Shown: one piece after another, positions 1 to 64,000 of the stretch
How the letters are laid out: each line of letters opens with the position of its first letter
Position numbering within the stretch: the stretch's first letter is position 1
Origin: Sorghum bicolor
Taxonomy: Eukaryota > Streptophyta > Magnoliopsida > Poales > Poaceae
Assembly (NCBI RefSeq): GCF_000003195.3
Contig: NC_012873.2
Span: 21,850,347-21,914,346, forward strand
Direction: 5' to 3'
Length of the DNA: 64,000 nucleotides
Translations under genes and position numbers: made by a program
Notes under the pieces: model-generated
Seen by the model: only the letters and a program-made list of their open reading frames with translations
Database searches by the model: none
What the model was told of the DNA's origin: nothing

Positions 1-2111
1 ATTATCCAAATGCCACCAAATTTTGTGTGGAGCCAGGGAATAATATTTAGAGGCTCTCCACCAATTTTGGTGATTTTTGCACATATAAATAAATTATTAA
101 AATTCATTAAAGTTTTATTTGCTAAATAAAAGAGCCAATTTTTATACCCTTGCAAACTACCAGAAAACTGAGCCTAGTATTTTTCTTGGGTTCTACCTAT
201 TTCAGGGAATCCATTCAAAAATTTTCATCATTTTTGGGTCACTACACAATTTATTACTCAACTTCAAACATCAAGCAAAAATTGCATAAAAAGCAAAAGA
301 AAAAGATTTTTGCGCAGCGGGTGGCCTGGAACTTGGCCCGCAGGCCGGCCCACGCGCGCTCGGCCCGCACACGCGCTGCGCACGCTGCTCCTCCCCTCAC
401 GTGGACACTGACGAGCGGGCCCCGCTCGTCAGGCCCTCCTCTCCCCTCTCTCTGCGGGACGCTGACAGGCAGGTCCCGCCTGTCAGTTCCGCCTCCCTCG
501 TGCACCGCGGCCTTGCCGCGATCTCGGTCGCCGCTGGCGAGGTCCAAGCCCACACCAGGGTGCACATCAGCTCCGCCTCGACCCTACGACTGCATAGCTA
601 CGGCTCGAGGACGCTCTACCGCTCTCTTCCTACCTCGGCCACGCGAAAGACGGGCGGCCGCCCTGGCCGGCCGTGGACCGGTCCTTGGGGCTCGGTAGAG
701 CGTAAACCAACAGGTCCGGGAGGTTCGGGAAGAAGTGGGGATCATGGTGCTCACACTACCACGGCGGGAGAAGCAGCAGAGAAGCTTGGTGACGGTGGCC
801 GTACGGTCGGGCGGGTGCTCCGGCTCCGGCGAGGTCGTCCCGGTGGTCCTGCTCACGTCCAGGGAGAACAAGCGAGCGCATGAGCATCGGGGAAACGAGA
901 AGAGTTCGAAATGACCGCTTGCAAGGCGTGGTACCGACTGGAGCAGCGTGTCCACGTGAAGAGTTCCTCGGCGGCGGTCCTGGCCGGAGTTGGGGACGAC
1001 GGCTCGGCTGGTGGCGCTAGGGGGTTAAAGCGTGCGGCGAAGGGTCCAAGAGGTAGCTAGGTCGCGGGCGAAGTCGGTGCTGCACTCCGGGAAGATGAAG
1101 AGGACGTGCTTGCGGCGAATTTGAGAGGCGCAGGGAGCTCGTCGGCGATGAGGTTCAAGGAAAAGAAAAGAAAAGTCCCGGCCACCCGAAGCTTTATCCA
1201 CGCGACGGCGCCCGCGATGCGGATGAGGACGTCGAGTGAGGCACAGCAGCAAGCAGCTGCGTGGCTGCGTGCGTGGCGGCGTGCGCGGAGGCGGCTCTGC
1301 CCCGGCGGCAGAGCACCCCCCCTGCCGAACACTGTAGGAGAGCATATCCACCCAATTTGGAGTTTTGCAAAATTCGCCCGAATTTTGAACTAAAGACAAA
1401 AACCCACCAAAACCAAAGTTACTCAGAATTTTATAAGCTACAATTCTTATTTTGGTGCCCATGACTAAATCTGAGTGGAAAAAGGTTAATTTGGCCAAAC
1501 AGTTTGAAAGTCAAAACTCAATTCCAAGGAATTCAAATTTTTTGAATTGGGGCAAATCAGAATTTCCAAAATTACTTTTTTTTCCTAAACAACTTGAAAA
1601 ACTCCCAACATGAAAGTTGCTCAACTTTTTATGCTCGACAACTTTCATGTTGACCACTTTTCAAAATTCCAAATGGATTTTGAATTGGAGGTTTAATTTG
1701 GAAAAGGGGGCACTTTCTGGAAATCTGTGTTTTTAAAATTACTTTGAATTTTGTATTGAAACTTCAAAAACTCAAAACACCAAAGTTGTACACCTTAACA
1801 AGATCTACAACTTTGCTTTTGAACACATCCTCAATTTTTGCTTGGTTTTTGAATTGCACAAAAAGGGGCAATTCTAGGGTCCAGAAATCAGGGTTTCCCC
1901 CCCTAAGCCTTCGGAAAAACTTTACCCTAGGGTTTTAGCAACCAACCCAGGCATCACTAACAAGATAAACACACTTTAATTCCCTACGCACATTCAACCA
2001 AATTAAACTCATTTTAAGTTGATGCATCAAGGTGTGCTTAACCAATATGCTGTGCAATGCTGATGATGCCATGATCCAAATTTTAGGAATCGTAACATCG
2101 GGGATGTTACA
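1..2111 (-). repeat. 3' LTR of element A (partial)
   Basis: It matches 10302-12123 closely, including the terminus gatgttaca. The first ~1.9 kb of this LTR lies left of the window. It has an AT-rich, a GC-rich (about 300-1320) and another AT-rich part. Open frames here, such as those at 150-698 and 401-883, come from GC-rich LTR sequence and show no protein-family similarity. Confidence 0.92.
1607..1651. repeat. Perfect 13-bp stem-loop conserved in all Tekay LTR copies
   Basis: The arms are AACATGAAAGTTG and its exact complement CAACTTTCATGTT, separated by 19 nt. The same arms occur at 11613-11657, 51400-51444 and 61655-61699, so the structure is intact in all four LTR copies although the loop differs. 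A second palindromic pair, caaagttgta and tacaactttg, follows about 130 bp downstream in each copy. The function is unknown; an RNA-level or protein-binding role is conceivable. Confidence 0.75.
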
Positions 2112-2127
2112 GCTCTCCCCCCTTAAA
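2112..2127 (-). other. Polypurine tract of element A
   Basis: On the minus strand this is CTTTAAGGGGGGAGAGC-like sequence directly abutting the TGTAACATC start of the 3' LTR, the expected place for the plus-strand primer. B has a matching tract at 51907-51921. Confidence 0.8.
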
Positions 2128-2316
2128 GAAATCTCGTCCCCAAGATTTAAAGCCTTAGGGTACGCAATGGAAAAGGAAATTTGTCAAAACTTCTTCATTT
2201 TCGACTTTTCCATAAAGCAAGAAGTTGGGGGAAACCACTCCATTATAAACATATATGTACACAAAGTACATGGCATCGGCTACTCCTTTCCTTCATTAGA
2301 GTACACTTCTTATATA

Positions 2317-5300
2317 TCAGCTGTTGTCCTGAAGAGAAGCGTGGAACTCAGTAAAATTCTCCATCAGGTAATCTTCATATTCCCACGTGGCTTCTTCTTC
2401 AGAGTGCTGGCTCCACTATATCTTGTACCACTTGGGAGTTGTTCTTCGAGTAACTCTATTTCTTTGATCTAGTACTCGGATAGGATACTCCGAATAAGTT
2501 AGATCTGGTTCAAGTTCTACATCTTCAATATCTTGAACTTGGTCTGGTACCCGAAGACACTTCTTCAGTTGAGACACATGGAACACATTATGTATCCCGG
2601 ATAATCGTTCGGGCAGTTTAAGGCGGTAGGCTACCTGTCCACATCGGTCAATGATTGGAAATGGACCAATGTAATGGGGCGCTAACTTGCCTTTAACACC
2701 AAAATGATTTACTCCTATCATTGGGGATACTTTCAAATACACATGATCACCTTTGGCGAACCTTAATGGTCGACGTCTTTTATCGGCGTAGCTTTTCTGT
2801 CGGGACTGAGCAACTTTCAAGTTATTTTGGATTTGTCTCACTTTGTTCTCAGTCTCTTTCACTAAGTCAACCCCGAAGAACCATCTTTCTCCAGGTTCCG
2901 ACCAATGTAACGGAGTTCGACATCGACGGCCATATAGTGCCTCAAAGGGAGCCATCTTGATACTCTCTTGGTAGCTATTGTTGTAGGAGAACTCTGCTAG
3001 AGGCAAACAGTCATCCCATTTATCTGGAAAATTTAGGGCACAAGATCTTAATAGATCTTCTAGGGTTTGATTCACCCTCTCTGTTTGCCCACCTGTTTGA
3101 GGGTGGTAGGCTGTGCTGTATAAAAGTTTAGTGCCCAAGGACTCGTGTAGACATTTCCAGAATTGGGAGACAAATTGTGTGCCTCTATCTGACACTATTG
3201 TCTTTGGCACTCCATGCAGACTTAGGATACGATCAAAATAAATCTTAGCATAGGTGGAGGCAGGATACAATAGCTTTACAGGCAGAAAGTGTGCTGTTTT
3301 GGTGAGACGATCCACTATGACCCAAATTGAATCAAAGCCTTTGGCTGTCTTGGGCAGTCTTACTATGAAATCCATACTTATGTCATCCCATTTCCATGCT
3401 GGGATAGGCAAAGGTTGCAACTCCCCAGCGGATTTGAGATGAATAGCTTTGACTTTTCGGCAGGTGTCACATTGGGCCACATAGCGAGCTATTTCTATCT
3501 TCATTTTTGTCCACCAAAACCTTTGTTTTAGGTCCTGATACATCTTATTGCTTCCCGAATGAATAGAATACCTCGTGGTATGAGCTTCATCCAGGATTCG
3601 TTGACATTGCTCAGGTACCTTTGGAACCACTAAACGGTTCTTGAACCAGATTACTCCTGCACCATCCACCTTAAAGTCTGTGGGTGCTCTATTAGAAACC
3701 TTCTCTTTAAGATGTTTCATGCCTTTGTCTTCTTTTTGTGCCTCTATGATTTGAGCTTCGAGATTGAAGTCAATCTTTAGATTGGCAAGGTTGCCTTGGG
3801 AAATCATTTCTATCCCCAAGTTCTCTAGCTCTTGGCACAAAGTTATATCCCTAGGCGTCACTGTTAAGCAATTACAGTGGGCCTTACGACTGAGGGCATC
3901 AACTACTACATTTGCCTTGCCAGGATGATAATGCACCTTAAGGTCGTAATCTTTAATTAATTCTAGCCACCTTCGCTGGCGCATATTAAGCTCAGCTTGA
4001 GTAAAGATATACTTCAAGCTTTTGTGATCGGTGTATAGATGACATGTGCTCCCCAACAGATAATGACGCCAGATCTTTAATGCATGTACCACGGCGGCTA
4101 GTTCAAGATCATGGGTTGGGTAATTCTCTTCATGTGGTTTAAGTTGTCTGGAAGCATATGCAATTACGCGACCCTCCTGCATTAGCACACAGCCTATCCC
4201 TATCCCTGATGCGTCACAATACACATCAAAGGGCTTTTCAATATCTGGCTGGGCTAAGACAGGTGCAGTTGTCAATAACCTTTTCAGAGTCTGAAAGGCT
4301 TGCTCACATTGGGGTGACCAAACAAATTTTGTTTGATTTTTGAGCAAGGTCGTGATTGGTTTGGCGACTCTGGAAAAGTCCGGGATAAAACGACGGTAGT
4401 ATCCCGCCATACCCAGAAAACTACGGACCTCATGTACCGTAGTCGGGGGTTTCCAATTCAACACATCTTCTACCTTGCCTGGGTCTACAGCGACTCCCTC
4501 CGCTGACAATACATGACCCAGGAAATGAACTTTGTCTAGCCAGAACTCACATTTGCTGAACTTGGCATATAGTTGATGCTCCCTAAGACAGGTCAGCACA
4601 ATTCTCAGATGTTCAACATGTTCCTTCTTAGTCTTGGAGTAGATTAAGATGTCATCAATAAAGACGACCACAAATTTGTCTAGTTCTGGCATGAAGACAG
4701 AGTTCATCAAGTACATGAAATGGGCCGGTGCATTGGTCAACCCAAAAGACATTACCAAGTACTCATACAGCCCGTAACGGGTTGTAAAAGCTGTCTTGGG
4801 CACATCTTCCGGCCTAATTTTAATTTGGTGGTACCCTGATCTCAAATCAATTTTTGAGAACACTTTGGCCCCGGCTAGCTGGTCAAATAATAAGTCAATG
4901 CGGGGTAATGGGTACTTATTCTTAATCGTCACCTCATTCAGGGGACGATAGTCGACACACAGCCTTAATGTTTGATCTTTCTTTTTCACAAACAAGGCTG
5001 GGCAACCCCATGGGGAAGAACTAGGCTGAATAAAACCTTTCTGCAACAGCTCTTGTAATTGGGTTTTTAATTCGGCCAGCTCTTTCGGTGCCATTCTGTA
5101 GGCCCTTCGAGATATTGGGGCTGTCCCTGGTTTCAATTCTATACTGAATTGTACATCCTGGTCCGGAGGCAGACCTGGTAAGTCTTCAGGAAATACATCC
5201 GGAAAATCCCGAACTATCGGGATATCTTTGACTTCAGACACATTAGCAGCATGAACTTGCCCAATTGTCCGCTTGGGAGTAACTAATTGAATTAGCAAAT

Positions 5301-6849
5301 AAGAATTCTCATTGGGCAATGGGATTTTAATGGTTCGATGCAAAGTGTCTAGCACAACCCCTCGTTGAGCCATCCAGTTCATGCCTAATATGACATCAAT
5401 CTCCTGGTCTTTAAGAACAATCATGCTAGTGGGAAAACTATGCCCACCAAATTCGATGGGTATCTGGTGAACCATTTCTTTAGAGCTCAGCCGTCCTCCT
5501 GGCGACTGTATATAAAAATGATCTTGTGTTTCCCCAATGGGTATGCCATGCTTTAGCACAAAGGTGCGATTGATGAATGTATGAGATGCACCAGAATCGA
5601 AAAGCATTAAAGCAGGATGTTTCGCGACAGGAAACGTACCCATCATTACTGGTTCACCCTCCGGGATCGTCTCCACCTCCGTATGGAAGACTTGTCCCAC
5701 TTTCTTTGCTGGTTTTCCCCTTTGCACAGGTTGTCCTTTCTGAACCCCAGTCCTAAACTGACTCGGCTGGGGTTGGCCCATAGGTGGCCTTTGGAAGGTG
5801 GGGTTGGTTTGGCGGGGGAAAGGCCACTCTTTAGAAAAATGCCCAGGCTTACCACAATTGAAACAAGGGTAATTGTGGCTGGGCGGAGCAGTGGGGCGAA
5901 CACCTGGGGCGTTCGGCTGGCGTGGTGCAAAAGCGATGGCAGTAGGTCGAGAGTATACCTGCTGCCCTGGTCTATACTGTGGAGGGGAGAAAGGACCACG
6001 ATAAGGTGACGGCGCTTGGAAGCGTCCGTGGCCCTGCGGATGATAAATGATTCTCTGGCGCTTTAGACCGCGACCAGAGAAAGATGAAGAAGCAGCCTTC
6101 TTCTTGGCTTCTTTGTGCTTCCTATTCTTTTCTTCAGAGGCGATGGCAATATTTACCGCCTCATAGAAGGTAGCATTTTGGCAGGTCGTCATCATGGTCT
6201 GAAGTTTAGTATTTAGACCACGCATGAAGCAGGCTTTCTACTTTCTGTCAGTGTTCACATGGTCTGTGGCATATTGAGAGAGATGATTAAACTTTGCCAC
6301 GTATTCCATGACACTTTTATCGCCTTGTTGCAAGGCGAGAAATTCTTCGGCCTTCATGGCCATGAGCCCTTCGGGGATGTAATGGGCGCGGAACGCGTCC
6401 TTAAACTCAGTCCAGGTGACCTGGTGTCCCGGAGTTTGGATAGCTAGGAAGTTCTCCCACCAGGCACCTGCAGCTCCCCGAAGCTGCTGAGCTACAAACA
6501 GGGGCTTCTGAGTTTCTGAACACTGAATCAAACTGAACTTGTGCTCCATGGTCCGGAGCCAATCATCCGCTTCTAACGGCTCATCAGCCTTAGTGAATAC
6601 CGGGGGCCTTGTCTCGGTAAAGTCCACGTACCGAGCTTCTCCGTCCCCATTGTGCTGTGCCCTGAAGTTTGGGGCGGGGTGTGGTTGACGCTGTGCTAGC
6701 TCGCGCAGTAAGCGAGCATTGTCGGTAGTGGCACTCAACAGAACAGCTATGGCATCAGCCAAAGAAGGTGGAGTAGGTGGAGGGTTGGGGATATCATCCC
6801 CTCCCTGAGATGTTCCAGCTCCATCAGATCCACGTGTACGCATCGGCAT
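2317..6849 (-). pseudogene. gag-pol polyprotein of Tekay element A, two nonsense codons
   Basis: One long frame reads gag, protease, RT, RNase H, integrase and chromodomain. Gag starts at 6849 (MPMRTRGSDG). Visible motifs are the retropepsin [20 protein letters not shown], RNase H YCDASG and YTDHKSL, the integrase zinc region with CDTC, SDRGTQF with [13 protein letters not shown], and the GPF-type motif YIGPFP. The frame is stopped between 6225 and 6238 (TAG where B has AAG) and again just inside the chromodomain near 2416 (TAG where B has CAA). Beyond that stop the chromodomain core EEEATWE is still readable to a TGA at 2317-2319. The zinc knuckle is [14 protein letters not shown]: its last cysteine is replaced by tryptophan, where B keeps CPF. 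The element is therefore unlikely to be autonomous. The 5' neighbour is the extra ORF at 7062-7766, 212 bp upstream of gag. Confidence 0.92.
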
Positions 6850-7061
6850 CTGCTACAAGAGTCACAGGTACTTGTTACCACATGAAATTCATAACGTAGA
6901 ACATATCTTACATTCTTCCATTTATTTATTAAGCATTAGTTCAACACACCAGGAACCAACAAGTACAACTCCTCAAACCGAAAGAAAACTTATATTACAA
7001 ACCCGACCCCACTACGGTAAACTAGGAATTTTACAACGACTTTGCCCGCGGCTTCACCGAA

Positions 7062-7766
7062 CTAGTCGGTGTTGCCAGAGCTGTAGCCCGGGTCGTCATT
7101 GCAATTCTCCTGATTACCCCCTGGGTTGTTGTCATCGGGGTCGGACTCCTCTTCATCACTGAGGCCTTGATCGGGTTCCCCATCATCTGCCAACTCGCCA
7201 TCCGTATCCATCTCTCCTTCGCCTGGAGGTGGGTGGAGCTGATGATATAGATCAAATGCAATATCACGATATTGCATTGCCAAGTCATTGACGGTATCTA
7301 AGTGATGTGCCAGCTCCAGCTTCTCCAACTGGAGCTGGTCCTCCCGCTGCCACGCGACATCCCGCTGCGCGGTGACCGTGGCCGCCATTTTTACGTACAG
7401 ATCTTTAAGATACCTGGCCTTGCCCAGCTTCGCATTCATCCTAGTCAGCTCGTGCCTGTGTGCGCTCCTTGCCTCTTCTTCTCGGGCAATAGCGGCATTC
7501 CTCTCCTCCACCATACGGGTCAACATGGCCTCACAGTTCCTAGTAGCTTGTTTTTCTTTGGCTAGTTGAGCTTTGAGTTCGTCGATCTCCATAACATTGT
7601 ACATTCTTTCTCTCATCACCTCAGTCAACTCGGCGGACAACCTGTCCACCTCCTGCTGCGGCGGTGAACGGCTGCTGCTTGTTTGATCGCTTCGCGGGGC
7701 CTGCTGGTGTTTGGGGACCCCTTTTGGTCCTGTCCTCTTACGCGGGGTCAGCTTCCAACGAGGCAT
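7062..7766 (-). CDS. ORF0 upstream of gag: basic H3-tail-like N-terminus, coiled coil, acidic tail (intact, 234 aa)
   Basis: This intact frame lies between the PBS and gag on the element's coding strand, with a leader of about 360 bp and 212 bp before gag. It is not a standard Gypsy protein. Residues 1-35 are basic and S/T/P-rich. The sequence around residues 4-15 (LTPRKRTGPKG) shares K4, T6, R8, K9, T11, G12 and K14 with the histone H3 tail, although residues 1-5 (MPRWK) have drifted from the B copy. Residues about 38-165 are charged with heptad-like spacing (LSAELTEVMRERM, MVEERNAAIAREEEA), suggesting a coiled coil. The last ~50 residues are strongly acidic (DEEESDPDD). Compared with B at 57060-57330 there are about 30 base changes but only about 2 amino-acid changes, so selection has acted on the protein. 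The function is unknown; a chromatin-interacting cofactor is an inference. Confidence 0.8.
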   Translation of the reverse strand: MPRWKLTPRKRTGPKGVPKHQQAPRSDQTSSSRSPPQQEVDRLSAELTEVMRERMYNVMEIDELKAQLAKEKQATRNCEAMLTRMVEERNAAIAREEEARSAHRHELTRMNAKLGKARYLKDLYVKMAATVTAQRDVAWQREDQLQLEKLELAHHLDTVNDLAMQYRDIAFDLYHQLHPPPGEGEMDTDGELADDGEPDQGLSDEEESDPDDNNPGGNQENCNDDPGYSSGNTD

Positions 7767-8127
7767 CCTGTAGAGGGTAAGTTTAGATTAATAAGGGAGG
7801 CCTTACAGGTTAGCAAGAATGGGATTGATTCTATACAACCCAACCCAAACAAGGAGGAAGGAATTTTAACCAAGTTGACCAATCATGATGCATGCACGTA
7901 CTTACGATTCCTATCAACTATTCGTAACGATATTACTCAAAATTGTACAACATAGGGGAATACTTACTGTTGCTCCTCCATACCACTCCAAACATTCTAA
8001 GAAAGCCTACAGACAGGGGTAAGTTAGGACTAAGCACTTGAACTCAAAATAGGCAAGTTTATAGTATTGGATCCAAACGAAGTTTGAAGTTTTTTCAAGA
8101 GGTACAGCAGTCATCTTAGCAACGAAT
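7767..8127 (-). other. 5' leader of element A
   Basis: The untranslated stretch between the PBS and ORF0. I see no gene. It aligns with the leader of B at 57563-57921. The likely transcript leader and packaging region lies here by position only. Confidence 0.6.
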
Positions 8128-8139
8128 GCTCTGATACCA
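8128..8139 (-). other. Primer binding site of element A (initiator Met tRNA type)
   Basis: The minus strand reads TGGTATCAGAGC two bases after the 5' LTR end (GCCACA). This is the common plant LTR-retrotransposon PBS complementary to the 3' end of initiator Met tRNA. It fixes both the orientation and the LTR boundary at 8142. Confidence 0.93.
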
Positions 8140-8141
8140 CC

Positions 8142-11100
8142 TGTGGCAGAACCCCCTAAGTGTTTGGGCCCACCGACACCTGTCATTGTCCTAAGGACCT
8201 CTGACGGCGATGCCGGGGATCCTCCCACTTTAGAAGTCCGATGAGCATCGCTGGACGCTCCTTTCACTGCTACCTGTGGCATGCCAAGCTGGCTCGTCCT
8301 GACCACTGGTAATGGTCAATTAACGAGAACTTCTTCTTCTCGCCCTTACAGGATAGCAAGTGGCCACCTTAACACCAGGATCATTCGTTGTGAAGACAAT
8401 GCAGTAACCCAAACGACACAAGACCAAAATAATATTTCAGAGTAAAACAGCGGAAGTATTACATAACTTAATTTACAAAAGGAGTTCTTCCAAATAGTAG
8501 AGTGTTATTACAAGCCTGGTCCAGCGGAGCAACTTAAACTTTAGTACAGAGATTACAAATTTACCGACCCTGCCCATGGGTCACGCTCACTCTTCTTCGT
8601 CGTCAACCTCGACGACGGTCACACAACAGGGTCCGAAACAAGTCGGCTCCTGCGCTTCACCTGCAACAGGGGGTTGGAAAACCCTGAGTACGGGAGTACT
8701 CAACAAGACTTACCCGGTGGAAAAGGGGAGAAAGTAGGAATGCAGGCTTAGGGTAGACAAGGAGTGGCTGAGCAAGGAGCCAAAGTGTTTTGCCAAAAAG
8801 CTTACTAATAGTGCATCCTTACTTTCAAGTTTTACCCGTGAATTCCTCTCCCGCAGAGGCCGAGGAGTTCGAGGACAGTCTATATAGTTATTTCGCACAG
8901 ACAAGTCTGTGAGTTCCTATTCCTAAAATAAAGTATTATTTATCCGACGGCCATAGCTTCATGTCGCTCTGAGTCTGGGAATTGGGATCCGAACCTCATG
9001 AGACATTTCCCCTTTCTCATTTTATCACTTAGTTGCATATTTAACTACGATGAGGGTCGAAGGAATTGAGTCTCCCAATCGGGGAGCAACGACGATTCGA
9101 ATCGCTTAGCAATCCAGCTGGAGTTCCTGACCACCCGACATATGTAGAACCAAATCTTGCATATGTCAACCTAAATCAAGCTCTCCCCAAATTTGACCAG
9201 GTTCGCGGCACCCGAGAGCACAGTACACCACCATCCTACAGCCGATCTAGATGTTTTCCGGTCATCTCAGATCCGTAAGGTGGGTACACACTACTCTCGC
9301 CATCTTTCCACTCCCAGTGCGCGAGCAGCTGTTCGCGTCGAGGGATCACAAGACCGGGCTTACCGAGGGCAAGTGGCTAGTACTATAAATTCTCAACCCA
9401 GCAGGCCATCAACGGACCGGTCCTTAACCGACACAGTTGGAGACACTACTTTAAGACTCCATTCTTAAAGCAAGTCCACCGACCGGTCTCAAATTGAACA
9501 TCATTGACCATAAGTGTATTCCACAACAACCCTTCAAACTTTGTTTGAAAACCTATCTAGTAGCAGGGCTAAGCATCACTACGCAGTTTTAAAACGAAAC
9601 AGGTGCCAAGGACAAGATAACAAATATCAAGGTAGTAAATGCAGCAAGTAGGTTAACCCAATTCTCAACTACCTAATGCAGCATTTTCAATTCATAAGTG
9701 ATAAGAGATTTAAAACATTCAAGGAGGGGTTAATGCATCCGGGGCTTGCCTTGGTTGCAGTGCAGAGAGGGACCCTCGGAGACTTCCCAAGTCTCGGATC
9801 CGACTTCCTCGAACGGAGCACCGACCTCGGGGTTCGGTTCAACGGGCGCTCCTTCGGTCACGTGCACTATACGTAAAATGATGAATGCTCATGATATGCG
9901 TATGACAACTATGCAAGAAGGACTAAGTCGAGTACAACTTGCCTTCTTGGTGCAACTCAGAATAATCAATAAATGAAGTTGTTTAACATCTTAGTGTCTT
10001 TACCCAAGAGGTTGCATCTGTAAATTAAGACTTTTCTTAATTCATAATTATCTTAAATTAACTAATTATTAATCCTATTTACCTTAATTAACTCTTAATT
10101 AATCACTAATGACAGTAATTAAGCATTAAGGCCAAACAATAATTAAATGCCAAAGGTCATTAGGGTTAATGACCTCAGGTCATCACACAATCCCAAAATC
10201 ACTCAACCCTAATTATGAGGATTTAACTAATCACTATCTAATTATTTTGGAATTATTATTTAATTACTAAATAAGGGTTTATTAATATTTTACTCAAACA
10301 TTATCCAAATGCCACCAAATTTTGTGTGGAGCCAGGGAATAATATTCAGAGGCTCTCCACCAATTTTGGTGATTTTTGCACATATAAATAAATTATTAAA
10401 ATTCATTAAAGTTTTATTTGCTAAATAAAAGAGCCAATTTTTATACCCTTGCAAACTACCAGAAAACTGAGCCTAGTGTTTTTCTTGGGTTCTACCTATT
10501 TCAGGGAATCCATTCAAAAATTTTCATCATTTTTGGGTCACTACACAATTTATTACTCAACTTCAAACATCAAGCAAAAATTGCATAAAAAGCAAAAGAA
10601 AAAGATTTTTGCGCAGCGGGCGGCCTGGAACTTGGCCCGCAGGCCGGCCCACGCGCGCTCGGCCCGCACACGCGCTGCGCGCGCTGCTCCTCCCCTCACG
10701 TGGACACTGACGAGCGGGCCCCGCTCGTCAGGCCCTCCTCTCCCCTCTCTCTGCGGGACGCTGACAGGCGGGTCCCGCTTGTCAGTTCCGCCTCCCTCGT
10801 GCACGGCGGCCTTGCCGCGATCCCGGTCGCCGCTGGCGAGGTCCAAGCCCACACCAGGGTGCGCATCAGCTCTGCCTCGACCCTACGACTGCATAGCTAC
10901 GGCTCGATGACGCTCTACCGCTCTCTTCCTACCTCGGCCACGCGAAAGGCGGGCGGCCGCCCTGGCCGGGCGTGGACCGGTCCTTGGGGCTCGGTAGAGC
11001 GTAAACCAACAGGTCCGGGAGGTTCGGGAAGAAGTGGGGATCATGGTGCTCACACTACCACGGCGGGAGAAGCAGCAGAGAAGCTTGGTGACGGTGGCCG

Positions 11101-12123
11101 TACGGTCGAGCGGGTGCTCCGGCTCCGGCGAGGTCGTCCTGGTGGTCCTGCTCACGTCCAGGGAGAACAAGCGAGCGCATGAGCATCGAGGAAACGAGAA
11201 GAGTTCGAAACGACCGCTTGGCGGCGTGCGCGGAGGCGGCTCTACCCCGGCGGACAAGCTGCGTGGCTGCGTGCGTGGCGGCGTGCGCGGAGGCGGCTCT
11301 GCCCCGGCGGCAGAGCACCCCCCCCCTGCCGAACACTATAGCAGAGCATATCCACCCAATTTGGAGTTTTGCAAAATTCGCCCGAATTTTGAACTAAAGA
11401 CAAAAACCCACCAAAACCAAAGTTACTCAGAATTTTATAAGCTACAATTCTTATTTTGGTGCCCAAGACAAAATCTGAGTGGGAAAAGGTTAATTTGGCC
11501 AAACAGTTTGAAAGTCAAAACTCAATTCCAAGGAATTCAAATTTTTTGAATTGGGGCAAATCAGAATTTCCAAAATTACTTTTGTTTTTCCTAAACAACT
11601 TGAAAAACTCCCAACATGAAAGTTGCTGAACTTTTTATGCTCGACAACTTTCATGTTGACCACTTTTCAAAATTCCAAATGGATTTTGAATTGGAGGTTT
11701 AATTTGGAAAAGGGGGCACTTTCTGGAAATCTGTGTTTTCAAAATTACTTTGAATTTTGTATTGAAACTTCAAAAACTCAAAACACCAAAGTTGTACACC
11801 TTAACAAGATCTACAACTTTGCTTTTGAACACATCCTCAACTTTTGCTTGGTTTTTGAATTGCACAAAAAGGGGCAATTCTAGGGTCCAGAAATCAGGGT
11901 TTTCCCCCCCCCCCCTAAGCCTTCGGAAAAACTTTACCCTAGGGTTTTAGCAACCAACCCAGGCATCACTAACAAGATAAACACACTTTAATTCCCTACG
12001 CACATTCAACCAAATTAAACTCATTTTAAGTTGATGCATCAAGGTGTGCTTAACCAATATGTTGTGCAATGCTGATGATGCCATGATCCAAATTTTAGGA
12101 ATCGTAACATCGGGGATGTTACA
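8142..12123 (-). repeat. 5' LTR of element A (3982 bp)
   Basis: Both termini are seen: + strand tgtggcagaacc at the left and gatgttaca at the right. The part 10302-12123 matches 1-2111, and the whole matches both LTRs of B. At 11218-11310 a GC-rich segment (gcgtgcgcggaggcggctct) occurs twice about 66 bp apart, next to the ~290-bp deletion relative to the left copy. The LTR holds no convincing gene. Confidence 0.93.
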
Positions 12124-12261
12124 AGACTTTATTATGCCTTGCCATGTACTAGCATTTTTTAGAATTCAGTGTGACTTAAACTATCAAAAAATATTATTGT
12201 TTGGTTCTTTTTAAGTGCACTCCTGAAATGAAACCGTGGCGTGCCACGGGCACTATACTAG
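12124..12261 (+). mobile_element. Helitron 3' terminus (5' part lost to insertion of element A)
   Basis: A 7-bp stem CCGTGGC/GCCACGG (12234-12240 and 12243-12249) with a 2-nt loop is followed 8 nt later by CTAG at 12258-12261 and then T. A hairpin plus CTRR end inserted between A and T is the hallmark of Helitrons. The flank at 12262 resumes an Athila-like sequence that in E reads caacA/TTGAATT (36701-36709), matching the expected A-T target. Coding capacity is not visible; element A inserted directly beside it. Confidence 0.7.
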
Positions 12262-13055
12262 TTGAATTAAATTCATCCAAACTTGAATTTTGCAAAATTC
12301 AAGCTTGGGGGAGTACTTTACATAAAAACATGATTTGCCATGTTGCTATGTTGGTTGTCCTTACCTTTGAGACATTCTGAATTTCTAAAATACTAATTAC
12401 ACTACTTCACCTCCACTTGAGTGGATCTCTATAAATGCTCTCATGCTACCTTTATTTGCTTTAGTATATGTCTTGGTTTGGAGTAGTTTCATTTATCTCT
12501 TAATTAAGCATGGTGCTTAGTTTAGGAATGATGATCTTACTTCCAAAGGATTTTTTAAATTAAGCATGGTGCTTAGGTTAAAATGCCCTCCTAAATCAAA
12601 TTAGACATGGTGTCTAGGTTGATTTTTTAGCCGATAGTATGCTATAGTAGATATGGGATATTTTGTTGGACTAACCCCTGCAGGAAAACTTTCAATATGA
12701 ACCTAGGAAGTCCTGAGATACAAACTCACATTGGAGATAAAGGAGACACATGAAGTTTAACAATTTGCACAAGAAGGACATAGCTCATTCGTCATAAAGA
12801 GATGATCCATGGAGGGTGCCATAAACACGATGCACAACCGCTAAGAAAGGAAAGCTTCCACAAGGTGATACTATACCATCACTCTTCAAGTAAGGTAACA
12901 CCTTAAGGTACTTAACTATCACTTTTATAAGCTTCTCTTTGGTTCTGGCATACACATGAATAAAAGAGACAAACATGTATGATTTGTAGCTCCAAATTAA
13001 CCAACCCAATTAATTCAACATGTTTGGTCCTTTAATCTTTGTTCTTAGTACTACC
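12262..13055 (+). mobile_element. Athila-like internal fragment, left arm of a fold-back
   Basis: It matches element E 36704-37484 in the same orientation, including the polypurine AAGCTTGGGGGAG, and matches 14540-15334 in the opposite orientation. It ends abruptly at agtactacc, where the sequence switches to the reverse strand of E near 39615. There is no coding frame of note. Confidence 0.75.
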
Positions 13056-15334
13056 TCATCATGCAACATTTTAAAGATTTTCAAAGATAAAATTCTCCAG
13101 AATTCTAGCATCTCTAGGAACAGATAAATAACAGCTCAACCATCCCATATCATATCCGTTAACGACTTAGACTTTAGATCAAGTACTCTTCCCACAAGTT
13201 CAGGTTTAGAGAAAATCTTAATTCATAACAATCATGCCTAAACTTGAGAGAGAATTCGATTTCAAGAACTAGTCATGGCAGAGCAACTATTTATTATTTC
13301 CATGTGAGAGCTTATCACGAGGGTTCATAGCAAACTTTATTTATTTATTTAGCAAACTAAGCAAAGTTATATATATAAGCACAAAATCTTTATTTGGGTT
13401 TTTATGATTATGTATCTTTTTATTATTTGGGTAAAGTATAAACGCGAGTAGAAACACTTAGCTGGATGAATGGGGGTGCTTTCCCCCAAGCTGGATTTTG
13501 ACGTAATTTCATCTGATGTAGCTAGCAGGTGGCGGAGGTGTATTTGAATGTCGGCAGCACCCTGACAGCAATTAGAATGTCCTCTGTCTGCTAGTCTTCT
13601 TTGATCCTTGAATTCTGTGGAGCTCAAATAGACAACAAAGCTTTGTGGAACTAGTTAAGTGTTAGCAAAAATATCTAGCCTTTATCATGTTGAGCCTCCT
13701 CAATAAATGTTACTCTCTTTGGTAGGATCATAAATTTATTTTTATATTTTTATTGTAAGATGAAAACATATTTATTTTATGCCACCACAGTCAATATATC
13801 TATGGGTTTTAAACCACAAGTCTACTTTCATGTGTCTTTAGATTTTATGATGTAGTGCAATGAGCAAATATTTTTTTTGTTTTCTTTTCTAATGCTAATG
13901 TGGAAAAGTAAATATGCTAATGCAAATGATGGAATAAAAAAGGAAAAGGAATGCAGAAAAGATAAATATGGATAAATACCGATTTTACCTTTCGGTAAGG
14001 ATCCAATGTTGTAAGTCTTTCTGGACAAGACTTCTCACCGTGTTCATTTTTCAGGTGCGTCATTTGATTCATGTATGGACCTTGACGTCTACACCTCTTA
14101 ATACGGTGTCACCCATGTTCTTCGTTTTCCTAGCAATTTGAAGTGCGGCGTTGGCAGTATCTTGCTCAGTGTGTTTGTGCTCGTAGATCCAGGTCCTTCA
14201 CTTGGTGGAATCTGGGAGTTGTAAAACTCCACCATGTTTTGTTCCAAGTGTACCTGCTCATAGAGACAAGGCAGAGATCAAGTGCATGGGTCCTATTGGT
14301 GGAAAACACCAACAGAACCAAAAGTATATTTATTCTTCTCTATCCTTAAGCATAGGGAGCATGTCAAAGTTGATGGATGATAAGTTCATGAGTGTAGCAT
14401 TTAAAACATTTGTCAAATCCGATCGCTCAACCTTATGGAAAGATAATCTATCTATGTATATGTCTTTTTTCTTTATATCTTCCCAAAGATTGAATGTGCA
14501 ACATTTTAGCTCATATGATTAGGAGTGTAGGATCATGGAGGTAGTACTAGGAACAAAGATTAAAGGACTAAACATGCTGAATCAGTTGGGTTGGTTAACT
14601 TGGAGTTATAAATCATACATGTTTGTCTCTTTATTTATTTGAACGCTAGAACCAAGGAGAAGCTTATAAAAGTGATAGTCACATATGTTAAGATGTTACC
14701 TTAATTGAAGAGTGATGGTACCATCTTACCTTGTGGAACTTTCCCATTCGTAGTGGTTGTGTATCTTGTTTATGTACTTTGTCTCCTTCCATGGATGATC
14801 TCTCTATGATGAATGAGCTATGTCCTTCGTGTGCAAACTGTTAAACTTCATGTGTCTCTCTCTTCATCTGTGATGTGAGTTTATCTCAGGACTTCCCAAG
14901 TTGATATTGAAAGTTTTTCTATAGGGGTTAGTCCGACAAAATATCCAATATCTACTATAGCATACTATCGGCTCAAAAATCAACCTAGACACCATGTCTA
15001 ATTTGATTTAGGAGGGCATTTTAACCTAAGCACCATGCTTAATTTAAAATCCATTGGAAGTAAGATCATCATTCCTAAACTAAGCACCATGCTTATTTAA
15101 GTGATAAATGAAACTACTCCAAACCTAGACATATACTAAAGCAAATAAAGGTAGCATGAGAGCATTTATAGAGATCTACTCAAGTGGAGATGAAGTAGTG
15201 TGATTAGTATTTAACAAATTGAGCATGTCTCAAAGGTAGGGACAACCAACATAGCAACATGACAAATGATGTTTTTATGTAAATTACTCCCCCAAGCTTG
15301 AATTTTGCAAAATTCAAGTTTGGATTTAATTCAA
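12262..15334. repeat. Fold-back: two ~795-bp inverted arms around a 1.48-kb spacer
   Basis: The left arm is 12262-13055 and the right arm 14540-15334. Landmarks pair in reverse order, for example caagcttgggggagtac against its complement near 15290, and ggtcctttaatctttg against its complement near 14555. The arms are similar but not identical. A transcript through the region could form a long hairpin. Confidence 0.72.
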
Positions 15335-15507
15335 TGTTGTATGATGATTGGTTGGACATACCTTGTGCTTGTCATTCATTCGATCTTCTTGCTCCAATCC
15401 TAGAAAGGTTAGTGACAAGAATACCCGAAGGAATTTTTTTACAATTATCCTTATATGCTCAATACGCAAGGTAATGTTGTAAATAATTAAAAGCTCATGT
15501 TATGATC

Positions 15508-16561
15508 TGTCGAGGATATCAGTAAGGGGTATCCTAACTGATGTGCATATCGAGAGCATCCGTACGAAAGTCGAGGCCTCCAACTCGACGCCCAGTTGTA
15601 CGCACGGTCCTCGACGGCCGTGGCCACGAACACGGCAAGAGCTTCCTGCGAATCGACTAGGGCTCGAGCGCTGGCTACCGTCGAATACGAAAACAGGCTC
15701 GTGCGAAGCGGGAGGCCTCGAGCGCAAGGATGCCGCCCGCCGCCTGACGCGGGCACGGGAGTCAGGGCATTTAATGCGCCTGCTGCGTTCTCACCTAACC
15801 CGTCCGTCATGGGAAGCGTGACAGGGGACAAGCACCTGTCTTGTCGTTCTTTTTGCAGCCTTCCCCACCAAACAAGCCAGAACATGGTAGGGTGTAGGGT
15901 GTGGGTCGGAACGTTAGGTCAAGACCCCCCTCGAGACACCCAAAGTTAGCGCTCTGGCCAATAAGGCGTTACATGGTGCCCGACCCTCGAGTAGGCACGC
16001 TTCCTTCCTGAGGAAGGATCGAGCGACGAATGACAGGACTTCAACCACTCCGACGTAGCTGCTACCATGACGTACAAGCATGCAACAGATAGGCCAGTCT
16101 GGCATGGCGCACAGGCGTAGGATTCAGGGGCATGCGTAATCATCATCAAGGTACCAAGACAAGACGGGTCGAGGCCACGCCGGTACGGAGGCCTCGAGTA
16201 GGTCAGCGCGCCACATCCCTATCGACCCCTACTCTGACGCCTATATATGTACCCTAGGCCTCTCCTTGGAACTATAAAAGGGGAGGTCCGGGAGCAGATA
16301 CGAGAAAAAAAAGACAAGTCATACGTAGTAGAGCAACCTCACTCCACCTCAGTTCATACCACGCTTGTATTCACCCCTGTACAAGCACTTAGGTGCAAAA
16401 TAATACAAACACTCCCCCCCCGCTAGACGTAGGGCCTTCTCTTGCCCGAACCAGGAGAACCAGGATAAATCTTTATGTCTTTTTGCATCACCATCTAGAA
16501 AAGGGAGCACGCATACAAGTTTTACTCGTTGGTGTGACCCCCCGAGGGGAAAACACCGACA
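15508..16561 (+). mobile_element. Solo LTR J (1054 bp) with TSD TGATC
   Basis: The ends are TGTCGAGG and ACCGACA, flanked by TGATC at 15503-15507 and 16562-16566. Removing it restores continuity with E near 36530. A TATA-like box (aactataaaagggg) lies near 16270 and the 3' part resembles Gypsy LTR tails (cttgcccgaaccagg). No internal region or second LTR is present, so it is a product of LTR-LTR recombination. It has about 11 TCGAG/CTCGA sites where about 2 would be expected. Confidence 0.88.
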
Positions 16562-16987
16562 TGATCTGATCAGTGCTTATTTAGGACACTAAGCTTGTCC
16601 TTGGGAAACCATCAGTTTATGTTGGCAAAGTGGTTTCCCCTCCAATGCCAACCTTTGTATATTAAGATTAGCTCAATGAGATCTGCAATATTTATTATAG
16701 ACATATGCATCGACAACCGACCTTTTAAAGTTTTTGTAAATAGAAAGGAAGAGGGAGTTGGAGATCTCAAATGTGGTGATGTTGGAGAGACCAATAGATT
16801 GGGAAGATGTTGCATATGAGCATGGAGTAAACAAAGTGGCTATGAAATAAATTACATGCTCATTAATGTTATCTTCGTCTCCAATCTAAATGTTCGGAGT
16901 TTCTCCTGGATTGGTCTCACCTATGTCCTCTTCTGTAGTTGGATGAATCTCATCTTCAAAGGGAGTCAAGAACTCACCATTTGAAAT

Positions 16988-18238
16988 TCAGCCAAAGTCA
17001 AAATCCATTAAGGCTTCTTCTTTATCCATCCATTCTACACATTCTAGCCATTTAGAACTTGTGACCAGGACAAGGGAGGTGTGAGAATCTTCTCTATGGC
17101 TTAGCTCTCCTTCTATGGCATTACTTGACATGCCATCCTTATGGTCTTCATGACTCCTATGGTTTGGTCGTTTTGATGGATTGCTAGGATCATCATGAGA
17201 CTTAAAAGGAGAGGGATAAGAGGGATCCCTAACGTCAAGGATGGATTTAGAATTTGTGAACATGGAAGGGGAGCAGATAGAATTTTCTATATGGTTTAGC
17301 TCTCCTTCACTTGATATGTCATCCTCAACTTCTTCATAATAGAAACCAGGACATTCTCTAAGAGAAACAATATTGCAAAGATTTGAATTATCCCTGCTTG
17401 AAGTTCTCTTATGGAACCAGAAGTCTAAACCATCAGTATCTGAAAGATTTAAGGTCGGAATTCCTTCCTCCCTTGGAGAATTTTGGGGTATTGATGGTTT
17501 AGGATCTATAGCTAGAGTTTGGAATGGAAGTGGTTGTGATATGGCTATTGAAACTTCTTCTTCTTGTCTAGGAACTGGTTCTTTCTCTTTCTTAGGGATA
17601 TAAATGCTAGGAAACTTTCCACTCAATGAATCAATTAAATCCTTAGCTTCACTAGCAGGTAGGTGATAGAAGGATCCTCCAAAGGCTCTATTCGCGATTT
17701 GCTTATTTTCCCTACTAAGGCCCTCAAAAAAGTGAATTAGGAGAACTTCTTCTGGAATAGAAAGCTTTGGGCTAGTGACAGTAAGGTTAATAAAATGGTC
17801 CCATGATTTGCCAAGAGATTCTTCTTCGAGTTGTCTAAAAGAAATAATCTCACGTGGAAGTTCCGCCACTTTGGAGATTGGAAAATATTTTAAAAGAAAA
17901 CTATTATATAACTTCTTCCAATCTCCATGAACACTCTCTACTTTGAGTTTGTACCAATGTCTAGCTTCTCCCCTTAAAGACAACGGAAAGAGCTTCCATT
18001 TAAGGGTCTCATTGGACATGCCTTCTATGCGAAGGAGGTCACAGACTCAATAAAACTCTCTTAGGTGTGTGTATGGGTTTTCCTCACCTTCTCCTGAGAA
18101 AGGTTGTTTTTGGACAAATTCTATGTATTCGGGGTCTATCTCAAAACTAGATGCTATGATAGGCTTTGAAGATTTTGGTGGTTCGAGATGTGTGCCCGTA
18201 GGTCTATGGAATTCATAGATAGACATGTTTGAATTCAT
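16988..18238 (-). pseudogene. Athila-like Gag of element F, one in-frame stop
   Basis: A 417-codon frame starts at MNSNMSIYEF and is interrupted once by TGA near 18044-18046; the two halves are in the same frame. The middle holds the typical retrotransposon Gag core: WKLFPLSLRGEARHW, then FLLKYFPISK and FRQLEEESLGKSWDHF. The C-terminal part is low-complexity and rich in S, E and P, with no zinc knuckle seen. It lies about 135 bp downstream of the PBS. It would form the particle if restored, but no pol follows, so F would depend on a partner element. RNase or protease functions are absent. Confidence 0.8.
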
Positions 18239-18373
18239 GATAGACCAGAGATCAAGGATTAGATAAGAGGAAAGAATAGCACAGATAAGGCAAAGGATAA
18301 AAGGAAAAATATATTTTTTCTTATTTTTTTAGAAAATGATTAAGCTAGTTCGTAGTCAAGTCAGCAACCGTCT

Positions 18374-18390
18374 CCTTGGCAACGGCGCCA
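18374..18390 (-). other. Primer binding site of element F
   Basis: The minus strand reads TGGCGCCGTTGCCAAGG a few bases after the LTR end (GTCAACA). This is the TGGCGCCGTTGCC type common in Athila-like elements. The matching site in E is at 35392-35409. Confidence 0.82.
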
Positions 18391-18398
18391 AAAATGCT

Positions 18399-19723
18399 TG
18401 TTGACACTTGCTAACACCACTTGAATACTAGGTTGTCATCCCCAGCATGGCACTACAGTGTACTATGGTATTTATACGCACACAGATAATCCGCAAGCGC
18501 ACGGATACCGTTGTAGCTTGTACCCGATTAAAGGTTTTATCGTATCCACAGGGAAACGGGAGAACCAACTACGCTCTAACTTAACCAAGATAGATAAGTG
18601 GGTGTAAATAGGAAAGATTGTAGAATTGAATAAGAACAATATTAAAGGTAAGATAACAATGGGAATAGAGAGTAGAGCAATCTAGTATATGGGCGATGGT
18701 AGCAGAATAGAGAGGATAACTATGGTTTCTCTACTTCAAAGGGGTATGTCTATGTCTGGGACGAACCATGTGATAAGAATACACCACAAAGGATGCTTAT
18801 CCATAGACCGATAAACCCTACCAGTCCTGCTAACGGGAGTTGGACTACAGAGGACCAACATAGCTGTCACTTACGCGGCCTACCACACGATCCAGCTAGA
18901 CAGGGGATATCCACAAGTAATCTAGGTCTAAGCACCACACTTACACCTATACTACAACTCTAACCTATAGGGTCCTATAGATTAGAAGTACTCAAAAGAG
19001 TTGTGAACCATAACACACATGATTAGTAATTGCATAATGAATTAGAAGTAGATTACTAGAGTCATCCCATGAGCAAGCTTGATTAGAGCTTGATCATGAC
19101 GAAGTACAACCGGAGGAAGAACCGACAGGCCGGCCTCTCCTCTAATCCTCCTTTGCTCTCCATCTTGCTACTATCTGGATCTACTCTAGTTTAGAGATGA
19201 GAGGAGAGCTCTCATCTCCGAACCCTAGCTTTTGCTCTGTCCATGAATAATGAATAATGATCAAGGGGTGCCTCCTCCAGGGTCTAGGGGGTCTGGTTAT
19301 ATAGTCCCCTCAAGTGAACCTGGGCCGTCGGATCAAACCGACATTGATTGAATGGTTATTCTTGATCCTTTAGGTCGGTGGAGCATAATCCGCGAGATTG
19401 GGCGTGATTGGCCGAAATAGGTGGGCGAGCGCCCTAAGGACTTGGGCGGGCGCCCTGTCCCTGAGCCCTCTCGGCTTCCGCTTTGTTTCCATGGCTTCTG
19501 GAGTCTTCTAGATGATAGAAAATTGCGCGGCACGTTTATATCTCTATGTAAACCCGACATGTGGGCCTTTCCTTCATATTTCCTGATAACCCCCTGCAGA
19601 AATAGACAAACACCAAAACTCGTGGAATTCTGTCAGATAAAACCAAGTCTGGGTGTTGGTTGCATTTGGATCCTTTTCTTTGTTTATTTGCTGATTATAT
19701 TTGGTACTTAAGGACCGTCAATA
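18399..19723 (-). repeat. 5' LTR of element F (1325 bp)
   Basis: Bounded by tgttgacac at the left and accgtcaata (mutated from caaca) at the right. It matches solo LTR I at 45487-46806 along its length. A TATA-like ttatatagtcc lies near 19298 (minus-strand promoter), with a GC-rich box, gggcgggcgccct, near 19443 about 140 bp upstream of it. Confidence 0.88.
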
Positions 19724-19864
19724 CTTGCTGTGTATAGATGTTTTTGAGGATGCGACATTCTTCCATCGTGTGGTTAGACTTGGGATGAAGTCGGCACGGT
19801 CCTTTCAAGGTCTTATTGTAGTCTTCCTGATAGTCTCATCTTCCGTTGGAGCGCTTGACTGTGT

Positions 19865-21973
19865 TCACCTCGTGGTTGTTGTCACGAGGCCACTTGCCTC
19901 TGAAGTCATCGCGGTTGTCGTGACGCCTATCCCAACCTTCTCGGGGGTCGCGGTTGTCGCCTCGCCAAGGATTGTGGTTATCGAAACGTCCACTACTGTC
20001 GTCCCAATGGGAGGCTGCTCGACTCCTCGGACGTCTTCTCTAATGAGCTTTTCTAAGTCGTCGGCGTAAGCGTAGTTTTTGGCTGTGGCGAGGAGTTCAG
20101 CGACCGTGGTCGGCCTCTTGCGTAGCAGCTTGCTCCGCAGGGCCTCGTGGAAGTGGAGACCTTTGATGAAGGCTGAAATAGCCTCGTCATGGGAGATCTT
20201 TGGGATCTTGAGGCGCATATCCGAGAAACGTCAGATGTAGTCACGCAAGGGTTCATTCTTTCGGTCCCTTATCCTCTCAAGATCATATTTATTTCCCGGC
20301 TGCTCGCAGGTAGCGATGAAGTTGTCGATGAACGCCTGCCGGAGTTCCTCCCATGAGTCAAACGAGTCTTTGGGTAAGCCGAGAAGCCATTGATGACCAG
20401 CTTGGTCGAGGATGACTGGGAAGTAGTTTGCCATGACATGCTCGTCCCCTGTTGCCGACCAAACCGCGATCTCATAGAGGGTGATCCAGTCCTCGAGGTT
20501 TTCCTTGCCGTCGTATTTTTTAAGTTTCTGGAGCTTAAAATTGCATGGCCAAACTACTTGTTAGAGATGTGAGGAGAACTGTTTTAGGCCATGGGGGCCA
20601 TGAGCTGCATCGTACTCGATGCGGCACACGTTTTCGTGTGCCGCTCTGTCATTGATGCGTCTGTTGATACGCTCGCGGGCATCCTTGTGAGAGAGGTTTT
20701 GCCGCAGATTGTGGTTTTGTCCCTGGTCCACCTCGTGGTCGTGTCCGTGTCTCTGCTCACGGCCTTGTTCGGTGTCCTAACCATGACTGTTACGTTGAGC
20801 TTCCTTCCTGCGACCGTTGATGGGCGAACGGCTGCGGCGATGCCCGCCGGGTCATGGTGAGGCCCGATTGCGATGAGTCTGGTCGAAGGTGACCTCTATG
20901 TAGGAGAGGGCTTGCACCCTTCTAAGGAGATCTGCAGTCTGTCCCATTGCAGCAATTAAGTGCGCCCGTATGTTAGTCCGGACACCCTGATACTCTGGAG
21001 TGTCTGGGGTCGGTCGAGGTTTGCCATGGCGACAGCTACATTAGCGCTTGGTGTCTTGAATACTTGCTGGTTTCCAACCATATCGAAAGTGTCATCGAGG
21101 TTATTTGGGATCAGCTAGCGTTGCTCCTCATCTGCTCATCGCTGACCCCGATCAGCGTTGTGCTGCTCGCGCTGCTGCCTTTGCTCATCGGTTTCTCCAT
21201 CGATGACTGGTTCGTCGTTGCTGACGTTGAAGACCAGATCACCTCATCGGGGTGGAAAAACCGAAAGCGGGAAAAACCCAGGGGCGTGAGATCCAAGTTA
21301 TAATCGTCGTCCTCGGGGCGTAAAATCTCGGTAGGGATAGAGCCTGTGCTTGAGTTTGTGCTAGTGGTCTTGTCCTCCGGCAAAGTGCGGATAGAGACCA
21401 CATTGATGAAGTAGCGAGCTGGTCGCTCGGGTTGTTGTGATGACAAGCCTATCTTCCTGAAAAGAGACCGAGTATGTCATGAGACCTGATCGGCCATGTT
21501 ACTCAGCCCATGAGGAAGACTCCTATTTGGGGAAGTCGTCTTGAAGTTGATAGTTCTTCCTTCGAGAGTTGCTGTTACCGTCAAGGACGTCCCCAGCCGT
21601 TCGTGCGTGGTGGCATGAGTTGGTCGATGGGAGTCAAAAACATTTGGTGCCAGTACTCGATCGGCCTGGCACGAGATCGAATCCACCAGATTGGAGGCTT
21701 CAAGGGGCCAATGGTTGGTGCAATCGATGGCTTCCAGTAGATCGGAATTACCGACTTGGTTTCCCTTGTAGCGAGGAAGCGGAGGTCGGGTTGTCGGAGT
21801 CGTAGTGGTCGTAGCCGGCGTGATTGGGACCACTGTCTCCACCATTTCAAATCGGATCTGACTTTTTCCAAGGTCGTGGTCGTAAGGCCGTCAGCGTGAG
21901 TCATCCAAGTGATCTGTTCGACGGTGAACGTGAGGCCTTCAGCGACGGCAGCGGAAGCAGGGATGATGATCAT
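19865..21973 (-). pseudogene. Decayed Gag of element G
   Basis: Pieces in several frames read in order along the minus strand. The N-terminal piece begins at 21973 (MIIIPASAAVAEGLTF). A proline/serine-rich middle lies at 21111-21446. The Gag core at 20231-20434 carries NYFPVILDQAGHQWLLGLP and SWEELRQAFIDNF, and the C-terminal core at 19865-20218 carries FIKGLHFHEALRSKLL. At least four breaks separate the pieces, so no product is expected. The core pattern (WLLGLP, then SWEEL, then FxxNF) is typical of Tat-lineage grass elements. No protease or zinc knuckle is readable. Confidence 0.65.
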
Positions 21974-22038
21974 CTTGTTCGTCTAGAAAACTATGAGCAC
22001 ACCCCCTACCTGGCGCGGCACTATCGACCAAAGCTAGT

Positions 22039-22457
22039 TGGCAGTCTACCTTGGGGTATACCCATGGTAGTAGTTTATCGGCAGACAGGTGCGCAAGCTA
22101 CGAACTTGATGGTGACGCAAGACACAGACAAGGATTTTATCTAGGTTCATCCTACGTCTGATTGTATTGTTGTGTGTTGAATTGTGTTGAGTTCAGTTGT
22201 CTAAAGGGGGTCCCTTGCCTCTCTTTATATAGTCTAGAGGGCAGGGTTACAGATCTAGAATCCTAGTTGGTTACAATTGCCATAGATAATGTGATATCAA
22301 TTCCTATTCTAACCGACCAGAAACCTGCTTCATCTCCACGTCTTGTTTCGTTGCGTGAAACTCTGAGCAGCTGGATCAAGCCTTGAACTGTCTCGTGACG
22401 GGCCAAATCTCCTGGCCCAAGTCTAGCCATAAGGGTATAGGTGTTTATACCCCCACA
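22039..22457 (-). repeat. Probable 5' LTR of element G (~419 bp)
   Basis: On the minus strand it would start TGTGGGGGTATAAACACC and end GACTGCCA. A TATA-like ctttatatag lies near 22220. There is no second copy in the window, so the boundaries are inferred from TG/CA ends and the PBS-like stretch beside them. Confidence 0.5.
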
Positions 22458-23150
22458 CAGTGCCTAGCCGGTAAGAAGATTGCCGATAGCCGATAATGCC
22501 GATGACCGGATGATGGGTGGAAGATGTTGCTAAGCTTGATGATATCCAATGATCATTGCCGATTGGTTGCTGATGTTGATGACTGCCGATGCCGATGAGG
22601 AAAGGTATGGGAGTTGGTGAGGATAATAGGGAGTATGCCGATGATGATGTAGGGAGTCGTGGGAGTTGCTAGGAAGGCAACGGTAATATGCCGATCACCA
22701 GGATAGATAGGTGGTTATTTTCCATATTTGTTAGAGTTTGTTTTGTGTAAGAGTCCTGTTTGGTTTAGAATTAAATCCTAGTCGTATACGGTTATAACTC
22801 TTTAGGATAGAGTATAAATATGGGCCTAGTAGCAATGTAAGAGGACAATCAATCAATATCATACACAAGTTTTTATATTTACTATTACATCTACTTTTTT
22901 GACAACTTCATCAAATGGCATATTTTCTTTTATTTATGAGTTCATAAGGATTCCTCGAGCAATACTCGATGAATTCTCGAGTTCCACGTGAGTACCTCTT
23001 GGCGGTGACATCCGGGCGCATCGCTGTTGTCGAGACCAAAGTATTCAAGTTATCACCTTTGTCGATTGCTAGGTCAAATCGGCTGGCACGCCTCAATGTT
23101 TGAATCGGGTATTAGCCCTTTGTGTTTGTAGATTCGTTTTTGCATCAATA
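22458..23150 (+). repeat. 5' LTR of element D (start uncertain)
   Basis: The part from about 22760 aligns with the C LTRs: acggttataactc, gagtataaatatggg, then ttccacgtgagtacctctt and gacatccgggcgcatcgctg. A TATA-like box (gtataaatat) lies near 22811. The 3' end is gcatcaata, where C has gcatccaca. The first ~300 bp differ from C and carry a dense GCCGAT cluster. The left edge abuts LTR G, so some of it may be lost. Confidence 0.75.
22480..22700. repeat. GCCGAT cluster in the D LTR
   Basis: Nine GCCGAT-core sites lie in about 220 bp, for example gccgatagccgataatgccgat and ctgccgatgccgatgagg. Random expectation for ATCGGC/GCCGAT is one per ~2 kb. It is the densest instance of a motif enriched throughout C and D. 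Confidence 0.8.
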
Positions 23151-23154
23151 TCTT

Positions 23155-23173
23155 TTGGCACACCCAGTGGGAC
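23155..23173 (+). other. Primer binding site of element D
   Basis: TTGGCACACCCAGTGGGAC begins four bases after the LTR end. The equivalent in C, with GCC in place of ACC, is at 44735-44755. I do not assign the primer tRNA. Confidence 0.7.
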
Positions 23174-23194
23174 AAATCTATCAACAAAACCAAC

Positions 23195-24792
23195 ATGGCT
23201 ACTGCTGATCTCAACCCGGAGAACGTTATTGCTGTAACAGAAGCCGATCTCAAGGACGAGCAGAAGCAGGCTATGGAGAGGGCTATGGAGGAATACAAGT
23301 AGCTTTGCTTGAAATCCTTCAGCATCAATAGGAGGGGGGAAGTGATCCAGAAGCAAGATATGCCGATGCCGCAGCAGGTTACTTTTGATCCCAATCCTAG
23401 TATATTGCAAGACATGGTTGACAATGCTATTAATCATGCCTGATTAACCACTCCAATGTGTTGTCCAATACTGTTTATAATGCTGTGGCTAGAAGTTTTA
23501 AAGAAGGACAGACACCACCACTATATGCTGGCCCGGCCTATCACCAGCTAGGATTGTCATCGGTTACAGCTCCATCGGCTCCTCCGGCCGTTGTGGGTAC
23601 AAAAGTTACTTCTCCTCCAAGCACATTAAGGTTGACTAATGAGCAATCTACACGGATGAGATCTAATCCAACGACATCAGGGGGATGGGTACAGCTCAAT
23701 ACAGATCTATCAGCATCGGCAATGTCAGGATCTTTGTTTCAGAATTGTCAAGTTCCTCCCAATTGGTGGGGATATGGTATGCCTCCAAATTTTTTTACAA
23801 ACAGTTCTAGAACATCTCAGGTAACTGACTTAGCAGGGAAGGCTCCTATGACATCGGCACCTCCAGTTTCACCGATGACTCTAATCCCTCAGTATTCCCC
23901 AACTACTACTGCAAGACCTGTTACGGGGAACTTTCAAATGCCGATGTTCCAGATGCCTAATGCAAATTCATTGACAAATCCGTTGCCAACTCAACAAAGG
24001 TTTGTTACTCAAACAGGTTATGCCAATCCAGCGATGACAACTAATTATCAACCATCGGCAGGACCTATGCCGATGAACGCCAATAATGGTTGGATAGAGC
24101 AGTTGTTTTTTCCACATGTGACACAGCAGAATCATCTGGCTGCGGGATTCCAGCAAGGACAGATGCAGGTCGGTTTTTAGAATCAAGGACCGATAAATCA
24201 GCTAATGAATCTTCCTCAATAGATTGGTGGTCAGCAAGCTATGGCCAATGTGATGTTTCCTAGAGATCGTCTACCCCAGAGACACGTGGAAGCTTATCAG
24301 CAGGTGCTAGACATTGAACCCGCACATCGGCAGGATGCCGATGCCTATTGGGCCGATAAGATAGCACAAGTTATGAGATATCAGTTTGGAATAAAACCTA
24401 AGGTTAACACCTATTCTTGTCGGACACCGTATCCTCTTGCATATGATTTGATTCCGCTTACAAATCGGTACAAGGTACCATATTTCACTAAATTCTGTGG
24501 ACAAGATGACACATGAACCATGGAACATGTTAATCGGTTCATCATTCAGTGTGGAGAAGCTGGTAAAAGAGATGAGTGAAGAGTTCGTCTGTTTTCATCA
24601 TCTTTGTCGGGATCGGCATTTACCTAGTTTATTTCGTTGCCTCCAAACTTAGTCATTACATGGGCTTATCTAGAAAAGCAGTTTCACAAGTATTTCTTTT
24701 CGAGAGTTCATGAAAAGAAGATTACCGATTTAGTAAGACTGAGACAATGTAATGATGAATCGGTGGAAAGCTTTGTGCAGAGGCTGAGAGAC
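23195..24792 (+). pseudogene. Gag of element D, part 1
   Basis: Starts MATADLNPENV, collinear with C's gag. The longest open piece is 23458-24180, a Q/P/M/N-rich region containing PPNWWGYGMPP. Next come HRQDADAYWADKIAQVMRYQ and the Gag core FIIQCGEAGKRDE to WAYLEKQFHKYFF. Several stops are visible, near 23300, 23440, 24178, 24223, 24514, 24578 and 24628. The frame breaks at codon RLRD (24792), where element C inserted, and resumes at 45478. It is non-functional. Confidence 0.82.
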
Positions 24793-25503
24793 TGTTGATG
24801 CAAAAGCTGGATCTGCAAACACAAAGGGCTAATACCTGATTTAAACGTTAAGGCGTGCCAGCCGATTTGGCCTTACTATCGGCAAAGGTGATAACTCGAA
24901 TACTTTGGTCCTGACAACAGCGATGCGCCCGGATGTCACGGCCAAGAGGTATTCACGCGGAACATGAGAATACGCCGAGCTTAAGTCGACGAATTCCTAA
25001 GAACTCGTAGTAAAAAGAGAAAAGTATGACGAAGTCGTCGAAAAAATAGATGCTGGAACATGAGTAAAAACTTGTGTTTTATTAATTGATCCTCCTTTTT
25101 TACAAGGCCCTAGGTTCTACATTTATACCCTGCTCAAAAGAGCTACAATCAGACACGACTAGGACTCGAATTCCAAATTAAACAGAATCCGTATACAAAA
25201 CGAATTTAAACGACTAAGGAAAACATAAAACTATTCCTTTGTAACCGACTAGGACACCGCCACGGGTCAATTGGCAACTCCTACGGAGCCATCGGCAACC
25301 TTCCTGCTATCGCCATCGGCAAACATTGACACTGGTCATAGGTTAGGAACGCGCCACCACTCCTGGACTTAGTCATACTCAATCGTCCCTTCATCGGCAA
25401 CCTTCCTCATTGGCAACTCTTCTCTAGTCTAGTTACCGTTGCTCCGCCTGCCGATCTTGTACTCTACTGGTTCCTGTGCACGTGTCCAAAAACGGTGTCA
25501 ACA
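24793..25503 (-). repeat. 3' LTR of element C (711 bp)
   Basis: Bounded by tgttgatgcaaaa at the left and ggtgtcaaca at the right. It matches 44760-45472 with about 2% divergence. A TATA-like atttataccctg (minus-strand gggtataaat) lies near 25122. It holds several ATCGGC/GCCGAT sites. Confidence 0.92.
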
Positions 25504-25518
25504 CATGCCCCCCAGTTT
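25504..25518 (-). other. Polypurine tract of element C
   Basis: The minus strand reads AAACTGGGGGGCATG immediately before the LTR start TGTTGACACC. The position and G-run suit a plus-strand primer. Confidence 0.7.
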
Positions 25519-25909
25519 CAGAGTATGAAATCCTTAATGCTCTGAAATTCTCTGCATTAATGACGCCTTTCCACAATTAATCTTCCCAATTTGGCAACCA
25601 ACCATTAAATCCGAACAACCTTGGCCCGATTCTTTCGCAGACTCCTAGAATTTCTCAACCTCCCAAATCAGATAGCGGACATCCCCACTTTATTCGCCTA
25701 TCGGCAATTTGACCGTTGGAGGAAGCTGCCGATGGACCGACCAGGAAATCCCGCACAGTGAAATATCTCCAGATCATGACCGCTTCCAGTCAAATCACCT
25801 GCACAATCCCTTGATTACAGTGCGAACAGTTACCATATCTACCTGAGTATCCTCGATTTCACGGATACGGCGATGAGATAAGTCAGATTTGCCCTTGCCC
25901 ATTTTGTCC

Positions 25910-25917
25910 TATAAATA
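25910..25917 (+). promoter_or_regulatory. TATA box of the antisense PMD gene
   Basis: TATAAATA on the + strand lies about 150 bp upstream of the ATG at 26068 and outside the LTR, with a pyrimidine-rich stretch (ttccttctcggg) downstream. It would drive transcription opposite to the element's own mRNA. Confidence 0.55.
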
Positions 25918-26067
25918 GTTCCTTCTCGGGTACTCCTTCTTCATCGCACCATTCTACAGCCCCAACTCTGCTTTTCCGGCAACGGCACTGCTCGAGAGCC
26001 CCAAGAACTCCAATGAAGGACTTTCTCCACCAACCCGAAAGTCTTCGATCATCTTCCCTGCGAGGAG

Positions 26068-29000
26068 ATGGCCATCAACTTTGTTGTTCCTGAGGTCAGT
26101 TCATCACCCCATCTCTCGTACTTTTACCATACCCTTGTTCATCCGCAATTCATTTTACTGAACATTCTTTTCTTTTTTCTCTTGTTCTTCTTTTTATCCT
26201 TAAAAACTTCTAGGATTTGTCCAATAAAATTGTCATCCCTACCGATCAGCCACACCTCCAATGCCTCGGCCCACTAGGGAACCCAGATCCTACTGATCTG
26301 ATCAACACAGAGACAAACAGGATCCCTTTTAGAGCTGAGAACTTCTCTCTAGATCTGTGGAAAGACGCCTTCCGTTCCTGGCCCAGTCCTACCAAGGGAT
26401 GGAAGGATTCGTTCTTGAGAGTCAGCCATTCAAACGAGGTTCAGTGGGGTGAACGAAAACTAGATCAATGCATCAGGTTGTCCCTTGCCGATATGCATAG
26501 GAATGAATCACTACTGATTGCGGCGTCATATTTCTGGTTAGACACACTCAATGCTTTTGTTTTTAGACATGGCCCTGCTTCTCCCACTCTTGCCGATGTT
26601 CTTATGCTCACCGGCCTAGATGTATCCACTGCCGATAGTAGTCACATATTTGACACTACACCTAGTGCTAAGGTGGAAACCCTCTCTATCGGCGTCTGGT
26701 CTGGATACATTCAGAAGTACCGTAGAATAGGGCCTGTTAACATAAAGGAACAAACCACCTTTCTAAACATGTGGCTGGACAAATTTGTGTTTTGCGGTCG
26801 ATCGTCAGGACCAACCTCTGTCTACCTATCGGCAGCAGAGAGGTTAGCTAATGGTGGCCGATTTCCCCTCGGCCGATACCTGCTTGGCTCTGCCTATCAT
26901 CTTCTCCACCAAGTTGCCAGGAAACTTCTGGTCGGCCAAACCATCGGCAACTTAGGGGGTCCCTGGTGGTTCATCAATATGTGGCTCAGCCATCATATGC
27001 ACAGGCGTCTCGAGGTCGACCTCTTTGCACAATGTTCCCTAGGGATATAGCCGAGGATCATGAACTGGGTGAAGAAGAATCGGCAACTCGTCCTCCTCTG
27101 AACTTTGGTGAGGTTGCCATAGTCTTGCCTGGCATAGGGGGTAACGCAGATCAGGTTACCTGATTCTTTCAGACTCTATACGAGGGCCTGACCAGAGAAC
27201 AACGAGCATGGATGCCTTATGAAGACCCAGACACCAGATTTCCTTTGGTCTTTCATCCCTTCAACGATGCTCTCAATAAGGATCATGATGTGATGATGGC
27301 ACTTATCACCCCAAGGGACATACCAGTAAACTTTTTCGGCAGTGGGAAGGCCTCCAACCAGACCTATGAATTCTACAACCCATCGGTGCTAGCCTGTCAA
27401 CTGGCTTTCGATCAGCTACCGATTGCACTTTGTTATGCCGATGTGATAAAACCCAGGGAAACCATCACTAGTCTTCTTGAGTGGACCAGAATAGCTCAAC
27501 TGCCACCAAATGCCGATACAGATGCCGAGTTATCAGATTGGATCCCAGCTCTCTTCATCACTCAGGCATACAAACAATGGTGGGAAGAATGGAGAGAGCA
27601 CCTGTTCTGCAGATCGGCTCTTATGTACCGTGGCATGATTGACCCTCAATACAAGGTTCCTGACAATACTGTAAGTATTCTTAAACCAATGTTTCAATTC
27701 CTTCACTGTCCTTTTCAATCGGTAATCCCCCTCTCTTCATTTTACACAGGTTGATGATACACCACAATCGGTCAGCAGGAGTGGCAAGCCGATTGAGCTC
27801 CTTCGATCGGGCCCGATCTCCTCAATCGGCAATAACGCTCCCACCTTGGCTGCTATAATGCATCGAGGTGTGCGCCTCAAGAAAGTCACCACCAAGCGGA
27901 CGAAGGCATCTCCATCGGTAGCTGCCTCTACTTTAGCACAGGCCTTCAAGGTAAATTTTTAAACTCTTTCATCTATACCGATTCCATCCCTACATCTGAT
28001 ACACTTGTACTCATAAATCTTCATTGTTGTATCAGCACACCGATGCATCGGCAAGGACAAGAAGTACAAGTGCCGATGCCCCCCAGTCTAGTCAACCAAA
28101 GAGGAAAGGTTCCAAGAGCACCAGATCACAAGCAAAGCGCCAGAAAATAGCAACGCCTTCTCCTCCTCCAGTATCTCTGATTCTAGTAGAATCGTCCCCC
28201 TCTTCTCCAGAAACCCAGACACAACAGATTCCATCTCCCCCTTAGCCATAAGAAGAGCCCCAAGTGGAAGAGCCCCAGCCAGAGGTACTTCAGCCAGAAG
28301 AAACACCGGCCGATGTACACGAGCAGACCACCGATCCAGCAAGGCTAATCATAGCATCGGTAGGCTCCTCAGTCCAGACGAGTACCGCACCCCTTCAAGG
28401 TAACATATTTTCCATTTACTGCCGATGAACATATTTCTCCATTTTACTTAATTACTTCCGTCGATCTTTTCAGCTGACATAGTTTCATCGGCGATCCCAG
28501 CCGATCAACCCGTGATTCCATCGGCTTCATCCAGTCAGAGGCGAGAGATGGCCCTAAAACAAGTAAGTTATCCAATCCCTGTCTGTGTTATCTACCAATG
28601 CTTGATCATAGATTAACTTATTTTATTTTTCCTTCCCAGGAACAGGACTCTCCTGACAGCTTGTTCTCCTTTGCCATCGACATCTCTGAGGATGAAGGCG
28701 AGGAGGCAAGTTCTTCTCGAGCCATTGGAATTACATCGGCAGAAATCAGGGCAAAGTTGGAAGAATTATCGGCTCTCCTTAATCAGGACACAGCCCAATT
28801 GGTCGATGACTCTGATCCAGCCAAGGCCTTGTTCAAGAATCTAAGAGGCCAGATTCCTGCCGATGCCGAAGAAATCCTTTTTCAGGCTGCACACCTAGAG
28901 AGCCGTCAGCTGCAGTATCAAAAGGCTGCCCAGCGTCTTGCCGATAGAGCTGCTCAGGCTCAGCTTTCTGAGGAGATGATGAAAGTGAAGCTCCTTGCCG

Positions 29001-29335
29001 ATGAGAAGCACAAGAACATCGGCATCTTGAAGTCCTCAGGAGATGCGCTGAAGCACAAGATTTCTGATCTATCGGCAAAAAGAGAAGCCCTGTTGGCTGA
29101 ACTCAAGCAAGTAGAAGAAGCCCTATCCCAAGCTCAACAAGAGGAAAGCCAGCTGCCTAAGGCGATCAAACTTCTTGAACAAGAGCGAAATGTCTATGGC
29201 CGCAAAGCACTGCAGATGAAGAAGAAGCTGAAGCCAGTGGAGGGCTCTGCCGATGATGACGTGAAGGAGATAGAAGAAGCCAACCAGATCCGTCTGTGCG
29301 CCATATCGACGATCCAGGCGTTGTTGAACATGTGA
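26068..29335 (+). pseudogene. Plant mobile domain (PMD-C type) gene with six exons, carried antisense in element C
   Basis: Exons are 26068-26094, 26214-27670, 27750-27950, 28036-28399, 28474-28562 and 28640-29335. Every intron has GT..AG ends and the phases join correctly. The start is MAINFVVPE. Exon 2 carries the plant mobile domain: WKDSFLRVSHSNEVQWGERK, then HGPASPTLADVLMLTGLDV and YLSAAERLANGGRFPLGRY. Exons 3-5 are basic or P/S-rich with a KRKGSKSTRSQAKRQK nuclear-signal-like stretch. Exon 6 is a long coiled coil (EIRAKLEELSALLN to EEALSQAQQEESQ). PMD proteins of the MAIN/MAIL1 type act in the plant nucleus in TE silencing and gene expression; PMD-C copies inside Gypsy elements are known. 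Breaks: a frameshift near 27030, TGA at 27161-27163, and TAG and TAA near 28243-28251. The three stops fit C-to-T changes. Because it is antisense, its introns survive retrotransposition. Confidence 0.85.
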
Positions 29336-29484
29336 ACTCTTCATCAGCGGCGTTCTTTGCTTCTTCATTCTAATCATTTTGGTCTAGCCGATAGGACTGT
29401 TATCGGCATCTGTTTAAAACATTAAGTCCGGTCCCAGATACAGTTTTAACCTAGCCGATAGAAATGTTGTCGGCACTTAATCTC

Positions 29485-32400
29485 TCATGCATCGACCCAT
29501 ATGCTTGGGTAATACTTCTTTAAATACTTGCCATTTAATGCTCTAGGAAATTCAACTCCTTCGAGAGTTTCCAAGATATAAGCGTTGCTAGGAGCAGATC
29601 GATTTATCCGAGAAGGACCTTCCCAATTAGGAGACCACTTCCCAAACTTTGAACTTTTAGTCCCGATCGGTAAGATTAGTTTCCATACTAAATCTCCATC
29701 GGCAAACTCCTTAGCCTTCACCTTCTTATCATACCATCTAGCAACCCTCTTCTTATTTTCTTCTATACTTATCAGAGCTCTTAGCCGATGTCCTACCAAA
29801 TCATCCAATTCGTCCGTCATCAATGTAGCATAATCATCGGCAGCCAATTGATCCTGAAAAGATAGTCGCCTAGATCCAGTCTTAACCTCCCAAGGTAGCA
29901 CTGCATCGTGCCCATATACCAACTGATAAGGTGAAACTTTGGTCGATCCATGACAAGCCATCCGATAGGACCATAAAACTTCATTTAACAACGTATGCCA
30001 CCTCCTAGGATTTTCTTCAATTTTTCGTTTAATAAGCTTGATAATTCCTTTGTTAGATGCCTCGGCCTGCCCATTAGCTTGAGCATAATAAGGAGAAGAA
30101 TTTAATACTTTAATTCTCATACCGATTGCAAATTCATCAAACTCCCCTGATGTAAACATAGTACCCTGATCGGTAGTAATTGTTTGAGGAATTCCAAATC
30201 GGTAAATAATATGTTCCTTCACGAAATCAATCATATTGGCCAATGTAACTTTCTTCAAAGGAATAGCTTCAACCCACTTTTTGAAATAATCAGTAGCAAC
30301 CAATATAAACTTATGTCCTTTGCTAGATGGCAGATAAATCTGGCCGATCAAGTCGATAGCCCATCCTCGGAACGGCCAAGGCTTAATAATGGGGTTCATG
30401 GCCGATGCTGGTGCCCTTTGAACATTGCCGAACTTCTGACATCCTTGGCATACCTTGAAGTATTTAAAGCAATCTTCAAGTATGGTCGGCCAATAATACC
30501 CGTTCCTCCTAATCATCCACTTCATCTTAAAAGCCGACTGATGTGCTCCACATACTCCTTCATGGATTTCTCCCATCAAACCCTTAGCTTCATCATCACC
30601 TAAGCACCTGATAAGAACCCCATCAATAGTCCGATAATATAATTCATCTTCGAGGAGCACATACTTGGTAGCTTGAAACCGAACACGTCTCTCCACTTTC
30701 TTGGATGGATTCTTCAGATAATCAACGATTTCTTTTCTCCAATCATCGGCACCAATCGCCGATATCGTATTAATCATGGGCTGGTATCCCAAAGCATGCT
30801 GAGCCAACCGATTGGCTTCCTCATTATGCAATCGAGGAACATGCTCTAATCGAAAATCCTTGAATTCCCTTAACAGTTGCATACCCCTTTCGTAATACAT
30901 TATCAAGACTTCACTTCGGCATTCATAATTTCTAGCTAACTGATTTATAACCAGCAGGAATCTCCAAAGATCTCGATGGCGTCAGCATGAACTTCTTTTA
31001 ACAACTCCAACCCCTTGATTAGAGCTTGATATTCAGCTTGATTATTTGTTGATGTGGCAACAATCGGTAAAGAGAACTCGTACTTCCTTACCTGAGGGGA
31101 AATTAGCACTATACCGATTCCTGCCCCCCGGTCACACGTGGATCCATCAAAGAAAAGCATCCAAGGCACAATTTCCAAAGTCTCCACTGCACCACAATGC
31201 TGAGTCACAAAATCGGCCATAGTCTGTCCTTTAACCGCTTTAGCCGATTCGTAACGTAGATCGAACTCTGATAGCGCCAAAATCCACTTACCGATCCTAC
31301 CACTCATGATCGGCATAGATAGCATGTAATGGACCACATCATCTTTGCATATGACAGTGCATTCAGCCGATAATAAATAATGCCTCAATTTAGTACATGA
31401 GAAATATAGGCACAAACATAACTTTTCAATAGCCGAATACCTGGTCTCAGCATCAATCAACCTTCTGCTTAAATAATAAATTACACGCTCCTTCCCTTCA
31501 AATTCTTGAATCAAAGCTGAGCCGATGACCATCCCATCGGTAGATAGATATAATCTGAAGGGCTTTCCTTGCTGAGGTGGAATCAGAACCGGAGGATTTA
31601 CCAAATAATTCTTAATTTCATCTAAAGCCAAGTGTTGCTCTTTCCCCCATATGAACTCTTGATCGGCTTTCAATTTAAGCAAAGGACTAAAAGCATGAAT
31701 TTTACCAGACAAATTAGATATAAACCTTCTGATAAAATTTACCTTGCCGATCAAGGACTGGAGCTCAGTTTTGTTGGTAGGAGCAACTATTTTGTTGATA
31801 GCATCAATGGATCTTCTACTAATTTCAATCCCTCTTTGATGCACCATGAAACCAAGGAATTGCCTTGCCGATACACCAAATGCACACTTGTTGGGATTCA
31901 TCTTTAAACAATGCTTCCTTGTGCATTCCAACACTTTTCGTAAATCGGCAAGATGTCTTGCAAAATCCCCACACTTAACCACCACATCATCAATATAAAT
32001 TTCGACCAGCTTGCCGATGAACTCATGAAAGATAAAATTCATGGCCCTTTGATAAGTAGCACCAGCATTTTTCAAGCCAAAGGTCATGACTATCCATTCA
32101 AACAATCCAACATGACCAGGACATCTAAATGCAGTCTTCGGGATGTCCTCTTCAGCCATGAATATTTGATTGTATCCTGCATTACCATCCATAAAACTGA
32201 TGATCCGATGTCCAGCCGTAGCATCAACCAGCAGATCGGCAACCGGCATTGGATAACCATCCATCGGCGTAGCTTTATTAAGATTCCTGAAATCAATGCA
32301 AACTCGAAGCTTTCCATTTTTCTTGTAAACTGGGACTACATTGGAAATCCACTCGGCATACTAACACTGCCGAATAAATTTAGCTTCAATAAGTTTGGTT

Positions 32401-34147
32401 ATTTCGGCCTTAATATCAGGAAGAACATTAGGATTACATCGGCGAGCTGGCTGCTGATGTGGCCGGAATCCAGACTTAATAGGTAACCGATGTTCAACAA
32501 TTGATCGGTCTAAACCAGGCATCTCAGTATAATCCCAAGCAAAGCAATCTTTGTATTCCTTTAACAAACCTGTTAACTGCTGCTTACACTCAGAATTTAA
32601 CTTAGCAATAATAAAAGTAGGTCTAGGTTTATCTCCACTACCTATAGCTACCTCTATTAAGTCATCGGCCGATGTGAATCCCTGGCCTAATTTTCCATCA
32701 TCGGCGAACCTATCCATTAAAACTCCTCATCAGAACCAACTGCTTGGATCGGTGGAATTTCATAATCGGCAACTTTGAGGAAATCCTTCTCCCAAATCTC
32801 TCCTGAGATGCACCTAGTCCTTTCATAAGTGTCCGCCTCCGCTGATGCAATAACATAGGAAGAGTCTCCCGGGACAATCTCAATCTTGCCACCTACCCAC
32901 TGGACCAAGCATTGGTGCATTGTAGATGGGATGCAACAATTGGCGTGAATCCAATCTCTCCCAAGCAGCAGATTATAGGCACCTTTTCCGCTGATCACGA
33001 AGAAAGTTGTCGGCAAGGTTTTGCTGCCGATGGCAACTCGACGCATATTGCTCCTTTGACCAGAGACACATTTCCTTCAAAGTCCTTGAGCATCATATCG
33101 GTCTTGGTTAAATATTGATCTCCTTTTCCAAGTTTCCGATACACTGCATATGTCATGATGTTGATAGCAGCTCCACCATCAATTAATATCTTGGTCATCG
33201 GGTGGCCATCAACTCTTCCTTTGACAAACAAAGCCTTAAGATGCTGCCTCTCATTATCAGTAGGCTTCTCAAAGATAGCTATCATCGGATCTAGAGCCAA
33301 CTGAGCTATCTGGTCGGAAAACTCCAACTCTTCGTCATCACTGGATGGCGCCAGGAATTCCATCGGCAATATAAATACCATGTTGACATCTGCCGATGGC
33401 CCTTTTCCTTTAGGATCCGACTGTTGCTGATCCCCAGACTGGCTAGAATTCTCGCCCCTGCTTAGCTCTTCTCGTCTCTCGCGTTGCAGTCTCCTCTTTT
33501 GTGTCTTGGTCAACCCCTCTGGACACCATGGGTGAAGGGGTGAGTGCCTCACCGATGGACGAAGATATTCCCTTGACTCCATCCGATGTGTGTTGGCGTC
33601 CCTACAAAATATGAACTCATTGGGAACTCGTGCATTAGCCATCTCTTCAAGTTCTTCTCGATTCCTGGGAAAATATTCAACACGGTCACCAAGTCTGTCA
33701 TGCACACTGAGTCTGCCGCCAAGCCGATCATGAACCGATGCTCTTCCCCTAATCGGCCCATCAAACCGGCGGTTATTGTCCTGATACTGCCGATTTGATC
33801 TGTCATACTGATCATAACCATTGCATTCTGGGCAGTCTCTGACAGTAGGGAGCTTGATATTTTCTTCCCAACAATGGATGAAGAACGGACAATTCCAGTG
33901 ATCCCTATGCCGATTCCACTCCTGTCGGCGTCTCTCTTCTTCCCGACGATAATCTTCTTGTTGACGCCGGTACCGATCATCACGTTGCTGCCAAGTCTCC
34001 CGAGGCCTCCTATGAGTTATCACAATACCAGATCGGGGAGGCCATCCTGAGCTATTTCCTTCCTGAATTAGACATTTTCCCTTGGCATCGGCAGTAGTAA
34101 TTTGATGCTGAGGATCTACTGATGCACTCTTTTCAGCTGCTTCCAAT
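29485..34147 (-). pseudogene. pol of element C: protease, RT, RNase H, archaeal-type RNase H, integrase
   Basis: From 34147 down: a Gag C-terminal region rich in R/D (WNCPFFIHCWEENIK, CPEC), then protease with ILIDGGAAINIM. RT has FMDGNAGYNQIF and the YIDDVVV active site. The first RNase H contains YLSTDGMVIGSAL. The second, archaeal-type RNase H shows FFDGSTCDRGAGIGIVL and STNNQAEYQALIKGLELL. Integrase has CQGCQKF, WAIDLIGQ, TTDQGTMF and NGQAEASNKGI, ending KYYPSIWVDA at 29485. Dual RNase H is diagnostic of the Tat lineage. Breaks: a frameshift near 33000, a stop near 32717, TAG/TAA-type stops near 32361 (RT start) and 30945, so it is inactive. At 34148 it is cut by E; the upstream gag is at 42450-44713. 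Confidence 0.9.
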
Positions 34148-35383
34148 TGTTGACGGTCCTTAAGTATCAAATTTAATTATCAAATAAACAAAGAAAAGGA
34201 TCTAAATGAAATCAACATCTAGACTTAGGGTTTTATCTGACAGAATTACACGAGTTTTGGTGTTTGTCTATTTCTACAGGGGGTTATCAGGAAATACGGA
34301 AGAAAGGCCCACATGTCGGGATTACATAGAGATATCAATGCACCGCACAATTTTCTACCATCTAGAAGACTCCAGAAGCCACGGGAAGGAAGCGGAGGCT
34401 GAAAGGGGCCAGGCCCAGGGCGCCCGCCCTGAGGACCTGGGCGCCCGCCCCCTGTTGGATGCCAATCAGGACTCTCTTCGCACGGGATGTTCCACCGACC
34501 TATTGGATCCAGAATAACGTAGTACCACATCGCCTACCGACCCAAAAACGCATAGAAGGGGAGGACTATATAAGGAGACCCCCTGGCCCCTGGAGAAGAC
34601 ATGAAGAAATTATCATAGAGATTGAGGGGTGCCCTCGAAGGAAAACCTCTTCTCTAATTAATATTTCTTTTTAGGCTTAGCAACCAATGTAAGGTAGAAA
34701 TAGATCTTCTAGTTTCTACTAGATTGAGAGAGATAGAGTGGAGGTGTTGATTGGAGGAAGCCCGGCCTGTCGGTGTCTACTCCAAGCTTGTACCTGCGGG
34801 ATCAAGTTCTCCTAACCCGAAGCTTGCTCCTAGGATTCTTCAGTATTTCGACTTCCAAATTCTAGTAAGTTCTTGTTTTATTGTTCTTATGGTTTATGAG
34901 TTTACTTTAATCTCTTCGCATAGAGTTTAGAGTAATCATTACTGGCGTAAACGTGGTGTTTAGGCTGGGGTACTCATAGATATTCCCTGACTAGCTGGAC
35001 CGTGGTAGTAGTGAGGAACGTGACAATTCCGAGCTACCTTTGTAGATCACATCTCGTTAGCAGGAAGGATAGGGTTTATAGGTGCGGGTTGAACATCCTT
35101 TGTGTTGTCTAGATTCCGTTAGCCTCCCCATTAGAATAGTAGATCATCCTTACCAAGGTTAGAAGGAGACTACGGTTGCAGTCTTCTCTATTTATCACTC
35201 ACATCGAAAGACATTCTTTGTGCCTAAAGGGATAGTAGCAATAGATTTGATTAGTCAGATGCACCCTTTCTCCCAGTGGTAAAAATATAAATACAATAAC
35301 TCTGGATAACCTCCCAGGTGAAATGCTCACCGATATCCGTGCGCTTGCGGATCAATTCCTTATTGCGTTCCCAAATATCAACA
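34148..35383 (+). repeat. 5' LTR of element E (1236 bp)
   Basis: Bounded by TGTTGACGG and AATATCAACA. It carries a second copy of the gggcgcccgccc box (34417-34450), absent from the 3' LTR, which accounts for the 20-bp length difference. Confidence 0.93.
34567..34573 (+). promoter_or_regulatory. TATA box in the E 5' LTR
   Basis: TATATAA in the context gaggactatataaggagaccc, repeated in the 3' LTR near 41628. It is the expected start of the genomic transcript. The GC-rich boxes at 34417-34450 lie about 120-150 bp upstream. Confidence 0.7.
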
Positions 35384-35391
35384 AGCATTTC

Positions 35392-35409
35392 TGGCGCCGT
35401 TGCCGCGGA
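35392..35409 (+). other. Primer binding site of element E
   Basis: TGGCGCCGTTGCCGCGGA begins 8 bases after the LTR end. It is the same class as in F (TGGCGCCGTTGCCAAGG). Confidence 0.85.
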
Positions 35410-35496
35410 GAAAGACGGTTTGCTGAGATAACTTTGAGTCTTGCTATTATCTTGTATTATACTTTTATACTTTTATTCTTTTATCTTTTTATCTTT

Positions 35497-36423
35497 ATGG
35501 ATAACTCAAATTCCATACCTATTATTAAATTCTTTGCACCTTCGGAGACCAGCCATAGACCATGGGAGTCAACATGTCCTGCCCCTAATTATGATCTGTG
35601 TCCGGAGTTGATTGCAATAGGTCAAAACCAACCCTTTTCTATAGCTGAGGTCCTATCTTTTAATCAAAAAGATAATGCACTTTTAGCTACACCTAGGGAA
35701 TCTTTTAATCTTTCTATAAATTCTGGTTTAGACCTAGCCCTACAAGACCATGTTTTTCCTCGATATTTTCACATTGGTCTTAATCATATACCCTTTGGTA
35801 GAGTCTTTCTTTCTTTATCTATTAGTAAAGGAAGGTATGTCTTCATTTGTGGACATCATTCTTGCACTAGTCTTCATAGAAAAATCTTAGAGATAGAGAA
35901 GGAATCATCTCCCACACAAGGAAAGGAAGTTTCAATAGCCAATTCCCCAACATTTCAATCCCATGATTCGGCTATCCAACCCATCCTTGAGCTTAATAAT
36001 TTCTACTATGCTTTTTCTCTTGAACCTCCCGATAATCCTATGAATCTCTCTAGACATCCCATGCATAAGAAGGAGGATCGAGAAGAGCAACATCAATGGC
36101 TAGAGGGCATTAAAAATCCATGTGCTATCACCATTGAATGGATAGATAAAACAAACTTAAGAGACAATCCTAGAGGAATTTTAAGCATTCATGAAGAATC
36201 ATCCTTGGAGTTTAAGAATGAGAGAAACAATAGTGAGCATGGAAGTTATTTCATAAATACCTCACCCAGTCCTTGCTCATATAAAACATCTCTCCAATCA
36301 ATTTGTCTCTCCATCCTTACCACATTTGAGATCTCCAACCCCCTCTTCCTCTTCATTTATAAAAACTTTAAAAGGGCGGTTGTCGATGTATATGTCTATA
36401 ATAAATATTGCAGATCTCGTTGA
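35497..36423 (+). CDS. Unidentified 308-residue protein of element E, in the Gag position
   Basis: Start chosen at MDNSNSIPII, the first ATG after the LTR and PBS; the open frame itself runs back into the LTR. It occupies the place of Gag but I do not recognise a Gag core. It lacks the WxxLPLSLRG-like block seen in F's Gag and has no zinc knuckle. Visible are an aromatic-rich middle (YFHIGLNHIPFGRVFLSL, then GRYVFICGHHS), a charged stretch (HKKEDREEQHQWLEGIK) and a basic C-terminus. The last ~110 bp align with F near 16640-16820, so the C-terminus runs into sequence that is non-coding in F. The intact frame suggests recent constraint or chance. Function unknown. Confidence 0.5.
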   Translation: MDNSNSIPIIKFFAPSETSHRPWESTCPAPNYDLCPELIAIGQNQPFSIAEVLSFNQKDNALLATPRESFNLSINSGLDLALQDHVFPRYFHIGLNHIPFGRVFLSLSISKGRYVFICGHHSCTSLHRKILEIEKESSPTQGKEVSIANSPTFQSHDSAIQPILELNNFYYAFSLEPPDNPMNLSRHPMHKKEDREEQHQWLEGIKNPCAITIEWIDKTNLRDNPRGILSIHEESSLEFKNERNNSEHGSYFINTSPSPCSYKTSLQSICLSILTTFEISNPLFLFIYKNFKRAVVDVYVYNKYCRSR

Positions 36424-37904
36424 GTTGATCTTGATATAGGTAGGTGTTGGAGGGGAAACCACTTCACCAACATAACTTGATGGTTTCCCAAGAACAAGCT
36501 TAGTGTCCTAAAACAAGCACTTATCAGATCATAACATGAACTTCTAATTATTTGCAACATTGCCTTGTGTATTGAGCATATAAAGATAATTGTAGAAATA
36601 TTCCTTCGAGTATTCTTGTCACTAACCTTTCCAGGATTGGAGCAAGAAGATCGGATGAATGACAAGCACAGGGTATGTCCAACCAACCATCACACAACAT
36701 TGAATTAAATTCATCCAAACTTGAATTTTGTAAAATTCAAGCTTGGGGGAGTACTTTACATAAAAACATCTTTTGCCATGTTGCTACGTTGGTTGTCCAT
36801 ACCTTTGAGACATGATCAATTTGTAAAATACTAATTACACTACTTCATCTCCACTTAAGTAGATCTCTATAAATGCTCTCATGCTACCTTTATTTGCTTT
36901 AGTATATGTCTAGGTTTGGAATAGTTTCATTTATCTCTTAATTAAGCATGGTGCTTAGTTTAGGAATGATGATCTTACTTCCAAGGGATTTTAAATTAAG
37001 CATGGTGCTTAGGTTAAAATGCCCTTCTAAATCAAATTAGACCTGGTGTCTAGGTTGATTTTTAAGCTGATAGTATGCTATAGTAGATATGGGATATTTT
37101 GTTGGACTAACCCCTGCAGGAAAACTTTCAATATCAACCTGGGAAGTCCTGAGATAAACTCGCATTGGAGATGAAGAAAGTGACACATGAAGTTTAACAA
37201 TTTGCACAAGAAAGACGTGGCTCATAAGAGATGATTCATGGAGGGTGCCACAAACACGATGCACAACCGCTAAGAAAGCAAAGCTTCCACAAGGTGATAC
37301 TGTACCATCACTCTTCAAGTAAGGTAACACCTTAAGGTACTTAACTATCACTTTTATAAGCTTCTCCTTGGTTCTAGCATTCACATAAATAAAGAGACAA
37401 ACATGTATGATTTATAACTCCAGATTAACCAACTCAATTAATTCAACATGTTTAGTCCTTTAATCTTTGTTCTTAGTACTACCTTCGTGATCCCACGCTC
37501 CTAAACATATAAGCTAATATGTTGCACATTCAATATTTGGAAGATATAAACAAAACATAAATATAGATAGATTATCTTTCCATTAGGTTGAGCCATCTGA
37601 TCTGACAAATGTTTCAAATACTACACTCATGATCTTATTATCCATCAACTTTGTCTTGCTCACTATGCTTAAGGTTAGAGAAGAACAAATACACTTTTGG
37701 TTCTGTTGGTGTTTTCCACCAACAGAGCCCATGCACTTGATCTCTGCCTTGTCTCTATGAACAGGTACACTTCAAGCAAAACATGGAGGAGTTTTACAAC
37801 TCCCAGACTCCACCAAGTGAAGGACATGGATCTATGAGCACAAACACACTGAGCAGGATATTGCCAACACCATACTTCGAACTGCTGGGCAAAGAAGAAC
37901 ATGG
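36424..37904 (+). other. Non-coding internal stretch of element E
   Basis: No gene is seen. It contains a polypurine AAGCTTGGGGGAG near 36738-36751. The stretch 36704-37484 recurs in F as the two inverted arms at 12262-13055 and 14540-15334. Confidence 0.6.
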
Positions 37905-38507
37905 GTGACACCGTATCAAGAGGTGCAGACGTCAAGGTCCACACCTAATCAATTGATGCACCTAAAGGATGAAGATGGTGGAAAGTCTTGTCTAAAAGAC
38001 TTAAAACATTGGATCCTTGTCGGAAGAGGTCAACATCGTCCACTCAAGTCACCTTTCTTAATCAAGAAGGACGACCCTGGTGTTCCAAGCATCGAGTGCG
38101 CAATCAATGGATACTCTTTTTAGAAGACACTCTATGACACTGGATCTGACGACAACATAATGGCCGCAGTCACTTATCAGCTCCTGCATGGAACCATGCC
38201 CCTACAACCAATATATTCAGCTCCAGATGATTTTCAGGTCATTGACATGGGAGAAGACGAATATGATCCACCCACCATCCTTGGAAGACCGTTCCTCAAC
38301 ACTATCAAAGCAATCATCTACATTGGAACCGGAGAAGTCCACATATACTTCCCCTCTGAGAAGGTACGCAACTATTTTACTGACCATAACTATATAGTTG
38401 AAGACTCTAAGCAGGTCAGGACAAGAAGACAACGCAACCGCAACCAAGAGGAGGCAAATCATCAAGAACGGATGGGTAGACTACGAAGGAAAAGTGATAA
38501 GGACTGA
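37905..38507 (+). pseudogene. Retropepsin remnant of element E, one nonsense codon
   Basis: One frame is interrupted by TAG near 38121. It holds the aspartic protease active-site block KTLYDTGSDDNIM and the downstream DPPTILGRPFLNTIKAII and GTGEVHIYFPSEKV, typical of Athila-type Gag-Pro. A basic tail (TRRQRNRNQ) follows and ends at 38507. The part between the active site and the flap looks shortened. No RT follows. In F this segment is deleted. Confidence 0.75.
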
Positions 38508-38886
38508 AGTCATACAGCTTGAACAGAACTGTCCTGAGGAGACCGTAGCACCGAGTTAGGTGTGGAGAGAGAAGATAGTTACACACGAAGAGGAGGCGCC
38601 GCCGGAACCACCGACTACGCCATCCAGCGAATCCCAGGACGACTGAAAACACAAGGAGTCCCATTCGGAGGACTTAAAAACACCGAACGCCTTGCCAAGA
38701 GGTAAACTTGGTAGTTACCCTTTTCTTTCAATTATTCATTTATAATTTGCTTAGTTAATCAGATTCATGCTATCTTGAAAACAAAATAAAAATGTTAAAA
38801 AATAGTAAGCCCCATGTGAGTATGCTCATGGCATAAAACCCATAAGTACATTCACTGTGGTGGCATAAAAATAAAATAAATAAGTT

Positions 38887-38940
38887 TTCATCTTATAATA
38901 AAAATATATAAAAATATATATATATATAATAATAATAAGT
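38887..38940. repeat. AT-rich microsatellite in E
   Basis: Short TA and TAA/ATA runs such as atatatatatataataataa. It is a simple repeat with no other feature. Confidence 0.8.
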
Positions 38941-39714
38941 GTATGATCCTGCTAAATAAATAACATTTATTAAGGAAGCTCAACATGATGAAGGCTAGAT
39001 ATTTATGCTAACACTTAATTAGTTCCACAAGCTTTGTTGTCTATTTGAGCTCCACAGAATTTAAGAATCAAGAAGATTAGCAGACGGAGGACATTCTAAT
39101 CGCTGTCAGAATGCTGCTGACTTTCAAATACACCTCTGCCACCTGCTAGCTACATCAAGAGAAATTACGTCAAAATTCAGCTTGGGGGAGAGCATCCCCA
39201 TTTATCTCGCTAAGTATTTCTACCTATCTTTATACTTATATTATGTTAGAATATTAAAATACATAAACCATGAAAAACCAAATAAAGATTTTGTGCTTAT
39301 ATATATCTTTTGCTTAGTATGTTTAATAAATATATAAAGTGGCTATGCTAATCTGAATCTTAATAATAAAACTCTAGCATGGATATGATGAATAGTTGCT
39401 CTGCCTAATTTGCAATTTTGAAGTTCTCTCTCAAGTTTAGACATAACTGTTATAATTTAAAGCTTGCTCTAGATCTAAACTTGTGGGATGAAAACTTGAT
39501 CTGAAATCTAAGTTGTTAACGGATACGATATGGGAAGGTTGAGCTGCTGTTTATCTGTTCCTAGAGATGCTAGAATTCTGGAGAATTTTATCTTTGAAAA
39601 TCTTTGAAATGTTGCATGATGAGTTCCTGTATGATGAGAGTTTAAAATCCTACCACAGCCATATGTACATGCTTATTAGACTATGAACCATACATTTACT
39701 TTTTACTGCTTATG

Positions 39715-40413
39715 AGCATTGAGTGTGGTCAAGCTGTGTAGACCCTTAGGAGCTTGTCATGTGGTTAAATCAAGATTCACTTGCACGTTCACTCATATAT
39801 GCTACTTCTACTCCGGAAGTACCATCCACATATATCCATCCATTTCCATCTCCAAAATCACCCAAAAATATTCTACTCCTAATCCGGGAGAGAATAGTCA
39901 AAAAAAAACATTTTCCTATCCATGTTATTCCCTGTGAAATAAATGCTCCAAATATTTTGGTTATTACCACTTGCTATATTATCTCAAGAGATGAGTGCTC
40001 TGAAAAAAAAGAGAAAGAAAAGAGAAGAAAAAAATATATATATAAACGAGGAAATAAAAAGGGGCATTGAGTGTGGTCAAGCTGTGTAGACCCTTAGGAG
40101 CTTGTCATGTTGTTAAAATTAAGATTCACTTGCATGTTCACTCGTATATGCTGCTTCTACTCTGAAAGTACGCATCCACATACATCCACTCATTTCCATC
40201 TCCAGTTTCACCCAAAATTATTCTACTCCTATCCAGGAGAGAATAGCCAAAAACATTTCTGTTTTTCCCTATGAACTAAATGCTCGTGTTATCTTGGTTA
40301 CTACCACTTGCTATATTATTTCAGGAGATGGGTGCTCTAAAAAGAAAAAAAAGAGAAAAAAAAAAGAAAAGAAAAAAGAGAGAGAAAGAATACGAGGAAA
40401 TAAAAAGGGGCAA
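39715..40413 (+). repeat. Two tandem ~348-bp units in E, plus a partial third
   Basis: Unit 1 starts at gcattgagtgtggtcaagct (39717) and unit 2 at the same words (about 40065). Each ends in a purine-rich run followed by acgaggaaataaaaaggggc. A degraded third end (gaggtaaaaatggacaagtg) follows near 40455. The units differ at scattered positions. Confidence 0.85.
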
Positions 40414-41215
40414 GTGCCCGGAACCTCGAAGAAAAGAAAAAAAGTGAGACGAGAGGTAAAAATGGACAAGTGTCCGACAGTAGAATTAGGGGTACAAGAT
40501 ACCCACCTGAGAGGAAAGAAAAAGAAGAGCATCTTATTCTCCTCATAAAGTTTCAAAAAGCAAGGAAGGTATGTATCCCCTCAAAAGAGCAAAAGTAGAA
40601 TTAGACTTTCACCATTGTTATCACCATCATCACCATACACCATTCATTCGCCACACATGCACATCTTGATTTGGCTTATTGATTTGTTTCTTTGGATCCA
40701 TGGTTTGACTATACAATAAATGTCTTGTAAGTATATATACTTTATCTCCCACCTATGAGCTCCAGATATCAAGCCTTATTAGAGTAGGGTGAGAGAGAAG
40801 GCAATGTCACTATGCCTTATACCACAAATACCACATATCTTGAGAGAAGGCATAGACCATCACTGCCTTGGTAAGGATCCAGAAATACCACAAAAGAGAG
40901 ATTTAGAGAGTCATACAAGGAATCTCTGAGTTTTATTTGAAAATCTGCAAAAACCCCAGTGCTATAGCTGATCAAGAATAAGAGACATGGCACTTGGCTA
41001 GACTGTTCTATCTTTTAACTACTCAAGACAGAAGTGACGGTTACAAGTCCCATGGTGAAAGGTAAAGTAAGTAAGTTTTAGTTCTTGACAGTTTACTCTA
41101 ACTCAGAGATGAGATCTTATTTAAAAAGCATGTGTACCGTTAAATTTTTAAGATATTGCATCAACTTCTGATCCATAGCTGAGTCTATCCTTGCTCAGGG
41201 ACGAGCAAGAGGTAA

Positions 41216-41228
41216 GCTTGGGGGAGTT
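41216..41228 (+). other. Polypurine tract of element E
   Basis: AGCTTGGGGGAG-type tract immediately before the 3' LTR start (TGTTGACAG). Two more copies of the same words lie inside the element near 36740 and 39180. Confidence 0.75.
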
Positions 41229-42444
41229 TGTTGACAGTCCTTAAGTATCAAATTTAATTATCAAATAAACAAAGAAAAGGATCTAAATGAAATCAACATC
41301 TAGACTTAGGGTTTTATCTGACAGAATTCCACGAGTTTTGGTGTTTGTCTATTTCTGCAGGGGGTTATCAGGAAATACGGAAGAAAGGCCCACATGTCGG
41401 GATTACATAGAGATATCAACGTACCGCACAATTTTCTACCATCTAGAAGACTCCAGAAGCCACAGGAAGGAAGCGGAGGCCGAAAGGGGCCAGGCCCAGG
41501 GCGCCCGCCCTCTGTTGGATGCCAATCAGGACTCTCTTCGCACGGGATGTTCCACCGACCTATTGGATCCAGAATAACGTAGTACCACATCGCCTACCGA
41601 CCCAAAAACGCATAGAAGGGGAGGACTATATAAGGAGACCCCCCTGGCCTCTAGAGAAGACATGAAGAAATTATCATAGAGATTGAGGGGTGCCCTCAAA
41701 GGAAAACCTCTTCTCTACTTAATATTTCTTTTTAGGCTTAGCAACCAATGTAAGGTAGAAATAGATCTTCTAGTTTCTACTAGATTGAGAGAGATAGAGT
41801 GGAGGTGTTGATTGGAGGAAGCCCGGCCTGTCGGTGTCTACTCCAAGCTTGTACCTGCGGGATCAAGTTCTCCTAACCCGAAGCTTGCTCCTAGGATTCT
41901 TCAGTATTTCCACTTCTAAATTCTAGTAAGTTCTTGTTTTATTGTTCTTATGGTTTATGAGTTTACTTTAATCTCTTCACGTAGAGTTTAGAGTAATCAT
42001 TACTGGCGTAAACGTGGTGTTTAGGCTGGGGTACTCATAGATATTCCCTACCTAGCTGGACCGTGGTAGTAGTGAGGAACGTGACAATTCTGAGCTACCT
42101 TTGTAGATCACATCTCGTTAGCAGGAAGGATAGGGTTTATAGGTGCGGGTTGAACATCCTTTGTGTTGTCTAGATTCCGTTAGCCTCCCCATTAGAACAG
42201 TAGATCATCCTTACCAAGGTTAGAAGCAGACTACGGTTGCAGTCTTCTCTATTTATCACTCACATCGAAAGACATTCTTTGTGCCTAAAGGGATAGTAGC
42301 AATAGATTTGGTGAGTCAGATGCACCCTTTCTCCCAGTGGTAAAAATATAAATACGATAACTCTGGATAACCTCCCGGGTGAAATGCTCACCGATATCCG
42401 TGCGCTTGCGGATCAATTCCTTATTGCGTTCCCAAATATCAACA
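41229..42444 (+). repeat. 3' LTR of element E (1216 bp)
   Basis: Same termini as the 5' copy. It has a single gggcgcccgccc box (near 41498) and about 2% divergence. Confidence 0.93.
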
Positions 42445-42449
42445 CCAAT

Positions 42450-44713
42450 GTTAAGACCCTAGTCTTCCCCTTTGCATCTAACATATTTGTAGGGAAAGGA
42501 TGTTGATCGATCTTCATCGGCTTCTGGGCTTTGGAACTATCAAATTTGATTCTCCTAGATTCAATAGCTGATCATAGCTGCTGTCTGAAAACTTTGCACT
42601 CATTGGTGCTATGAGAAGTTGCATTGTGCCACTTGCAATATTTCATCTTTTTCAACTCTTCAGCCGATGGGATCACATGATTGGGTGACAATTTAATTTG
42701 CCCTTCCTGAAGTAGAAAGTCAAATATCCTATCGGCTTTAGTGATATCAAATGCGAACTTCTCTGGCTTTACTGATATCAAATGCGAACTTCTCGGGCCC
42801 AAGACATCGCTTTTTGTTTTTCACCCATTCTGCCAAGCCGATGACTGGTTCCTCATCATAATCTGAGCTTGCTGCTTCATCGACAAAGGACACCTTTTTG
42901 TTCCATGATCTCTTGGGCCCAAAAGACCTGACATCTTGATCAGAAATTCTCTGCACCAAATGACTTAAGCTTTCGAACTCCTGAGAGGCATACTTGTCTC
43001 TGATGTGTGGCAACAAACCCTGGAAAGCCAAATCAGCGAGCTGCCGATCGTCCAACACCAGAGTATAGCACTTGTTCTTGACCTCCCGTATTCTCTGCAC
43101 AAAACTTTCAACCGATTCATCATTGCGTTGCTTCAATTAGAACAAATCGGTAATCTTCTTCTCATGGACTCCATAAAAGAAGTATTTGTGGAACTGCTTC
43201 TCTAGATCGGCCCAAGTAATCACTGAGTTGGGAGGTAACGATATAAACCAAGTAAATGCCGATCCAGACAATGATGACGAGAACAGGCAAACCCTTAACT
43301 CGTCCCTATTAGCAGCCTCTCCGCATTGGATGATGAACCTGTTGACATGTTCCATGGTTGATGTATCATCCTGTCCAGAAAAGAGTAAGTGAAATCTGGT
43401 ACCTTGTACCGATTTGGAAGTGGAATTAAATCATATGCAGGAGGATACGGTGTCCGATAAGAGTAAGTGTTGACTTTGGGTTTTATCCCAAATTGGTCTC
43501 TCATTACTTCAGCAATCTTATCGGCCCAATAAGCAACGGCATCTTGCCGATGAGGCGGTTGCGGATCTGGCACCTGCTGATAGGCTTCCACGTGTCTGTG
43601 CGGTGCGCGGTCTGCATGGAACATTGGGTTAATCATCTGGCCACCAATCTACTGACCGCCGATCTGTTGACCACCAAACTGCTGACCACCGACTTGCTGA
43701 CCACCAATCTGCTGGCCGAGAATCATCGGCTGATTGACCATCCCTTGATTCTGGAACCCAGGGTAGATCTGGCCTTATTGAACCCCTATAGCCTGATGAT
43801 TCTGTTGGGGCATTTGTGGAAAGACTTGCTGCCCTATCCATCCACTATTAGCATTCATCGGCATAGGCCCTGCCGATGACTGATAATTGGGCATCATCAT
43901 TGAGTTGACATACCCTTGCTGAGCAATAAACCTCTGCTGCGTCGACATTGGATCTGCCGATGCATTAGGCATCTGGAACGTTGGAGCTTGAGAATTACCA
44001 GTGTAAGGTCTTGCAGTAGTAGTTGTAGTATACTGGGGACTCTAATTCATCGGCATATTTGGAGGTGCCGATGCCATAGGAGCTTTGCCTCTGATATCAG
44101 CTATCTGAGACGTGCTAGGTGTTTTCAACAAATATTCCGGGGGCATACCAAAACCCCACCAATTAGGAGGAACAGATCCCGACATTGTCGATGCCAATAG
44201 ATCTGTAGTGAGCTTGATCGACTCATCTGATGTTGATGGATTGGACGGCATCGGCGTGGATTGCGCGTTAGTGACTCCTAGTGTGCTTGGAGGAACAGTA
44301 GTTTTTGTGCCCGCAGTGGCCGCAGCAACCGATGGAGCTGTGACTACTGGTGATCCTGGCTGATGATGAGAAGGGCCCACATAATTTGGTGGCAACTGTC
44401 CCTCTTTGAAAGTTCTAGCAACGGCGTTGAAAACCGTATTGGATAATACACCAGCTTGATTGATCAAGGCACGGTTGATAGCACTGTCAACCATGTCTTG
44501 GAGTTTACCAGGACTGGCGTCAAAAGTAACCTACCGAAGTGCCAGCAGTGCCTCCTTCTGGATCACCTCGCCACTCCTGTTTATGCTGAAGGATTTCAAA
44601 CATTGCTGCTTGTAGTCCTCCATGGTTTTTGCAATAGCTTGCTTCTGCTCATCTTTAAGATTGGCTTCTGTCACTGGGATGACGTTCTCCAGATCGAACT
44701 TAGTAGTCGACAT
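42450..44713 (-). pseudogene. Gag of element C
   Basis: Starts MSTTKFDLENV at 44713, 22 bases after the PBS. Read down: a P/S/T-rich region with PPNWWGFGMPP, a glycine/glutamine repeat (IGGQQVGGQQFGGQQIGGQ) near 43650-43710, then HRQDAVAYWADKIAEVMRDQ. The Gag core has FIIQCGEAANRDELRV and WADLEKQFHKYFF, and a region with LADLAFQGLLPHIRDKYASQ. The end is the Cys/His block YCKWHNATSHSTNECKVF. Breaks: stops near 44520, 44043, 43775 and 43677, a frameshift near 43380, and a ~31-bp tandem duplication at 42735-42795 that shifts the frame. It is interrupted by E at 42444. Confidence 0.85.
42735..42795. repeat. ~31-bp tandem duplication in C gag
   Basis: The words ggcttta.tgatatcaaatg followed by cgaacttctc occur twice in succession. 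The unit length is not a multiple of three, so the gag frame is broken there. Confidence 0.8.
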
Positions 44714-44734
44714 GTTGATCTTGATTTTGAACTG

Positions 44735-44755
44735 GTCCCACTGGGCGTGCCAAAA
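44735..44755 (-). other. Primer binding site of element C
   Basis: The minus strand reads TTGGCACGCCCAGTGGGAC four bases after the 5' LTR end, matching D at 23155-23173. Confidence 0.72.
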
Positions 44756-44759
44756 GATG

Positions 44760-45472
44760 TGTGGATGCAAAAAGCTGGATCTGCAAACACAAAGGGCTAA
44801 TACCCGATTTAAACGTTAAGGCGTGCCAGCCGATTTGACCTTACTATCGGCAAAGGTGATAACTCGAATACTTTGGTCCTGACAACAGCGATGCGCCCGG
44901 ATGTCACGGCCAAGAGGTATTCACGTGGAACTTGAGAATACGCCGAGCTTAAGTCGACGAATTCCTAAGAACTCGTAGTAAAAAGAGAAAAGTATGACAA
45001 AGTCGTCGAAAAAGTAGATGCTGGAACATGAGTAAAAACTTGTGTTTTATTAATTGATCCTCCTTTTTTTACAAGGCCCTAGGGTCTACATTTATACCCT
45101 GCTCAAAAGAGCTACAATCAGACACGACTAGGACTCGAATTCCAAATTAAACAGAATCCGTATACAACACGAATTTAAACGACTAAGGAAAACATAAAAC
45201 TATTCCTTTGTAACCGACTAGGACACCGCCACGGGTCAATCGGCAACTCCTACGGAGCCATCGGCAACCTTCCTGCTATCGCCATCGGCAAACATTGACA
45301 CTGGTCATCGGTTAGGAACACGCCACCACTCCTGGACTTAGTCATACTCAATCGTCCCTTCATCGGCAACCTTCCTCATCGGCAACTCTTCTCTAGTCTA
45401 GTTACCGTTGCTCCGCCAGCCGATCTTGTACTCTACTGGTTCTTGTGCACGTGTCCAAAAACGGTGTCAACA
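44760..45472 (-). repeat. 5' LTR of element C (713 bp)
   Basis: Pairs with 24793-25503. On the minus strand it starts TGTTGACACC. Several ATCGGC/GCCGAT sites lie in its first third, three of them lost by point change in the other copy. Confidence 0.92.
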
Positions 45473-45486
45473 GAGACGTAAAAAAC

Positions 45487-46806
45487 TGTTGACACTTGCT
45501 AACACCACTTGAATACTAGGTTGTCATCCCCAGCATGGCACTAGAGTGTACTATGGTATTTATACGCACACAGATAAATCCACAAGCGCACGGATAACGT
45601 TGTAGCTTTTACCCGGTTAAAGGTTTTATCGTATCCACAGGGAAACGGGAGAACTGATCTACGCTCTAACTTAACCTAGATAGATAGGTAGATGTAAATA
45701 GGAAAGATGGTAGAATTGAATAAGAACAATATTAAAGGTAAGATAACAATGGGTGATAATATGGGATTAGAGAGTAGAGCAATCTAGTATATGGGCGATG
45801 GTAGGAGAATAGAGAGGATAACTATGGTTTCTCTACTTCTAAGGGGTATGTCTATTTCTAGGACGAACCACGTGATAAGAATACACCACAAAGGATGCTT
45901 ATCCATAGGTCGGTAAACCCTACCCGTCCTGCTAACAGGAGGTGGACTACAGGGGACCAACGTAACTGTCACCTACGTGGCCTACCACACGATCTAGCTA
46001 GACAAGGGATATCCACAAGTAATCTAGGTCTAAGCAGCACGCTTACACCTATACTACAACTCTAACCTATAGGGTCCTATAGATTAAAAGTACTCAAAAG
46101 TGTTGTGAACCAGAACATACATGATTAGTAATTGCATAAGGAATTAGAAGTAGATTACCACAGTCATCCCATGAGCAGGCTTGATTACAGCTTGATCAAG
46201 GCGAAGTACAACCGGAGGAAGAACCGACAGGCCGGCCTCTCCTCCAATCCTCCCTTGCTCTCCATCTCACTACTATCTAGATCTACTCTAGTTTAGAGAT
46301 GAGAGGAGAGCTCTCATCTCCAAACCCTAACTTTTGCTCTGTCTATGAATAATGAATAGGGATCAAGGGGTGCCTCCTCCAGGGGCCAGGGGGTCTGCTT
46401 ATATAGTCTCCTCAAGTGAATCTGGGCCGTCGGATCAAACCGACATTGATTGAACGGTTATCCTTGATCCTTTAGGTCGGTGGAGCGTAATCCCCGAAGT
46501 GAGTCCTGATTGGACTCTAGGGGAGGGCGGGCGCCCTGCCCTCGGGCCCGATCGGCCTTCCGTTTGTTCCCGTGGCTTCTGGAGTCTTCTAGATGATAGA
46601 AAATTGCGCGGCACGTTCATATCTCTATGTAAACCCGACATATGGGCCTTTCCTCCATATTTCCTGACAACCCCCTGCAGAAATAGACAAACACCAAAAC
46701 TCGTGGAATTCTGTTAGATAAAACGCTAAGTCCGGGTGTTGGTTGCATTTGGATCCTTTTCTTTGTTTATTTGATAATTAAATTTGGTACTTAAGGACCG
46801 TCAACA
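45487..46806 (-). mobile_element. Solo LTR I (1320 bp) of the F family, TSD AAAAC
   Basis: AAAAC lies at 45482-45486 and 46807-46811. It matches the F LTR (18399-19723) over its length. Removing it rejoins D's gag from GTAAAAAAC to AAATGTTAC in frame. No internal region remains. Confidence 0.92.
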
Positions 46807-46811
46807 AAAAC

Positions 46812-47287
46812 AAATGTTACAGTTTGGTTCTGGATGATCGGCAGTTAGCCGATTTGGCTTTTCAGGGGTTGTTGCCGCATATTAAAGATAAATATGCTTC
46901 TCAAGAGTTTGAGAGTTTGAGTCATTTAGTGCAGAGGATTTATGATCATGATTTCAAGGCTTTTGAGACTAGGAAAGCCTGGAATAAGAAAGTATCATTT
47001 GTTGATGAGGTAATGAGTTCTGATTCTGATGAAGAATGAGTTATTGGCTAGGCAGAATGTGTAAAAAACAAAAAGGCGATGTCTTTCCCTTTTGGTCAAA
47101 AAGAACCAGAAAAGTTTTCTTTTGATATCACCAAGGCCGATAGGATATTTGATTTCTTGCTTGAGGAGGGGCAGATTAAATTGTCACCTAATCATGTGAT
47201 CCCATCGGCAGAGAAGTTAAAGAAAATCAAGTATTGCAAATGGCATAATGCAACATCACACAACACAAATGAGTGCAAAGTGTTTAG
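46812..47287 (+). pseudogene. Gag of element D, part 2
   Basis: Continues the frame from 45478: SLVLDDRQLADLAFQGLLP, then a zinc-ligand-like block YCKWHNATSHNTNECKVFRQ. It is collinear with C at 42570-43080. Stops lie near 47038 and 47050. It is cut by solo LTR H at 47293. Confidence 0.85.
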
Positions 47288-47678
47288 GCAGCTGTTGATA
47301 TTTGGTAACGCAATCAAGAATTGACCCGTAAGCGCACGAATATCGGTGAGCACTTCACCCGGGATGTTATCCAGAGTATCGTATTTATATTTTTACCACT
47401 AGGAGAAAGCGTGCATCTGACTAACCCAGTCTATTACTACTAACCTTTAGGCTACAAACTATGTGATTCGATGTGAGCGATGTATAGAGAAGACTACAAC
47501 CGCATTCTCGTTCTAACCTTGGTAAGGATGATCTACTGTTCTGTTGGGGAGGCTTACGGAATCTAGACTCCACAAAGGATGTTCGACCCGCACCTATAAA
47601 CCCTATCGAGCCTGCTAATGGGATATGGGCTACAAAGGTAACTCGGAAATGTCACGTTCCTCGCTACTACCAAGGTAC

Positions 47679-50600
47679 TGTGGCAGAACCCCCTAAGTGT
47701 TTGGGCCCACCGGCACCTGCCATTGTCCTAAGGACCTCTGACGGTGATGCCGGGAGTCCTCCCACCTTAGAAGTCCGATGAGCATCGCTGGACGCTCATT
47801 CCACTGCTACCTGTGGCGTATCAAGCTGGCTCGTTCTGACCACTAGCAATGGTCAAGCAACGAGAACTGCTTCTTCTCGCCCTTACAGGATAGCAAGTGG
47901 CCACCTTAACACCAGGATCATTCGTTGCGAAGATAAAGCAGTAACTCCAACGACACAAGACTAAAATAATATTTCAGAGTAAAACAGCGGAAGTATTACA
48001 TAACTTAATTTACAAAAGGAGTTCTTCCAAATAGTAGAGTGTTATTACGAGCCTGGTCCAGCGGAGCAACTGAAACTTTAGTACAGACAGTACAAATTTA
48101 CAGACCCTGCCCATGGGTCACGCTCACTCTTCTTCGTCGTCAACCTCGATGACGGTCACACAACAGGGTCCGAAGCAAGTCGGCTCATGTGCTTCACCTG
48201 CAACAGGGGTATTGAAACCCTGAGTACGGGAGTACTCAACAAGACTTACCCGATGGGAAAAGAGGAGAACTTAGGGATGCAGGCTTAGGGTATACAAGGG
48301 GTGGCTGAGCAAGGAGCCAAAATGTTTTGCTAAAAGCTTACTAGTAGTGCATCCTTATTTTCAAGTTTTAACCGCGAATTCCTCTCCCGCAGAGGCCGAG
48401 GAGTTCGAGGATAGTTTAACTAGTTGTACCCCACAGACGAATCCGTGAGTTCCTAATCCTAACGTCAAGTATTATTTATCGATGGCCATAGCTTCATGTC
48501 GCTATGAGTCCGGGAATTGGGATCCGAACCTCATGAGACATTTTCCCCTTTCTCATTTTATCATTCAGTTGCTTATTTAACTACGATGAGGGTCGAAGGA
48601 ATTGAGTCTCCCAATCGGGGAGCAACGACGATTCGAATCGCTTAGCAATCCAGCTGGAGTTCCTAACCACCCGACATATGTAGAACTAAATCTTGCATAT
48701 ACCAACCCAAGTCAGGCTCTCCCCAGATTTGACCAGGTTCGCGGCACCCGAGAGCACAGTACTCCACCATCCTACAGCCGATCTAGATGTTTTCCGGTCA
48801 TCTCAGATCCGTAAGGTGGGTACACACTACTCTCGCCATCTTTCCACTCCCAGTGCGCGAGTAGCTGTTCGCGTCGAGGGATCACAAGACCGGGCTTACC
48901 GAGGGCAAGTGGTTAGTACTATAAATTCTCAACCCAGCAGGCCATCAACGGAACGGTCCTTAATCGACACAGTCGGAGACACTACTTTAAGACTCCATTC
49001 TTAGAGCAAGTCCACCGACCGGTCTCAAATTGAAACATCATTGATCATAAGTGTATCCCACAACAACCCTTCAAACTTTCTTGTCTAAAAACCTATCTAG
49101 TAGCAGGGATAAGCATCGCTACGCAGTTTTAAAATAAACAGGTGTCAAGGACAGGATAACAGATATCAAGGTAGTAAATGCAACAAGTAGGTTAACCCAA
49201 TTCTTAACTACATAATGCAGCATTTTCAATTTACAAGTGATAAAAGATTTAAAACATTCAAGGAGGGGTTAATGCATCCGGGGCTTGCCTTGGTTGCAGG
49301 GCAGAGGGGGACCCTCGGAGACTTCCCAAGTCTCGGATCCTACTTCTTCGAATGGAGCACCGACCTCGGGGTTCGGTTCAACGGGCGCTCCTTCGGTCAC
49401 GGACACTATACGCAAAATGATGAATGCTTATGATATGCGTATGGCAATTATGCAAGATGGACCGAATTAAGTACAATTTGCCTTCTTAATGCAATATAGA
49501 ATTGTCACTAAATAAAGTTGTTTAACAATTTACTGTTTTTACCCAAGAGGTTGCATTTGCAAAGTAAAATCTCTTTTAATTCATAATTAACCTGAATTAA
49601 CTAATTATTAACCCTATTTACCTTAATAAATTCTTAATTAACTGCTAATGACAGTAATTAAACATTAAGGTTAAACAATAATTAAATACCAAAGGTCATT
49701 AGGGTTAATGACCTCAGGTCATCACACAATCCCAAAATCACTCAAACCCTAATTATGAGGATTTAACTAATCATTGTTTAATTATTTTGGAATTATTATT
49801 TAAGTACTAAATAAGGGTTTATTAATATTTTACTCACACATTCTCCAAATGCCACCAAATTTTGTGTGGAGCCAGGGGATAATATTCAGAGGCTCCCCAC
49901 AATTTTTGGTGATTTTTGGACATCTCAATAAATTACAAAAATTCATAGAAGTTTTATTCATTAAATAAAAGAGGCAAAATTTTATATACTTGTAAACTAC
50001 TAGAAAACAGAACTTAATATTTTTCTTGGGTTCTAATCATTTCAGGGAATTTACACAAAAATTTTCATCATTTTTGGATCACCCCACAATTTTCTACACA
50101 ATTTCAAACATTCAGCAAAAATTGCATAAAAAGAAAAAGAAAAAGATTTTCGCGCAGCGGGCGGCCTGGAACTTGGCCCGCAAGCCGGCCCACGCGCGTT
50201 CGGCCTGCACACGCGCTGCGCGCGCCGCCCCTCCCCTCACGTGGACACTGACGAGCGGGCCCCGCTCGTCAGTTCCATCTCCCTCGCACCCGGCGGCCTT
50301 GCCGCGCTCCCGGTCGCCGCTGGCGAGGTTCAAGCCCCACACCAGGGTGCGCATCAGTTGCGCCTCGACCTTGCGACCCCATAGGTACAACTCGAGGACA
50401 CTCTACCGTTCTCTTCCTTCCTCGGCCACGTGAATGGCGGGCGGCCACCCTGGCCGGCCGTAGACCGGTCCTCGGGGCTTGGTAGAGCACAAACCAACAG
50501 GTTCGGGAGGGCCAGGAAGGAATGGGGATCATGGTGCTCACACCACCACGGCGGAAGACACAACAGAGAAGCTTAGCGACGGTGGCCGTGCAGTCGGGCG

Positions 50601-51906
50601 GCGCCCCGGCTCCGGTGAGGTCGTCTCGGTGGCCCTGTTCACGTCCAAGGAGGGAAAACGAGCGCATGAGCATCGGGGAAACAAGAAGAGCTCGAAACGA
50701 CCGCCTTCAAGGCGTGGTACCGACTGGAGCAGCGTGTCCACGTGAAGGATTCCTCGGCGGCGACCCTGGCCGGAGTTGGAGAAGAGGGGGGGTGTTCCGG
50801 CGATTGAGTGGACTAGGGAGTGAGCTCGGAGGTGCACTGGGTTCGCAAGGAGGTGGCGGATGCTATGGACCGGTCAATTTAGCTCGGGAAGGATTGGTTG
50901 CGGTGAATTGAAAAGAGAAGCTCGTCGGGTTCTCTGGCTCAGAACAGAGGAAACGCGCGGCGGCACCCACGCTGGTGCTCAAAGGGGAGGAGATGAGCCA
51001 AGGGCGTCCACGTTGCCTGGCGACGCAGGCAAGCAGGCAGCTGCGTGCCCACACGGGCGCTCGCGGTGCTGCGCGCACGGCGGCCGCGTTGGACAGGGAG
51101 CCGGTGATCCCTATCGGGTCACTGTAGCAGACCCTTATCCCCTCTTTTCTGAACTTTGTGAAATTCAGCCGAAATTTGAACTGGAGTCAAATTTGTGTCA
51201 AAACAAAAGTTGTTCCAAATTTTATAAGCTACAAAACATGTTTCGGTGACCAGAGCTGATTTTGAGTGTAACAGGGTGAATTTGGCCAAAACAGTTTGGA
51301 AATCAAAATTCAATTTGAGAGGATTCAAATTTTTAACTTGGGGCAGATTAGAATTTCCAAAATTACTTTTGTTTTTCCTAAACAACTTGAAAAACTCCCA
51401 ACATGAAAGTTGCTCAACTTTTTGTGCTCTACAACTTTCATGTTGACCACTTTTCAAAATTCCAAATGGATTTTGAATTTGGAGGTTTAATTTGGAAAAG
51501 GGGACACTTTTCGGAAATCTGTATTTTCAAAATTACTTTGAATTTTGTATTGAAACTTCAAAAACTCAAAACACCAAAGTTGTACATCTTGCCAAGAGCT
51601 ACAACTTTGCTTTTGAACTCAACCTCAAATTTTGCTTAGTTTTTGACTTATGCAAAAGGGGGCAAATCTAGGATCCAGAAATCAGGGTTTTTCCCCCTTT
51701 TAGCTTTTCGGAAAATTTCCACCCTAGGGTTTAGCAACCACACAAGCATCAACACACCACATAAGCACACTCTACCTCCCTAAGCTCAAGCAATCAAAGT
51801 AAACTGGTTTTAAGTTGATGCATACTGATATGCTTAACAAATATGATTTGCAATGCTCATGATGACATGATCCGTTTTTAGTAACCGTAACATCGGGGAT
51901 GTTACA
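47679..51906 (-). repeat. 3' LTR of element B (4228 bp)
   Basis: Termini TGTGGCAG and GATGTTACA on the + strand. It has a GC-rich core at about 50150-51120 flanked by AT-rich arms. The 13-bp stem-loop is at 51400-51444. The short frames inside are not conserved as proteins. Confidence 0.95.
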
Positions 51907-51921
51907 GCCCTTCCCCCTTAA
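51907..51921 (-). other. Polypurine tract of element B
   Basis: The minus strand reads TAAGGGGGAAGGGC directly before the 3' LTR start. Confidence 0.8.
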
Positions 51922-52111
51922 AGAAATCTCGTCCCCGAGATTTAAAACCCTTAGGGTAAGTAATGGAAAAGGAAATTTGTCAAAACTCTTTCATCTTCAA
52001 CTTTCCCATAAGGCAAGAAGTTGGGGAAAACACTCCATTATAAGCATATATGTACATTGAGTGCATGGCTCTGGTGACTCTTTTCCTTCACTAGAGTACA
52101 CTCTCTATTTA

Positions 52112-55100
52112 TCACGTGTTGTCCTGAAGAGAAGCGTGGAATTTAGGGAAATTCTCTAGCAAGTAATCTTCAGATTCCCAGGTGGCTTCCTCTTCAGAGT
52201 GCTGGCTCCATTGTACCTTGTACCATTTGGTGGTTGTTCTTCGAGTAACTCTATCTTTCTGATCCAGTACTCGGATAGGATACTCCGAATAAGTTAGATC
52301 TGGTTCAAGTTCTACATCTTCAATATCCTGAACTCGGTCTGGTACCCGTAGACACTTTTTCAGTTGAGACACATGGAACACATTATGCACCCCGGATAAT
52401 CGTTCGGGCAGTTTAAGGCGGTAAGCGACCTGTCCACATCGGTTAATGATTGGAAATGGACCAATGTAACGAGGCGCTAACTTGCCTTTAACACCAAAAC
52501 GATTTACTCCTTTCATCGGGGATACTTTCAAATACACATGATCACCTTTGACGAACTTTAATGGTCGACGTCTTTTATCAGCGTAACTTTTCTGTCGGGA
52601 CTGAGCAACTTTCAAGTTATTTTGGATTTGTTTCACTTTGTTCTCAGTCTCTTTCACTAGGTCAACCCCGAAGAACCATCTTTCTCCAGGTTCCGACCAG
52701 TGTAATGGAGTTCGACATCGGCGACCATACAGTGCCTCAAAGGGAGCCATCTTGATACTCTCTTGGTAGCTATTATTGTAAGAAAATTCTGCTAGAGGCA
52801 AGCAGTCATCCCACTTATCTGGAAAATTCAGGGCACAAGATCTTAATAGATCTTCTAGGGTTTGATTCACTCTTTCAGTTTGCCCACCGGTTTGAGGGTG
52901 GTAGGCTGTGCTGTATAAAAGCTTAGTGCCTAGGGACTCATGTAAACATTTCCAGAATTGGGAGACAAATTGTGTGCCTCTATCTGACACTATTGTCTTT
53001 GGCACCCCATGCAGACTTAGGATACGGTCGAAATAAATCTTAGCATAGGTGGAGGCAGGATACAATAGCTTTACAGGAAGAAAATGTGCTGTTTTGGTGA
53101 GACGATCTACTATGACCCAAATTGAATCAAAGCCCTTGGCCGTCTTGGGCAATCCTACTATGAAATCCAAACTTATGTCATCCCATTTCCATGCGGGGAT
53201 AGGCAAAGGTTGCAACTCCCCAGCGGACTTGAGATGAATGGCTTTGACCTTTCGACAGGTGTCACATTGGGCCACATAGCGAGCTATCTCTATCTTCATT
53301 TTTGTCCACCAAAACCTTTGCCTTAGGTCCTGATACATCTTATTGCTTCCCGGATGAACAGAATACCTCGTGGTATGAGCTTCATCTAGGATTTGTTGAC
53401 GTAGCTTAGGTACCTTTGGAACCACTAACCGGTTCTTGAACCAGATTACTCCCGCATCATCCACCTTAAAGTCTGTGGGTGCTTTATTAGAAATCTTCTC
53501 TTTAAGATGTCTCATGCCTTTGTTTTCTTTTTGTGCCCTTATGATTTGAGCTTCGAGATTGAAGTCGATCTTTAAATTGGCAAGGCTTCCTTGGGAAATC
53601 ATTTCTATCCCTAAGTTCTCTAGCTCTTGGCACAAAGTTATATCCCTAGGCGTCACTGTTACGCAATTACAGTGAGCCTTACGACTAAGGGCATCAGCTA
53701 CTACATTTGCCTTGCCAGGGTGATAATGCACCTCAAGGTCGTAATCTTTAATTAATTCTAGCCACCTTCGCTGGCGCATATTAAGCTCAGCTTGAGTAAA
53801 GATATACTTCAAGCTTTTGTGATCTGTATATAGATGACATGTGTTCCCCAACAGATAATGACGCCAGATCTTTAATGCATGTACCACGGCGGCTAGTTCA
53901 AGATCATGGGTCGGGTAATTCTCTTCATGGGGTTTGAGTTGTCTGGAAGCATATGCAATTACGCGACCCTCCTGCATTAGCACACAGCCTATCCCGATTC
54001 CTGATGCATCACAATATACATCAAAGGGTTTTTCAATATCTGGCTGGGCTAAGACAGGTGCAGTTGTCAACAACCTTTTCAGAGTCTGAAAGGCTTGCTC
54101 ACATTGGGGTGACCAAACAAACTTGGTTTGATTTTTGAGCAAGGTTGTGATTGGTTTGGCGACTCTGGAAAAGTCCGGGATAAAACGACGGTAATATCCC
54201 GCCATACCCAGAAAACTACGGACCTCATGTACCGTAGTCGGGGGTTTCCAATTCAACACGTCTTCTACCTTGCCTGGGTCTACAGCGACTCCCTCCGCTG
54301 ATAATACATGACCCAGGAAATGGACTTTGTCCAGCCAGAACTCACATTTGCTGAACTTGGCATATAGCTGATGCTCCCTAAGACGGGTCAGCACGATTCT
54401 CAAGTGTTCGGCATGTTCTTTCTTAGTCTTGGAGTAAATCAAGATATCATCGATAAAAACGACCACAAATTTGTCTAGTTCTGGCATGAAGACAGAGTTC
54501 ATTAGGTACATGAAATGGGCCGGCGCATTGGTCAACCCAAAAGACATCACTAAGTATTCATACAGCCCGTAACGGGTTGTAAAAGCTGTCTTGGGCACAT
54601 CTTCCGGCCTAATTTTAATTTGGTGGTACCCTGATCTCAAATCAATTTTTGAGAACACTTTGGCCCCAGCTAGTTGGTCAAACAATAAGTCAATGCGGGG
54701 CAGTGGGTACTTGTTCTTAATCGTCACCTCATTTAGGGGACGATAGTCGACACACAGCCTTAATGTTTGATCTTTCTTTTTCACAAACAAGGCTGGGCAA
54801 CCCCATGGAGAAGAACTGGGCTGAATAAAACCCTTCTGCAACAACTCTTGTAATTGGGTTTTTTAATTCGGCCAGCTCTTTCGGTGCCATTCTGTAGGCC
54901 CTTCGAGATATTGGGGCTGTTCCTAGTTTCAATTCTATACTGAATTGTACATCCCGGTCCGGAGGTAGACCTGGTAAGTCTTCAGGAAATACATCCGGAA
55001 AATCTCGAACTACCGGGATATCTTTAACTTCAGACACATTCGCGGCATGAACTTGCCCCATTGTCCATTTGGGAGTAACTAATTGAATTAGCAAATAAGA

Positions 55101-56645
55101 ATTCTCATTGGGCAATGGGATTTTAATGGTTCGATGCAGAGTGTCCAGCACAACCCCTCGTTGTGCCATCCAGTTCATGCCCAAGATGACATCAATCTCT
55201 TGGTCCTTAAGGACAATCATGCTAGTAGGAAAATTATGCCCACCAAATTCGATGGGTACTTGGTGAACCATTTCTTTGGACATCAGTCGTCCTCCTGGCG
55301 ACTGTATATAAAAATGATCTTGTGTTTCCCCAATGGGTATACCATGCTTTAACACAAAGGTGCGATTAATGAATGTATGAGATGCACCAGAATCAAAGAG
55401 CATTAAAGCAGGATGTTTCGCAACAGGAAACGTACCCATCATCACTGGTTCGCCCTCTGGAATCGTTTCCACTTCAGTATGGAAGACTTGCCCTGTCTTC
55501 TTTACCGGTCTACCTTTCTGTACCTGTTGCCCTTTTTGAGTCCCAGTCCTGAACTGACTCGGCTGGGGTTGGCCCATAGGTGGCCTTTGAAAGGTAGGAT
55601 TGGTTTGGCGGGGAAAAGGGCACTCTTTAGAGAAATGCCCAGGCTTACCACAATTGAAGCAAGGGTAATTGTGGCTGGGCAGAGCAGTGGGGCGAACACC
55701 TGGGGTGTTCGGCTGACGTGGTGCAAGAGTGATGGCAGTAGGTCGAGAGTATACCTGCTGCCCTGGTCTGTACTGTGGAGGGGAGAAAGGACCACGATAC
55801 GGTGACGGCGCTGGGAAGCGTCCGTGGCCCTGTGGATGATAAATGATCTTCTGGCGCTTTTGACCGCGACCAGAGAAAGAGGAGGAAGCAGCCTTCTTCT
55901 TGGCTTCCTTGTGTTTCCTATTCTTTTCCTCTGAGGCGATAGCAATATTTACCGCCTCATAGAAAGTAGCATTTTGGCACGTGGTCATCATGGTCTGAAG
56001 TTTAGTATTTAGACCACGCATGAAATAGGCTTTCTTCTTTCTGTCAGTGTTCACATGATCCGTGGCATATTGAGAGAGATGATTAAACCTTGCCACGTAC
56101 TCCATAACACTTTTATCGCCTTGCTGCAAGGCGAGAAACTCTTCGGCCTTCATGGCCATGAGCCCTTCGGGGATGTAGTGGGCGCGAAACGCGTCCCTAA
56201 ACTCAGTCCAGGTAACCTGGTGACCGGGAGCTTGGATAGCTAAGAAGTTCTCCCACCAGGCACCTGCAGCTCCCCGAAGCTGCTGAGCTGCAAACAGGGG
56301 CTTCTGAGTTTCTGAACACTGAATCAAACTGAACTTATGCTCCATAGTTCGGAGCCAGTCATCCGCTTCTAAAGGCTCATCGGCCTTAGTGAACACCGGG
56401 GGCCTGGTCTCGGTAAAGTCCACATACCGAGTCTCTCCGTCCCCGTTGCGCGGTGCCCTGAAATTTGGAGTAGGGTGTGGTTGACGCTGTGCTAGCTCGC
56501 GCAGCAAGCGAGCATTGTCAGTAGTGGCATTTAACAGAACAGCAATGGCGTCAGCCAAAGAAGGTGGAACAGGTGGAGGGTTGGGGATATCATCCCCTCC
56601 CTGGGATGTCCCAGCTCCCTCAGATCCGCGAGTACGCATCGGCAT
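52112..56645 (-). pseudogene. gag-pol of Tekay element B, single 1-base frameshift
   Basis: The first frame, from 56645, holds Gag (WLRTMEHKFSLIQCSE, then AAGAWWENFLA), an intact CCHC zinc knuckle ([14 protein letters not shown]) and retropepsin FDSGASHTF. The second, 910 codons ending at 52112, holds RT (FIDDILIYS), RNase H (YCDASG, YTDHKSL, ADALSRK), integrase (CDTC, SDRGTQF, QTERVNQ, YIGPFP) and a complete group II chromodomain (WYKVQW, EEEATWE). The frames part near 54860, where the sense strand has six A and element A has five. Everything else is open, so B could be near-functional or simply misread at one base. The chromodomain is expected to bind methylated histone tails and steer integration to heterochromatin. 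Confidence 0.95.
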
Positions 56646-56858
56646 CTGTTACAAGAGTTGTAGATACCTGTTACCACGTGAAATTCATAACACAGAACAT
56701 ATCTTACATTCTTCCATTCACTTATTAAACATTAGTTCAACACACCAAGAGTAAACAGGTACAACTTCTCAAACCGAAAGAGAACTTATATTACAAACCC
56801 GAACCCCACTACGGCAAGCTAGAACTCCTACAACGACGTTGCCCTCGGTTTCATCGAA

Positions 56859-57562
56859 CTAATCGGCGTGGCCAGAGCTGTAGCCCGGGTCGTCATTGCC
56901 ATCATCCTGATTACCCCCTGGGTTGTGGTCATCGGAGTCGGACTCCTCTTCATCACTGAGGCCGGGGTCGGGTTCCCCATCGTCTGCCAACTCGCCATCC
57001 GTATCCATTTCCCCTTCGCCGGGAGGTGGGTGGAGTTGATGATACAGATCAAATGCAATATCACGATATTGCATAGCTAGGTCATTGACTGTATCTAAGT
57101 GATGTGCCAGCTCCAGTTTCTCCAGCTGGAGCTGGTCCTCTCGTTGCCACGCGACATCCCGCTGTGCGGTGACCGTGGCCGCCATCTTCACATACAAATC
57201 CTTAAGATACCTTGCCTTGCCCAACTTTGCGTTCATCCTAGTTAGCTCATGCCTATGTGTGCTCCTAGCTTCTTCCTCTCGGGCAATGGCTGCATTCCGC
57301 TCCTCCACCATCCGGGACAACATAGCCTCACAGTTCTCTGTAGCTTGTTTTCTTTGGCCAGTTGAGCTTTAAGTTTGCCAATCTCCATAACATTGTACAT
57401 TCTCTCTCTCATCACCTCAGTCAACTCGGCGGACAACCTGTCCACCTCCTGCTGAGGCGGCGAACGGCTACTACTGGCTTGATCACTGCGTGGAGCTAGC
57501 TGATGTCGGGGAACTCCTTTTGGACCAGTCCGCTTACGCGGGGTCTGCTTCTGACGAGCCAT
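56859..57562 (-). pseudogene. ORF0 of element B with histone H3-tail-like N-terminus, one 1-base frameshift
   Basis: The start at 57562 reads MARQKQTPRKRTGPKG and continues VPRHQLAPRSD. Against the mature histone H3 tail, with a one-residue insertion after K14-G, 15 of the first 21 H3 positions match, including A1, R2, K4, Q5, T6, R8, K9, T11, G12, K14 and the later PR and QLA. After residue ~35 it becomes a charged coiled coil, then an acidic tail (DEEESDSDD). There is no histone fold. One T is missing from a T run near 57345 (four where A has five), shifting the frame; the rest aligns with A's intact 234-residue copy. It sits between the PBS and gag on the coding strand. A role in docking to chromatin readers, including the element's own chromodomain, is inference. 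Confidence 0.82.
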
Positions 57563-57921
57563 CCTGTAGAGGGTAAGTTTAGATTAGTAAGAAAGACCTT
57601 AAAGGTTAGCAAGAATAGGATTGATTCTATTCACCCAACCCAAACAAGGAGGAAGGAACTTAACCAGTTAATACATCATGATGCATGCACGAACTTACGA
57701 TTCCTACTAACAATTCGTAACGATATTACTTTAAACTTTTACAACATAGGGCAATACTTTATGTTGCTCCTCCATACCACTTCCAAAAATTCTAAGAAAG
57801 CCTATAGACAGGGGTAGGTTAGGACTAAGCACTTGGACTCAAAATAGGCAGGTTCATAGTATTAGATCCAAACGAATTTTGAAGTTTTTCAATAGTTACA
57901 GCAGTCATCTTAGCAACGAAG
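57563..57921 (-). other. 5' leader of element B
   Basis: Untranslated stretch between PBS and ORF0 start, aligned with A's leader at 7767-8127. No gene is seen. Confidence 0.6.
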
Positions 57922-57933
57922 GCTCTGATACCA
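57922..57933 (-). other. Primer binding site of element B (initiator Met tRNA type)
   Basis: The minus strand reads TGGTATCAGAGC two bases after the LTR end, identical to A. Confidence 0.93.
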
Positions 57934-57935
57934 GC

Positions 57936-60900
57936 TGTGGCAGAACCCCCTAAGTGTTTGGGCCCACCGGCACCTGCCATTGTCCTAAGGACCTCTGACG
58001 GTGATGCCGGGAGTCCTCCCACCTTAGAAGTCCGATGAGCATCGCTGGACGCTCATTCCACTGCTACCTGTGGCGTATCAAGCTGGCTCGTTCTGACCAC
58101 TAGCAATGGTCAAGCAACGAGAACTGCTTCTTCTCGCCCTTACAGGATAGCAAGTGGCCACCTTAACACCAGGATCATTCGTTGCGAAGATAAAGCAGTA
58201 ACTCCAACGACACAAGACTAAAATAATATTTCAGAGTAAAACAGCGGAAGTATTACATAACTTAATTTACAAAAGGAGTTCTTCCAAATAGTAGAGTATT
58301 ATTACGAGCCTGGTCCAGCGGAGCAACTGAAACTTTAGTACAGACAGTACAAATTTACAGACCCTGCCCATGGGTCACGCTCACTCTTCTTCGTCGTCAA
58401 CCTCGACGACGGTCACACAACAGGGTCCGAAGCAAGTCGGCTCATGTGCTTCACCTGCAACAGGGGTATTGAAACCCTGAGTACGGGAGTACTCAACAAG
58501 ACTTACCCGATGGGAAAAGAGGAGAACTTAGGGATGCAGGCTTAGGGTAGACAAGGGGTGGCTGAGCAAGGAGCCAAAATGTTTTGCTAAAAGCTTACTA
58601 GTAGTGCATCCTTATTTTCAAGTTTTAACCGCGAATTCCTCTCCCGCAGAGGCCGAGGAGTTCGAGGATAGTTTAACTAGTTGTACCCCACAGACGAATC
58701 CGTGAGTTCCTAATCCTAACGTCAAGTATTATTTATCGATGGCCATAGCTTCATGTCGCTATGAGTCCGGGAATTGGGATCCGAACCTCATGAGACATTT
58801 TCCCCTTTCTCATTTTATCATTCAGTTGCTTATTTAACTACGATGAGGGTCGAAGGAATTGAGTCTCCCAATCGGGGAGCAACGACGATTCGAATCACTT
58901 AGCAATCCAGCTGGAGTTCCTAACCACCCGACATATGTAGAACCAAATCTTGCATATACCAACCCAAGTCAGGCTCTCCCCAGATTTGACCAGGTTCGCG
59001 GCACCCGAGAGCACAGTACTCCACCATCCTACAGCCGATCTAGATGTTTTTCGGTCATCTCAGATCCGTAAGGTGGGTACACACTACTCTCGCCATCTTT
59101 CCACTCCCAGTGCGTGAGTAGCTGTTCGCGTCGAGGGATCACAAGACCGGGCTTACCGAGGGCAAGTGGTTAGTACTATAAATTCTCAACCCAGCAGGCC
59201 ATCAACGGAACGGTCCTTAATCGACACAGTCGGAGACACTACTTTAAGACTCCATTCTTAGAGCAAGTCCACCGACCGGTCTCAAATTGAAACATCATTG
59301 ATCATAAGTGTATCCCACAACAACCCTTCAAACTTTCTTGTCTAAAAACCTATCTAGTAGCAGGGATAAGCATCGCTACGCAGTTTTAAAATAAACAGGT
59401 GTCAAGGACAGGATAACAGATATCAAGGTAGTAAATGCAACAAGTAGGTTAACCCAATTCTTAACTACATAATGCAGCATTTTCAATTTACAAGTGATAA
59501 AAGATTTAAAACATTCAAGGAGGGGTTAATGCATCCGGGGCTTGCCTTGGTTGCAGGGCAGAGGGGGACCCTCGGAGACTTCCCAAGTCTCGGATCCTAC
59601 TTCTTCGAATGGAGCACCGACCTCAGGGTTCGGTTCAACGGGCGCTCCTTCGGTCACGGACACTATACGCAAAATGATGAATGCTTATGATATGCGTATG
59701 GCAATTATGCAAGATGGACCGAATTAAGTACAATTTGCCTTCTTAATGCAATATAGAATTGTCACTAAATAAAGTTGTTTAACAATTTACTGTTTTTACC
59801 CAAGAGGTTGCATTTGCAAAGTAAAATCTCTTTTAATTCATAATTAACCTGAATTAACTAATTATTAACCCTATTTACCTTAATAAATTCTTAATTAACT
59901 GCTAATGACAGTAATTAAACATTAAGGTTAAACAATAATTAAATACCAAAGGTCATTAGGGTTAATGACCTCTGGTCATCACACAATCCCAAAATCACTC
60001 AAACCCTAATTATGAGGATTTAACTAATCATTGTTTAATTATTTTGGAATTATTATTTAAGTACTAAATAAGGGTTTATTAATATTTTACTCACACATTC
60101 TCCAAATGCCACCAAATTTTGTGTGGAGCCAGGGGATAATATTCAGAGGCTCCCCACAATTTTTGGTGATTTTTGGACATCTCAATAAATTACAAAAATT
60201 CATAGAAGTTTTATTCATTAAATAAAAGAGGCAAAATTTTATATACTTGTAAACTACTAGAAAACAGAACTTAATATTTTTCTTGGGTTCTAATCATTTC
60301 AGGGAATTTACACAAAAATTTTCATCATTTTTGGATCACCCCACAATTTTCTACACAATTTCAAACATTCAGCAAAAATTGCATAAAAAGAAAAAGAAAA
60401 AGATTTTCGCGCAGCGGGCGGCCTGGAACTTGGCCCGCAAGCCGGCCCACGCGCGTTCGGCCTGCACACGCGCTGCGCGCGCCGCCCCTCCCCTCACGTG
60501 GACACTGACGAGCGGGCCCCGCTCGTCAGTTCCATCTCCCTCGCACCCGGCGGCCTTGCCGCGCTCCCGGTCGCCGCTGGCGAGGTTCAAGCCCCACACC
60601 AGGGTGCGCATCAGTTGCGCCTCGACCTTGCGACCCCATAGGTACAACTCGAGGACACTCTACCGTTCTCTTCCTTCCTCGGCCACGCGAATGGCGGGCG
60701 GCCACCCTGGCCGGCCGTAGACCGGTCCTCGGGGCTTGGTAGAGCACAAACCAACAGGTTCGGGAGGGCCAGGAAGATGGGGATCATGGTGCTCACACCA
60801 CCACGGCGGAAGACACAACAGAGAAGCTTAGCGACGGTGGCCGTGCAGTCGGGCGGCGCCCCGGCTCCGGTGAGGTCGTCTCGGTGGCCCGGTTCACGTC

Positions 60901-62161
60901 CAAGGAGGGAAAACGAGCGCATGAGCATCGGGGAAACAAGAAGAGCTCGAAACGACCGCCTTCAAGGCGTGGTAGCGACTGGAGCAGCGTGTCCACGTGA
61001 AGGATTCCTCGGCGGCGACCCTGGCCGGAGTTGGAGAAGAGGGGGGGTGTTCCGGCGATTGAGTGGACTAGGGAGTGAGCTCGGAGGTGCACTGGGTTCG
61101 CAAGGAGGTGGCGGATGCTATGGACCGGTCAATTTAGCTCGGGAAGGATTGGTTGCGGTGAATTGAAAAGAGAAGCTCGTCGGGTTCTCTGGCTCAGAAC
61201 AGAGGAAACGCGCGGCGGCACCCACGCTGGTGCTCAAAGGGGAGGAGATGAGCCAAGGGCGTCCACGTTGCCTGGCGACGCAGGCAAGCAGGCAGCTGCG
61301 TGCCCGCACGGGCGCTCGCGGTGCTGCGCGCACGGCGGCCGCGTTGGACAGGGAGCCGGTGATCCCTATCGGGTCACTGTAGCAGACCCTTATCCCCTCT
61401 TTTCTGAACTTTGTGAAATTCAGCCGAAATTTGAACTGGAGTCAAATTTGTGTCAAAACAAAAGTTGTTCCAAATTTTATAAGCTACAAAACATGTTTCG
61501 GTGACCAGAGCTGATTTTGAGTGTAACAGGGTGAATTTGGCCAAAACAGTTTGGAAATCAAAATTCAATTTGAGAGGATTCAAATTTTTAACTTGGGGCA
61601 GATTAGAATTTCCAAAATTACTTTTGTTTTTCCTAAACAACTTGAAAAACTCCCAACATGAAAGTTGCTCAACTTTTTGTGCTCTACAACTTTCATGTTG
61701 ACCACTTTTCAAAACTCCAAATGGATTTTGAATTTGGAGGTTTAATTTGGAAAAGGGGACACTTTTCGGAAATCTGTATTTTCAAAATTACTTTGAATTT
61801 TGTATTGAACCTTCAAAAACTCAAAACACCAAAGTTGTACATCTTGCCAAGAGCTACAACTTTGCTTTTGAACTCAACCTCAAATTTTGCTTAGTTTTTG
61901 ACTTATGCAAAAGGGGGCAAATCTAGGATCCAGAAATCAGGGTTTTTCCCCCTTTTAGCTTTTCGGAAAATTTCCACCCTAGGGTTTAGCAACCACACAA
62001 GCATCAACACACCACATAAGCACACTCTACCTCCCTAAGCTCAAGCAATCAAAGTAAACTGGTTTTAAGTTGATGCATACTAATATGCTTAACAAATATG
62101 ATTTGCAATGCTCATGATGACATGATCCGTTTTTAGTAACCGTAACATCGGGGATGTTACA
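57936..62161 (-). repeat. 5' LTR of element B (4226 bp)
   Basis: Nearly identical to 47679-51906. The stem-loop is at 61655-61699 and the GC-rich core at about 60410-61375. Confidence 0.95.
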
Positions 62162-63014
62162 GGTACAGCTAGACAGGGGATATCTATGAGTATCCTAACC
62201 CAAACACCATGTTTACACTAGAGATGATTACTCTAAACTCTACGCGAAGAGATCAAAGTAAACTCATAAACCAAAGAACAATAAAACAAAGAACTTACTA
62301 GAATTTAGAAGTCGAAATACTGAAGAATCCTAGGAGCAAGCCTCGGGTTAGGAGACTTTATCCCACAGGTATAACCTCGGAGTAGACACCGACAGGCTAG
62401 GCTTCCTCCGATCTACACCTCCACTCTATCTCTCTGAATCTAGTAGAACTAATTCTACTCTCACATTGGATGCTAAGCCCTATGAGGTTGGAACCCTAAG
62501 GAACCTCTCTCTCTGAATCCTCTCTGGAAATATGCTAATGAATAATGGGGATTCTATCCCTCTAGGGGCAAGGGGCCTCGCTTATATAGCCCTCTCAAAT
62601 GAATCTGGGCCGTCGGGTCAAACTGACCTTGATTGAACGGTTCTCCTTGATCCTCAAAGGCGGTGGAGCATAATCCGCGTGATTCACCCTGATTGGCCAC
62701 CAGAGGTGGGCGGGCGCCCAAGGGGGGAGGGCGGGCGCCCTGCCCTCGGGCCCGATCGGCCTCCCGTTCGTTCCCGTGGCTTCTAGACTCTTCTAGATGA
62801 TAGAAAATTGTGCGTCACGTTAATATCTCTATGTAAACCCGACATGTGGGCCTTTTCTCCATATTTCCTGATAACTCCTGCAGAAATAGACAAACACCAA
62901 AACTCGTGGAATTCTGTCAGATAAGTCCCTAAGTCTGGGTGTTGGTTGCATTTTGATCTTTTTCTTTATTTATTTGATGATTATATTTGGTACTTAAGGA
63001 CCGTCAACAGCAGC

Positions 63015-64000
63015 AATTGCAATCGGCCATAGAATCTGGGAGAATCAAGTTTGATAATTCCAAATCTCAGAAGCTAATGAAAATTGATCAACACCCTTTC
63101 CCTGCAAATATGTTTGATGCCAAAGGTAAGACTAAAGTCTTAACATCAGAAACAGCTGAAAAGAACGCATCGGTGGATCCTTAGCATCAAGTAACCACCG
63201 ATGACGCCAAAGGCAAAGGCTTGATCAAGGAGGGTAGCATCTCTGGACGGCCTCCCTGCTCTGGTGTTGTGATTACTCATAAGCGGCATCGGGATACTTG
63301 GGAGCAGCGTGAGGATCGGTATCGGCGTCAACGAGAGGAGAGGGAGCGAGAATACTGGAATCGACATAAAGATCACTGGAATTGCCTGTTCTTCATTCAT
63401 TGTTGGGAGCAAAATATCAAATTGCCGACTGTCCGAGACTGTCCTGAGTGCAATGGTTATCATCGGTACGATCGGTCAGATCAGAGATTCCAGAACAAAG
63501 ATCGACGTTTCGATGGGCCGATTAGGGGGAGAATGTCAGTTCATAATCGGTTGGGGGGCAGGCTCAGTGTGCATGATAGGCTTGGTGAACGTGTTGGTCA
63601 TTTTCCAAGGAACCAAGAGGAACTTGAAGAAATGGCAGATGCATAGGTTCTCGATGAATTTATATTCTGCAGAGATGCTAATACTCATTGGGTAGAATCA
63701 AGGGAGGTTCGCTATCAGCCAGCATGGAAGACAAAGCTTCCCCGATGGTGCCCAGAAGGATTAACAAGGACATAGAGAAGGAGGATGCAGTGAGAACGCC
63801 AAGAAGATTTGTATAGAGAGGAGAATTCTTCCAAGTCTGAGGATCAGCAGCAGTTGGACCGCAAGAGGAAAGGACCATCGGCAGATGTTAACATGGTATT
63901 TATGTTGCTGATGGAGTTTCTTGCGCCTTTTAGCGAGGATGAGGAGGTAGGTTTCCCTAAGTAGATAGCTCAATTGGTGCTTGATCCAATGACAGTTGTC
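63015..64000 (+). pseudogene. Gag-pol of element D, part 3 (to window end)
   Basis: Resumes after solo LTR H with QLQSAIESGRIKFDN. It is collinear with C from 34147 downward: WNCLFFIHCWEQNIK, CPECNG, and GGRLSVHDRLG repeated with small changes, then LMEFLAPFSEDEE before the protease. Stops lie near 63181, 63644, 63772, 63790 and 63961. The protease, RT and the rest are beyond the window. Confidence 0.85.

Follow-up and report, generated by a model that had tools for sequence, protein, structure and literature searches.

A conserved histone H3-like tail on the ORF0 proteins of grass Tekay-type retrotransposons, predicted to engage the H3K9 methylation machinery

Viruses and host proteins are known to mimic histones, and mimics with an H3K9-like or H3K4-like motif include viral examples such as influenza NS1. 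The H3K9-like mimics targeted by EHMT/G9a are non-histone proteins with a linear motif resembling H3, which was derived from 10-residue segments (PMC10611923). The ORF0 proteins described here share such a motif but match H3 in register from its first residue, at 15–19 of 21 positions, occur in several retrotransposon types and are known from sequence. A host-protein-like segment in an additional ORF is likewise reported for orchid Ty3/Gypsy elements with an m6A demethylase domain (PMC9289625, PMC12786077). That addition is an enzyme, whereas the addition in ORF0 is a histone tail that is predicted to be disordered.

ORF0 itself is known from the rice elements Retrosat2, RIRE3 and RIRE8 and is reported within the grass family only, with hydrolase-like functions proposed by modelling (PMC3485330). 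The 5' additional ORFs of Tekay elements, of which Sb7 of Sorghum bicolor has been modelled, encode proteins predicted to be nuclear and to resemble DRBM proteins (PMC11728184). All of these elements have long terminal repeats (LTRs) of considerable length and, like the elements reported here, an additional ORF that lies behind the 5' LTR and ahead of gag. These ORFs are divergent and have no established function (PMC3485330, PMC11728184). No H3 likeness is described for them, since 'histone' occurs 0 times in the two main texts (PMC3485330, PMC11728184). The word also occurs 0 times in a review of additional ORFs (PMC7264820). Among the literature matches listed, which mostly leave subscription papers outside, no description of an H3 tail in a transposon protein was found.

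The window, a 64,000-nucleotide stretch of Sorghum bicolor DNA, holds two elements, A and B, which match at 90% over 9.9 kb in a window self-BLAST. Element B (47679..62161, minus strand) is a Ty3/Gypsy chromovirus of Tekay type by its domains and ORF0. Its LTRs, delimited by the same self-BLAST, lie at 47679-51906 and 57936-62161, and the letters of the ends and flanks show a 5-bp target-site duplication, GGTAC (47674-47678 and 62162-62166). Over 4228 aligned bases the LTR pair has 4212 identical positions, 16 mismatches and 2 gap columns. With an assumed rate of 1.3e-8 substitutions per site and year, the 16 mismatches give an age of ~0.15 million years. Read along the minus strand, the 5' LTR is followed by a likely primer-binding site (57922..57933, minus strand), which we take to be complementary to the 3' end of the plant initiator-Met tRNA, and then by ORF0, gag-protease and pol with a chromodomain. 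The extra ORF thus starts at 57562, between the LTR at 57936-62161 and gag at 56645. By Pfam, the gag-protease frame (54729..56645, minus strand) contains Retrotrans_gag, a zinc knuckle and RVP_2, and the pol frame (52112..54547, minus strand) runs from the second part of reverse transcriptase (RT) to integrase and the chromodomain. Gag, protease, RT, RNase H, integrase and chromodomain stand in chromovirus order.

The ORF0 of B is broken. In its present state it has 106 codons (57242..57562, minus strand), departing from the family frame near residue 71 and ending in a stop, and the remaining 154 amino acids, with the coiled-coil and acidic C-terminal parts, lie in a different frame (56859..57323, minus strand). 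ORF0 of A is open over 234 codons (7062..7766, minus strand, 234 aa), and many other genomic copies are open too. The gag and pol frames of A (6238-6849 and 2416-6225, Pfam) occupy 2416..6849 on the minus strand. Element A is apparently cut by the window start, and LTR-like repeats near it pair 1-921 with 10300-11220 (98.2%) and 1255-2111 with 11257-12123 (97.8%).

The original prediction held that B's ORF0 begins with a mimic of the H3 tail, and the alignment with H3 agrees. From the start codon (57562-57560, minus strand) the protein reads MARQKQTPRKRTGPKGVPRHQLAPRSDQ, and Met plus the equivalents of H3 1-23, with one inserted residue, occupy 57488..57562 on the minus strand. This segment matches 15 of the first 21 H3 residues; its counterpart in A (7692..7766, minus strand) matches 11 of 21, again as predicted. 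The BLOSUM62 local score of B against the H3 tail is 60, which is reached by 0 of 20,000 shuffles of B's own 28 residues. A scores 39, attained by 99 of 20,000 shuffles, so A alone is less remarkable. When all six frames of the window are scored, the H3 tail reaches 59, whereas the best of 500 shuffled H3 tails reaches 48; as controls within the window, the H4 tail scores 35 and H3 outside the ORF0 site 39. A blind search of the PDB with the first 29 residues of B also bears out the likeness. In the 60 of 119 matches listed, every chain is H3 or H3-type (H3mm variants, Cse4, an H3/CENP-A chimera), with a best E of 0.0066 and alignments beginning at query residue 1 or 2. A scan of viral contigs gave 20 pattern stretches and 0 relatives.

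Conservation within the B-type family was assessed in proteins and in genomic copies. A protein search with A ORF0 returned 42 relatives among 343 candidates, and a search with the first 44 residues of the database protein P0001 returned five candidates, four of them relatives and all of these from the B-type family. A profile search gave 810 matches at E <= 10 among 7994 scored, of which the best 120 were used. The whole N-terminus is included in 58 of these 120; the remaining 62 start later or elsewhere and are left out of the counts, among them the relatives P0098 and P0106, which have a different N-terminus. In the 58 database N-termini, K14 is present in all, K4, T6, K9, Q19 and L20 in 57 each, A21 in 56, P16 in 55 and G12 in 51. 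R2, R8 and R17 are found in 38, 41 and 39, with replacements that are mostly H or C. The arginine columns are thus lost mainly to H or C while the lysine columns barely vary, a pattern that would fit decay of methylated CG in CGN codons of silenced copies. One group, comprising 43 of the 58, has members that are nearer to H3 than B is, for example P0063 with MARTKKTPRKSTGPKGVPRHQLAPRN.

The genomic sample is small: 58 B-type copies, of which 8 came from a DNA query (541 first-look candidates), 30 were the best matches to the ORF0 protein P0042 (1974 first-look candidates in the protein search) and 20 were picked by hand for variety. K4, K9, G12 and A21 are kept in all 58 and K14 in 57, and six of the 58 tails have a stop codon at one position. 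Most copies were retrieved with queries containing the tail, so ORF0s lacking it are under-counted. The original prediction left to such a comparison whether the H3-like residues are peculiar to one copy or vary freely, and across the N-termini of the family they do neither. The B type nevertheless differs from H3 at T3, A7, S10, G13, A15 and K18 besides its inserted residue, and its non-H3 residues (P7, P13, G15, V, H18, P22) are roughly as conserved as the H3 ones. This drift, together with the equal conservation, means that the partner of the B type may no longer be an H3 binder.

Tails closer to H3 were found when the same genome was searched with the H3 tail itself. The 150 scored matches, from 1130 first-look candidates, comprise 8 H3 genes, four loci with H3 exons followed by an intron (L067, L068, L069, L074) and 138 other places aligned from query residue 1 at 50-91% identity. 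The letters were read for 34 distinct places of the 138, in two sets of 18 and 16 loci, with L091, where the tail was missed, and three repeats dropped; among the unread places, at least two, at 91% and 83% identity, may themselves be exons of host genes. All 34 are ORF0s, in two kinds of 347-349 codons where open and a third kind, L098, of 155 codons. In L089 and L090, ORF0 lies upstream of gag, protease, RT and integrase (Pfam), and in L098 a gag similar to B's comes after it. The short ORF0 of L098 (588-1055) consists of the H3 tail, a short likely coil and an acidic end. In L092 and L078, a conserved central region (LEEFGMPTLLWRV...AGVFPRGDP) stands between tail and coil at residues ~35-160; it is absent in the B type.

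The sister tails, exemplified by L078 (MARTKQTARKSTGGRAPRGQLAPR), L070 (MARTRLTARKSTGGRAPRHQLATR) and L098 (MARTRQTARKSTGGRVPRHQLASR), align with H3 without a gap. Of the first 21 H3 residues, 4 places share 19, 19 places share 17, 10 share 16 and 1 shares 15. A1, T3, T6, A7, R8, K9, S10 and G12 are present in all 34, and R2 and T11 in 33. The lysines other than K9 are swapped: K4 is kept in 4 and R in 30, K14 is kept in 0 (R 29, Q 4, W 1), K18 in 0 (H 23, R 7, G 4), and K23 in 1 with R in 33. K9 is never R in these tails, and it is the sole lysine retained in every ORF0 type seen, including the B type and the P0063 group. From these comparisons it is very probable that the tail is genuine, extends through the family in the copies read and derives from H3 in its sequence. 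Histone mimicry at the sequence level is supported, and more strongly than first thought.

The extent of the likeness points to its source. In all four of the host H3 loci that contain an intron, it falls exactly at the K23/A24 junction (AAG followed by GT), and in all four exon 2 (AARKSAPTTGGV) stands behind AG. This exon carries T31 and Y41, which we take to be H3.3 marks. The eight other host H3 genes have no intron at K23/A24. In the ORF0 types read, the likeness spans Met to residue 23, ending where the first coding exon of the host ends, and no histone fold follows downstream. One of the four loci, L069, has an acceptor immediately before its ATG, and ORF0 resembles it in this as well. 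A conserved 24-nt block (57563..57586, minus strand) that ends in CTCTACAG followed by G abuts the ORF0 ATG in splice-acceptor-like form; in 21 B-type copies its mean majority base is 0.97 compared with 0.90-0.91 in the preceding 36 nt. The ORF0 ATG follows AG (in the B type, AG plus G) in 16 of 16 rows from 14 places and in all of the 21 B-type copies compared. The gag ATGs of A (6849), B (56645), L089 (4424) and L090 (oriented 3405) also directly follow AG, at the acceptor-like sites TTGTAGCAG, TTGTAACAG, ATATGTAG and ATATGCAG, respectively. That gag and ORF0 both start after AG suggests that both ORFs may be reached by splicing, possibly alternative. The simplest account, and a probable one, is that the tail is a captured host H3 exon: an ancestral element would have taken up the first coding exon of an H3.3-type gene, plus its acceptor.

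Such a capture would be old. Comparison of sister types gives, for the tail, pS of 0.60-0.76 and pN of 0.16-0.20, and that of host H3.3 L069 with ORF0 tails gives pS of 0.54-0.78 and pN of 0.18-0.23. Synonymous sites near saturation with amino acids kept indicate a tail that is old and has been retained as protein. Where the residue is the same as in host H3, identical codons number 8-10 of 20 in L089/L090, 4-9 of 17-18 in L070/L092 and 4-11 of 18 in L098, about equal to the 9.0-11.4 of 22 expected from ORF0 codon use. The top pair, L098 against the H3.3 gene L069 (11 of 18), is not clearly above expectation, and no DNA-level trace of the capture stands out in the codon comparison with host H3 genes. 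Recent capture of a gene fragment is rejected on both grounds, codon identity near expectation and synonymous sites near saturation.

Selection on the tail differs between types. The 19 dereplicated representatives of 37 open B-type copies (228-256 codons) give a dN/dS of 0.10 for the tail and of 0.07-0.10 for other parts. In 3 pairs of K4-type tails, all 10 differences are synonymous. The K4R-type tail is less constrained than the rest of its protein (0.20, 0.12): its pN/pS is 0.66, from few changes, with 12 synonymous and 18 non-synonymous ones in total over pairs of 5 copies, at positions 14, 18, 19 and 22.

The ORF0 types are also related beyond the tail. With the first 30 residues removed, a stricter BLASTP setting on a 22-sequence database pairs L078 with L092 at 2e-59, P0063 with A and L092 with P0063 at 2e-15 each, L092 with P0042 at 1e-12, L078 with P0063 at 4e-9, L092 with A at 3e-6 and L078 with A at 4e-4. 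L098 is weakly matched in this setting (P0063 1e-4, L078 7e-4, none listed to L092 or A); a looser setting pairs it with L092 at 3e-13. By eye, the C-terminal ends have an LHEEvHqLyNqLhP-like stretch in common, with acidic residues after it in most cases.

A predicted structure of A ORF0, based on 43 sequences, has a mean pLDDT of 78.8 and a pTM of 0.38. Residues 1-31 are below pLDDT 50 except 4-8, a single helix spans 35-177, and the acidic end is of low confidence. ORF0 is thus predicted to run from a disordered tail through a single helix into an acidic C-terminus that is also disordered. A fold search of the PDB with this model gave 0 matches. No Pfam histone domain was found in six ORF0 entries or in A ORF0, and the Pfam matches that ORF0 does give (chorismate mutase, ATG16, bestrophin, others) are all below the Pfam cut-offs. 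An H3 gene or pseudogene is ruled out as the identity of ORF0 by the end of the likeness at residue 23, the lack of a Pfam histone domain and the single helix predicted for A.

This architecture suggests how the tail might act. Proteins that bind the H3 tail recognise its free A1-R2 end. ORF0 may be expressed from a message spliced at the AG abutting the ATG, and removal of the initiator Met would give the same amino end as H3, the next residue being nearly always A, G, P or T. All 58 genomic B-type copies have A, G or P at residue 2, all 34 sister tails have A there, and 57 of the 58 database N-termini have A, G, P or T. Oligomerisation through the coiled coil would put several tails on each particle, and the tail on its coiled-coil rod may engage host writers and readers of H3K9 methylation. 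Silencing based on H3K9 would be weakened or redirected, or the element would be tethered to H3K9 proteins. H3-like tails that can be methylated at K9 and are carried on a coiled coil would form a soluble stand-in for a silenced nucleosome. R8-K9 stands at the centre of the motif that G9a-type enzymes methylate, in non-histone mimics too (PMC10611923). The plant reader ADCP1 recognises H3K9me2 but not unmodified H3, and phosphorylation of S10 weakens its binding (PMC6318295).

The original prediction also offered the element's own chromodomain as a reader of the methylated tail. The chromodomain that it placed at the end of integrase stands in B, where Pfam Chromo covers pol-frame residues 766-802 (52142..52252, minus strand) at E 1.1e-5 and 25.7 bits against a cut-off of 25.1; none is reported for the pol frame of A. 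In that frame (2416-6225) the integrase SH3-like domain is present, and the frame ends earlier than in B. The chromodomain-like ends of L089 and L090, at 18.9 and 16.3 bits, are under the same cut-off. Weak matches of the B domain (E 0.036-0.86) include Clr4, CDYL and HP1-type chromodomains. By eye, it keeps the cage tryptophan, its first cage position is uncertain and its third is H, as it also is in L089 and L090; the HP1-type cage of three aromatic residues is therefore lacking in all three. Plant group II chromodomains, those of Tekay included, are reported to be without Y24 and usually without Y48, and the Tekay motif is EEXTWEXE (PMC3350952). Its counterpart is EEATWESE in B and RDASWETE in L089/L090. 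That B encodes both tail and chromodomain, and L089/L090 a tail with a sub-threshold chromodomain-like end, would suit such pairing, as would the arrival of group II chromodomain-fluorescent protein fusions at heterochromatin by a mechanism described as unestablished (PMC12786077). The histidine at the third position and the cage residues missing in group II chromodomains (PMC3350952, PMC12786077) make the domain a poor candidate for a reader of the tail. The proposal is not supported, and that the methylated tail is a ligand of this domain seems quite improbable.

Other explanations address what the tail does, or whether it is a protein feature at all. The captured tail could be just a basic segment for nuclear import or nucleic-acid binding, its H3 identity a relic of origin. 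The tails are basic in the types read, K to R at 4, 14 and 23 preserves charge, and Tekay 5' additional-ORF proteins are predicted to be nuclear (PMC11728184). A need for charge would not, however, account for the uncharged A1, T3, T6, A7, T11, G12, P16, L20 and A21, none of which is missing from more than one of the 34 sister tails, or for K9, which unlike the other lysines is never R there. We regard this explanation as unlikely, although it keeps appreciable weight. The tail might alternatively serve as a histone surrogate in the element's particle or with histone chaperones, for example bound by the acidic C-terminus of ORF0. Acidic C-terminal segments are present in the ORF0 types compared (the P0042 sequence being incomplete), but a surrogate leaves the retention of K9 alone across all types unexplained, and its probability is low. 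Chance or low-complexity likeness, conceivable for ~21 residues and for A taken alone (99 of 20,000 shuffles), is rejected: 0 of 20,000 and 0 of 500 shuffles reach B, and related proteins of sister types hold 15-19 of 21 H3 residues. Its probability is very slight. The same slight probability is given to an RNA-level signal, such as a splice acceptor or exonic enhancer, as the cause of conservation. An acceptor-like conserved block does precede the ATG, yet within codons 2-40 of the 21 B-type copies third positions vary more than first and second (majority base 0.84 compared with 0.96) and dN/dS in the tail is low. RNA-level constraint is rejected on this codon pattern.

The preferred reading remains that of a decoy for, or hijack of, host readers and writers, as originally suggested, here narrowed to H3K9 because no lysine but K9 is shared by all the ORF0 types seen. 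Within it, draining or blocking of the silencing machinery is favoured over tethering since the element's chromodomain already offers a tether. The weaker constraint on the K4R-type tail counts against this reading, as does the drift of the B type from H3, and arginine at K4, K14 and K23 also fits a need for charge alone. Function through the host H3K9 machinery is given an even chance. The fuller statement, that the grass Tekay-type ORF0 carries a conserved H3 1-23, likely a captured H3.3-type exon, displayed on a coiled coil and predicted to engage H3K9 writers and readers, is about evenly balanced too. More tentative is the suggestion that the captured H3.3 exon may supply a self-encoded tail, many to a coil and in some types nearly reduced to K9, with which the element would capture or blunt the H3K9 methylation machinery that silences it.

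With an H3 tail at its start, ORF0, a protein with no established function in the cited literature, becomes open to a concrete and cheap test. If the reading is true, these elements would be a case of a transposon fighting or exploiting the very mark that silences it. They would also amount to a natural test of the importance of individual H3-tail residues, with K9 kept throughout and the other lysines discarded in some types.
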